Shown here piece after piece: positions 1 to 64,000 of a stretch of 64,000 nt of DNA; within the stretch, counting starts at the first letter, position 1, and each line of letters starts with the position of its first letter. This DNA comes from Demequina sp. (GTDB lineage Bacteria > Actinomycetota > Actinomycetes > Actinomycetales > Demequinaceae). The DNA is taken from assembly GCA_024707205.1 (NCBI GenBank), contig JANQAD010000001.1:1887979-1951978 (forward strand), given 5' to 3'. Under the pieces are notes generated by a model. It did not search any database, was not told where the DNA came from, and worked only from the letters and a program-made list of their open reading frames with translations. The translations under genes were made by a program, and so were the position numbers.

Positions 1-36
1 TCGGCGACGAGCGCCAAGACCACCACCGTCAAGTAA
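1..36 (+). CDS. 3' end of an upstream gene, possibly an Ig-repeat surface protein
   Basis: The frame opening at base 1 reads SATSAKTTTVK and stops at TAA 34-36. The Ser/Thr/Lys-rich tail ending TVK resembles the end of the GH9 cellulase at 9619-13995 (ending STKVK), which closes an Ig-like repeat. This suggests, weakly, another exported protein with the same C-terminal module. Only 11 codons are visible, so the product cannot be named. Confidence 0.45.
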   Translation, partial: SATSAKTTTVK

Positions 37-98
37 CCGGAGTGGGGCGCTCGCGGCCCTCCTCCACACAAATTAGCCGTTGAGGTTCACTGGCCATA

Positions 99-126
99 GC
101 GTCGGGCCTGGTATTAGGCCCGACGC
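99..126. terminator. Perfect 10-bp stem-loop built from the AGCGTCGGGC repeat word
   Basis: GCGTCGGGCC at 99-108 pairs with GGCCCGACGC at 117-126 across an 8-base loop. It lies between the end of the gene stopping at 36 and the end of the convergent dehydrogenase gene at 176, where a bidirectional terminator is expected. There is no T-run. Each arm carries the 9-bp core of the word repeated across the window, like the inverted uptake-sequence terminators of Neisseria and Haemophilus. Confidence 0.55.
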
Positions 127-175
127 CGTGTGCCACTCTGCATATTGTGTGGAGGAGCGCCGTGGCTGGGTATGG

Positions 176-954
176 CTACCAGACGGAGTCGCCGCGAATG
201 ACGGCGTCGGAGCCGCCATCCACGAAGACCACCTGACCGCACAGGTGCGTGTTCTCCTCGCTCGCGAGCCAGGCCAGCAGCCGCGCCACGACGATCGCCT
301 CCGCGAAGCCGTTGAGCGGCATCGGCACCATCGCTGCGAGCCCTGCCTTCGCCTCGTCCGTCTCCATGAGCGGGGCCACCATCGGCGTGAGAATCACCCC
401 TGGAGCCACGGCGTTGAGCGGGATGCCCTCACCCGCCCACTCGGCGGTCGGCGCGTTGCGACGGATCCAGCGTGAGAACCCCACCTTCGTGGAGGAGTAG
501 ATGAGCTGGCCGTGCTCGGCGTCGGCGGCAAGGACGTCGGCGCGCGCGAGGGCGGCGGCTCGTTGTTGGCCACGAGGGCCTCGACGAGCTCGTCGTCAAC
601 GGGCATGAGGCTCGCCATCGAGGAGACGCCAACGGCGCGCGGCGCGTCCGACTCATCGAGCATCGGCCTCAGCCGCTCGAGCGTGGCGACCATTCCGAAG
701 TAGTTGACGCCCACCGTGGCGACGGTGGGGGTGGCGAGGCCCGCGACGGCGACTATCGCGTCGATGCGGCCCCCGGTGAGTTCGTGCACGCGCTCTGTCA
801 TGCTCGCGCGGCCGGACTCCGTAGTGAGATCCACGACGATGTCCGCGTCGTGGATGTCGACACCGATCACACGGTGTCCTTGAGAAGCGAGCAGGTCGGC
901 GGTTGCCTTTCCAATGCCAGACGCCGACCCGGTCACCACATAGGTGCGGGTCAT
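176..954 (-). CDS. Short-chain dehydrogenase/reductase, 3-alpha-hydroxysteroid dehydrogenase type (frameshifted)
   Basis: NAD(P)-dependent oxidoreductase of the SDR family, probably cytosolic. The N-terminal part (954 downwards) has the Rossmann glycine motif TGSASGIGKA at residues 8-17 and a VSSMASL strand with the catalytic Ser region. After a 1-nt deletion near 560 the other frame continues through YSSTKVGFSRW (catalytic Tyr-xxx-Lys), the NAVAPG motif and the end FVDGGSDAVIRGDSVW. The joined protein is about 259 aa, normal for the family. The gene ends tail-to-tail with the upstream gene, with a hairpin between. The break is one missing G in the codon pair expected as GAG-GCC, so it may be a sequencing error rather than a pseudogene. 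Substrate is unknown; the steroid label reflects the subfamily only. Confidence 0.75.
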
Positions 955-993
955 GTTGACACCTCCTCGTTGAGGCCCCTCGTACCCTCCACG

Positions 994-2260
994 CTAGGAC
1001 TGCGGCGCCCCCTTGGTGCGGGACCTTAGGCCCCCGAGCGACCAGGTTCCGAGCACGCCCGCCAGCACGGCAGAGGCCGCGAGCAGCCACCCAAGCGAAC
1101 TCGCGCTCAACGACTCGGTGGCCAGTCGGATCCACAGCCCAACCAGCACCATGGGCGCGGCAATGAGGCTGGCCGTCACCCAGCGTCGGGCCGTGCCGCT
1201 GAGCAGGTGGGCCGCCCCGCTCGCGAGGCCAAAGCCGCCGATGCCGATGCCGAGCATCCACGCGGTGTGGGCGCTCACCGGTTCGTAAGGCTCCTCGAGG
1301 AGCTTGCCGAGCGCGGCCATGAGCGTCACGAGGGACATAGCAACGACCAGGTGCCCTATCCACAAGGCGCGAGGTGGAATCGCGTCTGCGGGCAGGAGCG
1401 CGAGGCCCGCGGTGCCGCGCACCACCGCGATGAAGAACAACTCGCATACCAGGGCGAACGCTCCCGCGGCTGCCACGAGGAGGGCTCGGTTCCAGTGCTC
1501 GCTCGCGTCCGCGGCACCTATCAACTGCACGATCCCCCTCCCCGAGCACAATGAGGATGAAGAGCCCCATGCGCTCGCTCAAGTGCGCGGTGTCGCCGCG
1601 CAGGGCGGTGATGGTGGTGGGCAGCTCACGGCCCTCGCGGCGATCGACCTTGTGCTGCGGCGCGCGCTGCGCGCGCTGCCCGCGCCGACTGCGCATCTCG
1701 AGCGCACGGTTGAGCCGCTCTTGCGCCTGGATCACGCGATTCTCGCCCGACATGGTGGCGAGCACCCACAGGTCAAAGGCGATCCCGACGGCCCACCAGA
1801 CGTAGCGCGCGTCCCCCTCGATCCAGAACGACACGATCCACGGGATCACCCCGAAGGTGGCCTGCACTATCGGCATGTCCACCACGACCGCGGCGCGCGA
1901 CCACGGCCGCGCGATGATGAGCCTGCCGATGACGTACGCGATGGCGAACGCGCGCGCGTGCTCCCCATAGATGCCCGGCACCGAGGCCGCCATGACGCCG
2001 AGTATCGCCATCGAGGCGAAGAGCACCGCGATCGATGCGTTGTCCGCGAGCAGGTTGCCGTACGTGGTCACCGACGCCCATACGATCCAGAACGCCACGA
2101 ACGCCAGCGCGAGCACGGCCACGTGCTGCCAGGGCTGGTCATGCTCCAGCTGGAACGCCACCACCGAGACGCCCGCGACGGCTACGAGATCGAAGAAGAG
2201 CTCGGGCCACGAGGCGTGTCGCTCCGACTCCTCGGCGGTGGCTGCGGCGGCTTCGCTCAT
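994..2260 (-). CDS. ltrA: Low-temperature-requirement A (LtrA) family membrane protein (frameshifted)
   Basis: Integral membrane protein of the LtrA family, first linked to low-temperature growth in Listeria; biochemical role unknown. ATG 2260 begins MSEAAAATAEE. The N-terminal family block SWPELFFDLVAVAGV follows, then many hydrophobic helices with a basic stretch near 1600-1750 and the conserved LFILIVLGE segment at about 1540-1565. There the frame breaks in a C5/G5 run (1534-1538); dropping one base joins it to GIVQLIGAAD and the remaining helices down to the stop at 994. The joined protein is about 422 aa, in the usual family range. An in-frame GTG at 2278 is an alternative start. It is transcribed towards the dehydrogenase gene and may be co-expressed with it. 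Confidence 0.75.
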
Positions 2261-2372
2261 GTGCCCATCCTGGCGCACCCACCCGGCCGCGCGCGGATTG
2301 GCGCCACCGGGGTCCCGTCCGGTACAGTTGGTACTCGCGTTCGCCGCCCTTTGGGTGAGCAGACGACGCTAG

Positions 2373-2445
2373 GGCCCCGTTGTGTAGCGGCCTAGCACGC
2401 CGCCCTCTCAAGGCGGTAGCGCGGGTTCGAATCCCGTCGGGGCTA
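2373..2445 (+). tRNA. tRNA-Glu (anticodon CUC)
   Basis: A 73-base cloverleaf. The acceptor arm GGCCCCG (2373-2379) pairs with CGGGGCT (2438-2444), with a terminal G-U and discriminator A at 2445. The anticodon stem CCGCC/GGCGG encloses loop CTCTCAA, giving anticodon CTC, which reads GAG. The T-arm contains GGGTTCGAATCCC. CCA is not encoded. A strong terminator follows 8 bases later. No integrase gene or partial tRNA copy was seen nearby, so there is no sign of use as an attachment site. Confidence 0.95.
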
Positions 2446-2452
2446 CGTTCAG

Positions 2453-2478
2453 ACCTCGCCGATCACGGCGAGGTTTTT
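2453..2478 (+). terminator. Intrinsic terminator of tRNA-Glu
   Basis: ACCTCGCCG (2453-2461) and CGGCGAGGT (2466-2474) form a 9-bp stem with loop ATCA followed by a T5 run (2474-2478), a classic rho-independent terminator. It overlaps the last codons of the convergent DCC-family gene that ends at 2463. Confidence 0.9.
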
Positions 2479-2915
2479 GCGTTCCCTGGCACGTCGGCCG
2501 TCGTCGCGAGGCGAGAACGCCATTCGGCGACCAGTTCCGCTGGGGGCACTCCGCACGCGGCGTCCTCTGCCTCGAGTCGGGCCCGACGCTTGGCAACAGC
2601 CCCGTACGCGGCGTCTCGCCAAGCGCGGGGGAGCGCCTTCGCGACTCCCAAGGCGCGCCACGGCCAACCGAGCCTCGTCACGATGGCGAGCACAGCGTCG
2701 GACCGCGTGAGGCCCCGCTGGCCGTCCCACACCACGATCGTGGACTGGATGACAGTGCCTTCGAGGCCAGCGGCCGCGACGATCGCCTTGCCCACCTCGC
2801 CCGCGCTGCCCGCGATCTTGAAGACGGCGCGCGTGTCATGGCGGATGAGCCACGCGACGAAGCCGTTGCACAGCGCGCACTCGCCGTCGAAGACGACGAT
2901 CGGTGTTGCGTTCAT
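2463..2915 (-). CDS. DCC-family thiol-disulfide oxidoreductase-like protein (DUF393)
   Basis: A 150-aa protein of the DUF393/DCC family, thioredoxin-like proteins named after a conserved Asp-Cys-Cys signature. Near the N-terminus VVFDGECALCNGFVAW (residues 7-22) has the D-G-x-C-x-x-C pattern. A later segment, SDAVLAIVTRLGWPWRAL, is also typical. There is no signal peptide or membrane helix. The physiological substrate of this family is not established. Its 3' end overlaps the tRNA terminator, and its 5' end is divergent from the giant exported protein, with a direct repeat between them. Confidence 0.8.
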   Translation of the reverse strand: MNATPIVVFDGECALCNGFVAWLIRHDTRAVFKIAGSAGEVGKAIVAAAGLEGTVIQSTIVVWDGQRGLTRSDAVLAIVTRLGWPWRALGVAKALPRAWRDAAYGAVAKRRARLEAEDAACGVPPAELVAEWRSRLATTADVPGNAKTSP

Positions 2916-2931
2916 GCGGCCAGGTTAGCCA

Positions 2932-2951
2932 ACGTGAGACCTACGTGAGAC
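2932..2951. repeat. Tandem 9-mer direct repeat in a divergent promoter region
   Basis: ACGTGAGAC occurs at 2932-2940 and 2943-2951, an 11-bp period or about one helical turn. It lies between the divergent DCC-family gene (start 2915) and the giant exported protein (start 3024). Same-face direct repeats are typical of activator or repressor sites. The GTGAGA core also occurs in the palindrome at 14936-14950. Confidence 0.4.
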
Positions 2952-3023
2952 TGACTCTGCGCCTCGCGCTAGGTACGTTTGGCAGGCCAAGGTCAGTCGC
3001 CGTGCCGTCAAGAGGGAGGCGTT

Positions 3024-6000
3024 GTGTCACGACGTCGCCGCGTTGCGGTCGCGCTTGGTGCTGCCCTCCTCGCCGTGCTGCCGGTGGTGGCGCCCATGAC
3101 CTCGCCTCCAGCGGCCGCCGATACTGCTGGCGTCATTCCGGGCGCCTCCGCGCTCGGCAACACCGTCGCCTACCCGGATGTCGCTGCAGGTTCTGGCGGG
3201 GTCTATCACGGGGTTGTCATGGACTCCACCTTGGGCAGCCGGATCCTCTATGTGCGGTCCACGGACGCGGGCCGCACGTGGGCGAAGGTTGCGATCCTCA
3301 GCGGATCCATTGGGGTCACGCGCCCCGCGGTGGCCGCGGACGGAAAGCACGTGGCGGTGGCGTTCATCGGCGCCTGGACAGATGCCGACGGTGCGCATGG
3401 TGAGGCGCCGTACCTCACGACTTCGAGCGACGGCGGCAACAGCTGGACGCCCGCGCGCCGGCTCGGGACGTGGGCCACCGATGTCGACGTCGCCGTGGAC
3501 GGCGAGCGGACCTGGGTGATCTGGGGCGGAACGGGCGGCATTCGCGGCACGACAGACGGGGGCGAGACCTTCTTCGTCTCCCGCGCCCTGACCGGTGTCG
3601 CGAGCGCGCGGATCGCGGCCGAAGGCGGCGTCGTGAGCGCCGCCTATTGGGACGGCGGGAACGACATGGGGAACACCTATGTCGCCGTGGGCCAAGGCGA
3701 GAACTTGGGAGACTTCAGCAAGGTCGAGCACGCGAACCTGCGCGACGTTGCCGCCGGAGACGGGCTCGGGTACGCGCTGGTGACGGACGGCACGGACTAC
3801 TCCGTCCTCGCGTCTTCCCCCGGGGGCTCCCCGTCGAGGGTGCATGTGCCCTCGCCGGAAGGAGGCTGGCCAGGAGGGGACTTCACCACGGCGTCGGCCG
3901 GTATCGCGGCGAGCCGTGGGCAGGTGACGTTCGCAACCTGTCAGGCGGGCAGTGTGTGGGTGTCGCAGTCGACTGACTGGCCGACGTTCGGCGAGCCGGC
4001 GGCGACCACGACCTTCGATGATGCGATCGGATCGCCATGCAGGCTGACCGTGAGCGCGGCCGCGGGGGGCTCGGACCCACAGCCCCGATTCGACTGGTCC
4101 GTGGCCCCCCACTACACGGACACCAACGGCGACGGGCTGCCGGAGCCGCAAACGCGTCGGGCACCCCTGCCGACAACGTGATCGTCGGCGACAACGCGGT
4201 GCTCGAGGTGACGCTAGACGGCTGCGCGTCGCTCGCGTCTTCGGGCGGGGCGTTCATCACTCACTACGTGTGGTCCGTGAATGGCACCAAGTGGCGGATC
4301 TTGACCATTGCCAGGGCCCCACGATCGAGGTCCATTCCGGCGATACACCAACGGTGCGGCTCGAGGTGCGCGACGACCATGCGGGGCGCGCGGTGACGAG
4401 CCGCGAGATCGCACCAAAGGACCTGGTAGTCGTCTCGCTCGGCGACTCGGTCGCGTCCGGTGAGGGCTCGCCGCTCCGCGACCAGAGCGGCACAGCGGAG
4501 GTCGCATGGACGGACAGGTCCTGTCACAGTTCGCCGTACGCGGGGCCTGCGCTGGCAGCCAAGCAACTCGAGGACGCGGACCCCCACACGGCCGTGACCT
4601 TCGTTCAACTCGCGTGTTCTGGTGCCGCGATCGTCGACACCTTCGACGACCCGAGCCACCGCAAGGGGCCGGGCGACGCCGACGACCCGTCCACGGGGGG
4701 CGTCAAGGACGCATACGCGGGGGTCGAGCACGCCAAGACGTGTGACAGCCCCGGCACCCCGTGCCCGTCGCAGCGCCCGTCGCAGCTCACCCAGATGCAG
4801 CAGCTGCTAGGCCCGCGGGACGCGGATGCCGTCCTGGTCTCCGTTGGCGCCAACGACGTGCGATTCTCCGGCACCCTCAAGTCCTGTCTGCTGCCGCCTA
4901 TTGCGCTCCCAGGGCTTATCAACGGCTGCAATGACGGCGCGGCCGCCGGGGAGCACGACTCCCGCATGGACGAGCTCCCCGCGCGGTACCAGCAGCTCGC
5001 CAACGGCTTCGACGCCGCGAGTGTGGACCCGGCCACCGTCCACATCACCGAGTACTTCGACCCCACCGGAGACAAGTACGGCGTCTCCAATCTGCGGTGC
5101 GTGGGCAAGCCGGAGGGGCTGCCGGCGCTGGACGTGCCGACCGCAGGGCTGTGGGCGCTCGCCTCGAACGTGGACCTCATCACCGACTCCGAGGCGATCT
5201 GGGCGCGCAGTCACGTGGTCGCCGGCCTCAACGGCGCCGTTCGCGACGCCGCCTCAGGGCACGGCTGGGACTACGTTGGCGGCATCACGAGCCGCTTCGC
5301 CACCCACGGCTACTGCTCCGACGAGCCGTGGATCGTGCGCTTGGGAGAGTCGGTCACCAAGCAGCACGACGAGTTCGGCGCCTTCCATCCCAACAAGGCC
5401 GGTCAGGAGGTCTACGGCGACGCGCTGTACACCCACCTGGCACCCCTGGTGCAGGTTCCCCCAACCAAGGTGACCGACGCTGCTCCCGGCGGATCTGCCT
5501 CGGTGGGCGACGTCGTGGTGCTGGCGAGCGACGTGTGGGCAGCGCACCCGGAACTGCGCTCGGTGACCCTGACGACGACGGGCGGGCAGCCCCTCGTGGG
5601 AGCCGTGCGCAGGCTGCAGAGCGGAAGCGGATGGGGCGAGGTAGCAACGGACGGCAAGTCCGCCGTCGGCGTGTGGGCGGGAGAGCACGGCGGCTTCGCC
5701 GCGCAGATCGCGAGCCGTCCCAACGCCACGGTGAATGCGGTGTCGGTGGTTCAAGCGAGTGACGACGCCTCGCGGCTCGTCACGAACCGCAAGACCGCCG
5801 TGCATGCGACGCTTTCGCTCGCGGGCGCGGGGGCGAGGGCCACGGCGGTGACCACCACCGTGACCGCCCACGGCGACCTTGGCGACACGCAAGTGTTCGG
5901 TCCCACGACGGAGCAGGTGCTGCTGCAGCCGGGCGTGAACGACGTGCTGCTGCCCGTGGACGAGGTGCTGGAGGCCCCGCCCGGAGCCACGCTCGTGGCA

Positions 6001-9000
6001 ACGGTCAAGGTGGACGATCCTCCCGGCGCCGCGGAGGGGGACGATGTCGACAACGAGCTGAGCACATCGACGGGCGCCTTCGCGCCCACGATCGACACGC
6101 GACCCCTGAAGGTTGTCTTCATCCCCCTCGATTTCGGCTCGGCAACGGTCACGTGCGGTGACATCGCGACGCAGGCGAACATCTGGGTGGCATGGGCGCA
6201 GCAGCTGCTCCCGGTTCCCGACTCCGGCGTTCAGGCGAACCTGTCGTGCACGCCTGAGCTGCTGGCAACGAGCGCGAGCGCGGACGGCGTTGCCCAGGCG
6301 CTCGGCGAACTGGACCTCTTGGCCCGCGAGTCCGGCGTGGACTCCGTGGTTGGAATCGCCCCGCACGGCTGGCTCGGCAACGCGCTCGGCGACAGCTCCG
6401 TGGCCAGGGCGAGCGTCACGGGCCGGTCCATCATCATCGACTCGGGAGCGCCGCAGGCCACGCTCGCCCACGAGCTGGGCCACAACCTGGGGCTCGAGCA
6501 CTCGGAGCTGCCGCCCGCCACCGGGGCGTGGGTGAGCCGCAACCGCATCATGCACGGACCGGACTTCATGAGCGCCGTGACCGACGGCACCACCCAAGAG
6601 TGGGTGTCCGGCGAGACCTGGGACCTGCTCACTGGGGCCATCGCCGAGGGCTCCGCGCCGCAGCAGCCGGAGCCGGGCGGTTCCGCGTTCTGGGTGCGCG
6701 GAGTGATGCCCCTGAGCGGCGACAGCCTCAGCCTCGACCCGTTCATCGACGACGGCAACATCCCCAGCCCGCCGCCGGACGGCTCCGACGTCAGCAGACT
6801 CGTGGTGGTTCCGCTCGCCGGAGACGGCACCCCGAGCGGCGCGGCGGTCCAGGTTGGACTGACGCGAGACGAGAGTCTCGGCGGGGACGAGGGCGCGACG
6901 CTGCGCTTCGCGCAGAAGGTCGTTGCCCCTGCGGGCACCGTCAAGTTCCGGTTCATCGTCGACGGGACGACGGTGGCCGAGCGCACCCTCGGCAGCGCCC
7001 CCACGATCTCGTTGACTTCGCCCACCGCGGGAACCTCGCTTTCTCGCGCGGACACGATTCACGTGGCCTGGACCGTCAGCGACCCGGATACCAGCGATGA
7101 CGTACCCGCTCCAATAGTCAACCTGCTTGTCTCCGATGACGGCGGCGCCACGTGGCGCCCGCTCGCGAGCGGCTTCACGGGCAGTTCCGCGGACGTCGCC
7201 GTGCCGCGAGACCTCGGCGGGGACGCGATCGTCGTCCGCGCGGTGGCGTCGGATGGCGTGCATCTGCGCTGGGCCGACTCCGGCACCTTCAGCATCGACC
7301 CCGCACCCAAGCTCACCTCCGACCGCATTGCGTTCGTCTCGGGAGACCCGGACGTTGGGCGCCAGGGCACGGGGGGCTGGGCGGGGATCCGCCCCACGTG
7401 GGACCGGATCGGCACCATGAAGCCGGATGGCACGGACGTGCGTTTCTTCGCTCTGCCGACGGACGACGAGGACCCTCCGGGCTGGACCATGCCGGCCTCG
7501 TACTCGTCGCCCACGTTCGGACCAGACGGGCGCATCTACTTCCGCAAAGGCAACGGGCGCGTGGTGTCAACGGAGGCAGACGGCACCGATTTGCGCAACG
7601 AGACCACCTCCACGTCCGCGTACGGCGCATTCTCGACGGACGCCAACCGCAGGGGCTGCCTGTCGATGAGCGCGGACGGCAGTCGCATGCTCGTCGACCT
7701 CACAGTGTTCGAGCGATCGGGATCTGGCTGGACCCCGATCGCCGGGCTGGAGATGTTCCAGAACTTCTGGGGGCCCGCTCCCGGAAACTGGAACGGGCTG
7801 TTCCCGTTCTCCGGTGCCCCGATCATGAAGAGCGACCAATGCCCCGTGCTGTCGCCGGACGGCAAGCACGTGGCGCGCGCGTTCTCCGTCGAGGCGGAGA
7901 CTACGGCGCCCGGGGTCGCCGTCGTCACTGTCGATCCGGGAGCGACGGACTTCCTTCAGTGGCGCTTCGTGACCGAGGCCGCGGACTCCACGCGGATGAG
8001 CGCGAGTTGGCTCGACAACCACGACCTGTTGGTCACGAGGGGCAAGGCGGGCACCGATCAGGCGACGTTGCAGCGGGTCGACCTCTCGAACATCCCCGCG
8101 ACCGACACCTCGGGCGAACGGCCGGTGCTTCTCCCCGCGGCCGCGACCAACCTCGGCACGATCACCTGGCCGCAGAGCACCGCGCACGACCGCGCGCCCA
8201 AGTTGCTCTCGGACGGCCGCTACTACGGCGACGCGCAATGCGGCCTGTGGGTGGCGGGCACCTCCACCACTGTGGTGCCCTCGGGCTACGTCCCCGGCAG
8301 CTCCACATGCTTCACGCAGTTCGCGTGGGACGACGACGCCGGCTCGACCGGGGGCGGAGGCGACACCATGCTCGGCCTCGACCCCTCACAGGCCCCTGAC
8401 CCGGCCGCACCAGGGCCGGCTGATCCGGCGCTGGTCGAGGAGGGCCCGCCCGCTCCCGGCGCGGGGACCGACGCTTCCCACCCAACTCCTGACAGCGTCG
8501 GGCCGTCTTCGTTCACGATCGCGCCGGGGCAGACCGCCGACCTGGTGCTGAGCAACAACCTTGGCGCCCTGGTTCGCTACGAGGTGGATCCCAATGTGGT
8601 GCAGCCGCCCGGCGGGGGCACGGTGACCGCAACCGGCGACGTGGACAGCGCGACTGAGCTCATCACCACGTGGGGTCCCGTTACCGTGAGCGCCGATGCC
8701 GCCACCGCGGACGCGACGGGACCGGCACGGATCCGCGTGCGCGCCGTGGGCGCAACCAGTTGGGACACGATCGAGATCAACATCGCCACGCCGCTGCGTC
8801 CGTCCGCCTCAGATGACGAGCTCGTGGTGCAGGCCGGTGTCGAGGCCACATTCCCGGAGTCCGCGCTGCTGGACAACGACTCACCCGCGCGGCCGGGTGC
8901 GGAACTGTCGGTCATCCAGCTCAGCGGATACGACCGCGGGTCCGCGTTCCTCGACGCCGACGGCGTGGTCCACGTTGTCGCGTCTGATGCGGGAACCGGC

Positions 9001-9528
9001 ACGTTCACGTACGCGGTCGCGGAGGACAGATCGACCGCATACTCGACCGCCACGGTGACCGTCTCCGCTGCGGACACGCCCGTTCCGGTGCTCTCGATCT
9101 CGCTGAGCTCCGCGAAGGTCCACCGCGGCGACACCATCACGGTGACCGGCTCCGGCTTCGCGGCCGACGAAGAGGTCACGGCCGTGATGCACTCCGGCGA
9201 GCCGTTCGAGATGGGCGCGGTGAGCGCCGACTCCACGGGCCGAATCGTGCTCACGTGGACCATTCCGCAGACCGCCGAGATCGGCTCGCACAGGATCGTG
9301 CTGACCGGCGCCAGTTCCGGCACGGTGGAGGGCGCACTGCAAGTGGTCGCGCCGGAGACCCAGGGCGGTGGCGACCAGGGGACGGGCGGCGGCGGACAGT
9401 CGGGGACCGGCGGCGGGCTCTCCGGGACAGGCTTCGATGGCGGCGCCTACGCCGCGATCGCCCTCGCGTTGCTGTTGTGCGGCGCCTTCATGATCCTCAT
9501 CGCGCGGAGTCTCAAGCACCGCAACTGA
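3024..9528 (+). CDS. Giant exported protein: sialidase-like repeats, SGNH esterase, zinc metalloprotease, beta-propeller-like region, C-terminal anchor (two frameshifts)
   Basis: About 2,168 aa once two 1-nt gaps are closed. The GTG at 3024 follows GGGAGG at 3014-3019 and opens an RRRR signal peptide ending PPAAADTA. Modules in order: Asp-box repeats STDAGRTW (near 3260) and SSDGGNSW (near 3425), as in sialidase-type propellers; an SGNH/GDSL hydrolase with GDS (4441-4449), GAND (4846-4857) and HPNKAG (from 5386); a zincin motif HELGHNLGLEH (6469-6501); a TolB/propeller-like stretch (about 7320-8330); a Pro-rich linker (8380-8480); two Ig/cadherin-like domains (8800-9350); Gly-rich spacer, LSGTG, hydrophobic helix and KHRN tail, which fits a sortase-like or membrane anchor. 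The frame breaks near 4145 and 4290; adding one G at each restores continuity (EAANASGTP and GTKVADLDH). Carrying esterase and peptidase centres on one chain is unusual. Substrate is unknown; cell-surface or extracellular polymer attack is inferred. Confidence 0.75.
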
Positions 9529-9578
9529 GCGCTTCGCACGGCGCGCATCACCATCGAACACGATGACCGGTTGGGTCA

Positions 9579-9607
9579 TGACGCCAACCTACTTTCGGCC
9601 GGCGTCA
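9579..9607. terminator. Weak hairpin between convergent genes
   Basis: TGACGCC (9579-9585) pairs with GGCGTCA (9601-9607) across a 15-base loop, in the gap between the ends of the giant exported protein and the GH9 cellulase. There is no T-run, so a terminator role is tentative. Confidence 0.35.
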
Positions 9608-9618
9608 CGACCGCGCCG

Positions 9619-12600
9619 TTACTTCACCTTCGTGGACTTGGCGCCCTTCGCCGAGAGGTCGTGGTAGCCCTTCTTGTGAACCGTGACCTTGACCGAGAGG
9701 TACGAGCCGCGATCCGCCTTCACCAGGGTGTACGTGGACTTGGTCGCGCCCTTGATCGCCTTGCCATTGCGATACCACTGGTAGCTGTACGAATCCGGCT
9801 TGGGCGACCATGAGCCGACCTTGACCTTCTGCGTGTGCCCCACCTTCAGCGTTCCGGTGATCTTGGGGATCGTCCAGCCGGTGAAGTACAGCTTGGCGAT
9901 GGTCTTTGCGCCCGACGCTGTGGTCACCGTCGCGTACCCCGAGCGCTTGGCGGTGACCTTCACGGTGATCTTTGACCCAGCGTCCGCCTTCGTGAGCTTG
10001 TAGGTGGACTTGGTCGCCTTCGCGATCGCCTTGCCGTCCCGGTACCACTGGTACTTCACGGTAGTCGGCTGTGGCGACCACGTGCCCACGTGCGCCGTGA
10101 GCTTGTAGCCGGGCCACGCCGCCCCCGTGATTGTCGGCTTCGGCGTCTTCGTGAAGAACTTCGGCAGCGTCACCGAGTTCGAGGTTTTCGCAGTGGTCGC
10201 GTAGCCGGCCTTGCTCGCCGTCACCGTGACGGTGATCTTGGTGCCCGAGTCCGCGGCCTTGATGGTGTAAATGGCAGCCTTGGCGCCCGAAATTGCCTTG
10301 CCGTTGCGGTACCACTGGTACTTCACTGTGGCGGGTGCCGGTGCCCACGTGCCTGCGTGCGCCGTGAGCTTGGAGCCAACGGCCTTGGTGCCCGTGATGG
10401 TGGGCTTTGGCGCGGTGGTGAATGCGCGGTCGGGAAGCGTCACCCTGGCGTTGGGTGCCGAGAGGAAGCCTGCGGCCGCGCTCAGCGCCGAGTTCCAGTT
10501 GACCGTGATCTCATTTGTCGAGTACGACGTGATGTCGTCCACGTAGCACAGCTGCGGCGCGCAGTCCTTGTTGGGGTACAGCGCGGCGAACGTGGGGTCC
10601 CACGTCCCTGACTGCGCGTTGGGCCCTCCGGACACCGCGCCTTGCGGCGGGTGCGGGTACTCGGGGTTGAGCTGGGCCGCGAACCAGCGAGAGTGCTGGT
10701 TCTGGCTGTACTGGGTGCCGTAGCCCGTGACAAACGAGTTGGCGAGCGCGTTGCGCCCAAGGATGTAGTCCATGGACTCGTACGCCGCGTTCTTCAGGTC
10801 TGCGGAGCCGCTGAGGTCAAAGCCCGCCGCGAGCACCACGATGTTGTTGAGCACCTGGCTGTTGGAGCCCCAGACGTAGCCGTTCTCCGGAAGCGCCTGG
10901 CCGAACGCCTCGCCCTGCTGCACGTGAGCGATGGCGTTGGCGCCAGCGACCACCTGGTCGGCGATCGCGAGGCGGTCAGGGAAAGCGCTGTCAACGGTCG
11001 CGAGGTCGATCTTGGCGATTGCGTCCAGCTGGTCCCAACTGAAGCCGACCGTGGGGAACGAGTTCTCTGCGGCCACCGGCGAGGACTGGAGGAAGTCCTT
11101 GAACTCGGAGTCACCGGTGGTGAGGTAGAGCTCGGCGGCGGCCCAGTAGAACTCGTCGGTGACGTCGTTGTCGTTGTAGGGACCGCCGCCGTTGTTACCG
11201 TCGGCCGCCGTCGCGTAGATCGCGGGGTGGGCGAGCGCGGCCGCCCACGCGACCTTTGCCGCGTCGAGGAGATTCTGCGAATACGTGGGGTCATAGTCCG
11301 CGAACAGGCGTGCGCCCTGTGCGGCCGTGGCCGCGAGGTTGAGCGTCGCCGCGGTCGACGGGCGGTGCAGGTAGCGCGTCTTCGCGTCCTGGTCCGGCAT
11401 GAGCGGCAGGCCCGTCCAGCCGTAGTCGTGCACCTTGTGGTGCACCATGCCCGCGAGGTCCTGACCCTCCGGAACGGTCATCGACATCATGAAGTCGAGC
11501 TCCCACTTCGCCTCGTCGAGGACGTCAGGGATGCCGTTCGAAGACTCGGGGACGTTGAGCGAGCCGTCGCCGAGCGCATCGGTCGCCTCCTGTCCCGCGC
11601 GCTTGGCACGCTCGTACGTGCCGAGTAGCTGGGCGGTGGCGATGCCGCCGTTGACCACGTACTTGCCGTGGTCTCCCGCGTCGTACCAGCCGCCCACCAC
11701 ATCGAGCGTGTAGTCGCACGTCCACGCCTCGCCGTACACGACGAGCGACTCCGCCTCCGGCTGGCAGCCGACGTTGTCGTCGCCTTGGTTGATGTCGCTG
11801 CCGCCTGCGGTCGAGGCGTGACCGGCGGGGCGCGCGTAGTCGTCGCCGACAATGGACGCCTCGATCGGCGTGCCGGAGCGCACCAGGTAGAAGTAGTCGA
11901 GGGCGTCCTTCAGCAGTCCGCCGTACAAGGACGAGCCGATCGTGAACGGATAACTGGTGTCGCCGTCGGCCGTCAGTACGTAGGTGCCGTCCGGGTAGGT
12001 GCCCGCGAAGTCGATCACGTGCACGTCCTCGTTGGACGACTCGTCTGTTCCCTTGGGCGTGGATATGCCCGACGCCACGGTTGTGTCATCGCTCGTGCGC
12101 TTCAGTTCCCATGCGACCGGGTTGGTGGCGTCCGTCACCAGGGTGGCGCGCTTGGGGCCGTCGGTGAGGTAGCCCACCTGGTTGACCTTCACGCGCGGCC
12201 CGGTCTCCGGGGCGTAGGCGGGCTTGGTGCCGCCGCTCACCAGGGACACGTTGTCCAGGCAGAACGTCCACGGGCTCGACGCGCCGCCAAGCTGGAAGGC
12301 GATCTGGGCGTTGGCGCTCGCGCTGTTCATCGTGAAGTACACGACGTAGTCCTTCGCCGTGGCGCCGGGCGTCTCGTTGTACTCGGTGTACACGGTGTAG
12401 GGCGATTGCCCAAGGCCAACCAGCGCGCGCATCGGGCCGCCTGTGCCGGAGGCGCTGAAGCGAAGGGTGTACGGGCCCGCGGGAAGCTGCATGCCGTCGT
12501 AGTGGACGTTGATGTCCCAAGGGTTCGTGGTGCCGCCGGGAACCGCCACGCAGAGGGCGCCGCTGTCCGTGGTGGAGCTCGTGACGCCGTCGGTCGACCA

Positions 12601-13995
12601 CGGCGCCTTGTCCGAGTCGAATGTGCCGTTGGTGACGTACTCCACGGCGGGGGCGCCGAGGAAGACGTTGTCGATGCACACGTCGTATGAGACGGCGCCG
12701 ATGCTGCCGAACTGGAACGCGAGCCCCGCCACCGGAACCGCGTCAGGGAGGGAGAACGAGAGCGAGTAGTGGGTCATCGCCTCGCCCGTCACCGCGGTGG
12801 AGGCATACGTGGTCCAGCTGCCACCGGTCTGTTGAACGATCGCCGAGAACGAGCCCGTTGTAGAGGCATCGAACGAGAACTCATAGTCGCCCGCGGGAAG
12901 TTCGAGGTTGTTGTAGCTGAGGCCGGCGTCATACACGTTGGCGACGGGACCCGTCACGGTGGCGCAGTAGGCGCCGCTGGACGCGCCGCCGACCACCGAG
13001 CCCTGGTTCGCGTAGGCGCCCCACGGGCTCAGGTCCGACGCAAAGTCGCCGTTGTCGAGGAGGTTGACGCCGCCCTGGAGCGCTGGCTCTTGGGGTTCCT
13101 CGGGACCGCTCGCCTCGACGACCGTGAGCGTCACGTTGTCGAAGCACACGTCCTCGCCGCCCACCTCGAACAACAGCTTCCCGGCGCCGGCCGCGAGGTC
13201 GAAGTCGAAGGACTGGTGGGACCACGCCGTGGGATCAGAGACCGTGAACTCCTGGCCAAGCTGCGAGGTGCCGTCGGGCACCTCGACATTCGCCTTGTAG
13301 GTGCCCTGGCCCTTCACATCGAAGGACAGGGTGGCGTCGCCGGCAACCGCTGTCCAGCCGCTGAACCCGAGTCCCGCGTCCCAGCGATTCGCGGCATCGG
13401 TGGTGTAGCAGATCGCTCCATCGGTGACATTGATGGCGAAGCTCGCGCCGCCGTTGGTGTAGCCCCAATAGCCAGGGTCGCCGGATTCGAAGTCGTGGCT
13501 GAGAAGGGTGATGGCATCGGCGGCCTTGTCGGTCACCGAGATGTTGTCGAAGCAGACGGTGTGCCCACCCGCTTCGCCACCCACCTCGAAGAGGACCTTG
13601 GCGTTGGCGGTGTCCGCGGCGGTGAAGTCGTAGGTCAAGGTCTGGGTGCCGGTGACGGTGAACTCCTGGCCCAGGACGTTGGTGTTCTCCGGGGTCTCGA
13701 CGTTGACCTTGAAGGTGCCTTCGCCGGTCACGGTGAACGCAATCGTCTTGTCGCCGGCGGTCATGGGGATGCCGTCTTGACCGACGCCCGCGTCCCAGCG
13801 GTTGGCGGCGCTCGACGTAGCGCACAGCTGGCCGTCGACGTTGGCGAGGCTGGCTCCATAGGACCACCACGGGTCCACCGAACTGTCGAAGGTCCCGTTG
13901 GTCACGTCCGCTTGCGCTGCGACGGTTCCTGTGAGCGTGATCGCGACGGCCACGATCGTCGCCGCGGCAACGCGACGAAGTACAGTGCTGTTCAC
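9619..13995 (-). CDS. Secreted GH9 cellulase with four CBM4/9-type modules and three Ig-like repeats
   Basis: Extracellular endo- or processive beta-1,4-glucanase (1,458 aa). The GTG at 13995 follows AAAGGAG. The signal peptide ends TVAAQA before DVTNGTFDS. Four carbohydrate-binding modules follow, each starting like NGTFDS/NGDFAS and ending with C-(F/I/L)-D-N (VCFDN, VCFDN, VCIDN, FCLDN). Next comes the N-terminal Ig-like domain of GH9 enzymes (KVNQVGYLTDGPKRATLV), then the GH9 catalytic domain with GGWYDAGDHGKYV (catalytic Asp region) and TNEITVNWN (catalytic Glu). The C-terminus has three about 90-aa repeats with YQWYRNGKAI or YQWYRDGKAI and KAD.G motifs, Lys-rich and ending STKVK, plausibly for wall association. 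Two LacI-type operators lie upstream, so sugar-controlled repression is likely. It probably works with the GH5 cellulase at 32685. Confidence 0.93.
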   Translation of the reverse strand: MNSTVLRRVAAATIVAVAITLTGTVAAQADVTNGTFDSSVDPWWSYGASLANVDGQLCATSSAANRWDAGVGQDGIPMTAGDKTIAFTVTGEGTFKVNVETPENTNVLGQEFTVTGTQTLTYDFTAADTANAKVLFEVGGEAGGHTVCFDNISVTDKAADAITLLSHDFESGDPGYWGYTNGGASFAINVTDGAICYTTDAANRWDAGLGFSGWTAVAGDATLSFDVKGQGTYKANVEVPDGTSQLGQEFTVSDPTAWSHQSFDFDLAAGAGKLLFEVGGEDVCFDNVTLTVVEASGPEEPQEPALQGGVNLLDNGDFASDLSPWGAYANQGSVVGGASSGAYCATVTGPVANVYDAGLSYNNLELPAGDYEFSFDASTTGSFSAIVQQTGGSWTTYASTAVTGEAMTHYSLSFSLPDAVPVAGLAFQFGSIGAVSYDVCIDNVFLGAPAVEYVTNGTFDSDKAPWSTDGVTSSTTDSGALCVAVPGGTTNPWDINVHYDGMQLPAGPYTLRFSASGTGGPMRALVGLGQSPYTVYTEYNETPGATAKDYVVYFTMNSASANAQIAFQLGGASSPWTFCLDNVSLVSGGTKPAYAPETGPRVKVNQVGYLTDGPKRATLVTDATNPVAWELKRTSDDTTVASGISTPKGTDESSNEDVHVIDFAGTYPDGTYVLTADGDTSYPFTIGSSLYGGLLKDALDYFYLVRSGTPIEASIVGDDYARPAGHASTAGGSDINQGDDNVGCQPEAESLVVYGEAWTCDYTLDVVGGWYDAGDHGKYVVNGGIATAQLLGTYERAKRAGQEATDALGDGSLNVPESSNGIPDVLDEAKWELDFMMSMTVPEGQDLAGMVHHKVHDYGWTGLPLMPDQDAKTRYLHRPSTAATLNLAATAAQGARLFADYDPTYSQNLLDAAKVAWAAALAHPAIYATAADGNNGGGPYNDNDVTDEFYWAAAELYLTTGDSEFKDFLQSSPVAAENSFPTVGFSWDQLDAIAKIDLATVDSAFPDRLAIADQVVAGANAIAHVQQGEAFGQALPENGYVWGSNSQVLNNIVVLAAGFDLSGSADLKNAAYESMDYILGRNALANSFVTGYGTQYSQNQHSRWFAAQLNPEYPHPPQGAVSGGPNAQSGTWDPTFAALYPNKDCAPQLCYVDDITSYSTNEITVNWNSALSAAAGFLSAPNARVTLPDRAFTTAPKPTITGTKAVGSKLTAHAGTWAPAPATVKYQWYRNGKAISGAKAAIYTIKAADSGTKITVTVTASKAGYATTAKTSNSVTLPKFFTKTPKPTITGAAWPGYKLTAHVGTWSPQPTTVKYQWYRDGKAIAKATKSTYKLTKADAGSKITVKVTAKRSGYATVTTASGAKTIAKLYFTGWTIPKITGTLKVGHTQKVKVGSWSPKPDSYSYQWYRNGKAIKGATKSTYTLVKADRGSYLSVKVTVHKKGYHDLSAKGAKSTKVK

Positions 13996-14020
13996 CTTGA
14001 CTCCTTTGTCAACGGCACCG

Positions 14021-14034
14021 GCGAAACGTTTCGC
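14021..14034. promoter_or_regulatory. LacI-type operator O1 upstream of GH9 cellulase
   Basis: GCGAAACGTTTCGC is a perfect 14-bp palindrome with the central CG and AAACGTTT core typical of LacI/GalR-family operators. It sits 26 bases upstream of the GTG start, just downstream of a possible -10 (TAGCAT on the minus strand, near 14045-14050), where bound repressor would block transcription. Confidence 0.7.
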
Positions 14035-14096
14035 GGGTTGTGGCGGATGCTAACAGCGGCTCTGTTTGGCGGCGCAAACGCTCAGGTGAGGTTCTC

Positions 14097-14108
14097 CGAA
14101 ACGGTTCG
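14097..14108. promoter_or_regulatory. LacI-type operator O2 upstream of GH9 cellulase
   Basis: CGAAACGGTTCG matches the O1 core CGAAACGTTTCG at 11 of 12 bases. Its centre is 75 bp from O1, close to seven helical turns, which would allow repressor looping across the promoter. Confidence 0.55.
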
Positions 14109-14197
14109 CTGTTCACGCGCACATTTGTGGGAAGCCTCCAAGGACCGTGGGAGAAAACTGTGCGTCGAAGCGCACTGGGCGCCGGTGGCGCACCTCG

Positions 14198-14920
14198 TCA
14201 TCCAAGGTGCGTGCGGATCAGGACGTCGCTGAGCTGGCGGGCGGCGTCGAGCACCGCGCCTGAGTGCTCCTTGCCGGGCGTGGAGCCAAGGCGCTCGGCG
14301 GGCCCGGAGATCGAGACGGCGGCGATCACCGTCCCTGATGTGCCCCATACGGGGGCGCTCACCGAGCTCACGCCGGCCTCGCGCTCCGAAGAGCTCTCCG
14401 CGTATCCGCGCTCGCGAACCACGGCGAGGTCGTTCGCGGTGAAGCGCGCTGTCGCGAGAGCAGGGTGGATGACTTCCGGGGTCTCCCACGCGAGCAGCAC
14501 CTTCGCGGCGGATCCGGCCGTCATGGTCATGGTGGTGCCCACCGGGATCGAGTCCCTGAGGCCCACCGGACGGTCCACGGCCGCGATGCAGATGCGCTGC
14601 GAACCGTGGCGGCGGTAGAGCTGGCTGGACTCGCCGGTGCGGTCCCGCAGGGTAGTCAGCACGGGAAGGGCGGCGCTCACCAGGCGGTCCTCGCCGACGG
14701 CCGCGGCAAGGGCAGCGAAGCGGTTGCCGAGGACGAACGCGCCGGTGGCGTCGCGGCCCACGAGGTGGTGGTGTTCGAGGGCCAGGGCTAGCCGGTGCAC
14801 GGTTGGGCGCGCAAGATGGGTGGCATCAACAAGTTCGGCGAGGGTGGCGGGGCCGTCCTCGAGCCGGGCGAGGATGGCTGACGTCTTGTCAATGACGCCA
14901 ACGCCGCTATGATTGTCCAT
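14198..14920 (-). CDS. IclR-family transcriptional regulator (NdgR/LtbR-like) divergent from leuCD
   Basis: A 240-aa DNA-binding regulator. Residues 10-65 form the IclR winged helix (TLAELVDATHLARPTVHRLALALEHH) and the rest is the effector domain, with ISGPAERLG near the C-terminus. In Streptomyces (NdgR) and Corynebacterium (LtbR), IclR proteins encoded next to leuCD control leucine and other amino-acid genes, so the same job is likely here. The ATG at 14920 has no Shine-Dalgarno. A promoter with -35 TAGACA and -10 TAATAT is placed so that transcription should start at the A of ATG, meaning a leaderless mRNA. A palindrome in the spacer suggests autoregulation. Confidence 0.88.
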   Translation of the reverse strand: MDNHSGVGVIDKTSAILARLEDGPATLAELVDATHLARPTVHRLALALEHHHLVGRDATGAFVLGNRFAALAAAVGEDRLVSAALPVLTTLRDRTGESSQLYRRHGSQRICIAAVDRPVGLRDSIPVGTTMTMTAGSAAKVLLAWETPEVIHPALATARFTANDLAVVRERGYAESSSEREAGVSSVSAPVWGTSGTVIAAVSISGPAERLGSTPGKEHSGAVLDAARQLSDVLIRTHLG

Positions 14921-14926
14921 AGAGCG

Positions 14927-14956
14927 ATATTAGCGTCTCACATCGTGAGATGTCTA
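14927..14956 (-). promoter_or_regulatory. Leaderless iclR promoter containing a GTGAGA palindrome
   Basis: On the minus strand, -35 TAGACA (14951-14956), an 18-bp spacer and -10 TAATAT (14927-14932) precede the regulator's ATG by 6 bases. The spacer holds TCTCAC-ATC-GTGAGA (14936-14950), two 6-bp arms around 3 bases. This is the best operator candidate for the IclR protein on both its own promoter and the divergent leuC promoter. Confidence 0.6.
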
Positions 14957-14991
14957 GAGTATTGACAAGGGTAAGGAAGTAGGAGCACGAC

Positions 14992-16410
14992 ATGGGCACG
15001 ACTCTCGCCGAGAAGCTGTGGGACTCCCACCTGGTCCGCAAGGGTGAGGGCGGCGCGCCCGACCTCATCTACATCGACCTCCACATGTGTCACGAGGTCA
15101 CCTCGCCGCAGGCATTCGAGGGACTCCGCCTCGCCGGCCGCCAGGTTCGCCGCACGGACCTCACCATCGCGACCGAGGACCACAACACCCCAACCCTCAA
15201 CATCGACCTGCCCATCGCCGACGAGACCTCGCGCGTGCAGATCGACACCCTGCGCAACAACGCCAAGGAGTTCGGCGTCCGCATCCACTCTCTCGGCGAC
15301 GCCGACCAGGGCGTCGTCCACGTCGTGGGCCCGCAGCTCGGCATCACGATGCCCGGCATGACGATCGTCTGCGGAGACTCGCACACGTCCACGCACGGCG
15401 CGTTCGGCTCGCTCGCCTTCGGCATCGGCACGTCCGAGGTGGAGCACGTGCTCGCCACCCAGACGCTGCCCCTCAAGGCGTTCAAGACGATGGCGATCAA
15501 CGTCGTGGGCTCGCTGCCGAAGGGCACCACGGCCAAGGACATCATCCTCGCGGTTATCGCGAAGATCGGCACCGGCGGCGGCCAGGGCTACGTGCTCGAG
15601 TACCGCGGCGAGGCCATCCGCGCGCTGTCCATGGAGGCGCGCATGACGATCTGCAACATGTCGATCGAGGCCGGCGCTCGCGCGGGCCTCATCGCCCCTG
15701 ACCAGACCACCTTCGACTACGTCCACGGCCGCCCCCACGCGCCGGAGGGTGCGGACTGGGATGCGGCAGTCGAGTACTGGAAGACGCTCGTCACCGACGA
15801 GGACGCCGTCTTCGACACCGAGGTGGTTCTCGAGGCTAGCGACCTAGAGCCGTTCGTGACCTGGGGCACCAACCCCGGCCAGGGCCTGCCGATCTCCGCG
15901 AAGGTCCCCAGCCCGGAGGACTTCGCCGACGAGACGGACCGTGAGGCCGCCGCCAACGCGCTCGCCTACATGGGCCTCACGCCGGGCACGCCCCTGCGCG
16001 ACATCCGCATCGACACGGTGTTCCTTGGCTCGTGCACCAACGGCCGCATCGAGGACCTCCGCGCGGCCGCGGACATCATCAAGGGACGCACCAAGGCAGA
16101 GGGGACGCGCATGCTCGTCGTGCCTGGCAGCGCCCGCGTTCGCCTGCAGGCCGAGGCCGAGGGCCTCGACCAGATCTTCATCGACTTCGGTGCCGAATGG
16201 CGCAACGCCGGCTGCTCGATGTGCCTTGGCATGAACCCCGACCAGCTCGCTCCGCAGGAGCGCAGCGCGTCCACCTCGAACCGCAACTTCGAGGGACGCC
16301 AGGGCAAGGGCGGCCGCACCCACCTCGTGAGCCCGCTCGTCGCGGCCGCCACCGCGGTGCGCGGCACACTGTCCACCCCCGCCGACCTCGACGTGCCTGC
16401 GCTCGTCTGA
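14992..16410 (+). CDS. leuC: 3-isopropylmalate dehydratase large subunit
   Basis: LeuC (472 aa) with LeuD isomerises 2-isopropylmalate to 3-isopropylmalate in leucine synthesis, using a [4Fe-4S] cluster. Aconitase-family motifs are clear: [30 protein letters not shown] (first cluster Cys) and [10 protein letters not shown] (the CxxC pair). The C-terminus [20 protein letters not shown] is standard. ATG 14992 follows AGGAG at 14981-14985. leuD begins 15 bases after the stop, so the two are one operon, divergent from the IclR regulator. Length is normal. Confidence 0.98.
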
Positions 16411-16425
16411 ACCCGAGGACAACTG

Positions 16426-17064
16426 ATGGAGAAGTTCACCACCCACACCGGCGTCGGCGTTCCGCTGCGCCGTTCCAATGTGGACACCGACCAGATCATC
16501 CCTGCCGTCTACCTCAAGCGCGTCACCAAGACGGGCTTCGAGGACGCGCTCTTCGCCGCCTGGCGCGGCGACCCCGAGTTCATCCTCAACCAGGAGGAGT
16601 ACACGCACGGCAGTGTCCTCGTTGCCGGTCCCGACTTCGGCACCGGCTCCTCGCGAGAGCACGCGGTGTGGGCGCTCAAGGACTATGGCTTCCGCGTTGT
16701 CCTCGCGTCGCGCTTCGCGGACATCTTCCGCGGCAACTCCGGCAAGCAGGGGCTGCTCACGGGCATCCTCTCCCAGGAGAACGTGGAGCTCCTGTGGAAG
16801 ATCCTCGAGACCGAGCCCGGCAAGGAGATCACCGTCTCGCTTGAGGACCGCACCGTCACGTGCGGCGAGCTCACCGTGCCGTTCGAGATCGACGATTACG
16901 TGCGCTGGCGCCTCATGGAGGGCCTCGACGACATCGGCCTGACCCTCCAGCACGAGGAGGACATCACGGCCTTCGAGGCCACGCGTGAGTCCTGGCGCCC
17001 CAAGACCCTCCCGGCCAAGACGGAGCCCAAGGAGCACGTCGAGGCCGCGCGGCCGGTCGCCTAA
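16426..17064 (+). CDS. leuD: 3-isopropylmalate dehydratase small subunit
   Basis: LeuD (212 aa) forms the isopropylmalate isomerase heterodimer with LeuC. Swivel-domain motifs are present: [15 protein letters not shown] near residues 18-32, [17 protein letters not shown] and [17 protein letters not shown]. Length is normal. The P-loop kinase begins 12 bases downstream on the same strand and may be read through. Confidence 0.97.
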
Positions 17065-17076
17065 GGTTCGTGTTCC

Positions 17077-17637
17077 GTGCCGCGTCGCGTGCTCATCGGC
17101 ATCAGCGGCGGTCCCGGCACGGGCAAGTCGACCTTCGCCGCGCGCACCGTCACTGAGCTCGCCGCAAAGGGTGTCACGTCCGTTGTGGTGCCCATGGACG
17201 GCTTTCACCTGCCCGACGCTGTCTTGAGTGAGCGGGGGCTGCTGGCTTCGAAGGGGTCGCCAGCGACGTTCGATCGGGCCGGGTTCGAGGCCTTGCTTGA
17301 GCGCCTTCGCGACCCGGCGCTCGCGACCTTTGCGCCCGCGTACTCGCGCGAGCTCCACGAGGTGATTCCGGACGCGATCGAGGTGGGCCCCGAGGTGCAG
17401 ATAGTGCTGGTTGAGGGCAACTACCTGGGGCTTTGGGCGTCCACGGCGGCGCTTCTCGACGAGGTGTGGAAGCTCGAGGTGCCGTGGGAGGTGGCCCGCG
17501 AGCGGCTCATCGCGCGCCGGATCGCAACGGGCCGCGAGCCTCGAGAGGCGCAGGAGTGGGTGGACCGCGTCGACTCTCTCAATTTCATGCTCGTGCGGGA
17601 CTCGTTCGCCACGCGGGTGATCACGGACTTGGTATAG
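17077..17637 (+). CDS. P-loop nucleoside/nucleotide kinase family protein (uridine kinase/phosphoribulokinase superfamily)
   Basis: A 186-aa cytosolic kinase. GTG 17077 starts MPRRVLIGISGGPGTGKSTF, with Walker A GGPGTGKST at residues 11-19. MDGFHLPDAVL is the substrate-binding DGFH motif of the uridine kinase/pantothenate kinase fold. LVEGNYLGL matches the family's Walker-B-like strand, followed by R-rich lid segments (ERLIARRIATGREP). The family includes sugar kinases linked to ABC transporters (FrcK-like), but the substrate cannot be told from sequence. It lies immediately after leuD without an obvious metabolic link. One AGCGTCGGGC word lies at 17211-17220, reversed. Confidence 0.8.
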   Translation: MPRRVLIGISGGPGTGKSTFAARTVTELAAKGVTSVVVPMDGFHLPDAVLSERGLLASKGSPATFDRAGFEALLERLRDPALATFAPAYSRELHEVIPDAIEVGPEVQIVLVEGNYLGLWASTAALLDEVWKLEVPWEVARERLIARRIATGREPREAQEWVDRVDSLNFMLVRDSFATRVITDLV

Positions 17638-17661
17638 GTTCGCACCAGAACGGGGGATCCG

Positions 17662-18174
17662 ATGCAGCTCATCCGCACTCTCGCGATCGTCGCCGTAGTT
17701 GCCGTCCTCGCCACGGGCTGTACCGGAAACAAGGCTGACTCGATCAAGGGGTCCGATCACGCCGAGGCCGGCATCTGCATTGACCCCAACGAGAACCCCA
17801 ACGGGATCCTGACCGGCGTGAACTTTGTGGTGATGGGCGACAACTCGGCAGACCTCACGATCGGCGACGTCACTCTCATCGAGCCGCAGAACATCGACCT
17901 CCTTGAGTCATTCATCGTTCGCGACGGATCGTTCGACACCGCCACGATGGCACCTGAAGACATGGCGAACGGCGAACACGAGTTCGAGGCCGCGGCGGGG
18001 GCCGCGCTGGCGCCCGACGAGGTCGACTTCTCCGTTGCGGTGCAAGTCGTGGCGAAAGACCCCGCTAAGGTCGCGACCTTTTCCGGAGTGCGGGTGACCT
18101 ACGTCGACGAGGCTGGCAGTTCACGGTCCGAGGACAGCGCCTTGGATTTCTCGTTCTCGCCCGGCTGCGGCTAA
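17662..18174 (+). CDS. Small exported lipoprotein of unknown function
   Basis: A 170-aa protein. MQLIRTLAIVAVVAVLATGCTGNK is a lipoprotein signal peptide with lipobox LATGC, so Cys20 would be lipidated and the protein anchored outside the membrane. The mature part is acidic and predicted beta-rich, with no motif I recognise. Its stop TAA (18172-18174) overlaps the stop of the convergent PfkB gene, so the two mRNAs overlap at their ends. Confidence 0.75.
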   Translation: MQLIRTLAIVAVVAVLATGCTGNKADSIKGSDHAEAGICIDPNENPNGILTGVNFVVMGDNSADLTIGDVTLIEPQNIDLLESFIVRDGSFDTATMAPEDMANGEHEFEAAAGAALAPDEVDFSVAVQVVAKDPAKVATFSGVRVTYVDEAGSSRSEDSALDFSFSPGCG

Positions 18175-19049
18175 CTGAGCCATCCTCTGGTGCCGAAGCT
18201 CGTGATCGACTCGGCGACCACGCTCGCGGCGAACGCCAGGTCTGCCGGGAAGCGATCGCCGTCCAAGCCGAGCGTTGCGATCCGGTGCGCGAGAGCCCCG
18301 TGGAAGAAATCGCCCGCACCCAGGGTGTCGACCACGCCCTTGACCGGCGGCACCGTGATCTCGCCGGAACCGCCCGGACACATGTACAGGATCGAGTCGC
18401 CGCCGCGCGTGATCGCGGCCCACATGACGCCGCGGGCGCGCAAGTAGGCGAACACGGACTCGGGGCTGCCGTCGGTGCCGGGGGGACGGAACACGGCGGA
18501 CGCGGCCACAACGTCGACGCTTTGCAGGAACTCGTCGGTGTACGGCCGCGAGCTGCCCGCATCGAGGACCACGGGGATGCCGTGCTCCCTCGCTTCGCGC
18601 GCGATGGGCAGGGAGATGGAGGGGAAGTAGCCATCTACCAGCACACATAATGTGTTATGAGTATCGAGAGCGTGTCCGCCCTCGAGGAGCAGGTCGGTCG
18701 CAGCCGACGTCGGCGACACGATCGCGCGCTCGCCCGTTGACGCCGTCACCATGATCGACGCCGAGATCGGCGGCCCCTCGTAACCCGCCGCGATGGCGAG
18801 CTCGACGCCGCACCCGGCCAGGTCGTCGGCGATGAGCGAGGTCACGGGATGCGAGGGGAGAGCCGTCACCAGCGTCGGCCGGCTGCCAAGGTGAGCACAC
18901 GCAACCGCAGCGTTCGTGGCCGGGCCTCCCGCCGCTGTGAAGAAGTCGAGGGCGGCCACCTTCTCGTCCGGTGAAGGCAGGCGCGTCACCAGGTGAACCA
19001 CGTCCCACGTGCACAGTCCCGCGAACACAACACGGGCGGGACCGGACAT
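18171..19049 (-). CDS. PfkB-family (ribokinase-like) sugar or nucleoside kinase
   Basis: A 292-aa ATP-dependent kinase. The N-terminus VVFAGLCTWDVVHLV carries the substrate-binding strand, AAGGPATNAAVACAHLG is PfkB signature 1, and DTLGAGDFFHGALAH near the C-terminus is signature 2 with the catalytic Asp and anion-hole GAGD. The substrate is probably a sugar or nucleoside but cannot be specified. The gene is divergent from murA. An AT-rich palindrome ACACAT-A-ATGTGT lies inside the coding region near 18643-18655, unlike the surrounding sequence. Confidence 0.88.
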   Translation of the reverse strand: MSGPARVVFAGLCTWDVVHLVTRLPSPDEKVAALDFFTAAGGPATNAAVACAHLGSRPTLVTALPSHPVTSLIADDLAGCGVELAIAAGYEGPPISASIMVTASTGERAIVSPTSAATDLLLEGGHALDTHNTLCVLVDGYFPSISLPIAREAREHGIPVVLDAGSSRPYTDEFLQSVDVVAASAVFRPPGTDGSPESVFAYLRARGVMWAAITRGGDSILYMCPGGSGEITVPPVKGVVDTLGAGDFFHGALAHRIATLGLDGDRFPADLAFAASVVAESITSFGTRGWLS

Positions 19050-19102
19050 GACGTCAGCCTACGATTGCGAGCAACGCGGGGCGGCAATGAGACACTAGAA
19101 CC

Positions 19103-20413
19103 ATGACCGACTCCATTCGCGTGACGGGTGGGGCGCCGCTCAGCGGAGAGATCCGCGTTCGTGGTGCCAAGAACTTCGTCAGCAAGGCAATGGTGGCGGC
19201 GCTACTGGGATCCTCGCCCTCGACCCTTCGCAATGTTCCAGACATTCGCGACGTCAGCGTGGTGTCGTCCCTGTTGCGCCTGCACGGCGCCGACGTCGAC
19301 TACGACGTCGAGACCGGCGTGCTCACCATCGACCCAAGCGCCCTCACCAAGGCTGACGCAGTCAGCATCGCCGAACACGCGGGCTCATCGCGCATCCCGA
19401 TCCTGCTGTGTGGGCCACTGCTGCACCGGTTGGGCGAGGCCGTCATTCCAGACCTTGGGGGCTGCCGCATCGGCGACCGGCCCATCGACTTCCACCTCGA
19501 GATCCTGCAGAAGTTCGGCGCCGTGGTCGCCGAGCACCCAGACGGTCTGCACCTCAGCGCCCCCAACGGACTGCACGGCATCAAGTACTCGCTCGCGTAC
19601 CCCTCGGTGGGCGCCACCGAGCAGCTGCTGCTCACCGCGGTCATGGCCGAGGGCATCACGCGCCTCGAGAACGCGGCCGTGGAGCCCGAGATCAAGGACC
19701 TCATCGACACCCTCCAGAAGATGGGCGCGATCATCTCGGTGGATACGGACCGCTCCGTGACCATCGAAGGCGTCGGCCGGATGCACGGATACGACCACGT
19801 GTCGCTGACAGATCGCATCGAGGTGGGGTCGTGGGCGTCCGCGGCGCTCGCCACGGGGGGCGACATCATGATCCTCGGCGCCCAGCAGCGCCACATGGGG
19901 ACCTTCCTCAACGTATTCCGCAAGGTCGGCGGCGAGTTCGACGTGGTGCCGCAGGGCATTCGCTTCTACCACCCCGGCGGCCAGCTGCGACCGATCGCGC
20001 TGCAGACCGACGTGCACCCCGGATTCATGACGGACTGGCAGCAGCCGCTCGTCGTGGCGCTCACCCAGGCGAAGGGCCTGTCCATCGTCCACGAGACCGT
20101 CTACGAGAAGCGCTTTGGGTTCACCGACGCCCTGAACGCCATGGGCGCGCAGGTTCAGCTGTTCCGCGAGTGCCTCGGCGACAAGGAGTGCCGCTTTGGG
20201 CAGCTCAACTTCAAGCACAGCGCCGTGATATCCGGGCCGACGCCGTTGACGGCGGCGGAGATCACCGTCCCCGACCTGCGTGGCGGCTTCTCCCATCTCA
20301 TCGCCGCGCTCGCCGCCACAGGCACCTCGACGGTGCACGGAATCGGCATCATCGACCGTGGCTATGAGGACTTCCGGGGCAAGCTGGCGGCGCTGGGCGC
20401 CACGGTCGAGTAG
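19103..20413 (+). CDS. murA: UDP-N-acetylglucosamine 1-carboxyvinyltransferase
   Basis: MurA (436 aa) transfers enolpyruvate from PEP to UDP-GlcNAc, the first committed step of peptidoglycan synthesis, in the cytosol. Lys23-Asn24 (RGAKN) and the catalytic loop LGGCRIGDRPID with Cys121 are present; this Cys is the fosfomycin target, and organisms with Asp there are naturally resistant. DVHPGFMTDWQQPL carries the general-base Asp region. Length is normal. It leads a tight run with plsC, gpsA and ddl, combining wall and phospholipid precursor genes as in many Micrococcales. Confidence 0.96.
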   Translation: MTDSIRVTGGAPLSGEIRVRGAKNFVSKAMVAALLGSSPSTLRNVPDIRDVSVVSSLLRLHGADVDYDVETGVLTIDPSALTKADAVSIAEHAGSSRIPILLCGPLLHRLGEAVIPDLGGCRIGDRPIDFHLEILQKFGAVVAEHPDGLHLSAPNGLHGIKYSLAYPSVGATEQLLLTAVMAEGITRLENAAVEPEIKDLIDTLQKMGAIISVDTDRSVTIEGVGRMHGYDHVSLTDRIEVGSWASAALATGGDIMILGAQQRHMGTFLNVFRKVGGEFDVVPQGIRFYHPGGQLRPIALQTDVHPGFMTDWQQPLVVALTQAKGLSIVHETVYEKRFGFTDALNAMGAQVQLFRECLGDKECRFGQLNFKHSAVISGPTPLTAAEITVPDLRGGFSHLIAALAATGTSTVHGIGIIDRGYEDFRGKLAALGATVE

Positions 20414-20418
20414 GCGGC

Positions 20419-21150
20419 ATGCCCACACGTCCCAACTGGGCCTTCCGCACTGTGGTCAATCTGGTGCGACCGCTCGCGACGTTCCTCCTCAAGCGTGACT
20501 GGTCCGGAGCAGAGAACCTGCCGACGGACAGAGGGTTCATCGCGGTCTCGAATCACGTGAGCTACGTGGATCCGCTGACGTTCGGTCATTTCCTCTACAA
20601 CAACGGCCACCCGCCCCGCTTCTTGGCGAAGAAGGAGCTCTTCGAACTGCCGGTGATCGGCCGCGTGCTCAAGTCAGGCGACCAGATCCCCGTCTACCGA
20701 GGAACCTCGCAGGCGAAGGACTCGCTCAACTACGCCCGCGTGGTGCTTGACCGCGGAGACATGATCGCGATGTTCCCCGAAGGCACGCTCACTCGCGACC
20801 CGGAGCTGTGGCCCATGGTCGCGCGCACGGGTGCGGCAAGGCTTGCGCTTGAGAGCGGCGCGGCGGTCATCCCGGTGGCGCAATGGGGGGCGCACCTGCT
20901 GCTCCCGCCGTACTCCAAGAAGCCAGACCTCTTTCCCCGCAAGCCCATGATCGTGCGCGCCGGGCCGGCTATCGACCTCGACGATCTGAGAGGCAAACCT
21001 CTCGACACTGACTTGCTGCGCCTCGCGACCGACCGGATCATGGCTACCCTGACTGCCATGGTGGCGGAAATGCGCGGCGAGCCTGCGCCCCAGCACCCGT
21101 ACGACATGCGCGCGAACCCCAGCCCTCAGTCGAGCGAGGGGGAGCAGTGA
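20419..21150 (+). CDS. plsC: 1-acyl-sn-glycerol-3-phosphate acyltransferase
   Basis: A 243-aa membrane-associated acyltransferase that makes phosphatidic acid from lysophosphatidate. The family motifs are present: NHVSYVD (H-x4-D catalytic motif), PVYRGTSQAKDS and FPEGTLTRD (acceptor binding). It starts 5 bases after murA and its stop overlaps the GTG start of gpsA, so translation is probably coupled. Being next to gpsA, which supplies glycerol-3-phosphate, supports the assignment. Confidence 0.92.
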   Translation: MPTRPNWAFRTVVNLVRPLATFLLKRDWSGAENLPTDRGFIAVSNHVSYVDPLTFGHFLYNNGHPPRFLAKKELFELPVIGRVLKSGDQIPVYRGTSQAKDSLNYARVVLDRGDMIAMFPEGTLTRDPELWPMVARTGAARLALESGAAVIPVAQWGAHLLLPPYSKKPDLFPRKPMIVRAGPAIDLDDLRGKPLDTDLLRLATDRIMATLTAMVAEMRGEPAPQHPYDMRANPSPQSSEGEQ

Positions 21151-22148
21151 CCCGCGCGACCGTCATCGGCGCCGGGGCTTGGGGAACGACGTTCGCCTCG
21201 GTGCTCACCGACGCCGGCACAAGCACGACGCTGTGGGGACGTGACCCGCAGTCCCTCGCCGAGATCTCCGCTCACGGCCGCAACACGCGAGCGCTCCCAG
21301 ACCTCCAACTGGCCTCCGGCATCGCCACCACGATGGACGCCGAGGAGGCGCTCGCGGAGGCGGACATTGTCGCCGTCGCCGTTCCGGCGCAACGGGCGCG
21401 GAGCATCATGGCGCCTCTCGCGAAGCTCATTCCCAGCGATGCCGTCGTCGTCTCGCTCATGAAGGGCGTGGAGGCGGGAACGCACTCGCTCATGTCTGAG
21501 GTTCTCAAGGAGGTCCTCGGCGTGGGCAACGAGCGCACGGCGGTGGTCTCGGGGCCGAACCTCGCTCGCGAGATCGCCGCCCGCCAGCCGACCGCAACCG
21601 TCGTGGCCTCGACCGAACTCGAAGCCGCCGAGCGGGTCGCCGCCGCAACAGCGTCGGGCTATTTCCGGCCGTACACGAACACCGACGTCGTTGGCGTGGA
21701 ACTGTGCGGCGCCTACAAGAACGTGATTGCCGTGGGCGTTGGGGTCTCCGACGGCCTCGGCTTCGGTAACAACACCACAGCAACCGTCATCACCCGCGGG
21801 CTCGCGGAGATCTCGCGCCTGGGCTTGGCGCTCAACGCGCGCCCGGAGACTTTCAGCGGCCTCGCCGGCATGGGCGACCTCATCGCGACCTGCGCGTCGC
21901 CGCTCAGCCGCAACCACATGCTCGGCAAGCGGATCGGTCAGGGGGCGACGCTGGACGAGGCCCTCGCATCCGGTTCCGGCACGGCGGAGGGCGTGACGTC
22001 CGCGAGGTCGATTCAGGAGCTCGCGGCGAGCCTTGGCGTGGACGTGCCGATCTGCGACGCCGTGGTCACGATGCTTGCCGGGGCCGTGGCACCGCAGGAG
22101 GTGCTTGGCCTGCTCCTCAGCCGCCCTCGCAAGGCCGAGGTGGGCTAG
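21147..22148 (+). CDS. gpsA: NAD(P)-dependent glycerol-3-phosphate dehydrogenase
   Basis: GpsA (333 aa) reduces dihydroxyacetone phosphate to sn-glycerol-3-phosphate for phospholipids. The N-terminus TRATVIGAGAWGTTFASVL has the Rossmann GAGAWGT motif, SGPNLAREIA follows, GAYKNVIAVGVGV carries the catalytic Lys, and RNHMLGKRIGQG is the substrate-site loop. GTG 21147 overlaps the plsC stop by 4 bases and its own stop TAG overlaps the GTG of ddl. Confidence 0.96.
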   Translation: MTRATVIGAGAWGTTFASVLTDAGTSTTLWGRDPQSLAEISAHGRNTRALPDLQLASGIATTMDAEEALAEADIVAVAVPAQRARSIMAPLAKLIPSDAVVVSLMKGVEAGTHSLMSEVLKEVLGVGNERTAVVSGPNLAREIAARQPTATVVASTELEAAERVAAATASGYFRPYTNTDVVGVELCGAYKNVIAVGVGVSDGLGFGNNTTATVITRGLAEISRLGLALNARPETFSGLAGMGDLIATCASPLSRNHMLGKRIGQGATLDEALASGSGTAEGVTSARSIQELAASLGVDVPICDAVVTMLAGAVAPQEVLGLLLSRPRKAEVG

Positions 22149-23242
22149 TGGCGGCCCGCCCCGTGGTCGCCGTTGTCTTTGGCGGCCGCTCGTCCGAGCA
22201 TGGGGTCTCGTGTGTCACGGCCGGGGGAGTGCTCGCTGCGATTGACCGTTCTGCCTGGGACGTTGTCGCGATCGGCATCACTCGCGAGGGCCGTTGGACG
22301 CTTGCTTCCGCCGATCCTGCGCAATGGCGCATCGTCGACGGTCAGCTGCCGACGGTAGCCGACGCCCCGCACACCGTGCTGCCGCCATCGCAGGCAGGCA
22401 CCGGCGAGTGGCGCGTGTTGGGCGACGACGGCGCGGTCCGCTCGCTCGGTCCCATTGACGTGGTGTTTCCCGTGCTCCACGGCCCCTTTGGTGAGGACGG
22501 CACGGTCCAGGGCGCGCTTGAGCTCGTCGACGTGCGCTACGTAGGGTCCGGGGTGCTGGCGTCCGCGGTTGGCATGGACAAGCAGTTCATGCGCGCGGCG
22601 TTCGTCGACGCCGGCTTGCCGGTGACCGACGCTGTGGTGCTGCTTCCCGGTCAGGATGCGGCCCCACGCATGGCCGAGATCGAGGCGCTCGGGCTTCCCG
22701 TGTTCGTCAAGCCCGCGCGTGCGGGCTCGTCGATGGGGATCTCGCGGGTCGATGACCTCGCCCAGTTGGACGCCGCCATCGCGGCGGCGCTCAAGCATGA
22801 CCCCAAGGTGCTCGTGGAGCGCGGCGTCGTTGGCCGCGAGATCGAGACTGCGGTGCTCGGCACACCCGATGGCCCGCGCACGTCTTTGCCTGGGGAGATC
22901 GTCACGGGCGGGGAGCACTCGTTCTACGACTTTGATGCGAAGTACCTCGACGAGGCGCACGTGCAGCTCATCTGTCCCGCCGACCTGTCCGAAGACGTCA
23001 TCGCCCGCGTTCGCGCGATGGCCGAGGCCGCATTCACCGCCGTGGGTGCGGAGTCGCTCGCGCGGGTGGATGTGTTCGTTGGCGAGGACGGCACGGTCAC
23101 CGTCAACGAGATCAACACGATGCCGGGGTTCACGCCCACGTCGATGTATCCGCGCATGTGGGCCGCCACGGGCGTTGAGTACCCGGAGCTCGTCTCCGCC
23201 CTCCTCGAGACGGCTCTCAGCCGCCCGCTCGGATTGCGGTAG
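22148..23242 (+). CDS. ddl: D-alanine--D-alanine ligase
   Basis: Ddl (364 aa) joins two D-alanines with ATP to make the peptidoglycan dipeptide. It has the N-terminal block VVFGGRSSEHGVSC, the ATP-grasp segment VFVKPARAGSSMGISRV, and the metal-binding end VNEINTMPGFTPTSMYP. GTG 22148 overlaps the gpsA stop codon. Vancomycin-type D-Ala-D-Lac specificity usually carries a different omega loop, but I did not analyse that in detail. Confidence 0.96.
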   Translation: MAARPVVAVVFGGRSSEHGVSCVTAGGVLAAIDRSAWDVVAIGITREGRWTLASADPAQWRIVDGQLPTVADAPHTVLPPSQAGTGEWRVLGDDGAVRSLGPIDVVFPVLHGPFGEDGTVQGALELVDVRYVGSGVLASAVGMDKQFMRAAFVDAGLPVTDAVVLLPGQDAAPRMAEIEALGLPVFVKPARAGSSMGISRVDDLAQLDAAIAAALKHDPKVLVERGVVGREIETAVLGTPDGPRTSLPGEIVTGGEHSFYDFDAKYLDEAHVQLICPADLSEDVIARVRAMAEAAFTAVGAESLARVDVFVGEDGTVTVNEINTMPGFTPTSMYPRMWAATGVEYPELVSALLETALSRPLGLR

Positions 23243-23289
23243 GGATTCGTGCCCCAGGGTAGGCAACGCTTCGCCACGCCCCTTCCGCA

Positions 23290-24732
23290 CTAGGCGGCGG
23301 GGCGTACGGAGCTGCCGGGTTGTCGTCGCCGGCGCAGGTCCACTGAGGCAGGCGGGATGAACCACACCTGGTTGTCCTCGATGACCACACCCCAGCCCTC
23401 CTCGTGAATGATGGTGTGACAGCTCACGCACAGCATCACCAGGTTCCGCTCATCGGTCGGACCGCCATCGTCCCAGGTAATGATGTGGTGGAAGTTTGCC
23501 CTGGAGCGAGCCGCGGAGCACTTTGCGCACCCTCTGTCGCGTTCGGCGACGGCGAGGCGCTGCCCTCCGCTTGCGAGCCGCCTGGTGCGCCCCAGGGCGA
23601 GCGGGACGCCTCCCTTGCCCTGAAGCAGGGCAGCGAACTGCACGTCCGCGGCCATCGCGAGCACCCGGCCGATGGTGATGGGCGCCTCGACGCCATCGCA
23701 CGAGGCGAAGCCCGCGCCTGACTCAAGTGACGTCTTTGAGGCGCGGATCACGAATGTGCTCTGCGGCCGAGTGGTCGCGAGTTCGCAGCCGCTCACGTGC
23801 AGTGCCATCGCGACCAATGTGTCCGCCATGATCTGGCCCACCTTGCGCTGCGAGCGTGGATCGTCGTCGCGTTGGGTGTTGAGCGCAGTCTGGAGCTCCG
23901 CGTCGAACCACGCCTTCACGGGCGCCGCCAGCGCCGGCGGCAGTGACCCAAAGAAGTTGACCGTCCCGTCGACCTCGTCGTAGACCTTGAAGAATCGCTT
24001 CTCGTGCTGCCGACGCTCTCGATCCGCGTAGCCCTCGGGGTCGAGCTCCGCGAACGTCTCGAGGCACAGCCGCCTCAGCGCCACGATTGACAGTTGTCGG
24101 GCGCTCTCGACCATCAACGCCTCTGCCTGCGCGCGGTTGACGGTCATGTCCTCGAGGTTGCGGCGGATCAGGACCGCCTTCTCAGTGCCCAACCAGCCAG
24201 CCCGGATCGCGGCGGCGAGCGGCGACATCTGGGGCTGGGTGTGCGGTGGCGTCGGCACCGCGGGCGCGGGGAAGGAGAGGGAAGTGAGCGACGGCTCGCC
24301 GAAAGCAAGTTCGTCGCCGGCCGGGTCGCCGGCATTCGGTTGCTCGACATCCGGAACCACAGACAAGACGGGGCCGTCAGAGGCCCTCGCCCCAGCGTCG
24401 GCCAGTGCCTGCCCAAGCCCGATAAGTTTGCCCGCCTCCGTCGTGGACAGCCCCGTGTGCTTGGATAACAGCGCCGCCGCGTTCGGGCTGCCCTTGTATC
24501 GAGCGAAACCCTCCGAATCCGAGAGCTCCTCGAGGCGCGCCGCGTACGGCGCGAGCAAGGCATCCGCCGCGTGCCGCACCTTCGCGATCACCGTGGCGGC
24601 GTCGAGCGCGCGCTGCCCGGAAAGCTGGCTGGCTGGGCGCAGCGCATTCAGCTCATCGACGTGCCGCCACAGCTCCACGAGCGCGGCGTCGCCCGAACCC
24701 TCGAGGGGGTAGGCGATGGCTTCCGCGGTCAT
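23290..24732 (-). CDS. DUF222 and HNH endonuclease domain protein
   Basis: An actinobacteria-specific protein (480 aa from ATG 24732; TTG 24744 would add four residues). The N-terminal two thirds match the helical DUF222 region (ARYKGSPNAAALLSKHTGLS, ALRRLCLETFAELDPEGYADR). The C-terminus is an HNH nuclease fold, GCAKCSAARSRANFHHIITWDDGG then NLVMLCVSCHTIIHEEGW, with CxxC/CxxC zinc ligands and the H-H-N set. These proteins occur in many copies per genome and have been suggested to be mobile, but their function is unknown. It sits between ddl and the DUF3515 lipoprotein, on the opposite strand to ddl. The neighbours are often adjacent in relatives, so it may be an insertion. Confidence 0.85.
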   Translation of the reverse strand: MTAEAIAYPLEGSGDAALVELWRHVDELNALRPASQLSGQRALDAATVIAKVRHAADALLAPYAARLEELSDSEGFARYKGSPNAAALLSKHTGLSTTEAGKLIGLGQALADAGARASDGPVLSVVPDVEQPNAGDPAGDELAFGEPSLTSLSFPAPAVPTPPHTQPQMSPLAAAIRAGWLGTEKAVLIRRNLEDMTVNRAQAEALMVESARQLSIVALRRLCLETFAELDPEGYADRERRQHEKRFFKVYDEVDGTVNFFGSLPPALAAPVKAWFDAELQTALNTQRDDDPRSQRKVGQIMADTLVAMALHVSGCELATTRPQSTFVIRASKTSLESGAGFASCDGVEAPITIGRVLAMAADVQFAALLQGKGGVPLALGRTRRLASGGQRLAVAERDRGCAKCSAARSRANFHHIITWDDGGPTDERNLVMLCVSCHTIIHEEGWGVVIEDNQVWFIPPASVDLRRRRQPGSSVRPAA

Positions 24733-24786
24733 GACAACACTCAACCACGAGGGTCTGACATGGCCCCCAACAGCCCATTTATCAGG

Positions 24787-25248
24787 CTACTTACACTCAA
24801 GCCCATTGCTCGGCGCCAAAGACGCCGGCCCCGAGACCTCCGCCAACAGATCGGCGACGGCGTCCTGCGCTCGCGCGGTAGGGATCAGCACCTCAACGGC
24901 TGGCGAGCGCCCAAAGGACGTCGCCCGCCACTGGTCGCCGTCCTCGACAACCAGCCAGTCCTGTGATGCCCCCGTGGCAGTCACGGCAACGCACTGATCC
25001 GTGGTCGGCCCGGGCGGCTCCACGCCGCATCGCACCACGATTGGGTACTCGGCGCCGTACGCGGCGGTCGCCTGCGAGGACGTGCCGCGCACGTCCAGTC
25101 CGCCAAGAGAAGAGGGCATCGCGAGCATCACGCGCGCGCAGTCCGGGTCCGCGGCATAGGGCGCTGGGTCCACAATGAGCGGCTGCGAGCACCCGGCCAG
25201 TAGCGCCACACTGGCGCCTGAAATCGCCACCACGCCAAGAAGCCGCAC
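24787..25248 (-). CDS. DUF3515 family lipoprotein
   Basis: A 153-aa lipoprotein: MRLLGVVAISGASVALLAGCSQP has lipobox LLAGC. The mature part has the conserved D-C-ARVM core and two further Cys (VVRCGVEPPG, DQCVAV) that could form a disulfide. DUF3515 proteins are common in Actinobacteria between ddl and thiL, exactly the context here; function is unknown. It is divergent from the MATE exporter, 33 bases between starts. Confidence 0.85.
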   Translation of the reverse strand: MRLLGVVAISGASVALLAGCSQPLIVDPAPYAADPDCARVMLAMPSSLGGLDVRGTSSQATAAYGAEYPIVVRCGVEPPGPTTDQCVAVTATGASQDWLVVEDGDQWRATSFGRSPAVEVLIPTARAQDAVADLLAEVSGPASLAPSNGLECK

Positions 25249-25281
25249 GCCCCAAGCCTAGGCCCGCGATACCCTCGCCGA

Positions 25282-26640
25282 ATGACCACCGGCGTGCGCA
25301 CCTGGCCGCACCGCCGCGCGTTCTCGATCGCGTGGCCCGCGATCCTCTCCAACCTCTCGGTGCCGCTCGTCGGCCTCATCGACACGGCGATGCTCGGCCA
25401 CTTCTCCGACGAGACCAACCTCGCCGCCGCCGCCCTCGGCTCCACGGTCCTGGGCGCCGTCTTCTGGCTCCTATCCTTCTTGCGAACGGGCACAACGAGC
25501 CTGGTAGGACGGGCTTTGGGCGCCAGCAGGCCCGACGCCGCCCTCACCCACGCGCAACGCTCCGCCATCCTCGCGGCCGGTTTGGGCGTCGGGATTCTGC
25601 TGGTTCAGTGGGCGATAGTGCCTCCCCTCATGCGCCTCCTGACGCCCGACGCCGCGATGGCCGATCTCGCCTCCTCCTTCACCTCGATTCGGCTTGCGAG
25701 CGCGCCCGCGGTGCTCCTCACCTTGGTAATCGCGGGCTGGTTCATCGGCGCGGGGGACACGCGGCGGCCGCTCGCGGTGGTGGTGACGATCGGCGGGCTC
25801 AACGTCGTCCTCGACCTGCTGCTCGTCGCCGGCATGCACCTGGGCGCCGAGGGTGCCGCCGTGGCCACCGTCATCTCCGAGTGGGCGGGCTTCGCCCTGG
25901 CCGTGACGCTGTGGTGGCGCGCTCAGACCGAGGCGACCAGAGCGTCGGCCCGGCTGTGGAGAGGGAAGGGGCTGCGCACGGGGTGGCGGGCCGTGCTGGG
26001 GCTCAACCGCGATATCTTCCTGCGCACCGCTGTGCTCTACACGGTGCTCACGTTCATGACCGCGTACGGGGCGCACGTATCAACGACCGTGGTGGCTGCG
26101 AACGCGATACTGATGCAGCTGATGCTGCTCGCGTCCTATGGGCAGGACGGATATGCGCACGCCGCCGAGTCGCTCGCTGCGCGCGAGATCGGCGCGCGCG
26201 ATGTGCCGGCCTTCCATCGCGCGGTGGGCGCCGCGGCCGCGCCCGCGGTGGCGATCGGGGCGGTTTTCACGCTGCTATATGCGGTGGCGGGCTCGGCGTT
26301 TGTGGCCGTCCTGACCTCGCTGCCCGACGTCACCGCCGCCACGCAGGCGGTGATCCCGTGGCTCGCGGCGCTGCCGTTGCTGAGCTCTGCGGCGTACCTG
26401 TTCGACGGGGTGTTCCTGGGATCTGGCAAGGTGCGGTGGATGCTCGTCACGATGGCCGCGTCTGCGCTGGTGTTCTTCCTGGTCTGGTGGCTGGGCGCGT
26501 CCGTGGACGGCGACAACGAGCGCAACATCAACCTGTGGCGCGCGTTCCTCGTGTTCAATGTGTGCCGCGGGCTGTTCCTCGGGCTCGCGTATGTGCGCGT
26601 GACGCGGGCGCGCGCGTGGCTGGTGCGTAGCGCCGCCTAG
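25282..26640 (+). CDS. MATE-family efflux transporter (DinF-like)
   Basis: A 452-aa polytopic membrane protein with about 12 hydrophobic helices in two halves. FSIAWPAILSNLSVPLVGLIDTAMLGHF at the N-terminus is typical of the DinF branch of MATE antiporters, with GTTSLVGRALGA in the first half and VAANAILMQLMLLASYGQDGYAHAAE in the second. The family exports cationic drugs or metabolites using Na+ or H+. Substrate cannot be told. thiL starts 11 bases downstream. Confidence 0.88.
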   Translation: MTTGVRTWPHRRAFSIAWPAILSNLSVPLVGLIDTAMLGHFSDETNLAAAALGSTVLGAVFWLLSFLRTGTTSLVGRALGASRPDAALTHAQRSAILAAGLGVGILLVQWAIVPPLMRLLTPDAAMADLASSFTSIRLASAPAVLLTLVIAGWFIGAGDTRRPLAVVVTIGGLNVVLDLLLVAGMHLGAEGAAVATVISEWAGFALAVTLWWRAQTEATRASARLWRGKGLRTGWRAVLGLNRDIFLRTAVLYTVLTFMTAYGAHVSTTVVAANAILMQLMLLASYGQDGYAHAAESLAAREIGARDVPAFHRAVGAAAAPAVAIGAVFTLLYAVAGSAFVAVLTSLPDVTAATQAVIPWLAALPLLSSAAYLFDGVFLGSGKVRWMLVTMAASALVFFLVWWLGASVDGDNERNINLWRAFLVFNVCRGLFLGLAYVRVTRARAWLVRSAA

Positions 26641-26650
26641 GCTTGCCTCC

Positions 26651-27585
26651 GTGACCACGATCGGCGAGCTTGGCGAGGACGCGCTCATCGCGGCCTTCGC
26701 TCCCCGCCTGCCAACCACTGACGCGGAGATCCTCGGCCCCGGCGACGACGCCGCGGTCCTTTCAGTAGACGGGCACCTGGTGGTCAGTTCGGATGTCCTC
26801 GTCGAGAACCGCCACTTCCGCCTCGAGTGGTCGACCGGCGAAGACATCGGTTGGCGCGCGGCCGTGCAGAATCTCGCGGACATCGACGCGATGGGCGCCG
26901 TGCCAACGGCCCTGCAGGTGACACTCGCTGCGCCCCCGGACACGCCGGTCGCTTGGGTCCTCGCCTTCGCGGATGGGCTGCGGCTAGCGTGCGAGCCCCA
27001 CGGCGTCGGCGTGGTCGGCGGCGATCTCAGTGCCTCAAACGAGATCCACATCGGCGTCACCGCCATCGGAGAGACCCACGGCATGGATCCGGTCACGAGG
27101 GCCGACGCTGTGCCCGGGGATGTCGTGGCAGTTTCAGCCCCGCTCGGCGCGGCAGCGGCGGGTTACGCGCTCCTCGACGCAGGCATCACCGAGGGCGAGG
27201 CGGTTCAGCTCTTTCTCAGGCCAAGGCCTTTCATAGGCGCCGGGCTCGAGGCAGCCCTGCGTGGCGCCAGCGCGATGATGGACATCAGCGACGGCCTCTT
27301 GCGCGACGCAAGCCGCATCGCCCGTGCCTCTGACGCCGCCCTGGAAATAGCGTCGGGCCTGGTACCGGTGCACCTGGCTGCGGTGGCCGCGGGCAAGCAG
27401 TTGAACCGCGACCCCAAGCAATGGGCGCTCACCGGGGAGAGGACCACCACATCCTCGCGACGTTCCCAACCGCCGGCGCCGTGCCTACCGGCTGGACGAT
27501 CATCGGCGACGTTCGCGTCGGCAGCGGCGTCACCGTGGATGGCGTGGCGCCAACAGAACTGGGCTGGGACCACTTCGCCGGCTAA
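26651..27585 (+). CDS. thiL: Thiamine-monophosphate kinase (frameshifted near the 3' end)
   Basis: ThiL phosphorylates thiamine monophosphate to the active diphosphate. GTG 26651 opens MTTIGELGEDALIAAF; GPGDDAAVL and the VSSDVLVENRHFRLEW block bind ATP and Mg2+, and MMDISDGLLRDASRIA is the second signature. At 27434-27437 the frame breaks: the expected T-G-G-E-D-H-H motif needs one more G (ACCGGGGAGAGG read as ACCGGGGGAGAGG). With that base the protein runs on as ILATFPTAGAVPTGWTII to TAA 27583-27585, 311 aa, normal length. Because thiL is usually essential without thiamine salvage, a base-calling error in a G-run is more likely than a dead gene. Confidence 0.88.
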
Positions 27586-27592
27586 CTCGCGC

Positions 27593-27648
27593 CTGTACGC
27601 ACATGAGCGTCGAAAGTGAGCCCGGATCCGACGTTCATGTGCGTACAG
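27593..27648. repeat. 20-bp-stem inverted repeat after thiL
   Basis: CTGTACGCACATGA (27593-27606) is perfectly repeated inverted as TCATGTGCGTACAG (27635-27648). The stem continues inward to about 20 bp (27593-27612 with 27629-27648, one G-U), leaving a 16-base loop. It starts 8 bases after the true thiL stop, between convergent thiL and rpmB. Without a T-run it could be an I-shaped terminator or a small dispersed palindromic element. Confidence 0.7.
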
Positions 27649-27663
27649 CGCGCGGGGGCACAG

Positions 27664-27694
27664 AAAAACGGGCGCCCCCATCAGGGGACGCCCG
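27664..27694 (-). terminator. Intrinsic terminator of rpmB
   Basis: CGGGCGCCCCC (27669-27679) pairs with GGGGACGCCCG (27684-27694), 11 bp with one C-A mismatch and loop ATCA. On the minus strand the stem is followed by T5 (27664-27668). Confidence 0.85.
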
Positions 27695-27713
27695 CTCGTC
27701 GCGAAAGCGGAAA

Positions 27714-27911
27714 TTACGCGGAGACGGCGCGCTGCACCTTGCCGGCCTTGAGGCACGACGTGCACACGTTGACGCGCTTGGGGCTCCCGTTGACGATCGC
27801 GCGCACGCGCTGGATGTTCGGGTTCCAGCGACGCGAGGTGCGGCGGTGGGAGTGCGAGATCGAGTTACCGAAGGACGGACCCTTGCCGCACACGTCGCAG
27901 TTGGCAGCCAC
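27714..27911 (-). CDS. rpmB: 50S ribosomal protein L28, zinc-binding (C+) form
   Basis: A 65-aa large-subunit protein. GTG 27911 follows AGGAGAA; the longer upstream frame has no ribosome site. The sequence begins VAANCDVCGKGPSFGNSISH and carries a second pair, VCTSCLKAG, so both CxxC knuckles of the zinc form are present. Actinobacteria often carry a zinc-free L28 paralogue elsewhere under zinc control, which is not in this window. A CCCGAA-GGCG-TTCGGG hairpin lies in the upstream region near 27945-27960. It is divergent from the FakA-like gene, as is usual. Confidence 0.95.
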   Translation of the reverse strand: MAANCDVCGKGPSFGNSISHSHRRTSRRWNPNIQRVRAIVNGSPKRVNVCTSCLKAGKVQRAVSA

Positions 27912-28097
27912 GATAGTTCTCCTTGAAGACTTTTGGATGGGGCCCGAAGGCGTTCGGGCAACCGCACAAGAGTACCCGATGCGCGCCCGTTTGGCCAAGT
28001 TCCTATGCCCGACGGCACGGTTGCGGTGGGCGTGTCGGCTCACCGTGGGAACATGGTACCCACCCGATGGGCGGGGGACCTGGGCTTAGGAGGCACG

Positions 28098-29588
28098 TTG
28101 GCGGACGCCGCAGAGTTGCGACGGTGGCTCGACAGCGGCGCGAACGCGGTGAAGCGCGCTCGTGACCGGCTCGACGCCATCAACGTGTTTCCCGTTGCCG
28201 ACGCCGACACCGGCACCAACATCTACCTGACCCTGCGCGAGGGGAACAGGGCCGTTGGGGACCTGCCGAAGGACGCCACCCACAAGGAGGTCGTGGCCGC
28301 GTTCGCTCGGGGCGCGTTGCTGGGCGCGCGAGGGAACTCCGGCGTGATCGTGAGCGCCTACCTCAACGCCTTCCTCACCTCTGTCGACGCTCGCGGCGGC
28401 CTCTCCTCGACCACCGCGGCCGACATCGCAGCGGCGCTCGACTCCGCGTCCCACGCCGCGTACTCGGCCGTCGGCGCTCCTGTAGAGGGGACCATCCTGA
28501 GCGTCGCGCGCGCCGCCGCCCACGCCGCGCACGGGGCGGCCGCCGCCGGCGCCGCGAGGGAGGCGACGATCGTCGCGGCCGTTGTCGCCGCCCGCGCCGC
28601 TCTCGCCCAGACCCAGCACGAGCTTGGCGCCGCGCGCGAGGCCGGCGTGGTCGATGCCGGCGCGGCGGGCCTGGTGCTGCAGCTCGAGATGCTCGCCGAG
28701 ACCCTCGCCGGGCCCGACGCCCTCGCCGCCTACGACGAGGTGGACTGGTCCGCGGACATGGACGCGTACCGCTCATTCCACTCCCCGCACGGTCATGAGG
28801 GGGGCTTCGAGGTGATGTTCGTCGCGGTGAGCCGCACGGACCTCACGCGAGAACTCACGTCGCGGCTCGAGGCGCTCGGAGAGTCGGTTGCCGTGATCGG
28901 TTCCCACGGGTTGTGGCAGGCGCACGTGCACACCGAGCGGCCGGGCGATGCGGTGCGCGTGGCGATGAGTACCGGCGCGCGCAAGGTGGTGGTGCGCGGC
29001 ATCGACGACCACGCGAAAGACGCGTCAACGGTGGTCGCGCTCACCGCGTGCCCCGGCCTGGCCGACGCTCTGGCTGAGGCCGGCGCGTGCGTGCTGCTGG
29101 TGCCGCAGCCGGAGCTCGCGCCGCGGAAGGACCTGATGCGCGCGCTGCGCGATGCGGTGGGCTCCGCAGGGGTGGTCGTAGCCGGCCACCCAACACTCCT
29201 CGCGGCCGCGCGCAAACTCGGCGCGAAGCGGCGCGGCCCGCGTCTGACGGTGCTGGACGCGGCCCATGAGGCCCACGTCGTTGCCGCCATAGCGGCGTCC
29301 GCGCTGGTCACGCCGGGGGAGAACGTCGCCGAGCGCATGGCGGCCGCCGTTGCCAACACCACGGTCGTTGACACCACGCCTGAGGACCTCGACGCAGACG
29401 TGGAGCAGGTCCTGACCCAGCGCACGGAGGTCGTCACGGTGATCGTCGGCCGGGGCGTGGACCCCGCGGTGGCCGACCAGGTGCGCCTCTCGGTCGCGTC
29501 CGTGGCGCCCGGCGCCGACGTCTCGGTCTTCGAGGGCAATCAGCTCACGCCGGCCATCGCAGTGGGCGTGGAGAACGCGCGGCCGTGA
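28098..29588 (+). CDS. DAK2-domain protein, FakA/YloV-like fatty-acid kinase
   Basis: A 496-aa cytosolic protein. I chose TTG 28098 because AGGAGG lies at 28088-28093; ATG 28053 in the same frame is the alternative. The N-terminal DAK2/DhaL domain has INVFPVADADTGTNIYLTL (the ADP-Mg Asp cluster) and GARGNSGVIVSAYLNAFL. The C-terminal half is the DegV-like/FakA-C region (MFVAVSRTDLTRELTSRLEALG). In Firmicutes FakA phosphorylates fatty acids bound to FakB; actinobacterial copies are assigned by homology. The rpmB-fakA-recG order is conserved, and the recG GTG overlaps its stop. Confidence 0.85.
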   Translation: MADAAELRRWLDSGANAVKRARDRLDAINVFPVADADTGTNIYLTLREGNRAVGDLPKDATHKEVVAAFARGALLGARGNSGVIVSAYLNAFLTSVDARGGLSSTTAADIAAALDSASHAAYSAVGAPVEGTILSVARAAAHAAHGAAAAGAAREATIVAAVVAARAALAQTQHELGAAREAGVVDAGAAGLVLQLEMLAETLAGPDALAAYDEVDWSADMDAYRSFHSPHGHEGGFEVMFVAVSRTDLTRELTSRLEALGESVAVIGSHGLWQAHVHTERPGDAVRVAMSTGARKVVVRGIDDHAKDASTVVALTACPGLADALAEAGACVLLVPQPELAPRKDLMRALRDAVGSAGVVVAGHPTLLAAARKLGAKRRGPRLTVLDAAHEAHVVAAIAASALVTPGENVAERMAAAVANTTVVDTTPEDLDADVEQVLTQRTEVVTVIVGRGVDPAVADQVRLSVASVAPGADVSVFEGNQLTPAIAVGVENARP

Positions 29589-31812
29589 CGCCCCAGGCAG
29601 GCGGCGAGCGGCTCGCGGAGCCGCTGACCCGCGCGCTGGGCACGCGAACCGCAGCGGCCCTCGAGAAGCTCGGCCTCGCCACCGTCGGAGACCTGCTGCG
29701 CCACTACCCCCGCCGCTACGGCACGCCCGGCGAGTTCACCGACATCCGCTCGCTGCGCACGGGGAGCACGTGACCGTCATGGCGGAGGTTCGCTCCGCCA
29801 CGGTGCGGACCATGCGCTCCCGCGGCGGAGCCATGCTCGAGGCGATCGTCTCCGACGGCCGCGACACCCTGCAGCTGACGTTCTTCGCCAAGCGAGCCGG
29901 CGTGCTGCGCATGCACGAGGACAAGTTGCGCCCCGGCCGCACCGGCCTCTTCACGGGCACGGTCGGCGAGTACCGGGGGAAGCGTCAGCTCACGCATCCC
30001 GACTACATCCTCGTTGGCGTTGACGCCGCCGACGCCGACGCGGCCATCTACGAGGCGCTCCGCCCCATCCCCATCTACCCCGCAGCCGCATCGGCCCCCA
30101 CGTGGCGCATCGCGCGGGCCGTGCGCACGGTGCTTGATCCGCTGCAAGAGGGTGACGTTCCGGACCCGATTCCGGCCGAGCTCCGCGAGCGCGACGACCT
30201 CCCAACCCTGCTCGAGGCCCTCCGCCTCGTCCACGAACCGGAGCACGAGTCCGACCACGAGCGAGGCCGTGCTCGCCTCCGTTACGAGGAAGCGCTGGTG
30301 CTCCAGACCGCCCTCGCGCGGAGGCGAGCGGAGCACGCCTCCCTCGCCGCCGTTGCTCGGCCGCCGCGCGCCGGGGGACTCGTTGACGCTCTCGACGCCC
30401 GCCTCCCCTTCGCACTCACCGAGGGGCAGCTCGCCGTGGGCGAGGAGATCTCGCGCGACCTCGCGGGTGACGTCCCCATGCTGCGGCTGCTGCAGGGCGA
30501 CGTCGGGGCCGGCAAGACGGTCGTGGCGCTGCGCGCGATGCTTCAGGTTGTCGACGCCGGGGGCCAGGCCGCGCTGCTCGCCCCAACAGAGGTTCTCGCA
30601 GCGCAGCACGTGCGCGCCCTGCGCGCACTCCTGGGGCCCCTTGGCGACGGGGGAATGCTGGGAGGCGCCGAGAACACGACCCGAGTAGTGCTGGTGACGG
30701 GCTCACAGGGCTCACGGGAGCGTCGGGCGGCCTTGGCGGAGGCGGCGGGAGGGGCCGCGGGAATCGTGGTCGGCACGCACGCGCTGCTCAGCGAGACGGT
30801 GCAGTTCGCGGACCTTGGCCTGGTGGTCGTGGACGAGCAGCACCGCTTTGGCGTGGAGCAGCGGGACGCGCTGCGGTCGCGGGCGCAGACGCCGCCCCAC
30901 ATGCTCGTCATGACCGCAACGCCCATCCCGCGCACCGTGGCGATGACCGTGTTCGGAGACCTCGAGACGTCCGTGCTCGCGGAGCGGCCAGCGGGGCGCG
31001 CGCACACCGTGACGCACCTGGTACCCGCCGACAACCCCGTCTGGATTGACCGCACGTGGGCGCGGGTGCGCGAGGAGGTTGACAAGGGCGGGCGGGTATA
31101 CGTCGTGTGTGCTCGGATTGACCCCAGTGAGCTGCCCGACGCTGTTGACGACTCGGAGGCGGACGACGTCCTTCCCTTGGAGTCGGCTAAGGAGCGTCCC
31201 CCGCTCGCCGCGGCCACCGAGGTGGCCGCGATGCTCGCGGAACGTCCGGAGCTCGCGGGCGTCCGCATTGGCCTGATGCACGGCCGGCTCTCGTCCGAGG
31301 ACAAGGACGTCGCCATGGCGCGGTTCGCCTCAGGGGAGACTCCCGTGCTTGTCTCGACCACCGTGATCGAGGTGGGGGTGGACGTTCCGGAGGCGACCGC
31401 GATGGTGATCCTCGACGCCGATCGTTTCGGCATCTCGCAACTGCATCAGCTGCGCGGGCGCGTGGGGCGCAGCTCCGCGCCGGGAGTTTGCCTGCTGGTC
31501 ACGTCGGCGGAGGAGGGGACCCTCGCCCACGAGCGGCTCACCGCGCTCGCGGCCACCACGGACGGCTTCGAGCTCGCGGAGAAGGACCTTGAGCTGCGGC
31601 GAGAGGGCGACGTGCTTGGCGCGGGTCAATCGGGCCGGTCTTCGCTGCGGCTGCTGCGCGTGGTTCGCGATGCCGCGCTGATCGCGAAGGCGCGGGACGA
31701 TGCGCGCACTGTCGTTGAGCAAGACCCGAGCCTTGACGCTCACCCGGCCCTGGCGTCGGCCATTCGCGACTGGCTTGGTGAAACCCAAGAGGAGTTCCTG
31801 GAGCGGGCCTGA
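29585..31812 (+). CDS. recG: ATP-dependent DNA helicase RecG (frameshifted near the 5' end)
   Basis: RecG (about 742 aa) remodels stalled forks and Holliday junctions. The wedge/OB part is split: GTG 29585 reads to RSLRTG, then a missing G in the run 29761-29764 shifts the frame. Adding it gives TGEHVTVMAEVRSATVR and the long remaining frame. Helicase motifs follow: LLQGDVGAGKTVVAL (Walker A), VVDEQHRFGVEQR (DEQH box), MTATPIPRT, LMHGRLSSEDKDVAMARF and RGRVGRSSAPGVCLLV, then the RecG C-terminal LELRREGDVLGAGQSG. As this is a conserved repair helicase with an intact remainder, the shift is probably a homopolymer error. Its start overlaps the FakA-like stop by 4 bases. Confidence 0.92.
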
Positions 31813-31814
31813 GG

Positions 31815-31862
31815 CTAGTTGCCTAGTGCGCTAGACATCTTAAGTCTAGGGCTATAGACTAG
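31815..31862 (+). promoter_or_regulatory. Promoter overlapped by TAGAC/GTCTA inverted repeats and five CTAG words
   Basis: -35 TAGACA (31832-31837), a 17-bp spacer and -10 TAGACT (31855-31860) point towards the HTH gene at 31966. The same bases form overlapping inverted repeats: CTAGAC with GTCTAG (31831-31849) and AGTCTA with TAGACT (31843-31860). CTAG, usually a very rare tetramer, occurs five times in 48 bases (31815, 31823, 31831, 31846, 31859). This looks like an autoregulated promoter. Confidence 0.6.
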
Positions 31863-31965
31863 GTGAATATCCGAGCGGAGTCTGGGTGACGGTTCCGGAT
31901 GGGCACCGGATCATCAGTCCGGGCGTGTACCGAGCCATATTGAGAGCAATTGCGGAGGCTGACTC

Positions 31966-32349
31966 GTGACGGTCGAGAAGTTCGAAGGTGTTGCAACTCG
32001 CGAGGGTCGCTGGTGGATCGTGAGGGTCGAAGGCATTGGCGTGACCCAGACGCGTCGCTTGCAGGATGGCCCTCAGATGGCACGGGAGTTGATTGCGGCG
32101 TCGCGAGAGGCGGCGGTGGACGATATCGAGGTCAGTATCCGTGTCGACACGGTGGAGGGTTACGCGGTGGGAAGCGCCGTCGAGCGCGCGCTCGAGGCTC
32201 GAGTGAGCGCAGCAGACGCAGAGGCACGCGCAGCGGAACTCACTCGAGAAGTTGCGCGCGACCTCGCAGATCGCCAGATTCCGTTGCGGGACATCGGCGT
32301 CATCCTGGGAATCTCACATCAACGAGCGCATCAGTTGATCGTCGGATAG
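31966..32349 (+). CDS. Small HicB-like/helix-turn-helix protein, possible orphan antitoxin
   Basis: A 127-aa protein; GTG 31966 follows GGAGG. The N-terminal 50 residues (REGRWWIVRVEGIGVTQTRRLQDGPQMARELI) resemble the small beta-alpha fold of HicB-type antitoxins, and the C-terminus (LRDIGVILGISHQRAHQLIVG) is a helix-turn-helix like sigma-factor region 4. A charged helix (about residues 70-100) joins them. The upstream TAGAC repeats over the promoter suggest autorepression, as in toxin-antitoxin operons. No HicA-like toxin (a short double-stranded-RNA-binding-fold protein with a catalytic His) is adjacent. Base composition looks lower in GC than flanking genes. The family call is by eye. Confidence 0.6.
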   Translation: MTVEKFEGVATREGRWWIVRVEGIGVTQTRRLQDGPQMARELIAASREAAVDDIEVSIRVDTVEGYAVGSAVERALEARVSAADAEARAAELTREVARDLADRQIPLRDIGVILGISHQRAHQLIVG

Positions 32350-32387
32350 TGGGCTGTCCTCGACACTGTTCGCCGCGGGCCTGACGC

Positions 32388-32639
32388 CTAGAAACTCCGC
32401 CGCATCTCGCTGTCCGCGAGCCGCGAGGCGGCCACGCCGTTGAGGTGGGCGTCCGCGACCATGCGCCGCATCTCGCTGCGCAGCTCTGAGGACCACTCGA
32501 GTGGTAACAGTCCGCCAACCTTGTCGACCGCCTTGTCGATGTCTGGTCCGTAGGCTTCCTCGAGTTCTGGCGTCAGCATGCGACCAATGTATGGCGGCGT
32601 TGGCGCTGGCAGAAGCGCCAATGGTGTGACATTGGCCAT
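32388..32639 (-). CDS. Small hypothetical protein
   Basis: An 83-aa protein, convergent with the HTH gene. ATG 32639 has a purine-rich AAGGA about 12 bases upstream on its strand. The sequence is acidic in the middle (LEEAYGPDIDKAVDKVGGLL) and probably helical at the end (SSELRSEMRRMVADAHL); no domain recognised. Its start codon lies between the arms of a 10-bp inverted repeat (32623-32670). It could be a partner of the neighbouring HTH gene, but opposite orientation argues against a normal operon. Confidence 0.5.
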   Translation of the reverse strand: MANVTPLALLPAPTPPYIGRMLTPELEEAYGPDIDKAVDKVGGLLPLEWSSELRSEMRRMVADAHLNGVAASRLADSEMRRSF

Positions 32640-32670
32640 TCTTGGGGTCCTTTGCGCAACATGTCACACC
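32623..32670. repeat. Perfect 10-bp inverted repeat straddling a start codon
   Basis: GGTGTGACAT (32623-32632) and ATGTCACACC (32661-32670) are perfect inverted copies 28 bases apart, with the small gene's start codon (32639) between them. The arms could be two half-operators around the start or, in RNA, a stem hiding the ribosome site. Confidence 0.6.
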
Positions 32671-32684
32671 GAGAGGCCAGGGAG

Positions 32685-34439
32685 TCACTCAGGCGCGGGG
32701 TATCCGGCCGCGTAATACTCCGTCAGCGACACGCCGCCGGGCAGGGGTGTGACGTGGTCGAGGCTCACGAACTTCCCGTCCTTCGTCTGCCACAGCGCCG
32801 GCCTCAGCATCTCGTACTTCGCCTCGTCCCACGCGCCCCAGCCGTTCGCAAACAGGCCGCCCGTGTCTCCAGACTCGGGGTTGAGGCACCAGAACGTGAA
32901 GGACAGGTGCTTCTCCACGATCAGGTCCCGTAGGGCGACCATCCACTTGTCCTGCCGCGGGTCCTGACCAAGCCGGCCGCCCCACTCGCCGATGAGCAGG
33001 GGAGCGGTGCCGTCGTCGTGCAGGTAGAGCCAGTTGGGCTCCCACACGTCCGCCTTGAGGGTCTCCGCCGTGAAGGTCTTCTGGAACCACGGCTGCTCAT
33101 ACACGAGCGGGCCGTAGTCATGCGGCGAATACACCAGCTGGTTCGGCAGTGACAAGGTCACGGGGAGTTCGCCCGCGAACCGCAGGTCGCCGCCCCACCA
33201 GGTGAAGTCGTAGTCATTGTTGTCGGTCGACTCGAAGCTGGTCCCCGTCTTGGGGGTCGCCTCGATGCCCTCCACAAAGATGAGCGTGTGGGGGTTCTTC
33301 GCGAGGATCGCGTCGCCCGCCTGCTCGGCCGCGCGGCGCCAGTTGGTGGCCGCCTTGGAGGCGTCCCAGATGGCCCTGGGGCTCTCGCTCGGCTGGCCGT
33401 GCGGCTCGTTCTTGAGGTCGAACCCGATGAGCGTGTCGTCGTCTGCGTAGCGCTCCGCCACCCAGGCCCAGGCGTCGACGAAGTCGCGCGTCGTGATGGG
33501 GTCGTTGAACCACACGGGGTAGAGGTGGCCGTCGTCGTCAGCAAGCGCGGAGTGCACGTCGAGGAACACCTTGACCCCGCGGCCCTTGGCATCCTGCAGG
33601 AAGGCGTCGAACACCTCGAGCGTGGTCTTGCCTGCGAGGTCCGGGTTGAGCGAGGCGTTGACCGCTTGCGGCACGCGCGCCTTGCCATCACGCCACTCAA
33701 GGAGCAGCTCAGTCGAGATCGGCACGCGAATGACGTTGATGCCGCGGCTCGCGATCTGGTCCATGAGCTCGTCGTGGTTCGCAACGTTCAGCCCCACGAG
33801 CATCCGCTGCTCGAGGTTGAACCCGTACCAGTTGGCGCCGGTCAGCCACACGGGCCTCCCTTGCGCGTCCACGATGCGGTTGCCGTCCGTGTGCAGCCAG
33901 TCGTCATCGCCAGGGGAGTCAACGTTCGACTGCGACGTGAACGTGGGCGGCCCCGTTGGCGCCGCACTCGGCCGGATCGCGATCGGCCCCGTCGCCTCTC
34001 CCGTGCACACCGTCGCGAGGTCCGACGGCGAGGTTCCATCCGCGGTGAAGCCAAAGGTCGCTGTGCTCCCGGCGGCGAGGGTGCCGTTGTACGGGAGGTT
34101 CGCGGCCGTGGCAAGCCCGGTGGCGCCCGCCGCGAGCGTCGAGTCCCACGAGGCGCTCACCGTGGCGCCCTCAAGATTGAGCGCCACCTGCCAGTCTGCG
34201 AGCGGCGCCCACGCGGTCACGATCACCTCTCCCTGGTAACCGCCCTCCCACTGCTTGGTCACGGAAAGCAGGGCGCCGCACACGGGGCCCGACGCTGAAG
34301 CCGAGGGCGTCGCAGAAGGTGAGGGCGCCGTCGGGCCGGCTTGGGAAGACGGCCGCGTACCAGCCCACAAGGCGCCACCCACAAGAGCGACGGCGAGCAC
34401 GCCGACAACGAGCGCGCGCCGTCGCGTCCACCAAGCCAT
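32685..34439 (-). CDS. Secreted GH5 endoglucanase with N-terminal CBM2-like module
   Basis: A 584-aa cellulase. The N-terminus MAWWTRRRALVVGVLAVALVG is a signal peptide or anchor, followed by a Ser/Pro/Thr linker. Residues about 52-150 resemble a cellulose-binding CBM2: Cys near each end (VCGALLSV, TVCTGEA), QWEGGYQGEVIVTAW and ADWQVALNL. The GH5 barrel follows: GANWYGFNLE, RGINVIRVPISTELLL, VFLDVHSA, LIGFDLKNEPHG (acid/base Glu in NEP) and PLLIGEWGG (nucleophile Glu). Length is normal. It is divergent from the cellobiose 2-epimerase with only 58 bases between, including a LacI-type operator related to that of the GH9 gene, so joint induction by cellulose breakdown products is likely. Confidence 0.92.
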   Translation of the reverse strand: MAWWTRRRALVVGVLAVALVGGALWAGTRPSSQAGPTAPSPSATPSASASGPVCGALLSVTKQWEGGYQGEVIVTAWAPLADWQVALNLEGATVSASWDSTLAAGATGLATAANLPYNGTLAAGSTATFGFTADGTSPSDLATVCTGEATGPIAIRPSAAPTGPPTFTSQSNVDSPGDDDWLHTDGNRIVDAQGRPVWLTGANWYGFNLEQRMLVGLNVANHDELMDQIASRGINVIRVPISTELLLEWRDGKARVPQAVNASLNPDLAGKTTLEVFDAFLQDAKGRGVKVFLDVHSALADDDGHLYPVWFNDPITTRDFVDAWAWVAERYADDDTLIGFDLKNEPHGQPSESPRAIWDASKAATNWRRAAEQAGDAILAKNPHTLIFVEGIEATPKTGTSFESTDNNDYDFTWWGGDLRFAGELPVTLSLPNQLVYSPHDYGPLVYEQPWFQKTFTAETLKADVWEPNWLYLHDDGTAPLLIGEWGGRLGQDPRQDKWMVALRDLIVEKHLSFTFWCLNPESGDTGGLFANGWGAWDEAKYEMLRPALWQTKDGKFVSLDHVTPLPGGVSLTEYYAAGYPAPE

Positions 34440-34462
34440 GGGGACACGTTAGCGGGACCGGG

Positions 34463-34476
34463 TCGATACGTTTCGA
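34463..34476. promoter_or_regulatory. LacI-type operator between GH5 cellulase and cellobiose 2-epimerase
   Basis: TCGATACGTTTCGA differs at one base from the palindrome TCGAAACGTTTCGA and shares the CGAAACGTTTCG core found upstream of the GH9 cellulase. It lies 24 bases from the GH5 start and 22 bases from the epimerase start, so one repressor could control both directions. Confidence 0.6.
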
Positions 34477-34497
34477 TTCTGCCGCTACCGTTGGTGC

Positions 34498-35739
34498 ATG
34501 CCTCAGATTGTCGTGGGCGATGCGGCCCTCACCGAGCTCGCGGCGCGAGCGCGCGCGGAACTGCTCGACGACATCCTGCCGTTCTGGCAGCGCCATGGTT
34601 TCGACTCGGACGGCTGGCTCCCTGGCGCGGTGCTCGATGACCTCACCATCGACGATTCGCGCCCGCGCCACTCGGTCATCGCCGCGCGAACGCTGTGGAC
34701 CTTCGCGGTAGCCGCGCGCGACCTCCCCGAGCAGCGCGACGAGCTCTCCGACACGGCGCGCAAGGCGTTGCGCCTGGTACTCCACGACTTTTGGGACGCG
34801 GCAAACGGCGGCGTGTTCTGGGCGCTGGACCCTGACCGCAGCGTCAACGCCGACCGCAAGCAGATCTACGCGCAGGCCTTCGCGATCTACGGGCTGGCCC
34901 AGTGGTTCGAGATCAGCGGCGACGAGTCCGCGAGGGCCGCCGCGCTCCGCGTGTTTGAGCTGCTCGAGACCCACGCCCGTGACCGTGCGAGGGGCGGCTA
35001 CCTTGAGGCGCTCTCGCGCGAATGGGGCCCGCTCGCGCAGACCGCGCTGAGCGCCAAGGACCTCTCCGTGCCCAAGTCGATGAACACGAACCTCCATGTG
35101 CTCGAGGCGTACACGACCCTCCTGCGCGTCACGGGAGACGAGGGCGTTCGCGAAGCGCTTCACAACCTGCTCGCGGTGTCGCTCGACCACATCGTGGCGC
35201 TCGCGCCCTTTGCGCACTGCGAGCTGTTCTTCGACATGGAGTGGCGCTCGCAGGTGGACACCGTGAGCTACGGGCACGACATCGAGGCGAGCTGGCTGCT
35301 GTGGGACGCATGGGAGGCGCTCGAGGCTTCCGGCACGGTGGACGGCGCGCTCGAGGAGCGCACTCGCGCGGTGGCGCTCAAGCTGGCAGATGCCGTCCGC
35401 AAGCACGGACTCGATGGGGACGGCGGCGTCATGTACGAGGGAACGCCCGCTGGCGTGGTGAATGACCAGAAGCACTGGTGGCCGCAGGCCGAGGGCGTCG
35501 TTGGATGGCTCAACGCGTACCAGCTCGCGGGGCGCGCGGAGGATCGCGGGGCGGCGCTTGACGCGTGGGAGTTCATCGAGGCCAAGGTCATCGACCGGGA
35601 GCACGGCGAGTGGTTCGCGGAGCTCAATCGCGACGGCACCGTCCGGGCCGGTGAAGAGGGCGACGTGAAGATCGGGCCGTGGAAGTGCCCGTATCACAAC
35701 GCCCGCGCGTGCCTGGAGGTCATGCGGCGCGTCGCGTGA
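34498..35739 (+). CDS. Cellobiose 2-epimerase / AGE-family epimerase
   Basis: A 413-aa cytosolic (alpha/alpha)6-barrel enzyme of the N-acylglucosamine 2-epimerase superfamily. Blocks SKDLSVPKSMNTNLHVLEAY, YGHDIEASWLLWDAW, QKHWWPQAEGVVGWLNAY and KCPYHNARACLE match cellobiose 2-epimerases, which turn cellobiose into glucosyl-mannose and act on mannobiose; they hold the catalytic His residues. Pairing with a divergent cellulase across a shared operator supports cello- or manno-oligosaccharide use. A partner phosphorylase is not in the window. ATG 34498 is used; no signal peptide. Confidence 0.87.
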   Translation: MPQIVVGDAALTELAARARAELLDDILPFWQRHGFDSDGWLPGAVLDDLTIDDSRPRHSVIAARTLWTFAVAARDLPEQRDELSDTARKALRLVLHDFWDAANGGVFWALDPDRSVNADRKQIYAQAFAIYGLAQWFEISGDESARAAALRVFELLETHARDRARGGYLEALSREWGPLAQTALSAKDLSVPKSMNTNLHVLEAYTTLLRVTGDEGVREALHNLLAVSLDHIVALAPFAHCELFFDMEWRSQVDTVSYGHDIEASWLLWDAWEALEASGTVDGALEERTRAVALKLADAVRKHGLDGDGGVMYEGTPAGVVNDQKHWWPQAEGVVGWLNAYQLAGRAEDRGAALDAWEFIEAKVIDREHGEWFAELNRDGTVRAGEEGDVKIGPWKCPYHNARACLEVMRRVA

Positions 35740-35758
35740 GCGCCCGTAGACTTCCCGC

Positions 35759-36313
35759 ATGACGCGGATCATCGCGGGAGACTTCGGCGGCAGGCGGCTC
35801 CAGGTGCCGACCGCGGGCACGCGCCCCACCACCGACCGCGTCCGCGAGGCGCTGTTCAGCCGCCTGGACGCGGCGAACGCCCTCAAGGGCGCCCATGTGC
35901 TTGACCTCTACGCCGGCTCCGGCGCCCTCGGCCTCGAGGCGATGAGCCGCAAGGCCGCGACGGCCACTTTCGTCGAGTCGGCGACGCCGGCGGCACGCGT
36001 GATCGAGGGGAACATCCGCGAACTGGGGGTGGGCACCAGGACGCGGGTGATCAAGGAGCGCGCGCTGCCATTCCTGCGGCGCACGCGCGAGAGCTACACA
36101 TTGGCCCTGGTAGACCCGCCATACGACATTGCGAGGGGGGACCTCGCCGCGGTCCTCGAGGCGCTCGCGGAGCGCCTTGAGCCCGAGGCGAACGTCGTGG
36201 TGGAGTGGACACGTCGCGCCCCCCTCCCCGAGTGGCCGAGCACCATCGCGCCCATCGTCTCGAAGGACTACGGTGAGACGGTGCTCCACTACGCGCATAG
36301 GACCAACCCATGA
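35759..36313 (+). CDS. rsmD: 16S rRNA (guanine(966)-N(2))-methyltransferase
   Basis: RsmD (184 aa) methylates G966 of 16S rRNA with S-adenosylmethionine. MTRIIAGDFGGRRL is the family N-terminus, TRPTTDRVREALFSRL the RNA-facing block, VLDLYAGSGALGLEA the SAM motif and LALVDPPYD the catalytic NPPY-type motif. Its stop overlaps the ATG of coaD by 4 bases; rsmD-coaD is a common bacterial pair. Confidence 0.95.
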   Translation: MTRIIAGDFGGRRLQVPTAGTRPTTDRVREALFSRLDAANALKGAHVLDLYAGSGALGLEAMSRKAATATFVESATPAARVIEGNIRELGVGTRTRVIKERALPFLRRTRESYTLALVDPPYDIARGDLAAVLEALAERLEPEANVVVEWTRRAPLPEWPSTIAPIVSKDYGETVLHYAHRTNP

Positions 36314-36780
36314 CGATCGCCGTGCTGCCCGGCAGTTTTGACCCGGTGACCCTCGGCCACGTCGACATTGCGACACGGGCCGCGAACCTCTTCGACCAAC
36401 TCATCGTCGCGGTGGCGCACAACTCGTCGAAGGCGCCCCTCCTGGACGCGACAACGCGAGCCGACCTAGCGTCGGGCGCCCTCAGCCACCTGCCCAACGT
36501 GACGGTCGCCGTCGCGGACGGCCTGCTCGTGAGCTTCTGCAGGGAGCGTGGCGCCACGGCCATCGTGAAGGGCCTGCGCGGTGGCGCCGACTATGACTAC
36601 GAGCGCCCCATGGCCCTCATGAACCGATCGCTCACGGGCATCGAGACCGTCTTCATCACCGGTGACGCCGCGCTGGCGCACGTGGCCTCCTCGCTTGTGA
36701 GAGACGTTGCGCGGCACGGCGGCGACATCTCTCCCTACGTGCCCGCCGGGGTGGCCGACGCTGTGGCGGCAGCGCTCTAG
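36310..36780 (+). CDS. coaD: Phosphopantetheine adenylyltransferase
   Basis: CoaD (156 aa) makes dephospho-CoA from 4'-phosphopantetheine and ATP. AVLPGSFDPVTLGHVDIA holds the nucleotidyltransferase (T/H)xGH motif, VKGLRGGADYDYERPMALMNR contacts pantetheine, and ASSLVRDVARHGGDIS is the ATP-binding end. Length is normal. It overlaps rsmD and is followed by a separate promoter. Confidence 0.96.
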   Translation: MTIAVLPGSFDPVTLGHVDIATRAANLFDQLIVAVAHNSSKAPLLDATTRADLASGALSHLPNVTVAVADGLLVSFCRERGATAIVKGLRGGADYDYERPMALMNRSLTGIETVFITGDAALAHVASSLVRDVARHGGDISPYVPAGVADAVAAAL

Positions 36781-36798
36781 GCGCGCCGGGGAATCGGG

Positions 36799-36828
36799 TT
36801 GAGTCTGAGGGTCCCTTTCCCGTACACT
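36799..36828 (+). promoter_or_regulatory. Promoter for DUF177-rpmF-rnc-mutM
   Basis: -35 TTGAGT (36799-36804), 18-bp spacer and -10 TACACT (36823-36828) fit the main vegetative sigma factor. The predicted start near 36835 leaves a 5' leader of about 60 bases before GTG 36898. Confidence 0.6.
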
Positions 36829-36897
36829 TGATCGCTGGTCCTGCCGTAAGCGTCAAGGGCCAAGGTCCACCCGGACCGGAACGAGCTGGAGGCGTGC

Positions 36898-37455
36898 GTG
36901 CCTAAACACCACCGCCCTGCCGCCTCGCCCTACCTGTTCTCGATGAGGGAACTCGTGCGGCGTCCTGGCGAGCAGCGCACCGCCTCAGGTGAGTTTCCGG
37001 CCCCAGCGGTCCTTGGCACAGATGTGATCGGTGTGCCGGAAGGCGCAGACGTGAAGCTCGAGGTGAGCTTTGAGTCTGTGTCCGAGGGCATTTGGGCTCA
37101 CGGAACCGTCACGGCCGAGGCCGTCGGGGAGTGCAGCCGCTGCCTGGACGAGGTTCGACTCGATGTCGACGCCAACTTCCAGGGGCTGTTCACCTACCCC
37201 GATCGCGCGATCGACGACGAGGAAGAAGAGCCCGAGGACGTCTATGAGTTTGACGGCGACTCGATTCACCTCGAGGAGCTGGTGCGGGACGCGGTGGTGA
37301 CTTCGCTGCCGTTCATCCCGCTGTGTAGTCCGGATTGCCCCGGGTTGTGCGACCAATGCGGCGCGCGGCTCGCGGACGACCCAGGCCACACGCATGAAGT
37401 GATCGATCCACGATGGTCGGCCCTGCAGGGTCTGACCGAAACGAAAGAGAGTTAG
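36898..37455 (+). CDS. DUF177 (YceD-like) protein upstream of rpmF
   Basis: A 185-aa protein; GTG 36898 follows a GGAG. DUF177 proteins almost always precede rpmF, and plant and bacterial members are implicated in 23S rRNA accumulation and ribosome assembly. Seen here: [19 protein letters not shown] with a first CxxC, the acidic loop [16 protein letters not shown], and the C-terminal Cys cluster [13 protein letters not shown], probably a zinc site. rpmF follows 2 bases after the stop. Confidence 0.88.
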
Positions 37456-37457
37456 CC

Positions 37458-37652
37458 GTGGCTGTTCCCAAGCGCAAGATGTCGCGCAGCAACACGCGTG
37501 CGCGTCGCTCGCAGTGGAAGGCGACCGCCGCCGACCTCGTCGCCTGCCCGCAGTGCAAGGCCCTGAGGCTTCCGCACCAGGCGTGCCCCACGTGCGGCGC
37601 CTACAACGGTCGCCAGTACGTCGAGGCGCTGCGCACCGAGCACGAGGCGTAA
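37458..37652 (+). CDS. rpmF: 50S ribosomal protein L32, zinc-binding form
   Basis: A 64-aa protein starting GTG 37458 with [20 protein letters not shown]; the longer open frame reaches into the DUF177 gene and is not needed. [21 protein letters not shown] holds four zinc-ligand Cys (two CxxC). It sits between DUF177 and rnc, the conserved order. Confidence 0.95.
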
Positions 37653-37664
37653 GCCCCCGCTTTC

Positions 37665-38375
37665 ATGACCACACCGGGCCAGGCGTCAGCTGATGCCCTT
37701 GTGGAGCGACTCGGAGTCAGCGTCGACCCCGAGTTGCTTATTCTTGCCCTCACGCACCGTTCGTTCGCGTACGAGGCCGGGGGTCTGCCGACCAATGAGC
37801 GCCTAGAGTTCCTTGGCGACTCCGTGCTCGGCATCGTCGTGACCGATTGGCTGTACCGCACCCACCCGGACCTCGCTGAAGGCGACCTCGCCAAGATGCG
37901 GGCCGCGTCCGTGTCGCAGCGTGCGCTCGCCGTGGTGGCGCGCGAACTCCAACTCGGCCCGTGCGTTCTGCTCGGCAAGGGCGAGCGCGCCTCCGGTGGC
38001 GCTGACAAGGACTCGATCCTGTGCGACGCGTTCGAGGCGATCCTCGGCGCCATCTACCTGACCCACGGGATCGAAGTCTCGCGCGACGTGGTGCTGCGCC
38101 TGGTGGGCCCCACCCTCGCCGCCGCCGCGGTCTCCGGCGTCGCCCTCGACTGGAAGACCTCGCTCCAAGAGGCCACCGCGGAGCGCGGCCTGGGTGCGCC
38201 CGTTTATGACGTCGACGGCACCGGCCCCGACCACCAGCGCGAGTTCACCGCCCGCGTCCTCGTTGGCGGCGACGTGATCGGCACCGGCACCGGCAGCGCC
38301 AAGAAGCACGCCGAGCAGGCCGCCGCCGCCGAGGCGTATCGCGCGATCGTCGCGACCGACGCCGCGAATGCCTGA
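37665..38375 (+). CDS. rnc: Ribonuclease III
   Basis: RNase III (236 aa) cuts double-stranded RNA in rRNA and mRNA processing. [13 protein letters not shown] is the catalytic signature (Glu and Asp for Mg2+), and the second acidic pair lies in [13 protein letters not shown]. The C-terminal double-stranded-RNA-binding domain ([16 protein letters not shown] to [19 protein letters not shown]) is complete. It is read in one operon with rpmF and mutM, as in many Actinobacteria. Confidence 0.96.
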
Positions 38376-38383
38376 CCGCTCCA

Positions 38384-39280
38384 TTGCCTGAACTGCCTGA
38401 GGTCGAATCCGTCCGACGCGGACTCGAGTCCCACATCCTTGGCGCCAGGATCGAGCGCGTCGAGATCCTCCGCGGATCATGCGTTCGCCGCGCCGCCAGC
38501 CCCCAGGCCTTCGTTGATGCCATCACGGGAACGCGCATCGACGCCGTTGTGCGTCGCGGCAAGTTCCTGTGGATGGTTCTCGATGGCGGTGCGCTCGCGC
38601 TCTCGGCGCACCTGGGCATGTCCGGCCAGTTCCGCGTGGCGCCCGTGCCGCCGCCCACTCCTCACCCGCACTGCAGGGCTCGCCTCTCACTCTCACTGCC
38701 CGACGGCCCGCTCACCCTTGACTTCCTGGATCAGCGGACCTTCGGTTACCTCGACGCCGAGCCCTTGGTGCCCACGCCGGACGGGCTCCCGGGTGGCTTG
38801 GGCAGCGCGCTGCCCCTGGTTCCCGCCTCTGTCTCACACATCGGTCGCGACGCGCTGGACCCGGCGCTGCGCCGCGCTGCGGTGCTCGTGCAGTGGCGGC
38901 GGGGAACCAGAGGTATCAAGCAGGTGCTGCTCGACCAGACGCGAGTGAGCGGCATCGGCAATATCTATGCCGACGAGGCGCTGTGGCGAGCGCGCGTGCA
39001 TCCGGCGACCCCAGCGTCGGGCCTGAGCGGCAAGGCAACCGGAGCGCTGCTGGACGCGACGGGCGAGGTCATGGCGGAGGCGCTCGCGGCCGGGGGGACG
39101 AGCTTCGACGCGCTGTACGTCAATGTCAACGGCGAGTCCGGGTATTTCGATCGCTCGCTCAACGCGTACGGACGCGGGGGAGAGCCGTGCCCTCGGTGCG
39201 GCAGGGCCATGGTGCGTGCGGTCATGGGAGGTCGGTCTACGCACTGGTGTCCGCGCTGCCAGCGCGAGCGCTCACGCTAG
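38384..39280 (+). CDS. mutM: Formamidopyrimidine-DNA glycosylase
   Basis: MutM/Fpg (298 aa) removes oxidised purines such as 8-oxoguanine. TTG 38384 directly precedes PELPEVESVRRG, and the mature N-terminal Pro is the nucleophile, so this start is required. Other motifs: HLGMSGQFR, QVLLDQTRVSGIGNIYADEALW and the C-terminal zinc finger CPRCGRAMVRAV...WCPRCQ. It closes the DUF177-rpmF-rnc-mutM operon, with 8 bases from rnc. Confidence 0.96.
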   Translation: MPELPEVESVRRGLESHILGARIERVEILRGSCVRRAASPQAFVDAITGTRIDAVVRRGKFLWMVLDGGALALSAHLGMSGQFRVAPVPPPTPHPHCRARLSLSLPDGPLTLDFLDQRTFGYLDAEPLVPTPDGLPGGLGSALPLVPASVSHIGRDALDPALRRAAVLVQWRRGTRGIKQVLLDQTRVSGIGNIYADEALWRARVHPATPASGLSGKATGALLDATGEVMAEALAAGGTSFDALYVNVNGESGYFDRSLNAYGRGGEPCPRCGRAMVRAVMGGRSTHWCPRCQRERSR

Positions 39281-39289
39281 GCTCGGGGC

Positions 39290-39907
39290 ATGGCCGACAT
39301 CACCGTGATGGTGCTCGATGACCACGAAGTGGTCCGTCGGGGCATCTGCGACATCATCGATCGCGCCGACGGCTTCGCCGTCGTCGCCGAAGCAGCGAAT
39401 GTGGCGCAAGGAGTGCGCAGGGCGGTCGCCGTGCGCCCGCAGGTGATTCTCAGCGACCTCAGGCTTCCCGACGGCACCGGCCTCGACGTCATTGCCCAGG
39501 TGCGGCAGTCGCTCCCTGAGACCCGCGTGGTGGTGCTGACCTCTTACGACGACGACGAGGCTCGCGCGGCGGCTCGCGCTGCCGGAGCGGACGTGTTCCT
39601 CGCCAAGACGGCGGGCTCCGCCGAGGTGCTGCAGGCCGTCAGGGACGCGGCGAGCGGGCGGGAGCACGGGCAGCACATCGCCGTCCACGAGGATGACGCC
39701 ATTGCCCGCCTCACGCCCATGGAGCGCCGCGTGCTCGAGCTCGTGGGCGAGGGGCTCGCGAACAAGGAAATCGCGGATCAACTCGGCATCGCGGAGAAGA
39801 CCGTCAAGAACCACGTGACGAGCGTGCTGGCGAAGATGGGTCTTCAGCGCCGCACCCAGGTGGTGGCGTGGGCCACCGCCAAGAAGGCGCAGTCGTTCAG
39901 GGGCTGA
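39290..39907 (+). CDS. NarL/DevR-like response regulator
   Basis: A 205-aa two-component regulator. The receiver has the DD pair (VLDDHEVV), phospho-acceptor Asp56 in LSDLRLPDG, Thr/Ser in VVLTSYDD and Lys in FLAKTAGS. The C-terminal LuxR-type HTH is LTPMERRVLELVGEGLANKEIADQLG then EKTVKNHVTSVLAKMGL. It looks like DevR/DosR, and the GAF kinase at 40202-41824 is the likely partner, though it is on the opposite strand. Its 3' end overlaps the convergent small membrane protein gene by 11 bases. Confidence 0.88.
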   Translation: MADITVMVLDDHEVVRRGICDIIDRADGFAVVAEAANVAQGVRRAVAVRPQVILSDLRLPDGTGLDVIAQVRQSLPETRVVVLTSYDDDEARAAARAAGADVFLAKTAGSAEVLQAVRDAASGREHGQHIAVHEDDAIARLTPMERRVLELVGEGLANKEIADQLGIAEKTVKNHVTSVLAKMGLQRRTQVVAWATAKKAQSFRG

Positions 39908-40193
39908 CCGCCTGCGCGCGGTGACGGCGCGCATCCATCACGATCGCGACGATCCCCAGCACCAAGAACACGGCATTGAGCGGGTAGAAGAAGCCGGGAG
40001 CCACCGCGAGCCCGATCGCCCCCACCCCCGCGGCCCACAGTGGCCCCGGCAGCAGGCACAGCACCACGCCGGCCGCGCCGACGACGGTGAGTGTGATCAG
40101 GCCAGGGTTAGGGCCCTCCTCTGCCGCGTCCGCCATGAACGCCCACGTGTTGAACACCGCGAGCACCGCGGCGATCCTGAGTGCAGTCTTCAT
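39897..40193 (-). CDS. Small membrane protein co-transcribed with the sensor kinase
   Basis: A 98-aa protein starting ATG 40193 after GGAGAAG. MKTALRIAAVLAVFNTWAFM is a first helix; two or three further hydrophobic stretches follow (ITLTVVGAAGVVLCLLPGPLW, GVGAIGLAVAPGFFYPLNAVFLVLGIVAIVM) before a basic tail. No family recognised. Its ribosome site overlaps the end of the kinase gene (8 bases between), so the two share an mRNA; its 3' end overlaps the response regulator by 11 bases. Confidence 0.7.
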   Translation of the reverse strand: MKTALRIAAVLAVFNTWAFMADAAEEGPNPGLITLTVVGAAGVVLCLLPGPLWAAGVGAIGLAVAPGFFYPLNAVFLVLGIVAIVMDARRHRAQAVSP

Positions 40194-40201
40194 CGCTTCT
40201 C

Positions 40202-41824
40202 CTATCCCTCGACCTCGACGTTCCACTCGGCGCGCGTGCCCGGATGGTCCGCGGCGGGAGCCACCGGATCCAGCGTGAAGGTGCCGTTGCGGCGCAGCGC
40301 GCGGCCCGCGAGATTGGACGTCCCGGAGTGCCGGTTGCGGGCGCCGGCCGGCCCGATCCCATTGTCGGTGACGACCAGGCTGAGACGCCCGTCCGCGACG
40401 GACAGATCGATGTGCACGGCCTTGGCGTCCGCGTGCCGCGCCACGTTCGAAAGCAGCTCGCGGAGGACCGCGACCACGTCGTCGCCAAGGCTGACGTCTC
40501 CCGCCACGGCATCGTCGACGCCGCTCCAGTCGGTGTGGAGCGTTGGGGCGAAGCCGAGCGAGTCGTGCGCCATGATCAGTTCGCGGTTGACACGCTCGCC
40601 GAACGGCTCGCTCGAGCGGTGTCCCGCGAGCGTGCTCATCACGCCGCGCACCTCGTGCTGGGCGCGCTTGACGTGGTCGAGCGTGCGGGAGAGGCGCTCG
40701 GCGGCCTCGGGGGACACGTCCGCGGAGATCGCCTCGATCTGCATCGCCGTGGCAAACAGCTCCTGTGAGACGAAGTCGTGGAGATCGTCCGCGAGCCGCT
40801 CTCGCTCCTCGAGCAGTTGGCTGACATTCTTGGCGTGCGCGAGTTCGGACAGCGTCAGCGCGATCGCCGCCTGATTGGCGAACCGCTGCGCGGTCGCGAG
40901 ATCGTCGGCATCGAAGGGCCGCTGCCCCTGGTCTCGCCACAGCATCAGCAGCCCGACGCTGCGGTCACCTGCGCGCAGAGGCGCGTACAGCGTCGGGCCC
41001 AGTTCTTGGACCGGCATCAGAATGGTGCCCCCAGGCGGGGCCGCGGCGATCGTGCCCTCGCCGGACCGGATGGTGGAGAGTGCGTAGCCATCCTCCGGCA
41101 GGGCGAGGCCGAGCATCTCGGCGGCACGCGGCCCGGACGTGAACTCCATGACCCACGAGTCCCTGAGGCCGGGGAGGACGAGAGCCGCGTGGCCGGCCCC
41201 CGCGAGGCGCTTGGCGGACTCGACGACCACCGCGAGTGCTTCCTCGTCGCCGGGATTGCTGAGCAGCCCGGTGGTGATCTGTTGCGACGCCTCGAGCCAG
41301 CGCTCGCGGCTCACCGCGCGCTCATACAGCTGTGCGTTGTCGATCGCCACGGACCCCGCGGCGGCGAGCGCGAGCACCGCGGCCTGGTCGGCGTCCGTGA
41401 AGCCGGACTCCTTGTCCGCGAGGTAGAGGTAGCCGTACACCTCCCCTCGAACCTTCAGCGCGGTGCCAAGGAAGGCGCCCATGGGAGGGTGTCCTGGGGG
41501 GAAGCCCGCGAACGAAGGGTGCTTGGTCAGCTCATCGATGACGATGACGCCCTCATCTGGGATCCGCGCCAGCGTGGCGACGTGATTTGGTGCGCGGCCA
41601 ATCCTCTCCCACACCCCGTCACGAACGCCCGTGAAGTGGAATTCGATGCTGGTGCCGTTGGAGTCGACGATGTTAATGGCCCCGTAGCGGGCTCCCGTCT
41701 GCTCCGTGGCCGCCGAGATGAAGCGGTCCAGGATGCTTGGCAGGTCGAGCTGCGAGTTCAGCGAGAGGATCGCGTCGAGCAGCGGGCTCCCGGTCAAGGC
41801 GTCATCACGTCCCACGTTGCCCAC
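40202..41824 (-). CDS. GAF-domain sensor histidine kinase (DevS/DosS-like)
   Basis: Soluble-looking kinase of about 540 aa. I chose GTG 41824 because GGAG lies about 10 bases upstream; GTG 41860 would extend it by 12 residues. Two GAF domains (about residues 25-165 and 190-335) precede a HisKA_3 dimerisation segment with ERLADDLHDFVSQELFA (phospho-His) and an HATPase region with LRELLSNVARHADAK (N box) and VVTDNGIGPAG (G1). GAF1 contains GFPPGHPPMGAFLG, matching the FPPxHPPM segment of mycobacterial DosS/DosT, whose His is, as I recall, the heme ligand; oxygen, NO or redox sensing is therefore plausible but unproven. It carries an inverted pair of the AGCGTCGGGC word at 40951 and 40989. Confidence 0.88.
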   Translation of the reverse strand: MGNVGRDDALTGSPLLDAILSLNSQLDLPSILDRFISAATEQTGARYGAINIVDSNGTSIEFHFTGVRDGVWERIGRAPNHVATLARIPDEGVIVIDELTKHPSFAGFPPGHPPMGAFLGTALKVRGEVYGYLYLADKESGFTDADQAAVLALAAAGSVAIDNAQLYERAVSRERWLEASQQITTGLLSNPGDEEALAVVVESAKRLAGAGHAALVLPGLRDSWVMEFTSGPRAAEMLGLALPEDGYALSTIRSGEGTIAAAPPGGTILMPVQELGPTLYAPLRAGDRSVGLLMLWRDQGQRPFDADDLATAQRFANQAAIALTLSELAHAKNVSQLLEERERLADDLHDFVSQELFATAMQIEAISADVSPEAAERLSRTLDHVKRAQHEVRGVMSTLAGHRSSEPFGERVNRELIMAHDSLGFAPTLHTDWSGVDDAVAGDVSLGDDVVAVLRELLSNVARHADAKAVHIDLSVADGRLSLVVTDNGIGPAGARNRHSGTSNLAGRALRRNGTFTLDPVAPAADHPGTRAEWNVEVEG

Positions 41825-41969
41825 GCTACGGCACTCCGACCCGTGTGAAGTTGCTCTCACTGGGGCGTTCGATGCCTGCGATGTCTTACCGGCCAGTTAG
41901 TGTCTGCTACGTGCGCGTGGGGCGAGGGCCCCGCGATTGAGGCGCACCTAACCGAGGGGTTCCATTTCT

Positions 41970-42952
41970 ATGACTATTTCTCATGCCGCCACAACGAAGA
42001 AGACCTGGGCGGTCCGCACCGGAATTGCTGGCATTGCAGCTGCGACGCTCGCCGTCTCCGGTATCGCCATCGCCGCCAATGCGGCGGCCCGGCCTTCGCG
42101 CCGTACGACGAGACTGACTCTCCCAACCCGTACGAAATCACCAACGGCCTCGTGTTCTACAGGGCCGCTGACATGGGCTGGGTTGTCAACGCCCCCATTG
42201 CGGACGTCGAGTCGCTCGCGTACACGGTCGCCGACGGCACGTCCTACGCACCGTCGTTCCAGCTCGTGACCACCGCCGACCGCGATGGCGGCACCGCCAA
42301 GTACGGCCGCCTTGTGTGGGAGCCCTACATGCAGGCCGGCGAGCTGAACCCCAACTCGGGTGAGTACACCGACCTCGAGGATGGCCTCTGGTGGACCAGC
42401 AAGATCGTCTCCGGCGCGGGCAGCCAGTCCGAGCCGCAGCCCCTCGCGTTCTTCGAGAACGGCGGCGGTGCAGGCTGGGACAACGTCAACGTCATCGCGG
42501 TTGATGTCCACCAGGGCACCACTTCCGACGTGACGAGCGTCGTCACCAAGGTGAACTACAACGGAACGGACATTGCCCTGGGCAACGCCGACGCCACGCC
42601 GTTCGCGCAGTCGGACATCGAGGCCGCCACGGCGCCGCTGGTGTCCGCCCTCAACGCGTACAAGGCCAACCACCACCTCAAGGACGGCACGTCCATCGGC
42701 ACGTCGTCCGCGACGCTCAGTGGTACGCCCACGGTCGGCAAGAAGCTGGGCGTCAAGCTCTCTGGCAACATCACCAAGGCGACCGGTGTCAAGTACCAGT
42801 GGTACGTGAGCGGCGTGGCCGTCAAGGGCGCCACCAAGTCCACCTTCACGGTTCCCAAGAGCGCCAAGAAGCACACCGTGACCGTCAGGGTCACGGGCAC
42901 GTACAACTACGTTACGTTCGGCGTTCAGTCCAACGGGGCTGTCGCCAAGTAG
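41970..42952 (+). CDS. Exported protein with C-terminal Ig-like repeat (frameshifted)
   Basis: About 327 aa after correcting one missing G near 42087. ATG 41970 starts MTISHAATTKKTWAVRTGIA, a signal peptide ending IAANAA; with the extra base the mature protein runs GPAFAPYDETDSPNPYEITN. The central 170 residues are of unknown type (GWVVNAPIADVESLAYTVAD, AFFENGGGAGWDNVNVIAVD). The last about 85 residues (GTPTVGKKLGVKLSG, VKYQWYVSGVAVKGATKSTF) form one copy of the Ig-like repeat found three times in the GH9 cellulase. A surface role is inferred. It ends at a strong terminator. Confidence 0.75.
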
Positions 42953-42970
42953 CACGTCTGTATCACGCGA

Positions 42971-42994
42971 TGGGCGGCCCTTCGGGGCCGCCCA
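42971..42994 (+). terminator. Terminator with TTCG tetraloop
   Basis: TGGGCGGCCC (42971-42980) and GGGCCGCCCA (42985-42994) form a perfect 10-bp stem closed by TTCG. It lies between the convergent exported-protein and cydC genes and probably serves both, with only a short T-rich tail. Confidence 0.8.
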
Positions 42995-43008
42995 TTGTCG
43001 TTTCCGGG

Positions 43009-44634
43009 TCAGACCTCGTCGAGGGAGATGACCTGATCGGCGATCGCCATGACGTCATCGTCGTGGGTCACGATGACCACGGCGCGGCCCTGCTCCCGCA
43101 TCCGCGTCACGGCTGCCTCAAATGCCGCAATACCAGCGGTGTCGAGGTGCTCGCCCGGCTCATCGAGCAGCTGCAGCGGCACGTCCGCAAGGAGCGCTCG
43201 CGCCATGAGCAAGCGTCGCCGCTCGCCGCCGGAGACCGTGTGGCCACCCGTGCCCAGCTCGGTGTCGAGACCGTGTGGCAGAGAGCGCACCCAGTCGGCG
43301 AGCCCCACGCGGGCGAGCGCGTCCCACGCGTCGGCCTCCGTCACCCCGCCGCGCGCCACGCGCAGGTTCTCGAGGACCGTCGTGCCGAACAGGTGCGCGT
43401 CCTCAAGTGTGAGCGCGTAGGCGATCCCAGCGTCGGCCGGCGAGAGGTGCACACCGCCAAAGGTGGCGTCGCCCGCTACGGCGGGCAGCGCGCCCGTCGC
43501 GGTGAGCAACAGCGTTGTCTTGCCGACGCCCGATCTGCCGACGATGGCGAGGGCCGCGCCCGGCTCAACGGACGCGGTTACGGGCGGGGTGGGCGTGGCG
43601 CCGGGCCAGCCGACGCTGAGATCCGTCAGCGATAGCGTCGCCTTCGCGCTCGTGGCGGAGGCGACGGCGGTGTCGCGCTCGTCGCTCATCTGCGCCAGGC
43701 GGAGGGCGGCCGCGCTGGAGCGGTGGTACTGCATGATCGCCGCGGGTATCGCGCCAACGGCCTCGAAGGCGGCGAGCGGGGTCAGCACGACGATCGCGGC
43801 CGCCGGCCCGGAGATGTCGCCGTTCTTCGCGGCGGCGACGCCTAGCGCGAGGCAGACCAACAGGCCGAGCCCGCTGAAGAACGTCTGCGAGGCCGCGGCC
43901 AGAGCCGCAGGCCGCGCCGCCGCGTCCGCAGCATGCTCGACCGCACGATTCGCAGACCGGACGGCCTCCATCGCCGCGCCGTCCTCGTCCCACACGCGAT
44001 GCTCCGCGCTCGCCTCGACCGCGCTGAGCGATGCCGCCGCGGCCTCCGCCGCCGCGGTCACGCCGGCGTCGGCCGCGATCCGCGCCTGCCGCGACGTGAG
44101 CAGCGCGGGCACGAACCCAGCCAGCGCGAGCGCACCGGCAAGGGCCAGCCCCGCGAGCGGCAGCTGCCACGTCACGATCGCCGCGGCCAGCGCGGACACC
44201 GTGACGGCGACCCCAACGGGGATAAACGAGCGGACCACGGCATCGCCGACCGCGTCGAGATCGGAGCCGGCGCGCGCGATGATGTCGCCGCGGCGCAGCG
44301 ACAGCACCGTGCGCGCGCTCGCGCCCGCGAGCCGCTCATACGTGCGCTCGCGGAGGGTGACCACGCCGCGCAGCGCGGTGTCGTGGGACAGCAGCCTCTC
44401 GAGGTACCGGAACACGCCGCGCCCGATGCCGAAGAAGCGCACGGCGACCGCCGCGAGCGCGAGGTCCGCGGGGGAGGGCAGCTGCGCTGCACGAGCGACG
44501 AGCCACGCCGCCACCGCAGCAAGACCAACCGCGGAACCGAGAGCGGCCGTGCCGGCCAGCACGGAGCGGGCATAGGCCCAGCGGGTCATGCCGGTGTTGC
44601 GGACGGCGTCCCAGAGCGCGGATCGCGGTGTCAC
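43009..44634 (-). CDS. cydC: Cytochrome bd assembly ABC transporter, CydC subunit
   Basis: A 541-aa fused membrane/ATPase subunit. It has an N-terminal six-helix ABC exporter domain, then Walker A GRSGVGKTTLL, signature VSGGERRRLLMARALL and Walker B LQLLDEPGEHLD. With CydD it exports glutathione or cysteine-type thiols, or moves heme, as needed to assemble cytochrome bd. Its start overlaps the end of cydD by 4 bases. It is last in the cydABDC operon and ends at the 42971 terminator. Confidence 0.93.
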   Translation of the reverse strand: MTPRSALWDAVRNTGMTRWAYARSVLAGTAALGSAVGLAAVAAWLVARAAQLPSPADLALAAVAVRFFGIGRGVFRYLERLLSHDTALRGVVTLRERTYERLAGASARTVLSLRRGDIIARAGSDLDAVGDAVVRSFIPVGVAVTVSALAAAIVTWQLPLAGLALAGALALAGFVPALLTSRQARIAADAGVTAAAEAAAASLSAVEASAEHRVWDEDGAAMEAVRSANRAVEHAADAAARPAALAAASQTFFSGLGLLVCLALGVAAAKNGDISGPAAAIVVLTPLAAFEAVGAIPAAIMQYHRSSAAALRLAQMSDERDTAVASATSAKATLSLTDLSVGWPGATPTPPVTASVEPGAALAIVGRSGVGKTTLLLTATGALPAVAGDATFGGVHLSPADAGIAYALTLEDAHLFGTTVLENLRVARGGVTEADAWDALARVGLADWVRSLPHGLDTELGTGGHTVSGGERRRLLMARALLADVPLQLLDEPGEHLDTAGIAAFEAAVTRMREQGRAVVIVTHDDDVMAIADQVISLDEV

Positions 44635-46220
44635 GCCGGTACCCCCGCTCGCACTTCTACCTGGGACGTTGCCGCCCGCATGAGCTCGCGCTCATGGGTG
44701 GTCACCACCACGGTCCTGCCCGCGGCCGCGGCGGCGATGATCGCGGAGATCACCTCGGCGCGGCCCTCGCGGTCAAGGTGCGCGGTCGGCTCGTCCAGCA
44801 GGAGTACCGGTCGCTCTGATGCGAACGCGCGGTCGAGCGCGATGCGCTGCCGCTGGCCAAGGCTGAGCTCTCGGCCGGCAGGGCCGAGGTCGGGGCGTTG
44901 TGGCACCCACGCGCACTGGCGCGTCCAGGACTCGTCCTCAACAGCGTCGGACGGGGAGCCCAAGGTGACCTCGCCCGCGGACACGACCCCAGCGTCGGGC
45001 GCGACCAAACCAGCAAGCGCAGCCAACGCCGTGGACTTGCCCTCGCCGTTGGGCCCAATGAGCACGGTCACGGTGCCGGGGGCGGCCGTGAACGAGAGCG
45101 CAGCCGGTGCCAGGCGCCCGTCGGCGGCGACCACCCCAAACCCGTGAAGCGACACCGGTGTACCGACAAGAGACGGGGCGGCGCCGGTGCGCGGGCGCTG
45201 GTCCGTGCGCTCGTCGAGGAACTCGAAGGCGGCGTCCGCGGCGGCCATGCCGTCGGCGCTCGCGTGGAAGTGTGTGCCCACGTTGCGCAGCGGCAGGTAT
45301 ACCTCGGGCGCGAGGACAAGCACCGCGAGGGCGGTCTCGATGCCGATGCCGCCTTCAGCGAGGCGGAAGCCCATCGACACCGCCACGAGCGCCACCGAGA
45401 GCGTCGTGAGCAGTTCCAGCACCATCCCGGAGAGGAACGCGACGCGCAGAGACGACATCGTGGCGCGGCGGTGCGCGTCACCAAGCTCGCGCACGCGCGC
45501 GGCCGGCCCGTGCGCCCGGCCCAGGCCGCGCAGAGTGGGGATGCCCGCGATCAGGTCCAGGGTCTGCGACCCGAGCCGCTGCATCGCCACCAACTGCGAG
45601 GCAGACCGCTGCTGCGTGAGGCGGCCGATGAGGATCATGAAGATCGGCACCAGGGGCAGCGTCACGAGCACAATGACGGCCGACGTTGGGTCCAGTCCCA
45701 GCACCACGACCACCATGATCGGCGTCACCGTCACGGCGAGAAACAGCTGGGGCAGGTAGCGCACGAAGTACGGCAGCAGGTTGTCGAGGCCCCTGGTTGC
45801 GAGCGTCGTGACGTCGGCGGCACGGCCCGACGCTGCCCACCGGAGCCCGAGCGTCGCCGCATGCGCCACCACGGCTTCGCGCAGTTCGCTCACCACCCGC
45901 GTGCCGGCCCGGTGGGCCTGCCGCTCCTGGAGCCACATCACCGCGGTGCGCAGCAGCACGAACACGGCGAGCCACGCGATCGCGACGGGAAGCCGCCGCA
46001 CGTCCTCCGGCACCACGTGCCCAAGCCAGCCGAGGCCGTCGGCCGCTGCGTTGTTGGACAGCAGCGGCGAAGGTGACAGCACGGGAGAGAGCGCGCGAGA
46101 GATGACGAGCGCCTGCACCAGGATGAGCAGGGCCGTGCAGACGCCAAGAACCGCCGTCACGGCAACGTAACGGCGGGCCGGGCCGATCCGCGCTACGAGG
46201 CGCGGATCGAGGGGACGCAT
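44631..46220 (-). CDS. cydD: Cytochrome bd assembly ABC transporter, CydD subunit
   Basis: A 529-aa partner of CydC. Six membrane helices (VAVTAVLGVCTALLILVQAL first) precede Walker A GPNGEGKSTAL, signature ELSLGQRQRIALDRAF and Walker B VLLLDEPTAHLD. Walker A has Glu where many ABC proteins have Ala or Ser (GPNGEGKS); this is tolerated. It is separated from cydB by 6 bases. A single gene fusing CydDC occurs in some Actinobacteria; here the two are separate. Confidence 0.93.
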   Translation of the reverse strand: MRPLDPRLVARIGPARRYVAVTAVLGVCTALLILVQALVISRALSPVLSPSPLLSNNAAADGLGWLGHVVPEDVRRLPVAIAWLAVFVLLRTAVMWLQERQAHRAGTRVVSELREAVVAHAATLGLRWAASGRAADVTTLATRGLDNLLPYFVRYLPQLFLAVTVTPIMVVVVLGLDPTSAVIVLVTLPLVPIFMILIGRLTQQRSASQLVAMQRLGSQTLDLIAGIPTLRGLGRAHGPAARVRELGDAHRRATMSSLRVAFLSGMVLELLTTLSVALVAVSMGFRLAEGGIGIETALAVLVLAPEVYLPLRNVGTHFHASADGMAAADAAFEFLDERTDQRPRTGAAPSLVGTPVSLHGFGVVAADGRLAPAALSFTAAPGTVTVLIGPNGEGKSTALAALAGLVAPDAGVVSAGEVTLGSPSDAVEDESWTRQCAWVPQRPDLGPAGRELSLGQRQRIALDRAFASERPVLLLDEPTAHLDREGRAEVISAIIAAAAAGRTVVVTTHERELMRAATSQVEVRAGVPA

Positions 46221-46226
46221 GCGGGC

Positions 46227-47252
46227 TTACGCCTTGGAGAAGGTCAGCTCGTTGTGCTCAGGGATGTGGTCCACGTGGAGTCGCTTGCGGAACACCCAGT
46301 ACGACCACGCCTGGTACGCGAGCACGATCGGGGTGAAGATAGCGGCGACGATCGTCATCACCTTGAGGGTGTAGTCGGTGGACGAGGCGTTGTATATCGT
46401 GAGCGAATTCGCGGGGTCGTTGATCGCAGGCATGACGTTAGGGTAGAGCGCCCCGAAGATGAATACGACGGCGGCCGCGATCGCGACGGCGTTGAAGGCG
46501 AAGGCGAGCCCGAACTTCTTGGCGCCCACGAGGTACCACGCGGCGACCAGCGAGACGGCCGCGACGCCGACCGCACCCCACGTCCACGCGTTGCGCGAGT
46601 AGGCGAGCTGGCCCCATACGGCCCACGCGCCAGCGGCGACGATCGCGAAGAGGCCGAACTGCTTGGCGAGCTTCTCTGCGCGCTCGCGCACGATCCCATC
46701 GGTCTTGAGCGCCAAGAAGATGGACCCGTGGCTGAGGAACAGCAGCAGCGTCACCACTCCGCCCAGCAGGGCGAACGGGTTGAGCAGGTCAAAGAAGTTC
46801 CCCGAGTACTGGTGGTTCTCGTCGAGGTTGACTCCGCGCACGAGGTTGGCGAACGCAACGCCCCACAGGATGGAGGGGAACCATGCGGAGGTGATGATCA
46901 CCCGGTCCCACCGACGCCGCCACGCGTCGGAGTTGATCTTCCCTCGGTACTCGATGGCCACGGCGCGGACGATGAGGGCCACCAGGATCAGCAGCAGCGG
47001 CAGGTAGAACCCGGAGAACATCGTGGCGTACCACTCGGGGAACGCGGCAAAGGTGGCGCCGCCGGCGGTGAGCAGCCACACCTCGTTGCCGTCCCACACG
47101 GGGCCGATGGTGTTGAGCGCCACGCGACGCTCGGTGTTGTTGCGTCCCACGATGGGCATGAGCATGCCGACGCCGAAGTCGAAGCCCTCGAGTACGAGGT
47201 AGCCCGTCCACAGGACGGCGAGGAGGATGAACCAGACGAGTGCGAGTTCCAT
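46227..47252 (-). CDS. cydB: Cytochrome bd ubiquinol/menaquinol oxidase subunit II
   Basis: CydB (341 aa), membrane subunit of the bd terminal oxidase. The N-terminus LALVWFILLAVLWTGYLVLEGFDFGVGML is the family signature, and NTIGPVWDGNEVWLLTAGGATFAAFPEWYAT follows. Eight to nine helices. It is 9 bases downstream of cydA. Confidence 0.96.
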   Translation of the reverse strand: MELALVWFILLAVLWTGYLVLEGFDFGVGMLMPIVGRNNTERRVALNTIGPVWDGNEVWLLTAGGATFAAFPEWYATMFSGFYLPLLLILVALIVRAVAIEYRGKINSDAWRRRWDRVIITSAWFPSILWGVAFANLVRGVNLDENHQYSGNFFDLLNPFALLGGVVTLLLFLSHGSIFLALKTDGIVRERAEKLAKQFGLFAIVAAGAWAVWGQLAYSRNAWTWGAVGVAAVSLVAAWYLVGAKKFGLAFAFNAVAIAAAVVFIFGALYPNVMPAINDPANSLTIYNASSTDYTLKVMTIVAAIFTPIVLAYQAWSYWVFRKRLHVDHIPEHNELTFSKA

Positions 47253-47261
47253 GGCGGCCTC

Positions 47262-48737
47262 CTAGTACGCGAACGACAGGGGTCGGGAGGCGTCAACCTC
47301 GTCTGGATGAGGCGGCGGTTCCACTTGCGGCGCGCCCTCCACCGCGTAGCGATGAATGAGCCGGAACCAGAACACCCCAAGCACCGCGTACACGAGGGTG
47401 AAGGTGATCATCGACGTGAGTACGAGGCCGGCGGACACGGCCGTTGACACGCCGAACGTGGTCAGCAGGAAGATCTGGTCGGAGCCGGTGGGATTGGGCG
47501 CCACCACGAACGGCTGGCGGCCCATCTCCGTGAAGATCCAGCCAAAGCTCGCCGCGAGGAACGGCATGGGCAGTGACACGAGCGCCAGCCCTCCGAGCCA
47601 CCTCTGATCCGCGGCCCGCTGCTTGCGGGTGAACCACAGCACGGCGAGCGCGAGCGCGGCCGAGAAAACCGCGAGCCCGATCATCAGGCGGAACGACCAG
47701 TACGTGATCAGCAGGTTGGGCTGGTAGTGGATCTCGTTGCCGTTGGCGTCGGTCGCGCCGTACCTCTCCGCGTACTGCGGCTGCAGCTGGTTCAAGCCGG
47801 TGACCTCGGCGTTCCAGTCCCCGGTGGCGAGGAAGCTCAGGAAGCCGGGGATCTTGATCAGAGTCTTGACGTCGTTGCAGTCGGTGGCGCCGAGGTGCCC
47901 GATCGACAGGATGGAGAACGCGGCAGGCTGCTCCGACTCGCACAGCGCCTCGGCCGCCGCCATCTTGATGGGCTGCTGCTGGAACATCAGCTTGGCCTGC
48001 TCGTCACCCGTGATGAGAATGCCGATCCCCGAGACGATCATCACCCACGCGCCGAACCGGGCCGCCGTGCGATACATAGGCAAGTCAGCGTCGGTCTTGT
48101 CCGCACGTGCCTTCTTGACCATCCAGAACACCGCGATGCCGCACACGAACGTGCCCGCCACGAGGAACGCGGTGGAGATCACGTGTGGAAACGCGACCAG
48201 CGCCGTCGTGTTGGTGAGCACATCGACGATGCTCTTCATCTCCGCGCGGCCCGTCTCCGGGTTAAAGACGGCGCCGACCGGGTGCTGCATCCACGAGTTC
48301 GCGGCGATGATGAAGTAGGCGCTCAGGGTGGAGCCGATCGCGAGCGCCCAGATGGTCGCGAGGTGCACGCCCCGCGGGAGCTTGTCCCAACCGAAGATCC
48401 ACAGGCCAAGGAACGTGGACTCGAGGAAGAACGCGATCAGCGCCTCCATCGCGAGTGGCGCGCCAAAGATGTCGCCGACGTAGCGGGAGTACTCGGACCA
48501 GTTCATGCCGAACTGGAACTCCTGCACGATGCCCGTCGCCACTCCGAGCGCGAAGTTGATCAGCAGGAGCTTTCCGTAGAACTTGGTGAGCCGCAGCCAC
48601 TTCTCGTTTCCGGTGCGATACCAGGCGGTCTGCATGATGGCGACCAGCGCCGAGAGGCCGATGGTGAGCGGCACGAGGATGAAGTGATAGACGGTGGTGA
48701 TGCCGAACTGCCACCGTGCAAGGTCAAGCGCTTCCAT
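47262..48737 (-). CDS. cydA: Cytochrome bd ubiquinol/menaquinol oxidase subunit I
   Basis: CydA (491 aa) carries hemes b558, b595 and d and the quinol site of the high-affinity, proton-pump-free oxidase. The N-terminus MEALDLARWQFGITTVYHFILVPLTIGLS contains the heme His region, GRQPFVVAPNPTGSDQ is the GRQPW-type motif (here F for W), and the Q-loop is short as in Gram-positive forms. It is first in cydABDC, a set used under low oxygen. The start is divergent from rne with a 363-base gap. Confidence 0.96.
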   Translation of the reverse strand: MEALDLARWQFGITTVYHFILVPLTIGLSALVAIMQTAWYRTGNEKWLRLTKFYGKLLLINFALGVATGIVQEFQFGMNWSEYSRYVGDIFGAPLAMEALIAFFLESTFLGLWIFGWDKLPRGVHLATIWALAIGSTLSAYFIIAANSWMQHPVGAVFNPETGRAEMKSIVDVLTNTTALVAFPHVISTAFLVAGTFVCGIAVFWMVKKARADKTDADLPMYRTAARFGAWVMIVSGIGILITGDEQAKLMFQQQPIKMAAAEALCESEQPAAFSILSIGHLGATDCNDVKTLIKIPGFLSFLATGDWNAEVTGLNQLQPQYAERYGATDANGNEIHYQPNLLITYWSFRLMIGLAVFSAALALAVLWFTRKQRAADQRWLGGLALVSLPMPFLAASFGWIFTEMGRQPFVVAPNPTGSDQIFLLTTFGVSTAVSAGLVLTSMITFTLVYAVLGVFWFRLIHRYAVEGAPQVEPPPHPDEVDASRPLSFAY

Positions 48738-49100
48738 GGGGCAGGGGGGACCTTTCTATGCTCCTACTCGCGAATCTACTCAGTGCCCCGCTCGGGCGCA
48801 CCAGGACCAAGGTCCCGGGTGCGTCTCGCGGCTCGCCGGTAGTTGGGGGCTGGGGCTTTGGACGCCACTGTGTCACAATGGTCACCAAGGATGCGCCCAG
48901 CCACACCGGACGCCACCCGCGCGACACTCGCAGTCAACGAATTGCTGCCAGTCCCGTCAGAACTCGCCTCACAAGGTGGGTTATCGGGGATGGGCGCACA
49001 ACAAAGACTGCCGCGATCAGACTTGCGCGGTCGGAGACTCCGAACCGCGATTGACATATATCGACGGCCCGTGTGGGGGTCGCCGATCAGGAGTACCCGC
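48738..49100. other. Intergenic region between cydA and rne
   Basis: 363 bases with no convincing gene: the frame upstream of rne stays open from 48843 but has no ribosome site and ordinary-looking junk translation. It must contain the cydA promoter (minus strand) and the rne promoter. TTGACA at 49051-49056 has no good -10. A hairpin is possible with GGCGCACC (near 48797) and GGGTGCG (near 48818). A long rne leader would fit the known self-control of RNase E mRNAs in other bacteria, but that is inference. Confidence 0.4.
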
Positions 49101-51302
49101 GTGAGCGAGGACAACACCACACCCGAACTTCCCTCCACCGCCGTGATCTTCCAGGCGCCGGAGCCCATCTCCCAGCCGGCGCGTTCGCGCCGTGCCTCTG
49201 CCCCCGCCGGCCCGCCTTCGGTGCCCGACGCTGGGGCCGAGTCCGCGCCCGCCGCACCTAAGGCGCCGCGCAAGAAGGCCGCTCCCAAGTCCGCTCCCAA
49301 GTCCGGCGCGAAGGCCAAGCCCGCGACCGAGGGCGAGGCAACGCCCAAGCCCGAAGCGACGAACGAGCCGAGCCCCGAGGCCGGCGAGTCCGCAGGTGAC
49401 GGCGGCGAATCCGGCGAATCCGCCGAGGGCGCCGCGCGCCGCAGGCGCCGCCGCGGCGGCCGCGGTCGGGGCAAGAAGACCACGAATGGCGCGGGCGGCG
49501 ACGAGCAGCAGGACGCCACCGACGCCGAAGGCGACGACGGTGCGGAAGGCGAGTCAGCGTCGGGCGATGGCGAAGGTGAGGGCGCGGGAGCCAAGCGCCG
49601 CCGCTCGCGTGGCTCGCGCGGCGGCGCCTCGACCGCCGCTGCGGACGACCAACTGCAGGGCTCCACGCGACTGCAGGCCAAGCGCCAGCGTCGGCGTGAG
49701 AACCGCGACGGCCAGCGCCGCCGCCCCGTGATCTCCGAGGCCGAGTTCCTGGCCCGCCGCGAGTCCGTGAAGCGCTCCATGGTGGTGCGCGAGAAGGACG
49801 GCCGGGTGCAGATCGCGGTGCTCGAGGACGACGTGCTCGTGGAGCACTACGTCTCGAGCCAGGCGCAGGAGTCGATGGCGGGCAACGTCTACCTGGGCCG
49901 AGTGCAGAACGTGCTGCCTGGCATGGAGGCCGCGTTCGTGGACGTTGGCCGCGGCCGCAACGCCGTGCTCTACGCGGGCGAGGTCAACTGGGACGCCGCG
50001 GGGCTCGAGGGCAAGCCGCGCCGCATCGAGCTCGCGCTCAAGCCGGGCGACACCGTGATGGTGCAGGTCACCAAGGACCCCATCGGCCACAAGGGCGCTC
50101 GCGTCACGTCGCAGATCTCTCTCGCGGGCCGCTTCCTGGTGTACGTGCCGGGTGGGGGAGTGACCGGTATTTCGCGCAAACTGCCTGATACCGAGCGTGC
50201 TCGCCTCAAGAAGCTGCTGCGCGAGGTCATCCCCGCGGACGCGGGCGTCATCGTGCGCACCGCCGCCGAGGGTGCCTCGGAGGAGGAGCTGCGCGCGGAC
50301 GTCGAGCGCCTCAAGCGCCAGTGGCAGACCATCGAGGACGAGGTCAAGAACGGCAAGGCCCCCAAGCTGCTGCGCGGCGAGCCCGACATGGCCATCCGCG
50401 TCATCCGCGACATCTTCAACGAGGACTTCGACTCGCTCACCATCCAGGGCGAGGACACGTGGAACTCGCTGTCCGCCTACGTGGGCCAGGTGGCGCCCGA
50501 CCTCATGCCTCGCCTCCACAAGTACGTCGCGGACGGCGACGTCTTCAAGGACTCGCGCATCGACGAGCAGCTCGCCAAGGGCATGGACCGCAAGGTCTGG
50601 CTGCCGTCCGGCGGCTCGCTGGTCATCGACCGCACCGAGGCCATGACGGTGATCGACGTCAACACCGGCAAGTTCGTGGGCAAGGGCGGCACGCTCGAAG
50701 AGACGATGACGCTCAACAACCTGGAGGCCGCCGAGGAGATCGTGCGCCAGCTGCGACTGCGCGACATCGGCGGCATCATCGTGATCGACTTCGTCGACAT
50801 GCTGCTCGAGTCCAACCGCGACCGCGTGCTGCGGCGCCTCATCGAGTGCCTTGGCCGCGACCGCACCAAGCACCAGGTGGCCGAGGTCACCTCGCTCGGC
50901 CTGGTTCAGATGACGCGCAAGCGCGTGGGGCAGGGGCTGGTCGAGGCGTTCTCCGAGACCTGCGAGCACTGCAAGGGCCGCGGCTTCCTGGTGCACGGCG
51001 AGCCCGTCGCCGAGGCCTCGGAGAAGCAGCCGGAGGCCCGACGCTCTAGTCGCGGTTCGCGCGGCGGCGCCAGCAAGGCGCCGGTTGAGCACAACCACAA
51101 CCACGGGGCTGCCAATGTGGAGACGCACGCGCTCGACGACCGCGAGGACGCGCGCGCGGCGGTGAAGGCGACCTTGGCTTCCATTGCTGCGGCCGCCGAG
51201 AAGGCCCACCCGCACGAGGACGGCGAGGTTACGGCGGAGACCGTGGACGTGCCCGTGGAACTGCCGGAGCCAACCGAAGAGCCAGCCGAGCAGCAGGCCT
51301 GA
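49101..51302 (+). CDS. rne: Ribonuclease E/G
   Basis: Main endoribonuclease for mRNA decay and rRNA processing, 733 aa from GTG 49101 (AGGAG at 49089-49093). Residues 1-200 are a low-complexity, Ala/Lys/Arg-rich region (APRKKAAPKS, ARRRRRRGGRGRGKK), typical of actinobacterial RNase E and probably an RNA or partner platform. The S1 domain follows (GNVYLGRVQNVLPGMEAAFVDVG), then DNase-I-like catalytic motifs TVIDVNTGKFVG and IIVIDFVDML with the two metal Asp residues, and the zinc-link TCEHCKGRGF. The C-terminal tail is acidic with His-Asn repeats. Upstream of rplU-rpmA-obgE as in many Actinobacteria. Confidence 0.93.
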   Translation: MSEDNTTPELPSTAVIFQAPEPISQPARSRRASAPAGPPSVPDAGAESAPAAPKAPRKKAAPKSAPKSGAKAKPATEGEATPKPEATNEPSPEAGESAGDGGESGESAEGAARRRRRRGGRGRGKKTTNGAGGDEQQDATDAEGDDGAEGESASGDGEGEGAGAKRRRSRGSRGGASTAAADDQLQGSTRLQAKRQRRRENRDGQRRRPVISEAEFLARRESVKRSMVVREKDGRVQIAVLEDDVLVEHYVSSQAQESMAGNVYLGRVQNVLPGMEAAFVDVGRGRNAVLYAGEVNWDAAGLEGKPRRIELALKPGDTVMVQVTKDPIGHKGARVTSQISLAGRFLVYVPGGGVTGISRKLPDTERARLKKLLREVIPADAGVIVRTAAEGASEEELRADVERLKRQWQTIEDEVKNGKAPKLLRGEPDMAIRVIRDIFNEDFDSLTIQGEDTWNSLSAYVGQVAPDLMPRLHKYVADGDVFKDSRIDEQLAKGMDRKVWLPSGGSLVIDRTEAMTVIDVNTGKFVGKGGTLEETMTLNNLEAAEEIVRQLRLRDIGGIIVIDFVDMLLESNRDRVLRRLIECLGRDRTKHQVAEVTSLGLVQMTRKRVGQGLVEAFSETCEHCKGRGFLVHGEPVAEASEKQPEARRSSRGSRGGASKAPVEHNHNHGAANVETHALDDREDARAAVKATLASIAAAAEKAHPHEDGEVTAETVDVPVELPEPTEEPAEQQA

Positions 51303-51609
51303 CCCGGCCGCAGCGTCGGGCATCCTGTGTCCGCCACGACGGTTGACACGGCAATCCAGCGTTTTCCGTGCCTGAAACCGCCGATCAACCGTTGTAGCGG
51401 ACGGGAACGCGCCCTCTAGGCGAGGTCGGTGACGCTTAACCGGGCCGCGGCGTCGGGCCGTGCTGGACCGGAGGGACGGATCCCCGATCCATCCCTCTCC
51501 AACGCGAGTTTTCGCGAACCAGAGGGACTGAACGCGCGACCGTCCCCGCGGTCGCGCGCGAAGTGGCGAACCGCGTGAGTTCTCCGGCGCCAGCAACCGG
51601 GCGCGGCGT
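51303..51609. other. Structured non-coding spacer after rne: several large hairpins
   Basis: No gene is visible. There is an 18-bp imperfect stem (51329-51346 with 51385-51402, one mismatch and one G-U) whose loop holds a nested stem CACGG/CCGTG (51347-51351, 51366-51370). Further on are CGCGA/TCGCG (51503-51516) and CGCGCGACCG/CGGTCGCGCG (51533-51558). One AGCGTCGGGC word follows the rne stop at 51312, and a partial one lies near 51449. The stems could end rne transcription or belong to a small RNA; no T-run follows the big stem. Confidence 0.55.
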
Positions 51610-51639
51610 TTGACCGGACCCCCCTCGAACGGGTACATT
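51610..51639 (+). promoter_or_regulatory. rplU promoter
   Basis: -35 TTGACC (51610-51615), 18-bp spacer and -10 TACATT (51634-51639) predict a start near 51646, giving an 85-base leader to rplU ATG 51732. Confidence 0.65.
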
Positions 51640-51647
51640 TGTACGTC

Positions 51648-51701
51648 GGCGCGAGAGCGCCCCAACCCGCCTGCGCCCACCTTGGGTGCGGCTGCGGCGG
51701 G
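51648..51701 (+). promoter_or_regulatory. Structured rplU leader, possible L21 autoregulatory element
   Basis: The 5' leader folds into GGCGC-GAGA-GCGCC (51648-51661, a GNRA-type loop) and a longer interrupted hairpin from CCCGCC (51666-51671) to GGCGGG (51696-51701). L21 leaders that bind the ribosomal protein are known in Firmicutes; an actinobacterial counterpart is inferred here from position and structure only. Confidence 0.45.
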
Positions 51702-51731
51702 AAATCTGACTAGACGTAAGAGGAACGCATC

Positions 51732-52040
51732 ATGGTGTACGCGATTGTGAAGGCCGGTGGCCGCCAGGAGAAGGTCTCCGTTGGCGACATCGTCGTGGTC
51801 AACCGCCTGAAGGCGGAGGCGGGCTCGTCCATCGAGCTCGCGCCGCTGCTGCTCGTCGACGGCGAGACGGTGACCTCGGACGCGAAGGCCCTCGCCAAGG
51901 TGAAGGTCACCGCTGAGGTGATCGGCAACGAGCGCGGCCCCAAGATCGACATCCTCAAGTACAAGAACAAGACCGGCTACCGCAAGCGCATCGGCCACCG
52001 TCAGGACCTGACGCGGCTGAAGGTCACGGGCATTAAGTAA
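51732..52040 (+). CDS. rplU: 50S ribosomal protein L21
   Basis: L21 (102 aa), large-subunit 23S rRNA-binding protein. [19 protein letters not shown] is the standard start, and [19 protein letters not shown] the C-terminal signature. An AGAGGA ribosome site precedes it. First of rplU-rpmA-obgE-proB. Confidence 0.98.
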
Positions 52041-52055
52041 GGCGAGGAAGAACTT

Positions 52056-52313
52056 ATGGCACACAAAAAGGGCGCAAGCTCCTCCCGCAACGGCCGCGAC
52101 TCCAACGCGCAGTACCTCGGCGTGAAGCGCTTCGGCGGCCAGGTCGTCTCCGCCGGCGAGATCATCGTTCGCCAGCGCGGCACCCACTTCCACCCCGGCG
52201 AGAACGTTGGCCGTGGCAAGGACGACACCCTGTACGCCCTCGCCGCCGGCGCGGTGCAGTTTGGGCAGCGTCGCGGCCGCAAGGTCGTCGACATCGTGGT
52301 TGCCGAAGCGTAA
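52056..52313 (+). CDS. rpmA: 50S ribosomal protein L27
   Basis: L27 (85 aa), whose N-terminus reaches the peptidyl-transferase centre. [20 protein letters not shown] has no Firmicute-type cleavable prefix. [21 protein letters not shown] is the signature. GAGGAAG ribosome site; 15 bases after rplU. Confidence 0.98.
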
Positions 52314-52330
52314 CCGCACTCGTTTTCCGC

Positions 52331-52361
52331 TCAGGGGCGCGCCGCATGGCAGCGCCCCTGA
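52331..52361 (+). terminator. Hairpin between rpmA and obgE (terminator or attenuator)
   Basis: TCAGGGGCGC (52331-52340) pairs with GCGCCCCTGA (52352-52361), a perfect 10-bp stem with an 11-base loop. Without a T-run it may only reduce read-through from the ribosomal genes into obgE. Confidence 0.6.
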
Positions 52362-52395
52362 CGCATATCTAGGCTCATTTCGTTAGGAGGGCGCC

Positions 52396-53937
52396 ATGGC
52401 TTCGTTCGTCGATCGCGTGGTCCTCCACGTCACGGCCGGCAATGGCGGGCACGGGGTTGCGTCCGTTCACCGCGAGAAGTTCAAGCCCCTCGGCGGGCCC
52501 GACGGCGGCAACGGCGGGCGCGGAGGTTCCGTCATCGTTCGTGTGGGTTCGCAGATGACGACCCTGCTCGACTACCACCACGCCCCGCACCGCCGCGCGC
52601 AGAACGGCGCCCAGGGTGCAGGCGACATGCGCCACGGCGCCAACGCGCCCGACCTCGTGCTCGAGGTGCCCAACGGGACGGTGGTGAAGTCCGGCGAGGG
52701 AGAGGTGCTCGCGGACCTCGTTGGCGAGGGAGCGTCGTACACCGTGGCGGCCGGAGGCCAGGGCGGGCTCGGCAACGCCGCGCTCGCGACCACCAAGCGC
52801 AAGGCGCCCGGATTCGCGCTGCTCGGCGAGCCCGGCGAAGAGGCGTCCGTTGTTCTCGAGTTGAAGTCCATCGCCGATGTGGCGCTCGTGGGGTATCCGT
52901 CCGCGGGCAAGTCCTCGATCATCGCCGCGATGTCCGCCGTGCGCCCCAAGATCGCGGACTACCCGTTCACGACGCTCGTGCCCAACCTTGGGGTCGTTGA
53001 AGCGGGAGGCGCCCGGTTCACGATCGCCGATGTGCCAGGGCTTATCGCCGGAGCCAGCGAAGGCAAGGGCCTCGGCCACGACTTCTTGCGGCACATCGAG
53101 CGCTGCTCGGTGATCGCGCACGTGCTGGACACCGCCACGCTCGAGAGCGACCGCGACCCGCTGCGGGACCTCGACGTGATCTCCGCAGAGCTGCGCGCCT
53201 ACAGCGGCGACGAGGCCATCAGCGGTGTGCCGCTCTCCGAACGCCCCCAGATCATCATCCTCAACAAGGTGGACGTTCCCGACGGCCGCGATCTCGCGGC
53301 CATGGTCCGCCCGGAGCTCGAGGAGCGCGGGCTGCCCATCTTCGAGGTGAGCGCCGTGTCTCACGAGGGGCTGCGCGAGCTTGGCTTCGCGCTCGCCCGC
53401 ATCGTGGCCGAGGAGCGCGCCAAGGCGCCAGAGCTCGAGGCCGCGCCCATCGTCATCCGCCCGCGGGCCGTGAACGATTCCGGATTCACCGTCACCCACG
53501 TCCGCGACGGCGCCGAGGACTACTTCCAGGTGCGCGGCGTCAAGGTGGAGCGCTGGGTCAAGCAGACCAACTTCACGAACGACGAGGCCGTCGGCTACCT
53601 CGCGGACCGCCTCGCGAAGGCGGGCGTGGAGGACGCGTTGTTCAAGGCCGGCGCCGTTCCCGGTTCCGAGGTGGTCATCGGCGCTCGCGAGGGCGGCATG
53701 GTCTTCGACTGGGAGCCCACGATGATGGCCGGCGCCGAACTGCTCGGCGCCCGCGGCTCCGACCTGCGCATCGAGCAGCACGAGCGCGCGGAGCGCGCCA
53801 CTCGCGCCCAGAAGCGCGAGGAGCACAAGGAGCGCTTCGAGGGCCGTGCGGCGGCGCGCCGCGAACTCGACGAGGAGCGCGGTGCGGGACACTGGACCGA
53901 CCCCAAGCGCGACGATCAGGACCTGGAGGACGAGTGA
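52396..53937 (+). CDS. obgE: GTPase ObgE/CgtA
   Basis: Essential ribosome-associated GTPase (513 aa). ATG 52396 follows TAGGAGG. Domains: Gly-rich Obg fold (residues 1-158; [18 protein letters not shown]), G domain with G1 GYPSAGKSS (about residue 165), switch II DVPGLI, NKVD and SAVS, and the OCT domain typical of Gram-positive Obg (about 345-430). The extended acidic/basic C-terminal tail is common in Actinobacteria. Its stop overlaps the GTG of proB. Confidence 0.97.
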
Positions 53938-55052
53938 GCGACTCACGCGCCGCAATCGCCGGCGCGCGTCGTGTTGTCGTCAAGGTTGGCTCCTCGTCTC
54001 TCACCGGCGCTGACGGGCACCTCGACGAGGCCCGTCTCGCTGTCATCGCCGACGCAGTGGCGTCGATTCGCGCGAACGGCCGAGACGCCGTGCTGGTCAC
54101 CTCCGGTTCCATCGCCGCTGGTATCGGTCCCCTGAACCTGCCGTCGCGTCCCCGCGAGCTCGCGCTCCAACAGGCGGCGGCGTCGGTTGGCCAGGGCAAG
54201 CTCATCGCCGCGTACTCCACCGCGTTCGCGCGACACGGCCTCACCGTTGGCCAGGTGCTGCTGACGGGCGACGACCTCGTTCGCAGGGTCCACTACGGAA
54301 ACGCGCAGCGCGCGCTCGCCCGCCTGCTGGAGCTCGGCATCCTGCCCATCGTCAACGAGAACGACACGGTCGCGACCGACGAGATCCGCTTTGGCGACAA
54401 CGACCGCCTCGCGGCGCTCGTCGCGACCGTCGTCCACGCGGACGCGCTCGTGCTGCTCACGGACGTCGACGCGCTGTACACCGCAAAGCCGGGCACCGTG
54501 GGAGCGCGCCGAATCGCCACGGTGAGCGGGCCGTCGGACCTGGAGGGCGTGGACGTGAGCCAGCGCGGCACCGCCGTGGGCACGGGCGGGATGCTCACCA
54601 AGCTTGAGGCCGCGGCGATGGCCACCTCCAACGGCATGCCCGCGCTGCTCGCGGCCGCCGCGGACGCGTCTGCCGCGGTCATGGGCGAGGACGTCGGCAC
54701 GCTGTTCGTCGCGACGGGCAAGCGCTCGGCGACCCGCCTCACGTGGCTCAAGCACGCCGCGAAGACCCACGGCCAGCTGGTGCTCGACGCGGGGGCCGCT
54801 CGAGCGGTCTCCGGCGGACGCGCGTCCCTGCTCGCGGCCGGCGTGACCGCGGTGCGTGGTGACTTCGAGGCAGGGGACCCCGTGGAGATCGTGGGTCCGG
54901 ATGGCGTCGTCATCGCCCGCGGCCTCGCCGCGTTCCCCGCCTACGAGATCCCCGCGATGCTCGGACTGTCGACCACCGAGCTCAAGAACACGCTCGGCGA
55001 GCACTTCGCGCGGCCGCTGGTGCACATCGACGACCTCATCGTGGTCGAGTAG
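53934..55052 (+). CDS. proB: Glutamate 5-kinase
   Basis: ProB (372 aa) phosphorylates glutamate in the first step of proline synthesis. [20 protein letters not shown] and [15 protein letters not shown] are the amino-acid-kinase motifs, [20 protein letters not shown] the substrate loop, and the C-terminal 75 residues are a PUA domain. GTG 53934 overlaps obgE by 4 bases. proA follows at 59010, separated by the ATPase and patatin genes, so the pathway genes are near but not contiguous. Confidence 0.96.
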
Positions 55053-55226
55053 CCGAGCAGCGCGCCGAACCCAACCCCGCCGTCGGACCGCTTCCAACGT
55101 CCCAACCGCCCGGGGCGCTTTCGAGGCCAAGAATGGGCCGCAAACCTGCTGTGAGCGGTTGAGGCTTTTGAGGCGCTCCGCCCGAGCTCGCGCCATAGAC
55201 TCGTCGTGACCGTCCAAGGAGGACAT

Positions 55227-57982
55227 ATGAGCGTGGACACGACAACCGAGGCACCAAAGACCCCCTGGTGGTCCATGGGGCCCGACGCTGTGGCGAGCGA
55301 GCTTTCCACCTCACCTGACGGCCTCACGGGTGCCGAGGCCGCGTCGCGACTACAGAAGTACGGCCGCAACCAGCTGACGGCCACAAAGCCCGCGTCGTTC
55401 ATGCAGTTGTGCCTCAAGCAGCTCGCCGACCCGATGAACATCATGCTCGCGGCCGTGGCGGTCATCTCGTTCGCGATTGGGCAGGTATCCACGGGAATCC
55501 TGGTGGCGCTGCTGGTCGCGTTCAACGTGCTTTCCGGCGCGCGGCAGGAGCAGAAGGCGCAGGCGAGCGTGGACGCGCTCGCGACCATGCAGGTGCCGCA
55601 GGTGCGCGTGCACAGGGACGGCGCGGTCGTGTCGATCCCCGCGCCCGAGCTGGTTCCCGGCGACGTGGTGGAGCTCGAGGCCGGCGACATCGTTCCCGCC
55701 GACGCGCGCATCATCCGCGCCACCACGCTCGAGACCCAGGAGGCGGCGCTCACCGGCGAGTCGACGCCCATCGAGAAGTCTGCGACCGAAACCGCGGTCG
55801 ATGCGGTGCTCGGAGACCGCAAGTCGATGGTCTACCAGAACACGTCGGTGACGCGCGGGACGGCGACAGTCATCATCGTCGCCACCGGAATGACCACCGA
55901 GATGGGCGCGATCGCGACGATGCTCGCGAACGTGGAGCGCGTTCGCTCCCCCTGCAGAAGGAGTTGGGCTCCCTCACCAACGTGATCGGTGCGGTCGCGT
56001 GGGGCGCGGTGGCGATCATCATCGGAATCGGCCTGCTTCGCGATCAGTCCTTCGCGGACCTCATGTTCCTGGGCACGGCCGTCGCGATCTCCGCGATCCC
56101 CACCGGCATGCCGACGTTCGTGCAGCAGATGCTCGCGTGGGGAGCGAATCAGCTCGCGAGCTCTAAGGCGATCATCGCCTCCCTCAACGACGTGGAGACG
56201 CTCGGCGCCACGAGCGCGATCTGCTCGGACAAGACGGGCACGCTCACCATGAACGAGATGATGGCGCGCTCCATCTGGGTCGGCGGCAAGACGTACGCGG
56301 TCGATGGCGCCGGTTACTCGTTCCAGGGCGCGGTGCGCAGCGCCGACGGCGAGCCCGTTGAGCGCGCGCAACAGCTCGCATACGCGCTCGCCCTGCCGAA
56401 CGACGCGACCGTGAGCGCCGACGGCGTGGTGATCGGCGACCCCACCGAGGCGGCGTTCGTGGTGCTCGCGGAGAAGCTCGGCGTGGACGTCCCGGAGACC
56501 AAGCGCAAGTTCCCCCGCCTCGCCGAGGTCCCCTTCGACTCTGACTACAAGTTCATGGCCACCTTCCACAAGGTGGACCTCGCTGGCTCCGAGCGCGTGG
56601 TCATCATCGCGAAGGGCGCCCCGGACGTGCTCCTTGCCCGCTCCACACATGCCTTCGTGACCCGCGACAAGCAGGTTCCCGTGGCCGAGCTCTCTGACGA
56701 CGTCACCACGGAGATCGAGTACCGCTCCTCTCAGGGGCTGCGCACGCTCGCGCTCGCGATCCGCGTGGTCGAGGACACGGACAAGGACGAAGCCGCCGCG
56801 ATCGCCGACCCGATGGCCGCGGTCAAGGACCTCACCTTCATCGGCGTCGTCGGCATCGTGGACCCGCTGCGGCTCGAGGCAAAGCTCGCCGTGGAGGAGG
56901 CAAAGGCGGCCGGCATCACGGTCCGGATGATCACGGGCGACCACGTGGTCACCGCCGCCGCGATCGGCAAAGAGCTTGGGCTCACGGGCGGCGGCATGGC
57001 TGGCGTCGACTTCGCCGCGCTTTCCGACGCTGAGGTTGACTCCCGCTTGGACGACCTCTCGGTCTTTGGTCGGGTCACGCCGCAGGACAAGCTGCGCCTG
57101 GTTCAGCGGCTGCAGAACCGCGGCGAGGTGGTCGCCATGACCGGTGACGCGGTCAACGACGCGGCGGCGATCAAGCAGGCGGACATCGGCGTCGCCATGG
57201 GCTCGGGCTCCGAGGTGACTAAGCAGGCCGCGAAGCTCGTGCTCACGGACGACAACTTCGCCACGCTGGTGCACGCGGTCCGGCTTGGCCGAGCGGTGTA
57301 TCAGAAGATCGCCAACTACCTCACCTTCCAGATGGGGCAGCTCATCTCACTCGTGCTGCTCTTCCTGGTGGCGAGCATCTTCAACGTGAACGAGGGCATG
57401 GCTCTCACGCCCATCCAGGTGCTGGTGCTGAACTTTGCCGTGGCGATCTTCGCGGTGATCGTGATCATCATGGAGCCCGAGCAGTCCGGTCTCATGCAGC
57501 GGCCCCCGCGCAACGTCAACCAGGGCATCGCGAGCGGCAAGAACATCGTCCGATGGCTGCTCTACGGCGCCGTGCTGTTCCTCGTCTCGTTCGCGCCGCT
57601 GTGGATCTTCGGCGACGACCTGCAGGGCGCCAACGAGCCGTCCTATCCCGTCACGATGACCTACGTGATCATGGCGTTCGGCACCCTCGGCACCGCGATC
57701 GCACTGCGCCGCGACCCCGACTTCGGCTTCAAGGCGCCCTGGGGCAAGGCGATGCAGCTGCAGATCTGGCCCGTGCTGTTCATCATCGCGTCCACCGAGC
57801 TGGGCTTCCTGCAGCGCTGGATCGGCACCACGTCGCTCAGCCCCAACGAGTGGCTCATCTGCATCGTGATGACGCTCATCGTCGTTGGCGTGGTGGTGGG
57901 CGACACTGCGCTGCGGCGCAAGAAGCCGGCCTCGGTGGCACCGACGGTTCAAGAGGCCGTGGAGCCCGCTCGAGCGCGCTGA
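55227..57982 (+). CDS. P-type cation-transporting ATPase with variant motifs (frameshifted)
   Basis: About 918 aa; ATG 55227 follows AAGGAGG (55216-55222). Cation-ATPase N domain, then TGES actuator motif (AALTGESTPIEKS), phosphorylation site SDKTGTLTMNEM (near 56229) and a C-terminal set of six helices. One C is missing in the run 55948-55952; adding it restores RSPLQKELGSLTNVIG. Two variants stand out: the M4 ion motif reads IPTGMP (56096-56113) where Ca2+ and Na+/K+ pumps have PEGL and H+ pumps PVGL, and the hinge reads TGDAVNDAAA instead of TGDGVNDAPA. Overall it looks like type II, but the transported ion cannot be predicted. It splits proB from proA. Confidence 0.85.
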
Positions 57983-58029
57983 CCGTCGGTGGTACGGTCT
58001 CGGTAGTCGATCGTCAGGAGGTGATACCC

Positions 58030-58074
58030 ATGCAGGCAGTCCCTACTTCGGGTGTCGCCTTGGAGTCCGCGTAG
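58030..58074 (+). CDS. Tiny leader-like ORF with a perfect Shine-Dalgarno
   Basis: AGGAGGTGAT at 58016-58025 is an exact 10-base complement of the 16S rRNA 3' end and precedes ATG 58030 by four bases. The frame encodes MQAVPTSGVALESA and stops at TAG 58072-58074, 47 bases before the patatin gene. Such a strong site for a 14-codon frame suggests it is translated, either as a leader peptide controlling the patatin gene or as a peptide in its own right. No run of a single amino acid suggests classical attenuation. Confidence 0.5.
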   Translation: MQAVPTSGVALESA

Positions 58075-58094
58075 CACGCACCCCTGGCGCGCCC

Positions 58095-58110
58095 TTCACA
58101 CAATTGTGAA
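58095..58110. promoter_or_regulatory. Palindrome TTCACA-CAAT-TGTGAA upstream of patatin gene
   Basis: Six-base arms TTCACA (58095-58100) and TGTGAA (58105-58110) flank CAAT, ten bases before the patatin ATG; the centre CACAATTGTG is itself a perfect palindrome. It could be an operator or a small mRNA hairpin near the ribosome site. Confidence 0.5.
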
Positions 58111-58120
58111 AGGCAGTTCC

Positions 58121-58999
58121 ATGGATCACAGGTCTTCTCTTCGCGGCCGCGCCCTCGTGCTCGGGGGCGGCGGCTCTTCCGCGAACGCGTGGCTGATCGG
58201 GGTCGTCGCCGGCCTCGCGGCCCAGGGCGTTGACATCTCAGACGCCGATCTGGTCGTCGGCACGTCAGCAGGCGCCACCACGGCGGCACAACTCGCATTC
58301 CAACCCGCGACCGAGCTGTACGGCGGGGTGCTTTCGCAACCTCCCGTGGCGCCGCGCGCGGCAGCGGGCCCGACGCTGGATCACCTTGCGCGCGTGCGTT
58401 CCGTCAGCGCGGCTTCCGTCGACGCCGATGACATGCGACGGCGCATGGGGCGTTCCGCCCTCGAGCTGGCCGAAAATGCCGACGGATCGGCAGCCGAGCG
58501 GTGGCGGTCGATCGTCGCCGCGCGCCTTCCCCACGCAGACTGGCCCGAACGCCGTCTGCTTGTGACTGCGGTGGACGCGCACACCGGCGAGGGTCTCGCT
58601 CTGGACCGTGACAGCGGCCTCGATCTCGTCGACGCCGTGGCGGCGAGCACGTCCGGAGGTGGCGCGTATCGCGTTGGCGACCGCGCGTTCATCGACGGCG
58701 GCTACTGGCGCAACGAGAACGCCCAGCTCGCGGCCGGATGCGAGCGCGTCCTGGTGCTGTCGCCCCTCGGCGGTCGCACCCTGCATCCGCTCGCGTGGCG
58801 CATGCAGCTCGAGGCCCAGGTCCAGGATCTCGAGGCGGGCGGCAGCGAGGTCGTTACGGTGGTGCCGGACGCAGCAGCTCTCGAGGCGATGGGCGACAAC
58901 ATGATGGATGTCGCGCGTCGCCCGGCCGTGGCCGCGGCAGGCTACGCGCAGGGCCGTTCCCTCGCGGACGCCCTGGCCACGTTCTGGCCCGCCGCCTAG
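58121..58999 (+). CDS. Patatin-like phospholipase family protein
   Basis: A 292-aa cytosolic or membrane-associated lipid acyl hydrolase. [22 protein letters not shown] is the oxyanion loop and first helix, [15 protein letters not shown] carries the G-T-S-A-G nucleophile Ser, and AFIDGGYW holds the catalytic Asp (D-G-G). I use ATG 58121; GTG 58052 in frame is not needed. Substrate unknown. The 14-codon leader ORF and a palindrome lie upstream, and proA starts 10 bases after the stop. Confidence 0.88.
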
Positions 59000-59009
59000 A
59001 CTGGTCCGC

Positions 59010-60290
59010 ATGACCGCAACCGACATCGACGTGGAGCGCGCCGTCCTCGAGGCGTGCCAGCGCGCCAAGGTCGCATCGCGGGCGCTTGCCACCGCCACGC
59101 GCGCACAGAAGGACGCCGCGCTCGAGGCGATGGCCGACGCCCTGGTCGCCAACGCGGCAACGCTCATCGAGGCGAATGCGAAGGACGTGCAGCGCGGCCG
59201 CGACAACGACATGTCTCCCGGGCTCCTTGACCGGCTCACGCTCACCGAGGACCGGGTCGCGAAGATCGCCGAGGCGCTGCGCTTCGTCGCAACGCTGCCG
59301 GACCCCGTGGGCGAGGTCCGTCGCGGCTCCACGCTTCCCAACGGACTGCGCCTCATCCAGAAGCAGGTGCCACTCGGCGTGGTCGGCATGATCTACGAGG
59401 CGAGGCCCAACGTCACCGTCGACGCCGCCGGGCTCGCACTAAAGTCCGGCAACGCGGCCGTGCTCAGGGGCGGCAGCGCCGCCGCGAGCTCGAACGAGGC
59501 GATCGTCGCCGTTCTCCAGGACGCCCTGGAGACCGCGGGCCTGCCCAGGGACGCCGTGCAGTCCATCGACGCCTACGGCCGCGAAGGCGCGCGCGTGCTC
59601 ATGAACGCGAGAGGCCTGGTAGATGTGCTTGTTCCCCGCGGCGGTCGCGACCTCATCCAGACCGTGGTCCGCGAATCCACCGTCCCCGCCATCGAGACGG
59701 GCGAGGGCAACTGCCACGTCTACCTCGACGCGACGGCACCGCTGGCGCGCAGCATCGAAATCGTCCTGAACTCCAAGACCCACCGTGTGGGCGTCTGCAA
59801 CGCCGCCGAGACCCTGCTGGTCCACAGGGACCGCGCCGGGGACGTGCTGCCCGCGGTACTAACGGCACTGGCCGACGCTGGGGTCACCCTCCACGCCGAC
59901 CCCGCCACCGCGCAGGCCGCCCCGGAAGGGGTGGCGACGGTTCCCGCGACCGACGAGGACTTCGCGACCGAGTACCTGTCGATGGACATCGCGGTGAAGG
60001 TCGTCGACGACCTCGACGAGGCCCTCGCGCACATTCGCCGCTTCACCACGGGCCACACCGAGGCGATCGTCACCGACGACATCGGCTCCGCGGACCGCTT
60101 CGTTGCCGGACTCGACTCGGCCGCGATCATGGTCAACGCCTCCACTCGCTTCACGGACGGCGGCGAGTTCGGTCTCGGCGCGGAGATCGGGATCTCCACG
60201 CAGAAGCTCCACGCGCGCGGACCCATGGGCCTTGGCGAACTGACCACCACCACGTGGATCGCCTACGGCGACGGCCACGTCCGCCCCTGA
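59010..60290 (+). CDS. proA: Gamma-glutamyl phosphate reductase
   Basis: ProA (426 aa from ATG 59010; the longer frame into the patatin gene is not needed) reduces gamma-glutamyl phosphate to glutamate semialdehyde in proline synthesis. Aldehyde-dehydrogenase-like motifs: [21 protein letters not shown], the catalytic Cys in [15 protein letters not shown], and [20 protein letters not shown]. Length is normal. Works after ProB (53934). Confidence 0.97.
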
Positions 60291-60341
60291 CGCGCCTCAA
60301 CTCGTGAAATACTTGAGGCTCACGGAACGAGAGGAACCGAG

Positions 60342-60488
60342 ATGGTGACTGCACTGCTTGCCGAGGCCACGGAGAAGGCCAGCGAGTCCAGCGTCCCACC
60401 GGCTGCCTTCGGCCTGCTCGCGTTCATCATCCTCACCGGCCTGCTGGTCACCGCGTTCGCATTCCGGAGCGTCGGCACGCGTCACTGA
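60342..60488 (+). CDS. Small single-helix membrane protein conserved between proA and nadD
   Basis: A 48-aa protein below usual length cut-offs. ATG 60342 follows GAGGAACC. After a short charged N-terminus, PPAAFGLLAFIILTGLLVTAFAF is one membrane helix ending FRSVGTRH. Similar short proteins with an FR-x-V-G-(S/T)-RH tail occur at this locus in other Actinobacteria as I recall; function unknown. It ends 2 bases before nadD, so they are co-transcribed. Confidence 0.75.
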   Translation: MVTALLAEATEKASESSVPPAAFGLLAFIILTGLLVTAFAFRSVGTRH

Positions 60489-60490
60489 TC

Positions 60491-61072
60491 GTGACCCGGA
60501 TCGGCATTCTCGGCGGCACTTTCGATCCCGTCCACATCGGCCACCTCGCGGCCGCGTCCCAGGTTCACCACGACCTCGGCCTCGACGTCGTCCTTCTCGT
60601 CCCAGCGAATGCCCAGCCTTTGAAGCCGCCCCCAACAGCGTCGGGCAGCGACAGGCTGGCGATGTGCCAAGCCGCGATAGCGGGAGACCCAAGGCTCAGC
60701 ACCAGCGACGTTGATCTCGTTCGGGGAGGCGCCACCTATTCGGTCGACACCCTGGCGGACCTTCGCAGTGAGCACCCTGTGGCGGACCTTTTCTTCATCA
60801 CGGGGGCGGACTCGCTCGCGACCCTGCAGCGGTGGAAGGACTACGAGACGCTGATCACACTGGCCACGTTCGTGGGAGTCACGCGGCCCGGTCATTCGTT
60901 GACACAGTTGGATGCACCACACGTCCTGGTACCGGTTCCAGCGTTGGCGGTATCCTCGACAGATATTCGCGACCGTGTGAGGGCTGGCGCACCCATCCGC
61001 TACCTTGTGCCCGACGCGGTTGCACAGTACGTAGACGACCATCAGCTCTATCTCGGAGGATTGCATGACTGA
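60491..61072 (+). CDS. nadD: Nicotinate-nucleotide adenylyltransferase
   Basis: NadD (193 aa) adenylates nicotinate mononucleotide to deamido-NAD. TRIGILGGTFDPVHIGHLAA carries the nucleotidyltransferase HxGH motif, FFITGADSLATLQRWKDY the substrate block and VSSTDIRDRVRAG the ATP-binding ISSTxxR end. GTG 60491 directly follows the small membrane gene. Its last codons overlap the next gene's start by 8 bases. Confidence 0.96.
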   Translation: MTRIGILGGTFDPVHIGHLAAASQVHHDLGLDVVLLVPANAQPLKPPPTASGSDRLAMCQAAIAGDPRLSTSDVDLVRGGATYSVDTLADLRSEHPVADLFFITGADSLATLQRWKDYETLITLATFVGVTRPGHSLTQLDAPHVLVPVPALAVSSTDIRDRVRAGAPIRYLVPDAVAQYVDDHQLYLGGLHD

Positions 61073-62360
61073 GGCGGCCCAGCCATTGTCGCGCCGTGAG
61101 CGGCGGGCAATGGAAGAGGCGGCGCGCGCAGCCGAGGGCGAGGTGACCCAGGCGCTGCCCGTCGCGGGCGAGCCCGAGACCGTCAGCATCCTCAGCCGGC
61201 GCGAGCGCCGTCGCCTTGAGCGACTCGCAAACCCGCTTGAGACGTGGACCGAGGAAGAGGAGCTCATCGCAACGGGGCAGATGCCCGCGATGACCCCTGA
61301 GGTCATCGCAGAGCAGGAACGCCTCGCCGCCGAGCGCGCCGAGCAGGAGCGAGCCGCTGCCGCGTTCGCCGAGGTTGCGCCGCAGCCGGAGCCGGTGGCC
61401 GAGCCCGAGCCGAAACCCGTCGCCGAGGTCGCGCCCGAACCTGAACCGCAGCCCGAGCCAGTGGCCGAGGTCGCGCCTGAGGCCGAGCCTGAGCCCGAGC
61501 CCGCCGCCGAGCCCGCGCAGCCGGTGTCGCAGATCCCCGCTGACCTTCGCCACCTCTTCCCGCCGGGCTCGCTGCAGGCGCGTGCCTTGGAGACCCAGCG
61601 GACAAACGACGTCTTCACGACCAACCCCTCCGCCGCGGACGAGATCCGTCAACTCACTCATGAGGCGATGGAGGACATCACTCGCGCCAGCACCGGCGCG
61701 CACCCGGTGGTCGAAGAGGCGCCGTCCGAGGTCCCCGCGCTTCCGGAGGGCGTCGATGTCGAGGCGCTCTGGAACGCCCCAACCGTCGACGAGCCGGTTC
61801 GCGAGCCCAAATTGCCTCCGGCATCCGAGCCGGCGTCCGCCGAAGCTCCGCATGACGCCCCCGTTGACCTCGCTGAGGTGCCGTTCGTCCAGGACCTGCC
61901 CGTTCCGTCGGAGCCCAAGAAGGGCGACGCGCCCGGCCTGAGCCCCGTGTGGAGCGCCCTTGTGCCCGCGACTCCTTCGGAGCGCGGCGAAGGTCGTGGA
62001 GCCGCCGCCGTGCCAGTGGCAGACGAGAGCCCCGCGCCCTCGCTGTGGGACTCCCATCCGCTGATCAACCCCGGCGCTTCGCCCGTGCGCGAGCTGCCCG
62101 CCGAGCCGGTTCAGCAGGAGCTTCCCCGCCCCGATCTCAGCGCGCTGCTGAACACGCAAGCCAACCCCACCGTCGAGCAGCAGGCGCAGTTGCGCTCCAC
62201 CGAGCCACTGACGTCAACGGGAGCGATCCCGCAGCGAGTCGTCGAGCCCCAGGTGGGAGGCGGCACGCGCCACTTCCGGTGGGCGCACCTTGCGGTGATC
62301 GGCTCCATCGCGTTCCTGCTCGGCGTAGTCGCGTGGAACATCGCGAGGTCCGGTTCGTGA
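61065..62360 (+). CDS. Pro/Glu-rich single-pass membrane protein between nadD and rsfS
   Basis: A 431-aa protein. The N-terminus has two copies of the LSRRERR(A/R) motif (residues 6-13 and about 42-49); residues 95-160 are a low-complexity Glu/Pro/Ala region (QPEPVAEPEPKPVAEVAPEP); the C-terminus is one helix (HLAVIGSIAFLLGVVAWNIA) with a short tail. Long disordered cytoplasmic domains with one C-terminal helix are common at this locus in Micrococcales; function unknown. Both ends overlap neighbours (nadD by 8 bases, rsfS by 4). Confidence 0.75.
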   Translation: MTEAAQPLSRRERRAMEEAARAAEGEVTQALPVAGEPETVSILSRRERRRLERLANPLETWTEEEELIATGQMPAMTPEVIAEQERLAAERAEQERAAAAFAEVAPQPEPVAEPEPKPVAEVAPEPEPQPEPVAEVAPEAEPEPEPAAEPAQPVSQIPADLRHLFPPGSLQARALETQRTNDVFTTNPSAADEIRQLTHEAMEDITRASTGAHPVVEEAPSEVPALPEGVDVEALWNAPTVDEPVREPKLPPASEPASAEAPHDAPVDLAEVPFVQDLPVPSEPKKGDAPGLSPVWSALVPATPSERGEGRGAAAVPVADESPAPSLWDSHPLINPGASPVRELPAEPVQQELPRPDLSALLNTQANPTVEQQAQLRSTEPLTSTGAIPQRVVEPQVGGGTRHFRWAHLAVIGSIAFLLGVVAWNIARSGS

Positions 62361-62734
62361 CGGCTTCCGAGCGGGCGCTTGACCTCGCGCGCAACGCGGC
62401 GCTCGCGGCGGAGGACAAGAAGGCCGAACAGATCATTGCGCTCGACGTGAGCGAGAAGATGCCCCTCGCCGACGTGTTCCTCATCGCGTCCGGGGCGAAC
62501 GAGCGTCAGGTCGTGGCGATCGTGGACGCGATCGAGGAGAGGCTCCACTCCGGCGGCGCCAAGGCGCTGCGTCGCGAGGGCGCACGTGGCGGTCGCTGGG
62601 CGGTGCTGGACTTCAACGACCTCATCGTGCACGTGATGCACCAGGAGGATCGCGCGTACTACGAGCTTGAGCGACTGTGGAAGGACTGCCCAGTGGTGCC
62701 CCTTCCGTCGGCGCCCGCCCCCGCAGCCGAGTGA
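62357..62734 (+). CDS. rsfS: Ribosome silencing factor
   Basis: RsfS (125 aa from GTG 62357) binds L14 and blocks subunit joining in starved cells. KKAEQIIALDVSEKMPLADVFLIASG is the family core and WAVLDFNDLIVHVMHQEDRAYYELERLW the C-terminal signature. GTG overlaps the previous stop and its own stop overlaps the next gene's GTG, so translation is coupled along nadD-rsfS-phosphatase. Confidence 0.95.
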   Translation: MTASERALDLARNAALAAEDKKAEQIIALDVSEKMPLADVFLIASGANERQVVAIVDAIEERLHSGGAKALRREGARGGRWAVLDFNDLIVHVMHQEDRAYYELERLWKDCPVVPLPSAPAPAAE

Positions 62735-63336
62735 AGCGCCTGGTCATCGTCCGTCACGGGGAGACGGACTGGAACGTCGAGCGTCGGATTCAGGGCAGTT
62801 CGGACGTGCACCTCAATGCGCTGGGTCGCGCCCAGGCTGCAGCGGCCGCCGACGCTCTCGCCGGCGAACTCGTCAGTCCCCTCATCGTGGCGTCGCCGCT
62901 GGCACGCGCCCTGGATACCGCCCAGGCTGTCGCCGACGCGTGCGGCACCGAGGTCACCACGGATGCGAGGCTCGTCGAGCGCACCTATGGCGTGTGGGAG
63001 GGGCTCACCGTCGCGGAGCGCGACGCGGGCTACCCCGAGGCGAGCGCCACCTGGAACGTCGGCAATGAGCCCGTCTCGCTCGAGGGCTACGAGCGTCATG
63101 AGGCGGTGGCCGCACGCATGCGCGAGGCGCTCGCCAACTGGCAGGATCGCGCCACGAACGACCTGGTATTCGTAACGCACGGCTCTTCAGGGCGGATGCT
63201 CATCCTGGATCTCATGGGGCTCGCGCACAACTCGCCGCTCATTGGGTACCTGGGCAACTGCACCTGGTCCATCCTCACCCCGTTCCGCACGGGAGCATGG
63301 ACGCTTCACGAGCACAACGCCCGCGCACGTCGCTAG
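62731..63336 (+). CDS. Histidine phosphatase family protein (first of three in tandem)
   Basis: A 201-aa protein of the phosphoglycerate-mutase/histidine phosphatase superfamily. KRLVIVRHGETDWNVERRIQG has the catalytic RHGET His, LVERTYGVWEGLT the second Arg/Glu region and VTHGSSGRMLI the second catalytic His. GTG 62731 overlaps the rsfS stop. Substrate unknown; homologues next to rsfS are common, often labelled phosphoglycerate mutase without proof. Confidence 0.9.
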   Translation: MKRLVIVRHGETDWNVERRIQGSSDVHLNALGRAQAAAAADALAGELVSPLIVASPLARALDTAQAVADACGTEVTTDARLVERTYGVWEGLTVAERDAGYPEASATWNVGNEPVSLEGYERHEAVAARMREALANWQDRATNDLVFVTHGSSGRMLILDLMGLAHNSPLIGYLGNCTWSILTPFRTGAWTLHEHNARARR

Positions 63337-63345
63337 GGTCAAGGT

Positions 63346-63972
63346 GTGACCCGCGTATTCATCGTCCGCCACGGCGAGACCGAGTGGAACGCGCGCGGGC
63401 TCTTGCAGGGGACATCGGACGTGCCGCTCGCCGACGCTGGGCGTGAGCAGGCGCGGCAGATGGCTTCCGCGCTCGCTCGCTTGGTATCGCCCGACGCTGT
63501 GCTCGTCTCCTCGCCGCTGTCCCGCGCGCACGACACCGGTTTGGCGCTCGGTTCCGTATTGGGACAGCCCGTCGCGGTTGACGAGCGGCTGCGGGAGCGC
63601 GCCTACGGACCGTGGGAGGGCATCACGGCCGAGGCGAGGGAGGCCGGCTGGCCCGCCGAGGTGGAGGCCTGGCATGAGGGCGGCAACCCTCACCTGGACG
63701 GCTTCGAGGTGCACGACGTGGTGGCCGCGCGCATGTCCGAGGCGATCGAGGAATGGGCGTCCCGAGCGCCGTCCGACGTTGTGGTCTTCTCCCACGGATC
63801 CTCGTCGCGCATCGGGATGATGGGGCTGCTCGGGCTGTCTCTGAGCCACCGGACCCTGGGAAATCTGGGCAATACGTGCTGGTCCCGGCTGCGGCGTAGG
63901 CCCGACGGCCAATGGACGCTCGAGCGCCACAACGTGTGGGTGGACGTGCTGTACCCGGGGGTGGGGCAGTGA
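63346..63972 (+). CDS. Histidine phosphatase family protein (second of three in tandem)
   Basis: A 208-aa paralogue of the preceding gene, 9 bases downstream. TRVFIVRHGETEWNARGLLQGTSDVPL, LRERAYGPWEGITAEAR and VVFSHGSSSRIGMMGLLGL carry the same catalytic set. The two proteins also share the end NLGNTCW or YLGNCTW, pointing to gene duplication. Its stop overlaps the GTG of a third member. Confidence 0.9.
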   Translation: MTRVFIVRHGETEWNARGLLQGTSDVPLADAGREQARQMASALARLVSPDAVLVSSPLSRAHDTGLALGSVLGQPVAVDERLRERAYGPWEGITAEAREAGWPAEVEAWHEGGNPHLDGFEVHDVVAARMSEAIEEWASRAPSDVVVFSHGSSSRIGMMGLLGLSLSHRTLGNLGNTCWSRLRRRPDGQWTLERHNVWVDVLYPGVGQ

Positions 63973-64000
63973 GCCGGATCATCCTGTGGCGGCACGCGCC
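63969..64000 (+). CDS. Start of a third histidine-phosphatase-like gene (cut by window end)
   Basis: GTG 63969 overlaps the previous stop (63970-63972) and reads MSRIILWRHA before the window ends. The W-R-H start fits the catalytic RH motif of the same superfamily (RHA/RHG). Only ten codons are visible. Confidence 0.6.
   Translation, partial: MSRIILWRHA

Follow-up and report, generated by a model that had tools for sequence, protein, structure and literature searches.

A repeated word in Demequina sp. as a putative DNA uptake tag, and the status of its inverted pairs

Close to the left edge of the window (the whole 64,000-nucleotide stretch analysed here, C1:1887979-1951978 of a Demequina sp. 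genome) two copies of a short repeated word face each other across a small loop. The first-pass annotation described this pair as a terminator-like stem-loop and expected paired copies to support an uptake-signal-like system. The locus raises the question of what the pair does and what the word is for. The genome is one contig of 2,538,242 bases with 68% G+C. Apart from whole-genome counts, the word statistics for this genome come from 864 kb of sampled sequence (the window and 40 further stretches of 20 kb each; 34% of 2.54 Mb), in which a purpose-written script called 886 genes, 89.5% of the sequence being coding. Coordinates are collected in Table 1.

The stem-loop at 99-126 and the element around it

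The stem-loop exists as described. GCGTCGGGCC (99-108) and GGCCCGACGC (117-126) form perfect 10-bp arms around the 8-nt loop TGGTATTA between two convergent gene ends, and both the TAA of the left gene at 34-36 and the minus-strand end at 176 were found. The repetition of the word is also real: GCGTCGGGCC occurs 16 times in the window versus 1.55 in dinucleotide shuffles, and none of 100 shuffles reached 16. Its unit, however, extends beyond these ten bases: the word is better given as about ACAGCGTCGGGC, which the right arm at 117-126 matches less well (ACGGCGTCGGGC). The observation as a whole was thus partly confirmed.

Inward-facing pairs of exact GCGTCGGGCC with 3-33 nt between them number one in the whole genome against 0.77 expected from single-copy density. 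For ACAGCGTCGGGC with at most one mismatch and start-to-start distances of 13-62 bases, three inward pairs were counted in 864 kb against 1.37 expected. Inward pairs are therefore no commoner than single copies predict, which is the outcome that the first-pass annotation itself had named as telling against its proposal. A clustering of the word at gene ends is at best faint. Intergenic word sites reach 1.27 per kb between convergent, 0.84 between tandem and 0.62 between divergent called genes, and 14 of 72 intergenic sites lie between convergent genes, where 12.8% of all intergenic bases are found (p 0.07 versus the rest); the sites at 99-126 do not enter this count, as the left gene runs off the edge of the window. 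Convergent intergenic density is thus slightly raised, but inverted word pairs at gene ends are not enriched in this genome.

A role of the paired words as transcription terminators would suit the position of the stem between convergent gene ends and the strong folding of region 36-176 (z -4.9 on the plus and -7.2 on the minus strand). However, the G+C-rich stem is followed by no T-run on either strand, a terminator scan of positions 1-20000 did not have it among its predictions, and inward pairs occur at chance frequency. Moreover, the fold of 36-176 owes much to a 99-bp inverted-repeat element, including the stem formed by its ends. Terminator function at 99-126 is not indicated; we regard it as very unlikely and reject it as the main explanation. 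The pair is a chance-level encounter of two word copies inside this separate element.

The element occurs four times in the genome (C1:517868, 681408, 1528985 and 1888037), always measuring 99 bases end to end and bounded by the identical 12-base ends CTCCTCCACACA and TGTGTGGAGGAG. All four carry CCTGGTA near the centre, on one strand or the other, while their interiors otherwise diverge; GCGTCGGGC is found five times within them, 0.46 being expected. Its end word is absent from 12 relatives (100 kb each), and Rfam gave only two matches for the four loci, both under the family gathering scores. It is conceivable, though doubtful, that the 99-126 stem serves the element, as a mobile, regulatory or recombination site, instead of the word system. 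Such a role is suggested by the fixed length, the identical ends, the central CCTGGTA and the enrichment of GCGTCGGGC, and would be compatible with the reading of the word preferred below. Nevertheless, the two words form an inverted pair in just one of the four copies, the interiors differ, and a search of viral contigs, plasmids and phages returned nothing alike.

Table 1. Positions of the word copies, the inverted-repeat element and neighbouring genes in the window
Feature	Position	Strand	Remark
Left gene, 3' end	1..36	+	in frame to stop TAA 34-36; starts in L021
99-bp inverted-repeat element	59..157	.	holds the reported hairpin and central CCTGGTA; one of four genome copies
Element left end CTCCTCCACACA	59..70	+	identical in four copies
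Word copy ATAGCGTCGGGC	96..107	+	left hairpin arm; 1 mismatch vs ACAGCGTCGGGC
Word copy ACGGCGTCGGGC	118..129	-	right hairpin arm; 1 mismatch vs ACAGCGTCGGGC
Element right end TGTGTGGAGGAG	146..157	-	identical in four copies
SDR-like gene	176..954	-	two overlapping frames 176-484, 394-954; family match for 176-484 only
Exact word ACAGCGTCGGGC	8492..8503	+	
Exact word ACAGCGTCGGGC	9910..9921	-	
Exact word ACAGCGTCGGGC	17211..17222	-	
Exact word ACAGCGTCGGGC	21648..21659	+	
Exact word ACAGCGTCGGGC	31134..31145	-	inside RecG-type helicase gene 29770-31812
Word copy GCAGCGTCGGGC	40951..40962	-	left member of outward pair, offset 36
Exact word ACAGCGTCGGGC	40987..40998	+	right member of outward pair
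Exact word ACAGCGTCGGGC	55280..55291	-	
Exact word ACAGCGTCGGGC	60635..60646	+	
Exact word ACAGCGTCGGGC	63489..63500	-	

Distribution and pairing of the word in its own genome

Genome-wide, GCGTCGGGCC is present 243 + 259 times on the two strands while its reversed control is found 10 + 6 times (502 vs 16), and the core CAGCGTCGG 534 + 528 times with 21 + 29 for the reversed control (1062 vs 50). In 864 kb the form with the best support is ACAGCGTCGGGC; including its weaker flanks it reads approximately GGCCACAGCGTCGGGC[CA]. The word is G+C rich and not palindromic. ACAGCGTCGGGC sites in the same sequence number 101 exact, 207 with one mismatch and 430 with two. Sixty letter-shuffled 12-mers gave means of 0.6, 14.6 and 200 for these classes and maxima of 10, 134 and 1108, so only the excess of exact and one-mismatch sites exceeds all shuffles. 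The copies are spread along the chromosome: each of 43 stretches of roughly 20 kb contains between 2 and 17 CAGCGTCGG (mean 8.0, variance 9.5), and in 42 of them both strands are represented.

Called genes contain 72 of the 101 exact copies and the remaining 29 lie between genes, an intergenic excess with p 3e-7. Two strand/frame settings account for 62 of the 72 genic copies. Synonymous-codon shuffles within genes (n=20) leave on average 1.5 exact 12-mers and at most 4, which places the constraint on DNA. Codon use or base composition might be suspected as the source of the enrichment in a genome of 68% G+C with a G+C-rich word, but this explanation is rejected by the synonymous shuffles together with the reversed control, and we give it practically no credence.

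Other repeated words were seen in the 864 kb as well: GGTTTAGGCA (15 vs 0.65), TACCACTGGT and its mirror TACCAGTGGTA (11 each) and AGCGCCTC (249 vs 119).

The second inverted pair, noted by the first-pass annotation inside a sensor kinase gene, does exist, in what proved to be a GAF/HisKA_3 histidine kinase gene, but the words of this pair point outward and not inward. The plus copy is exact, whereas the minus copy contains no exact GCGTCGGGCC (only the one at 40990 is exact), and 24 nt separate the two 12-mers. Outward pairs of this kind proved to be a class. A search around the 308 sites in 864 kb that have no more than one mismatch, with partners required to match at least 9 of 12 bases, gave ten distinct outward pairs exactly 37 bases apart start to start; the other 435 combinations of offset and orientation have a mean of 0.43 pairs and a largest value of 3 (Poisson p 4e-11 for ten at 37). 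Offsets 35-38 together give 17 outward pairs in 864 kb, ten inside called genes and seven between them, and since they are so often inside genes they are poor terminator candidates. Among the ten pairs at offset 37, the central parts of the spacers have a mean identity of 0.42 versus 0.35 in random sets, whose largest value among 500 was 0.41, so a shared origin of some pairs is possible.

No excess of outward pairs at offsets 35-38 was detected in nine relatives (100 kb each; 2 vs 2.8 expected). Exact dialect words within 70 bp of each other form 10 inverted and 12 direct pairs in these relatives, each against about 4.1 expected, which means that words in these relatives tend to lie close together but show no preference for the inverted arrangement. 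The outward pairs are a real class, so far seen in this species alone.

Dialects of the word within and beyond the genus

Words were counted in 41 whole Demequina genomes (CAGCGTCGG in 37 of these), and 12 relatives were sampled, each over 100 kb. In eight of the 12 genus mates one word of the same frame stands out clearly by its excess: AGCATCGGCC in G009, CGCATCGGCC in G034 and G013, GGCATCGGC in G017, TGCATCGTCCC in G021, GGCATCGTCCC in G026, and CGCATCGTCC in G004 and G062. G003 and G011 carry a weaker GCGTCGGCC or GCGTCGGGC form, and no clear word was present in the 100 kb each of G001 and G027. The leftward CC.C of the own word is common to several relatives. Beside its dialect word, G026 (L093-L097) has a second strong one, TGTGGCGGAGC, with 15 copies in 100 kb versus 0.1.

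In whole genomes GCATCGGCC attains up to 2018 copies (G014) and GCATCGTCC up to 1864 (G060), the strands being alike. With the leading word defined by an arbitrary threshold of 360 copies, 36 of 41 genomes have one: GCATCGGCC in 17, GCATCGTCC in 16 and CAGCGTCGG in three (G000, G003, G011). The other five (G001, G005, G012, G027, G032) show no strong word among the three tried. The groups overlap at the edge, as GCATCGGCC still occurs 134-664 times in genomes of the GCATCGTCC type.

In a recG tree covering 39 genomes (all but G026 and G028) the dialect labels need 8 changes, compared to a mean of 18.1 for shuffled labels. The three CAGCGTCGG genomes occupy three separate lineages of this tree and not one clade. 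As for the recG genes themselves, those of the 17 GCATCGGCC-type genomes contain 25 own nonamers and no GCATCGTCC, those of the 14 GCATCGTCC-type genomes in the alignment contain 21 own nonamers and 9 GCATCGGCC, and those of the three CAGCGTCGG genomes have 1, 0 and 0 copies of CAGCGTCGG. At the two word sites of the own recG, the alignment is gap-free in 39 of 39 and 38 of 39 rows, favouring substitution in place. Insertion of the word into genes as a repeat is unsupported at these two sites.

Beyond the genus, counts of CAGCGTCGG in 22 genomes of the order show nothing like the rich Demequina genomes. GCATCGGCC in 110 genomes from other families of the order peaks at 144 per Mb (G120). The 17 Demequina genomes of that dialect range over about 130-750 per Mb, which means that the poorest among them overlap with the outsiders. 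A search for words in other families, made in single 11-20 kb stretches of 16 genomes, found 9- or 10-base words with 6-8 copies in three stretches (G043, G048, G052), with scores matching those of equal Demequina stretches, so other words may exist elsewhere. The words in question, TGACCTCGGT, TTCCGCGGA and TATGCCGCG (L114 of G043, L117 of G048 and L119 of G052; each present 6-8 times in 20 kb), may be either repeats of local origin or words of their own.

About a thousand evenly spread copies would also suit a binding site of a chromosome-wide protein acting in recombination, segregation, nucleoid organisation or self-marking instead of an uptake tag, and the five genomes with comparable genes and no strong word agree with such a role. 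We consider it improbable: the word is not palindromic, sampled chromosome halves show no strand bias (93 vs 76 and 89 vs 87, the halves not being tied to a located origin), and the word differs between sister species while its frame stays, which would be unusual for a housekeeping site. The orientation bias along the replichore that would mark a Chi-like or segregation site is not seen in the 534/528 strand counts or in the 42 of 43 stretches with mixed strands (origin not located).

Competence genes and comparison with known uptake systems

We propose that the word is a genome-wide self-tag working like a DNA uptake sequence, and judging from sequence comparisons we put the probability of this at roughly three in four. 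The features that mark such systems are found here: an excess of copies, their presence on both strands and throughout the chromosome, constraint at the DNA level, dialects congruent with phylogeny and, in gene content, a type IV pilus with ComEA/ComEC, several of these matches being under curated cut-offs. The uptake-signal-like system of the first-pass annotation is therefore well supported by counts, DNA-level constraint, dialects and genes, but the paired copies in which it sought support give none, and its interpretation overall was partly supported. Presumably, a type IV pilus receptor would bind the word on outside DNA, the pilus would then retract, and ComEA/ComEC would import one strand. 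Recombination would then bring alleles that bear the word into the genome, leading to accumulation of the word and to a drift of lineages towards dialects of their own. Several observations weigh against this proposal: the frameshift in the own comEC, the five genomes that lack a strong word although four of them have comEC, the near absence of CAGCGTCGG from recG in the three genomes of that type, the want of a fold match for the candidate receptor pilin, and the inverted pairs at gene ends, which are not enriched.

The pilus operon of the genome (C1:2289976-2302763) codes for PilB-, PilT-, PilC-, pilin- and PilM-type proteins and includes weak PilN and PilO matches; a ComEA-type protein is encoded at C1:2038125-2038814. 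PilT and PilM pass curated cut-offs, while PilB, PilC and ComEA are below the NCBIfam ones and the putative prepilin peptidase has no NCBIfam match at 1e-6. Across the genus, the PilT family is over its cut-off in all 41 genomes and the ComEC family is present in 40, the exception being G005, which is 85% complete; four of the five genomes without a strong word have comEC. In the own genome a frameshift interrupts comEC (C1:2038811-2041070, L017). Since several nearby putative housekeeping genes (named from their translations) are likewise split or frame-shifted, and so is the SDR-like gene at 176-954, sequencing or assembly indels are the likely cause, a real loss of comEC being a possible alternative.

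As a lead only, a lone minor-pilin-like gene (C1:1017893-1018309; L010, L124) may code for the DNA receptor. Its product has 138 aa and two cysteines, and has relatives in the genus. The residues after its WC motif seemed by eye to follow the dialect, but identity over the whole protein does not sort with the dialects and there is no clean covariation; for several genomes the best match is another pilin type. A scan of named genomes with a pilin alignment gave nine loci, all of them in Demequina, and several of their pilins are identical to pilins of the genus mates compared here, among them D. soli with G016 (of the GCATCGTCC type) and D. pelophila with G021, which fixes the genus as Demequina. 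A pilin was recovered from 23 of 30 loci. A retry with the seven missed loci and 11 new stretches gave a pilin in nine of 18, none of these nine being in a tree, and no pilin in the other nine (all seven missed loci, G012 and G017). Comparison with PDB sequences hit chiefly the N-terminal region of ordinary pilins, PDB sequence and fold searches returned no ComP-like match, and the structure model (mean pLDDT 75.9) had no PDB fold match at E 0.001.

Sequence tags for uptake are placed only in Neisseriaceae and Pasteurellaceae in the accessible parts of two reports (PMC5031613, PMC13020248). In Neisseriaceae, the DUS GCCGTCTGAA resembles the Demequina word in being a short non-palindromic word with about a thousand or more copies, both intra- and intergenic, on both strands and with dialects largely following phylogeny, and inverted pairs at terminators or gene ends are usual there, according to the available part of the source (PMC3630211). 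In contrast, the Demequina word is not evidently related to it, belongs to another phylum and has no enrichment of inverted pairs at gene ends. We call the word uptake-sequence-like and not a DUS because uptake is only predicted, the words have no evident relation and gene-end pairs are not enriched.

The Pasteurellaceae USS, for which an excerpt of PMC13020248 gives the consensus AAGTGCGGT, likewise appears to be a genome-wide self-tag with variants, a strong core and weaker flanks; unlike it, the Demequina word has a Gram-positive host, and the two are unrelated as judged by eye. A minor pilin was proposed as the Pasteurellaceae receptor (PMC12616744, in part). Closer in taxonomy, the actinobacterium Micrococcus luteus has comEA/comEC and pilus-dependent uptake, which in Demequina is predicted from gene content. 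However, it uses Flp/Tad pili and the accessible text mentions no uptake sequence (PMC6370729), whereas Demequina has PilB/PilT/PilC/PilM-type genes. None of the literature matches listed, taken at the level of titles and abstract openings and with preprints and most subscription papers outside the search, concerned an uptake sequence in Actinobacteria or Demequina.

We find it fairly probable, from the sequence relations described, that Demequina would possess an uptake specificity independent of Neisseriaceae and Pasteurellaceae, with an unrelated word in at least three dialects and, in the species studied, outward pairs of about 37 bp that perhaps reflect two receptor contacts per DNA. If the word is an uptake tag, it would be a third, independent case and in a Gram-positive phylum, implying that such tags evolve repeatedly and need no outer membrane. 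With 41 searchable genomes and three dialects, the receptor could be sought by covariation, and the several dialect switches could serve to test whether uptake bias alone drives such words.
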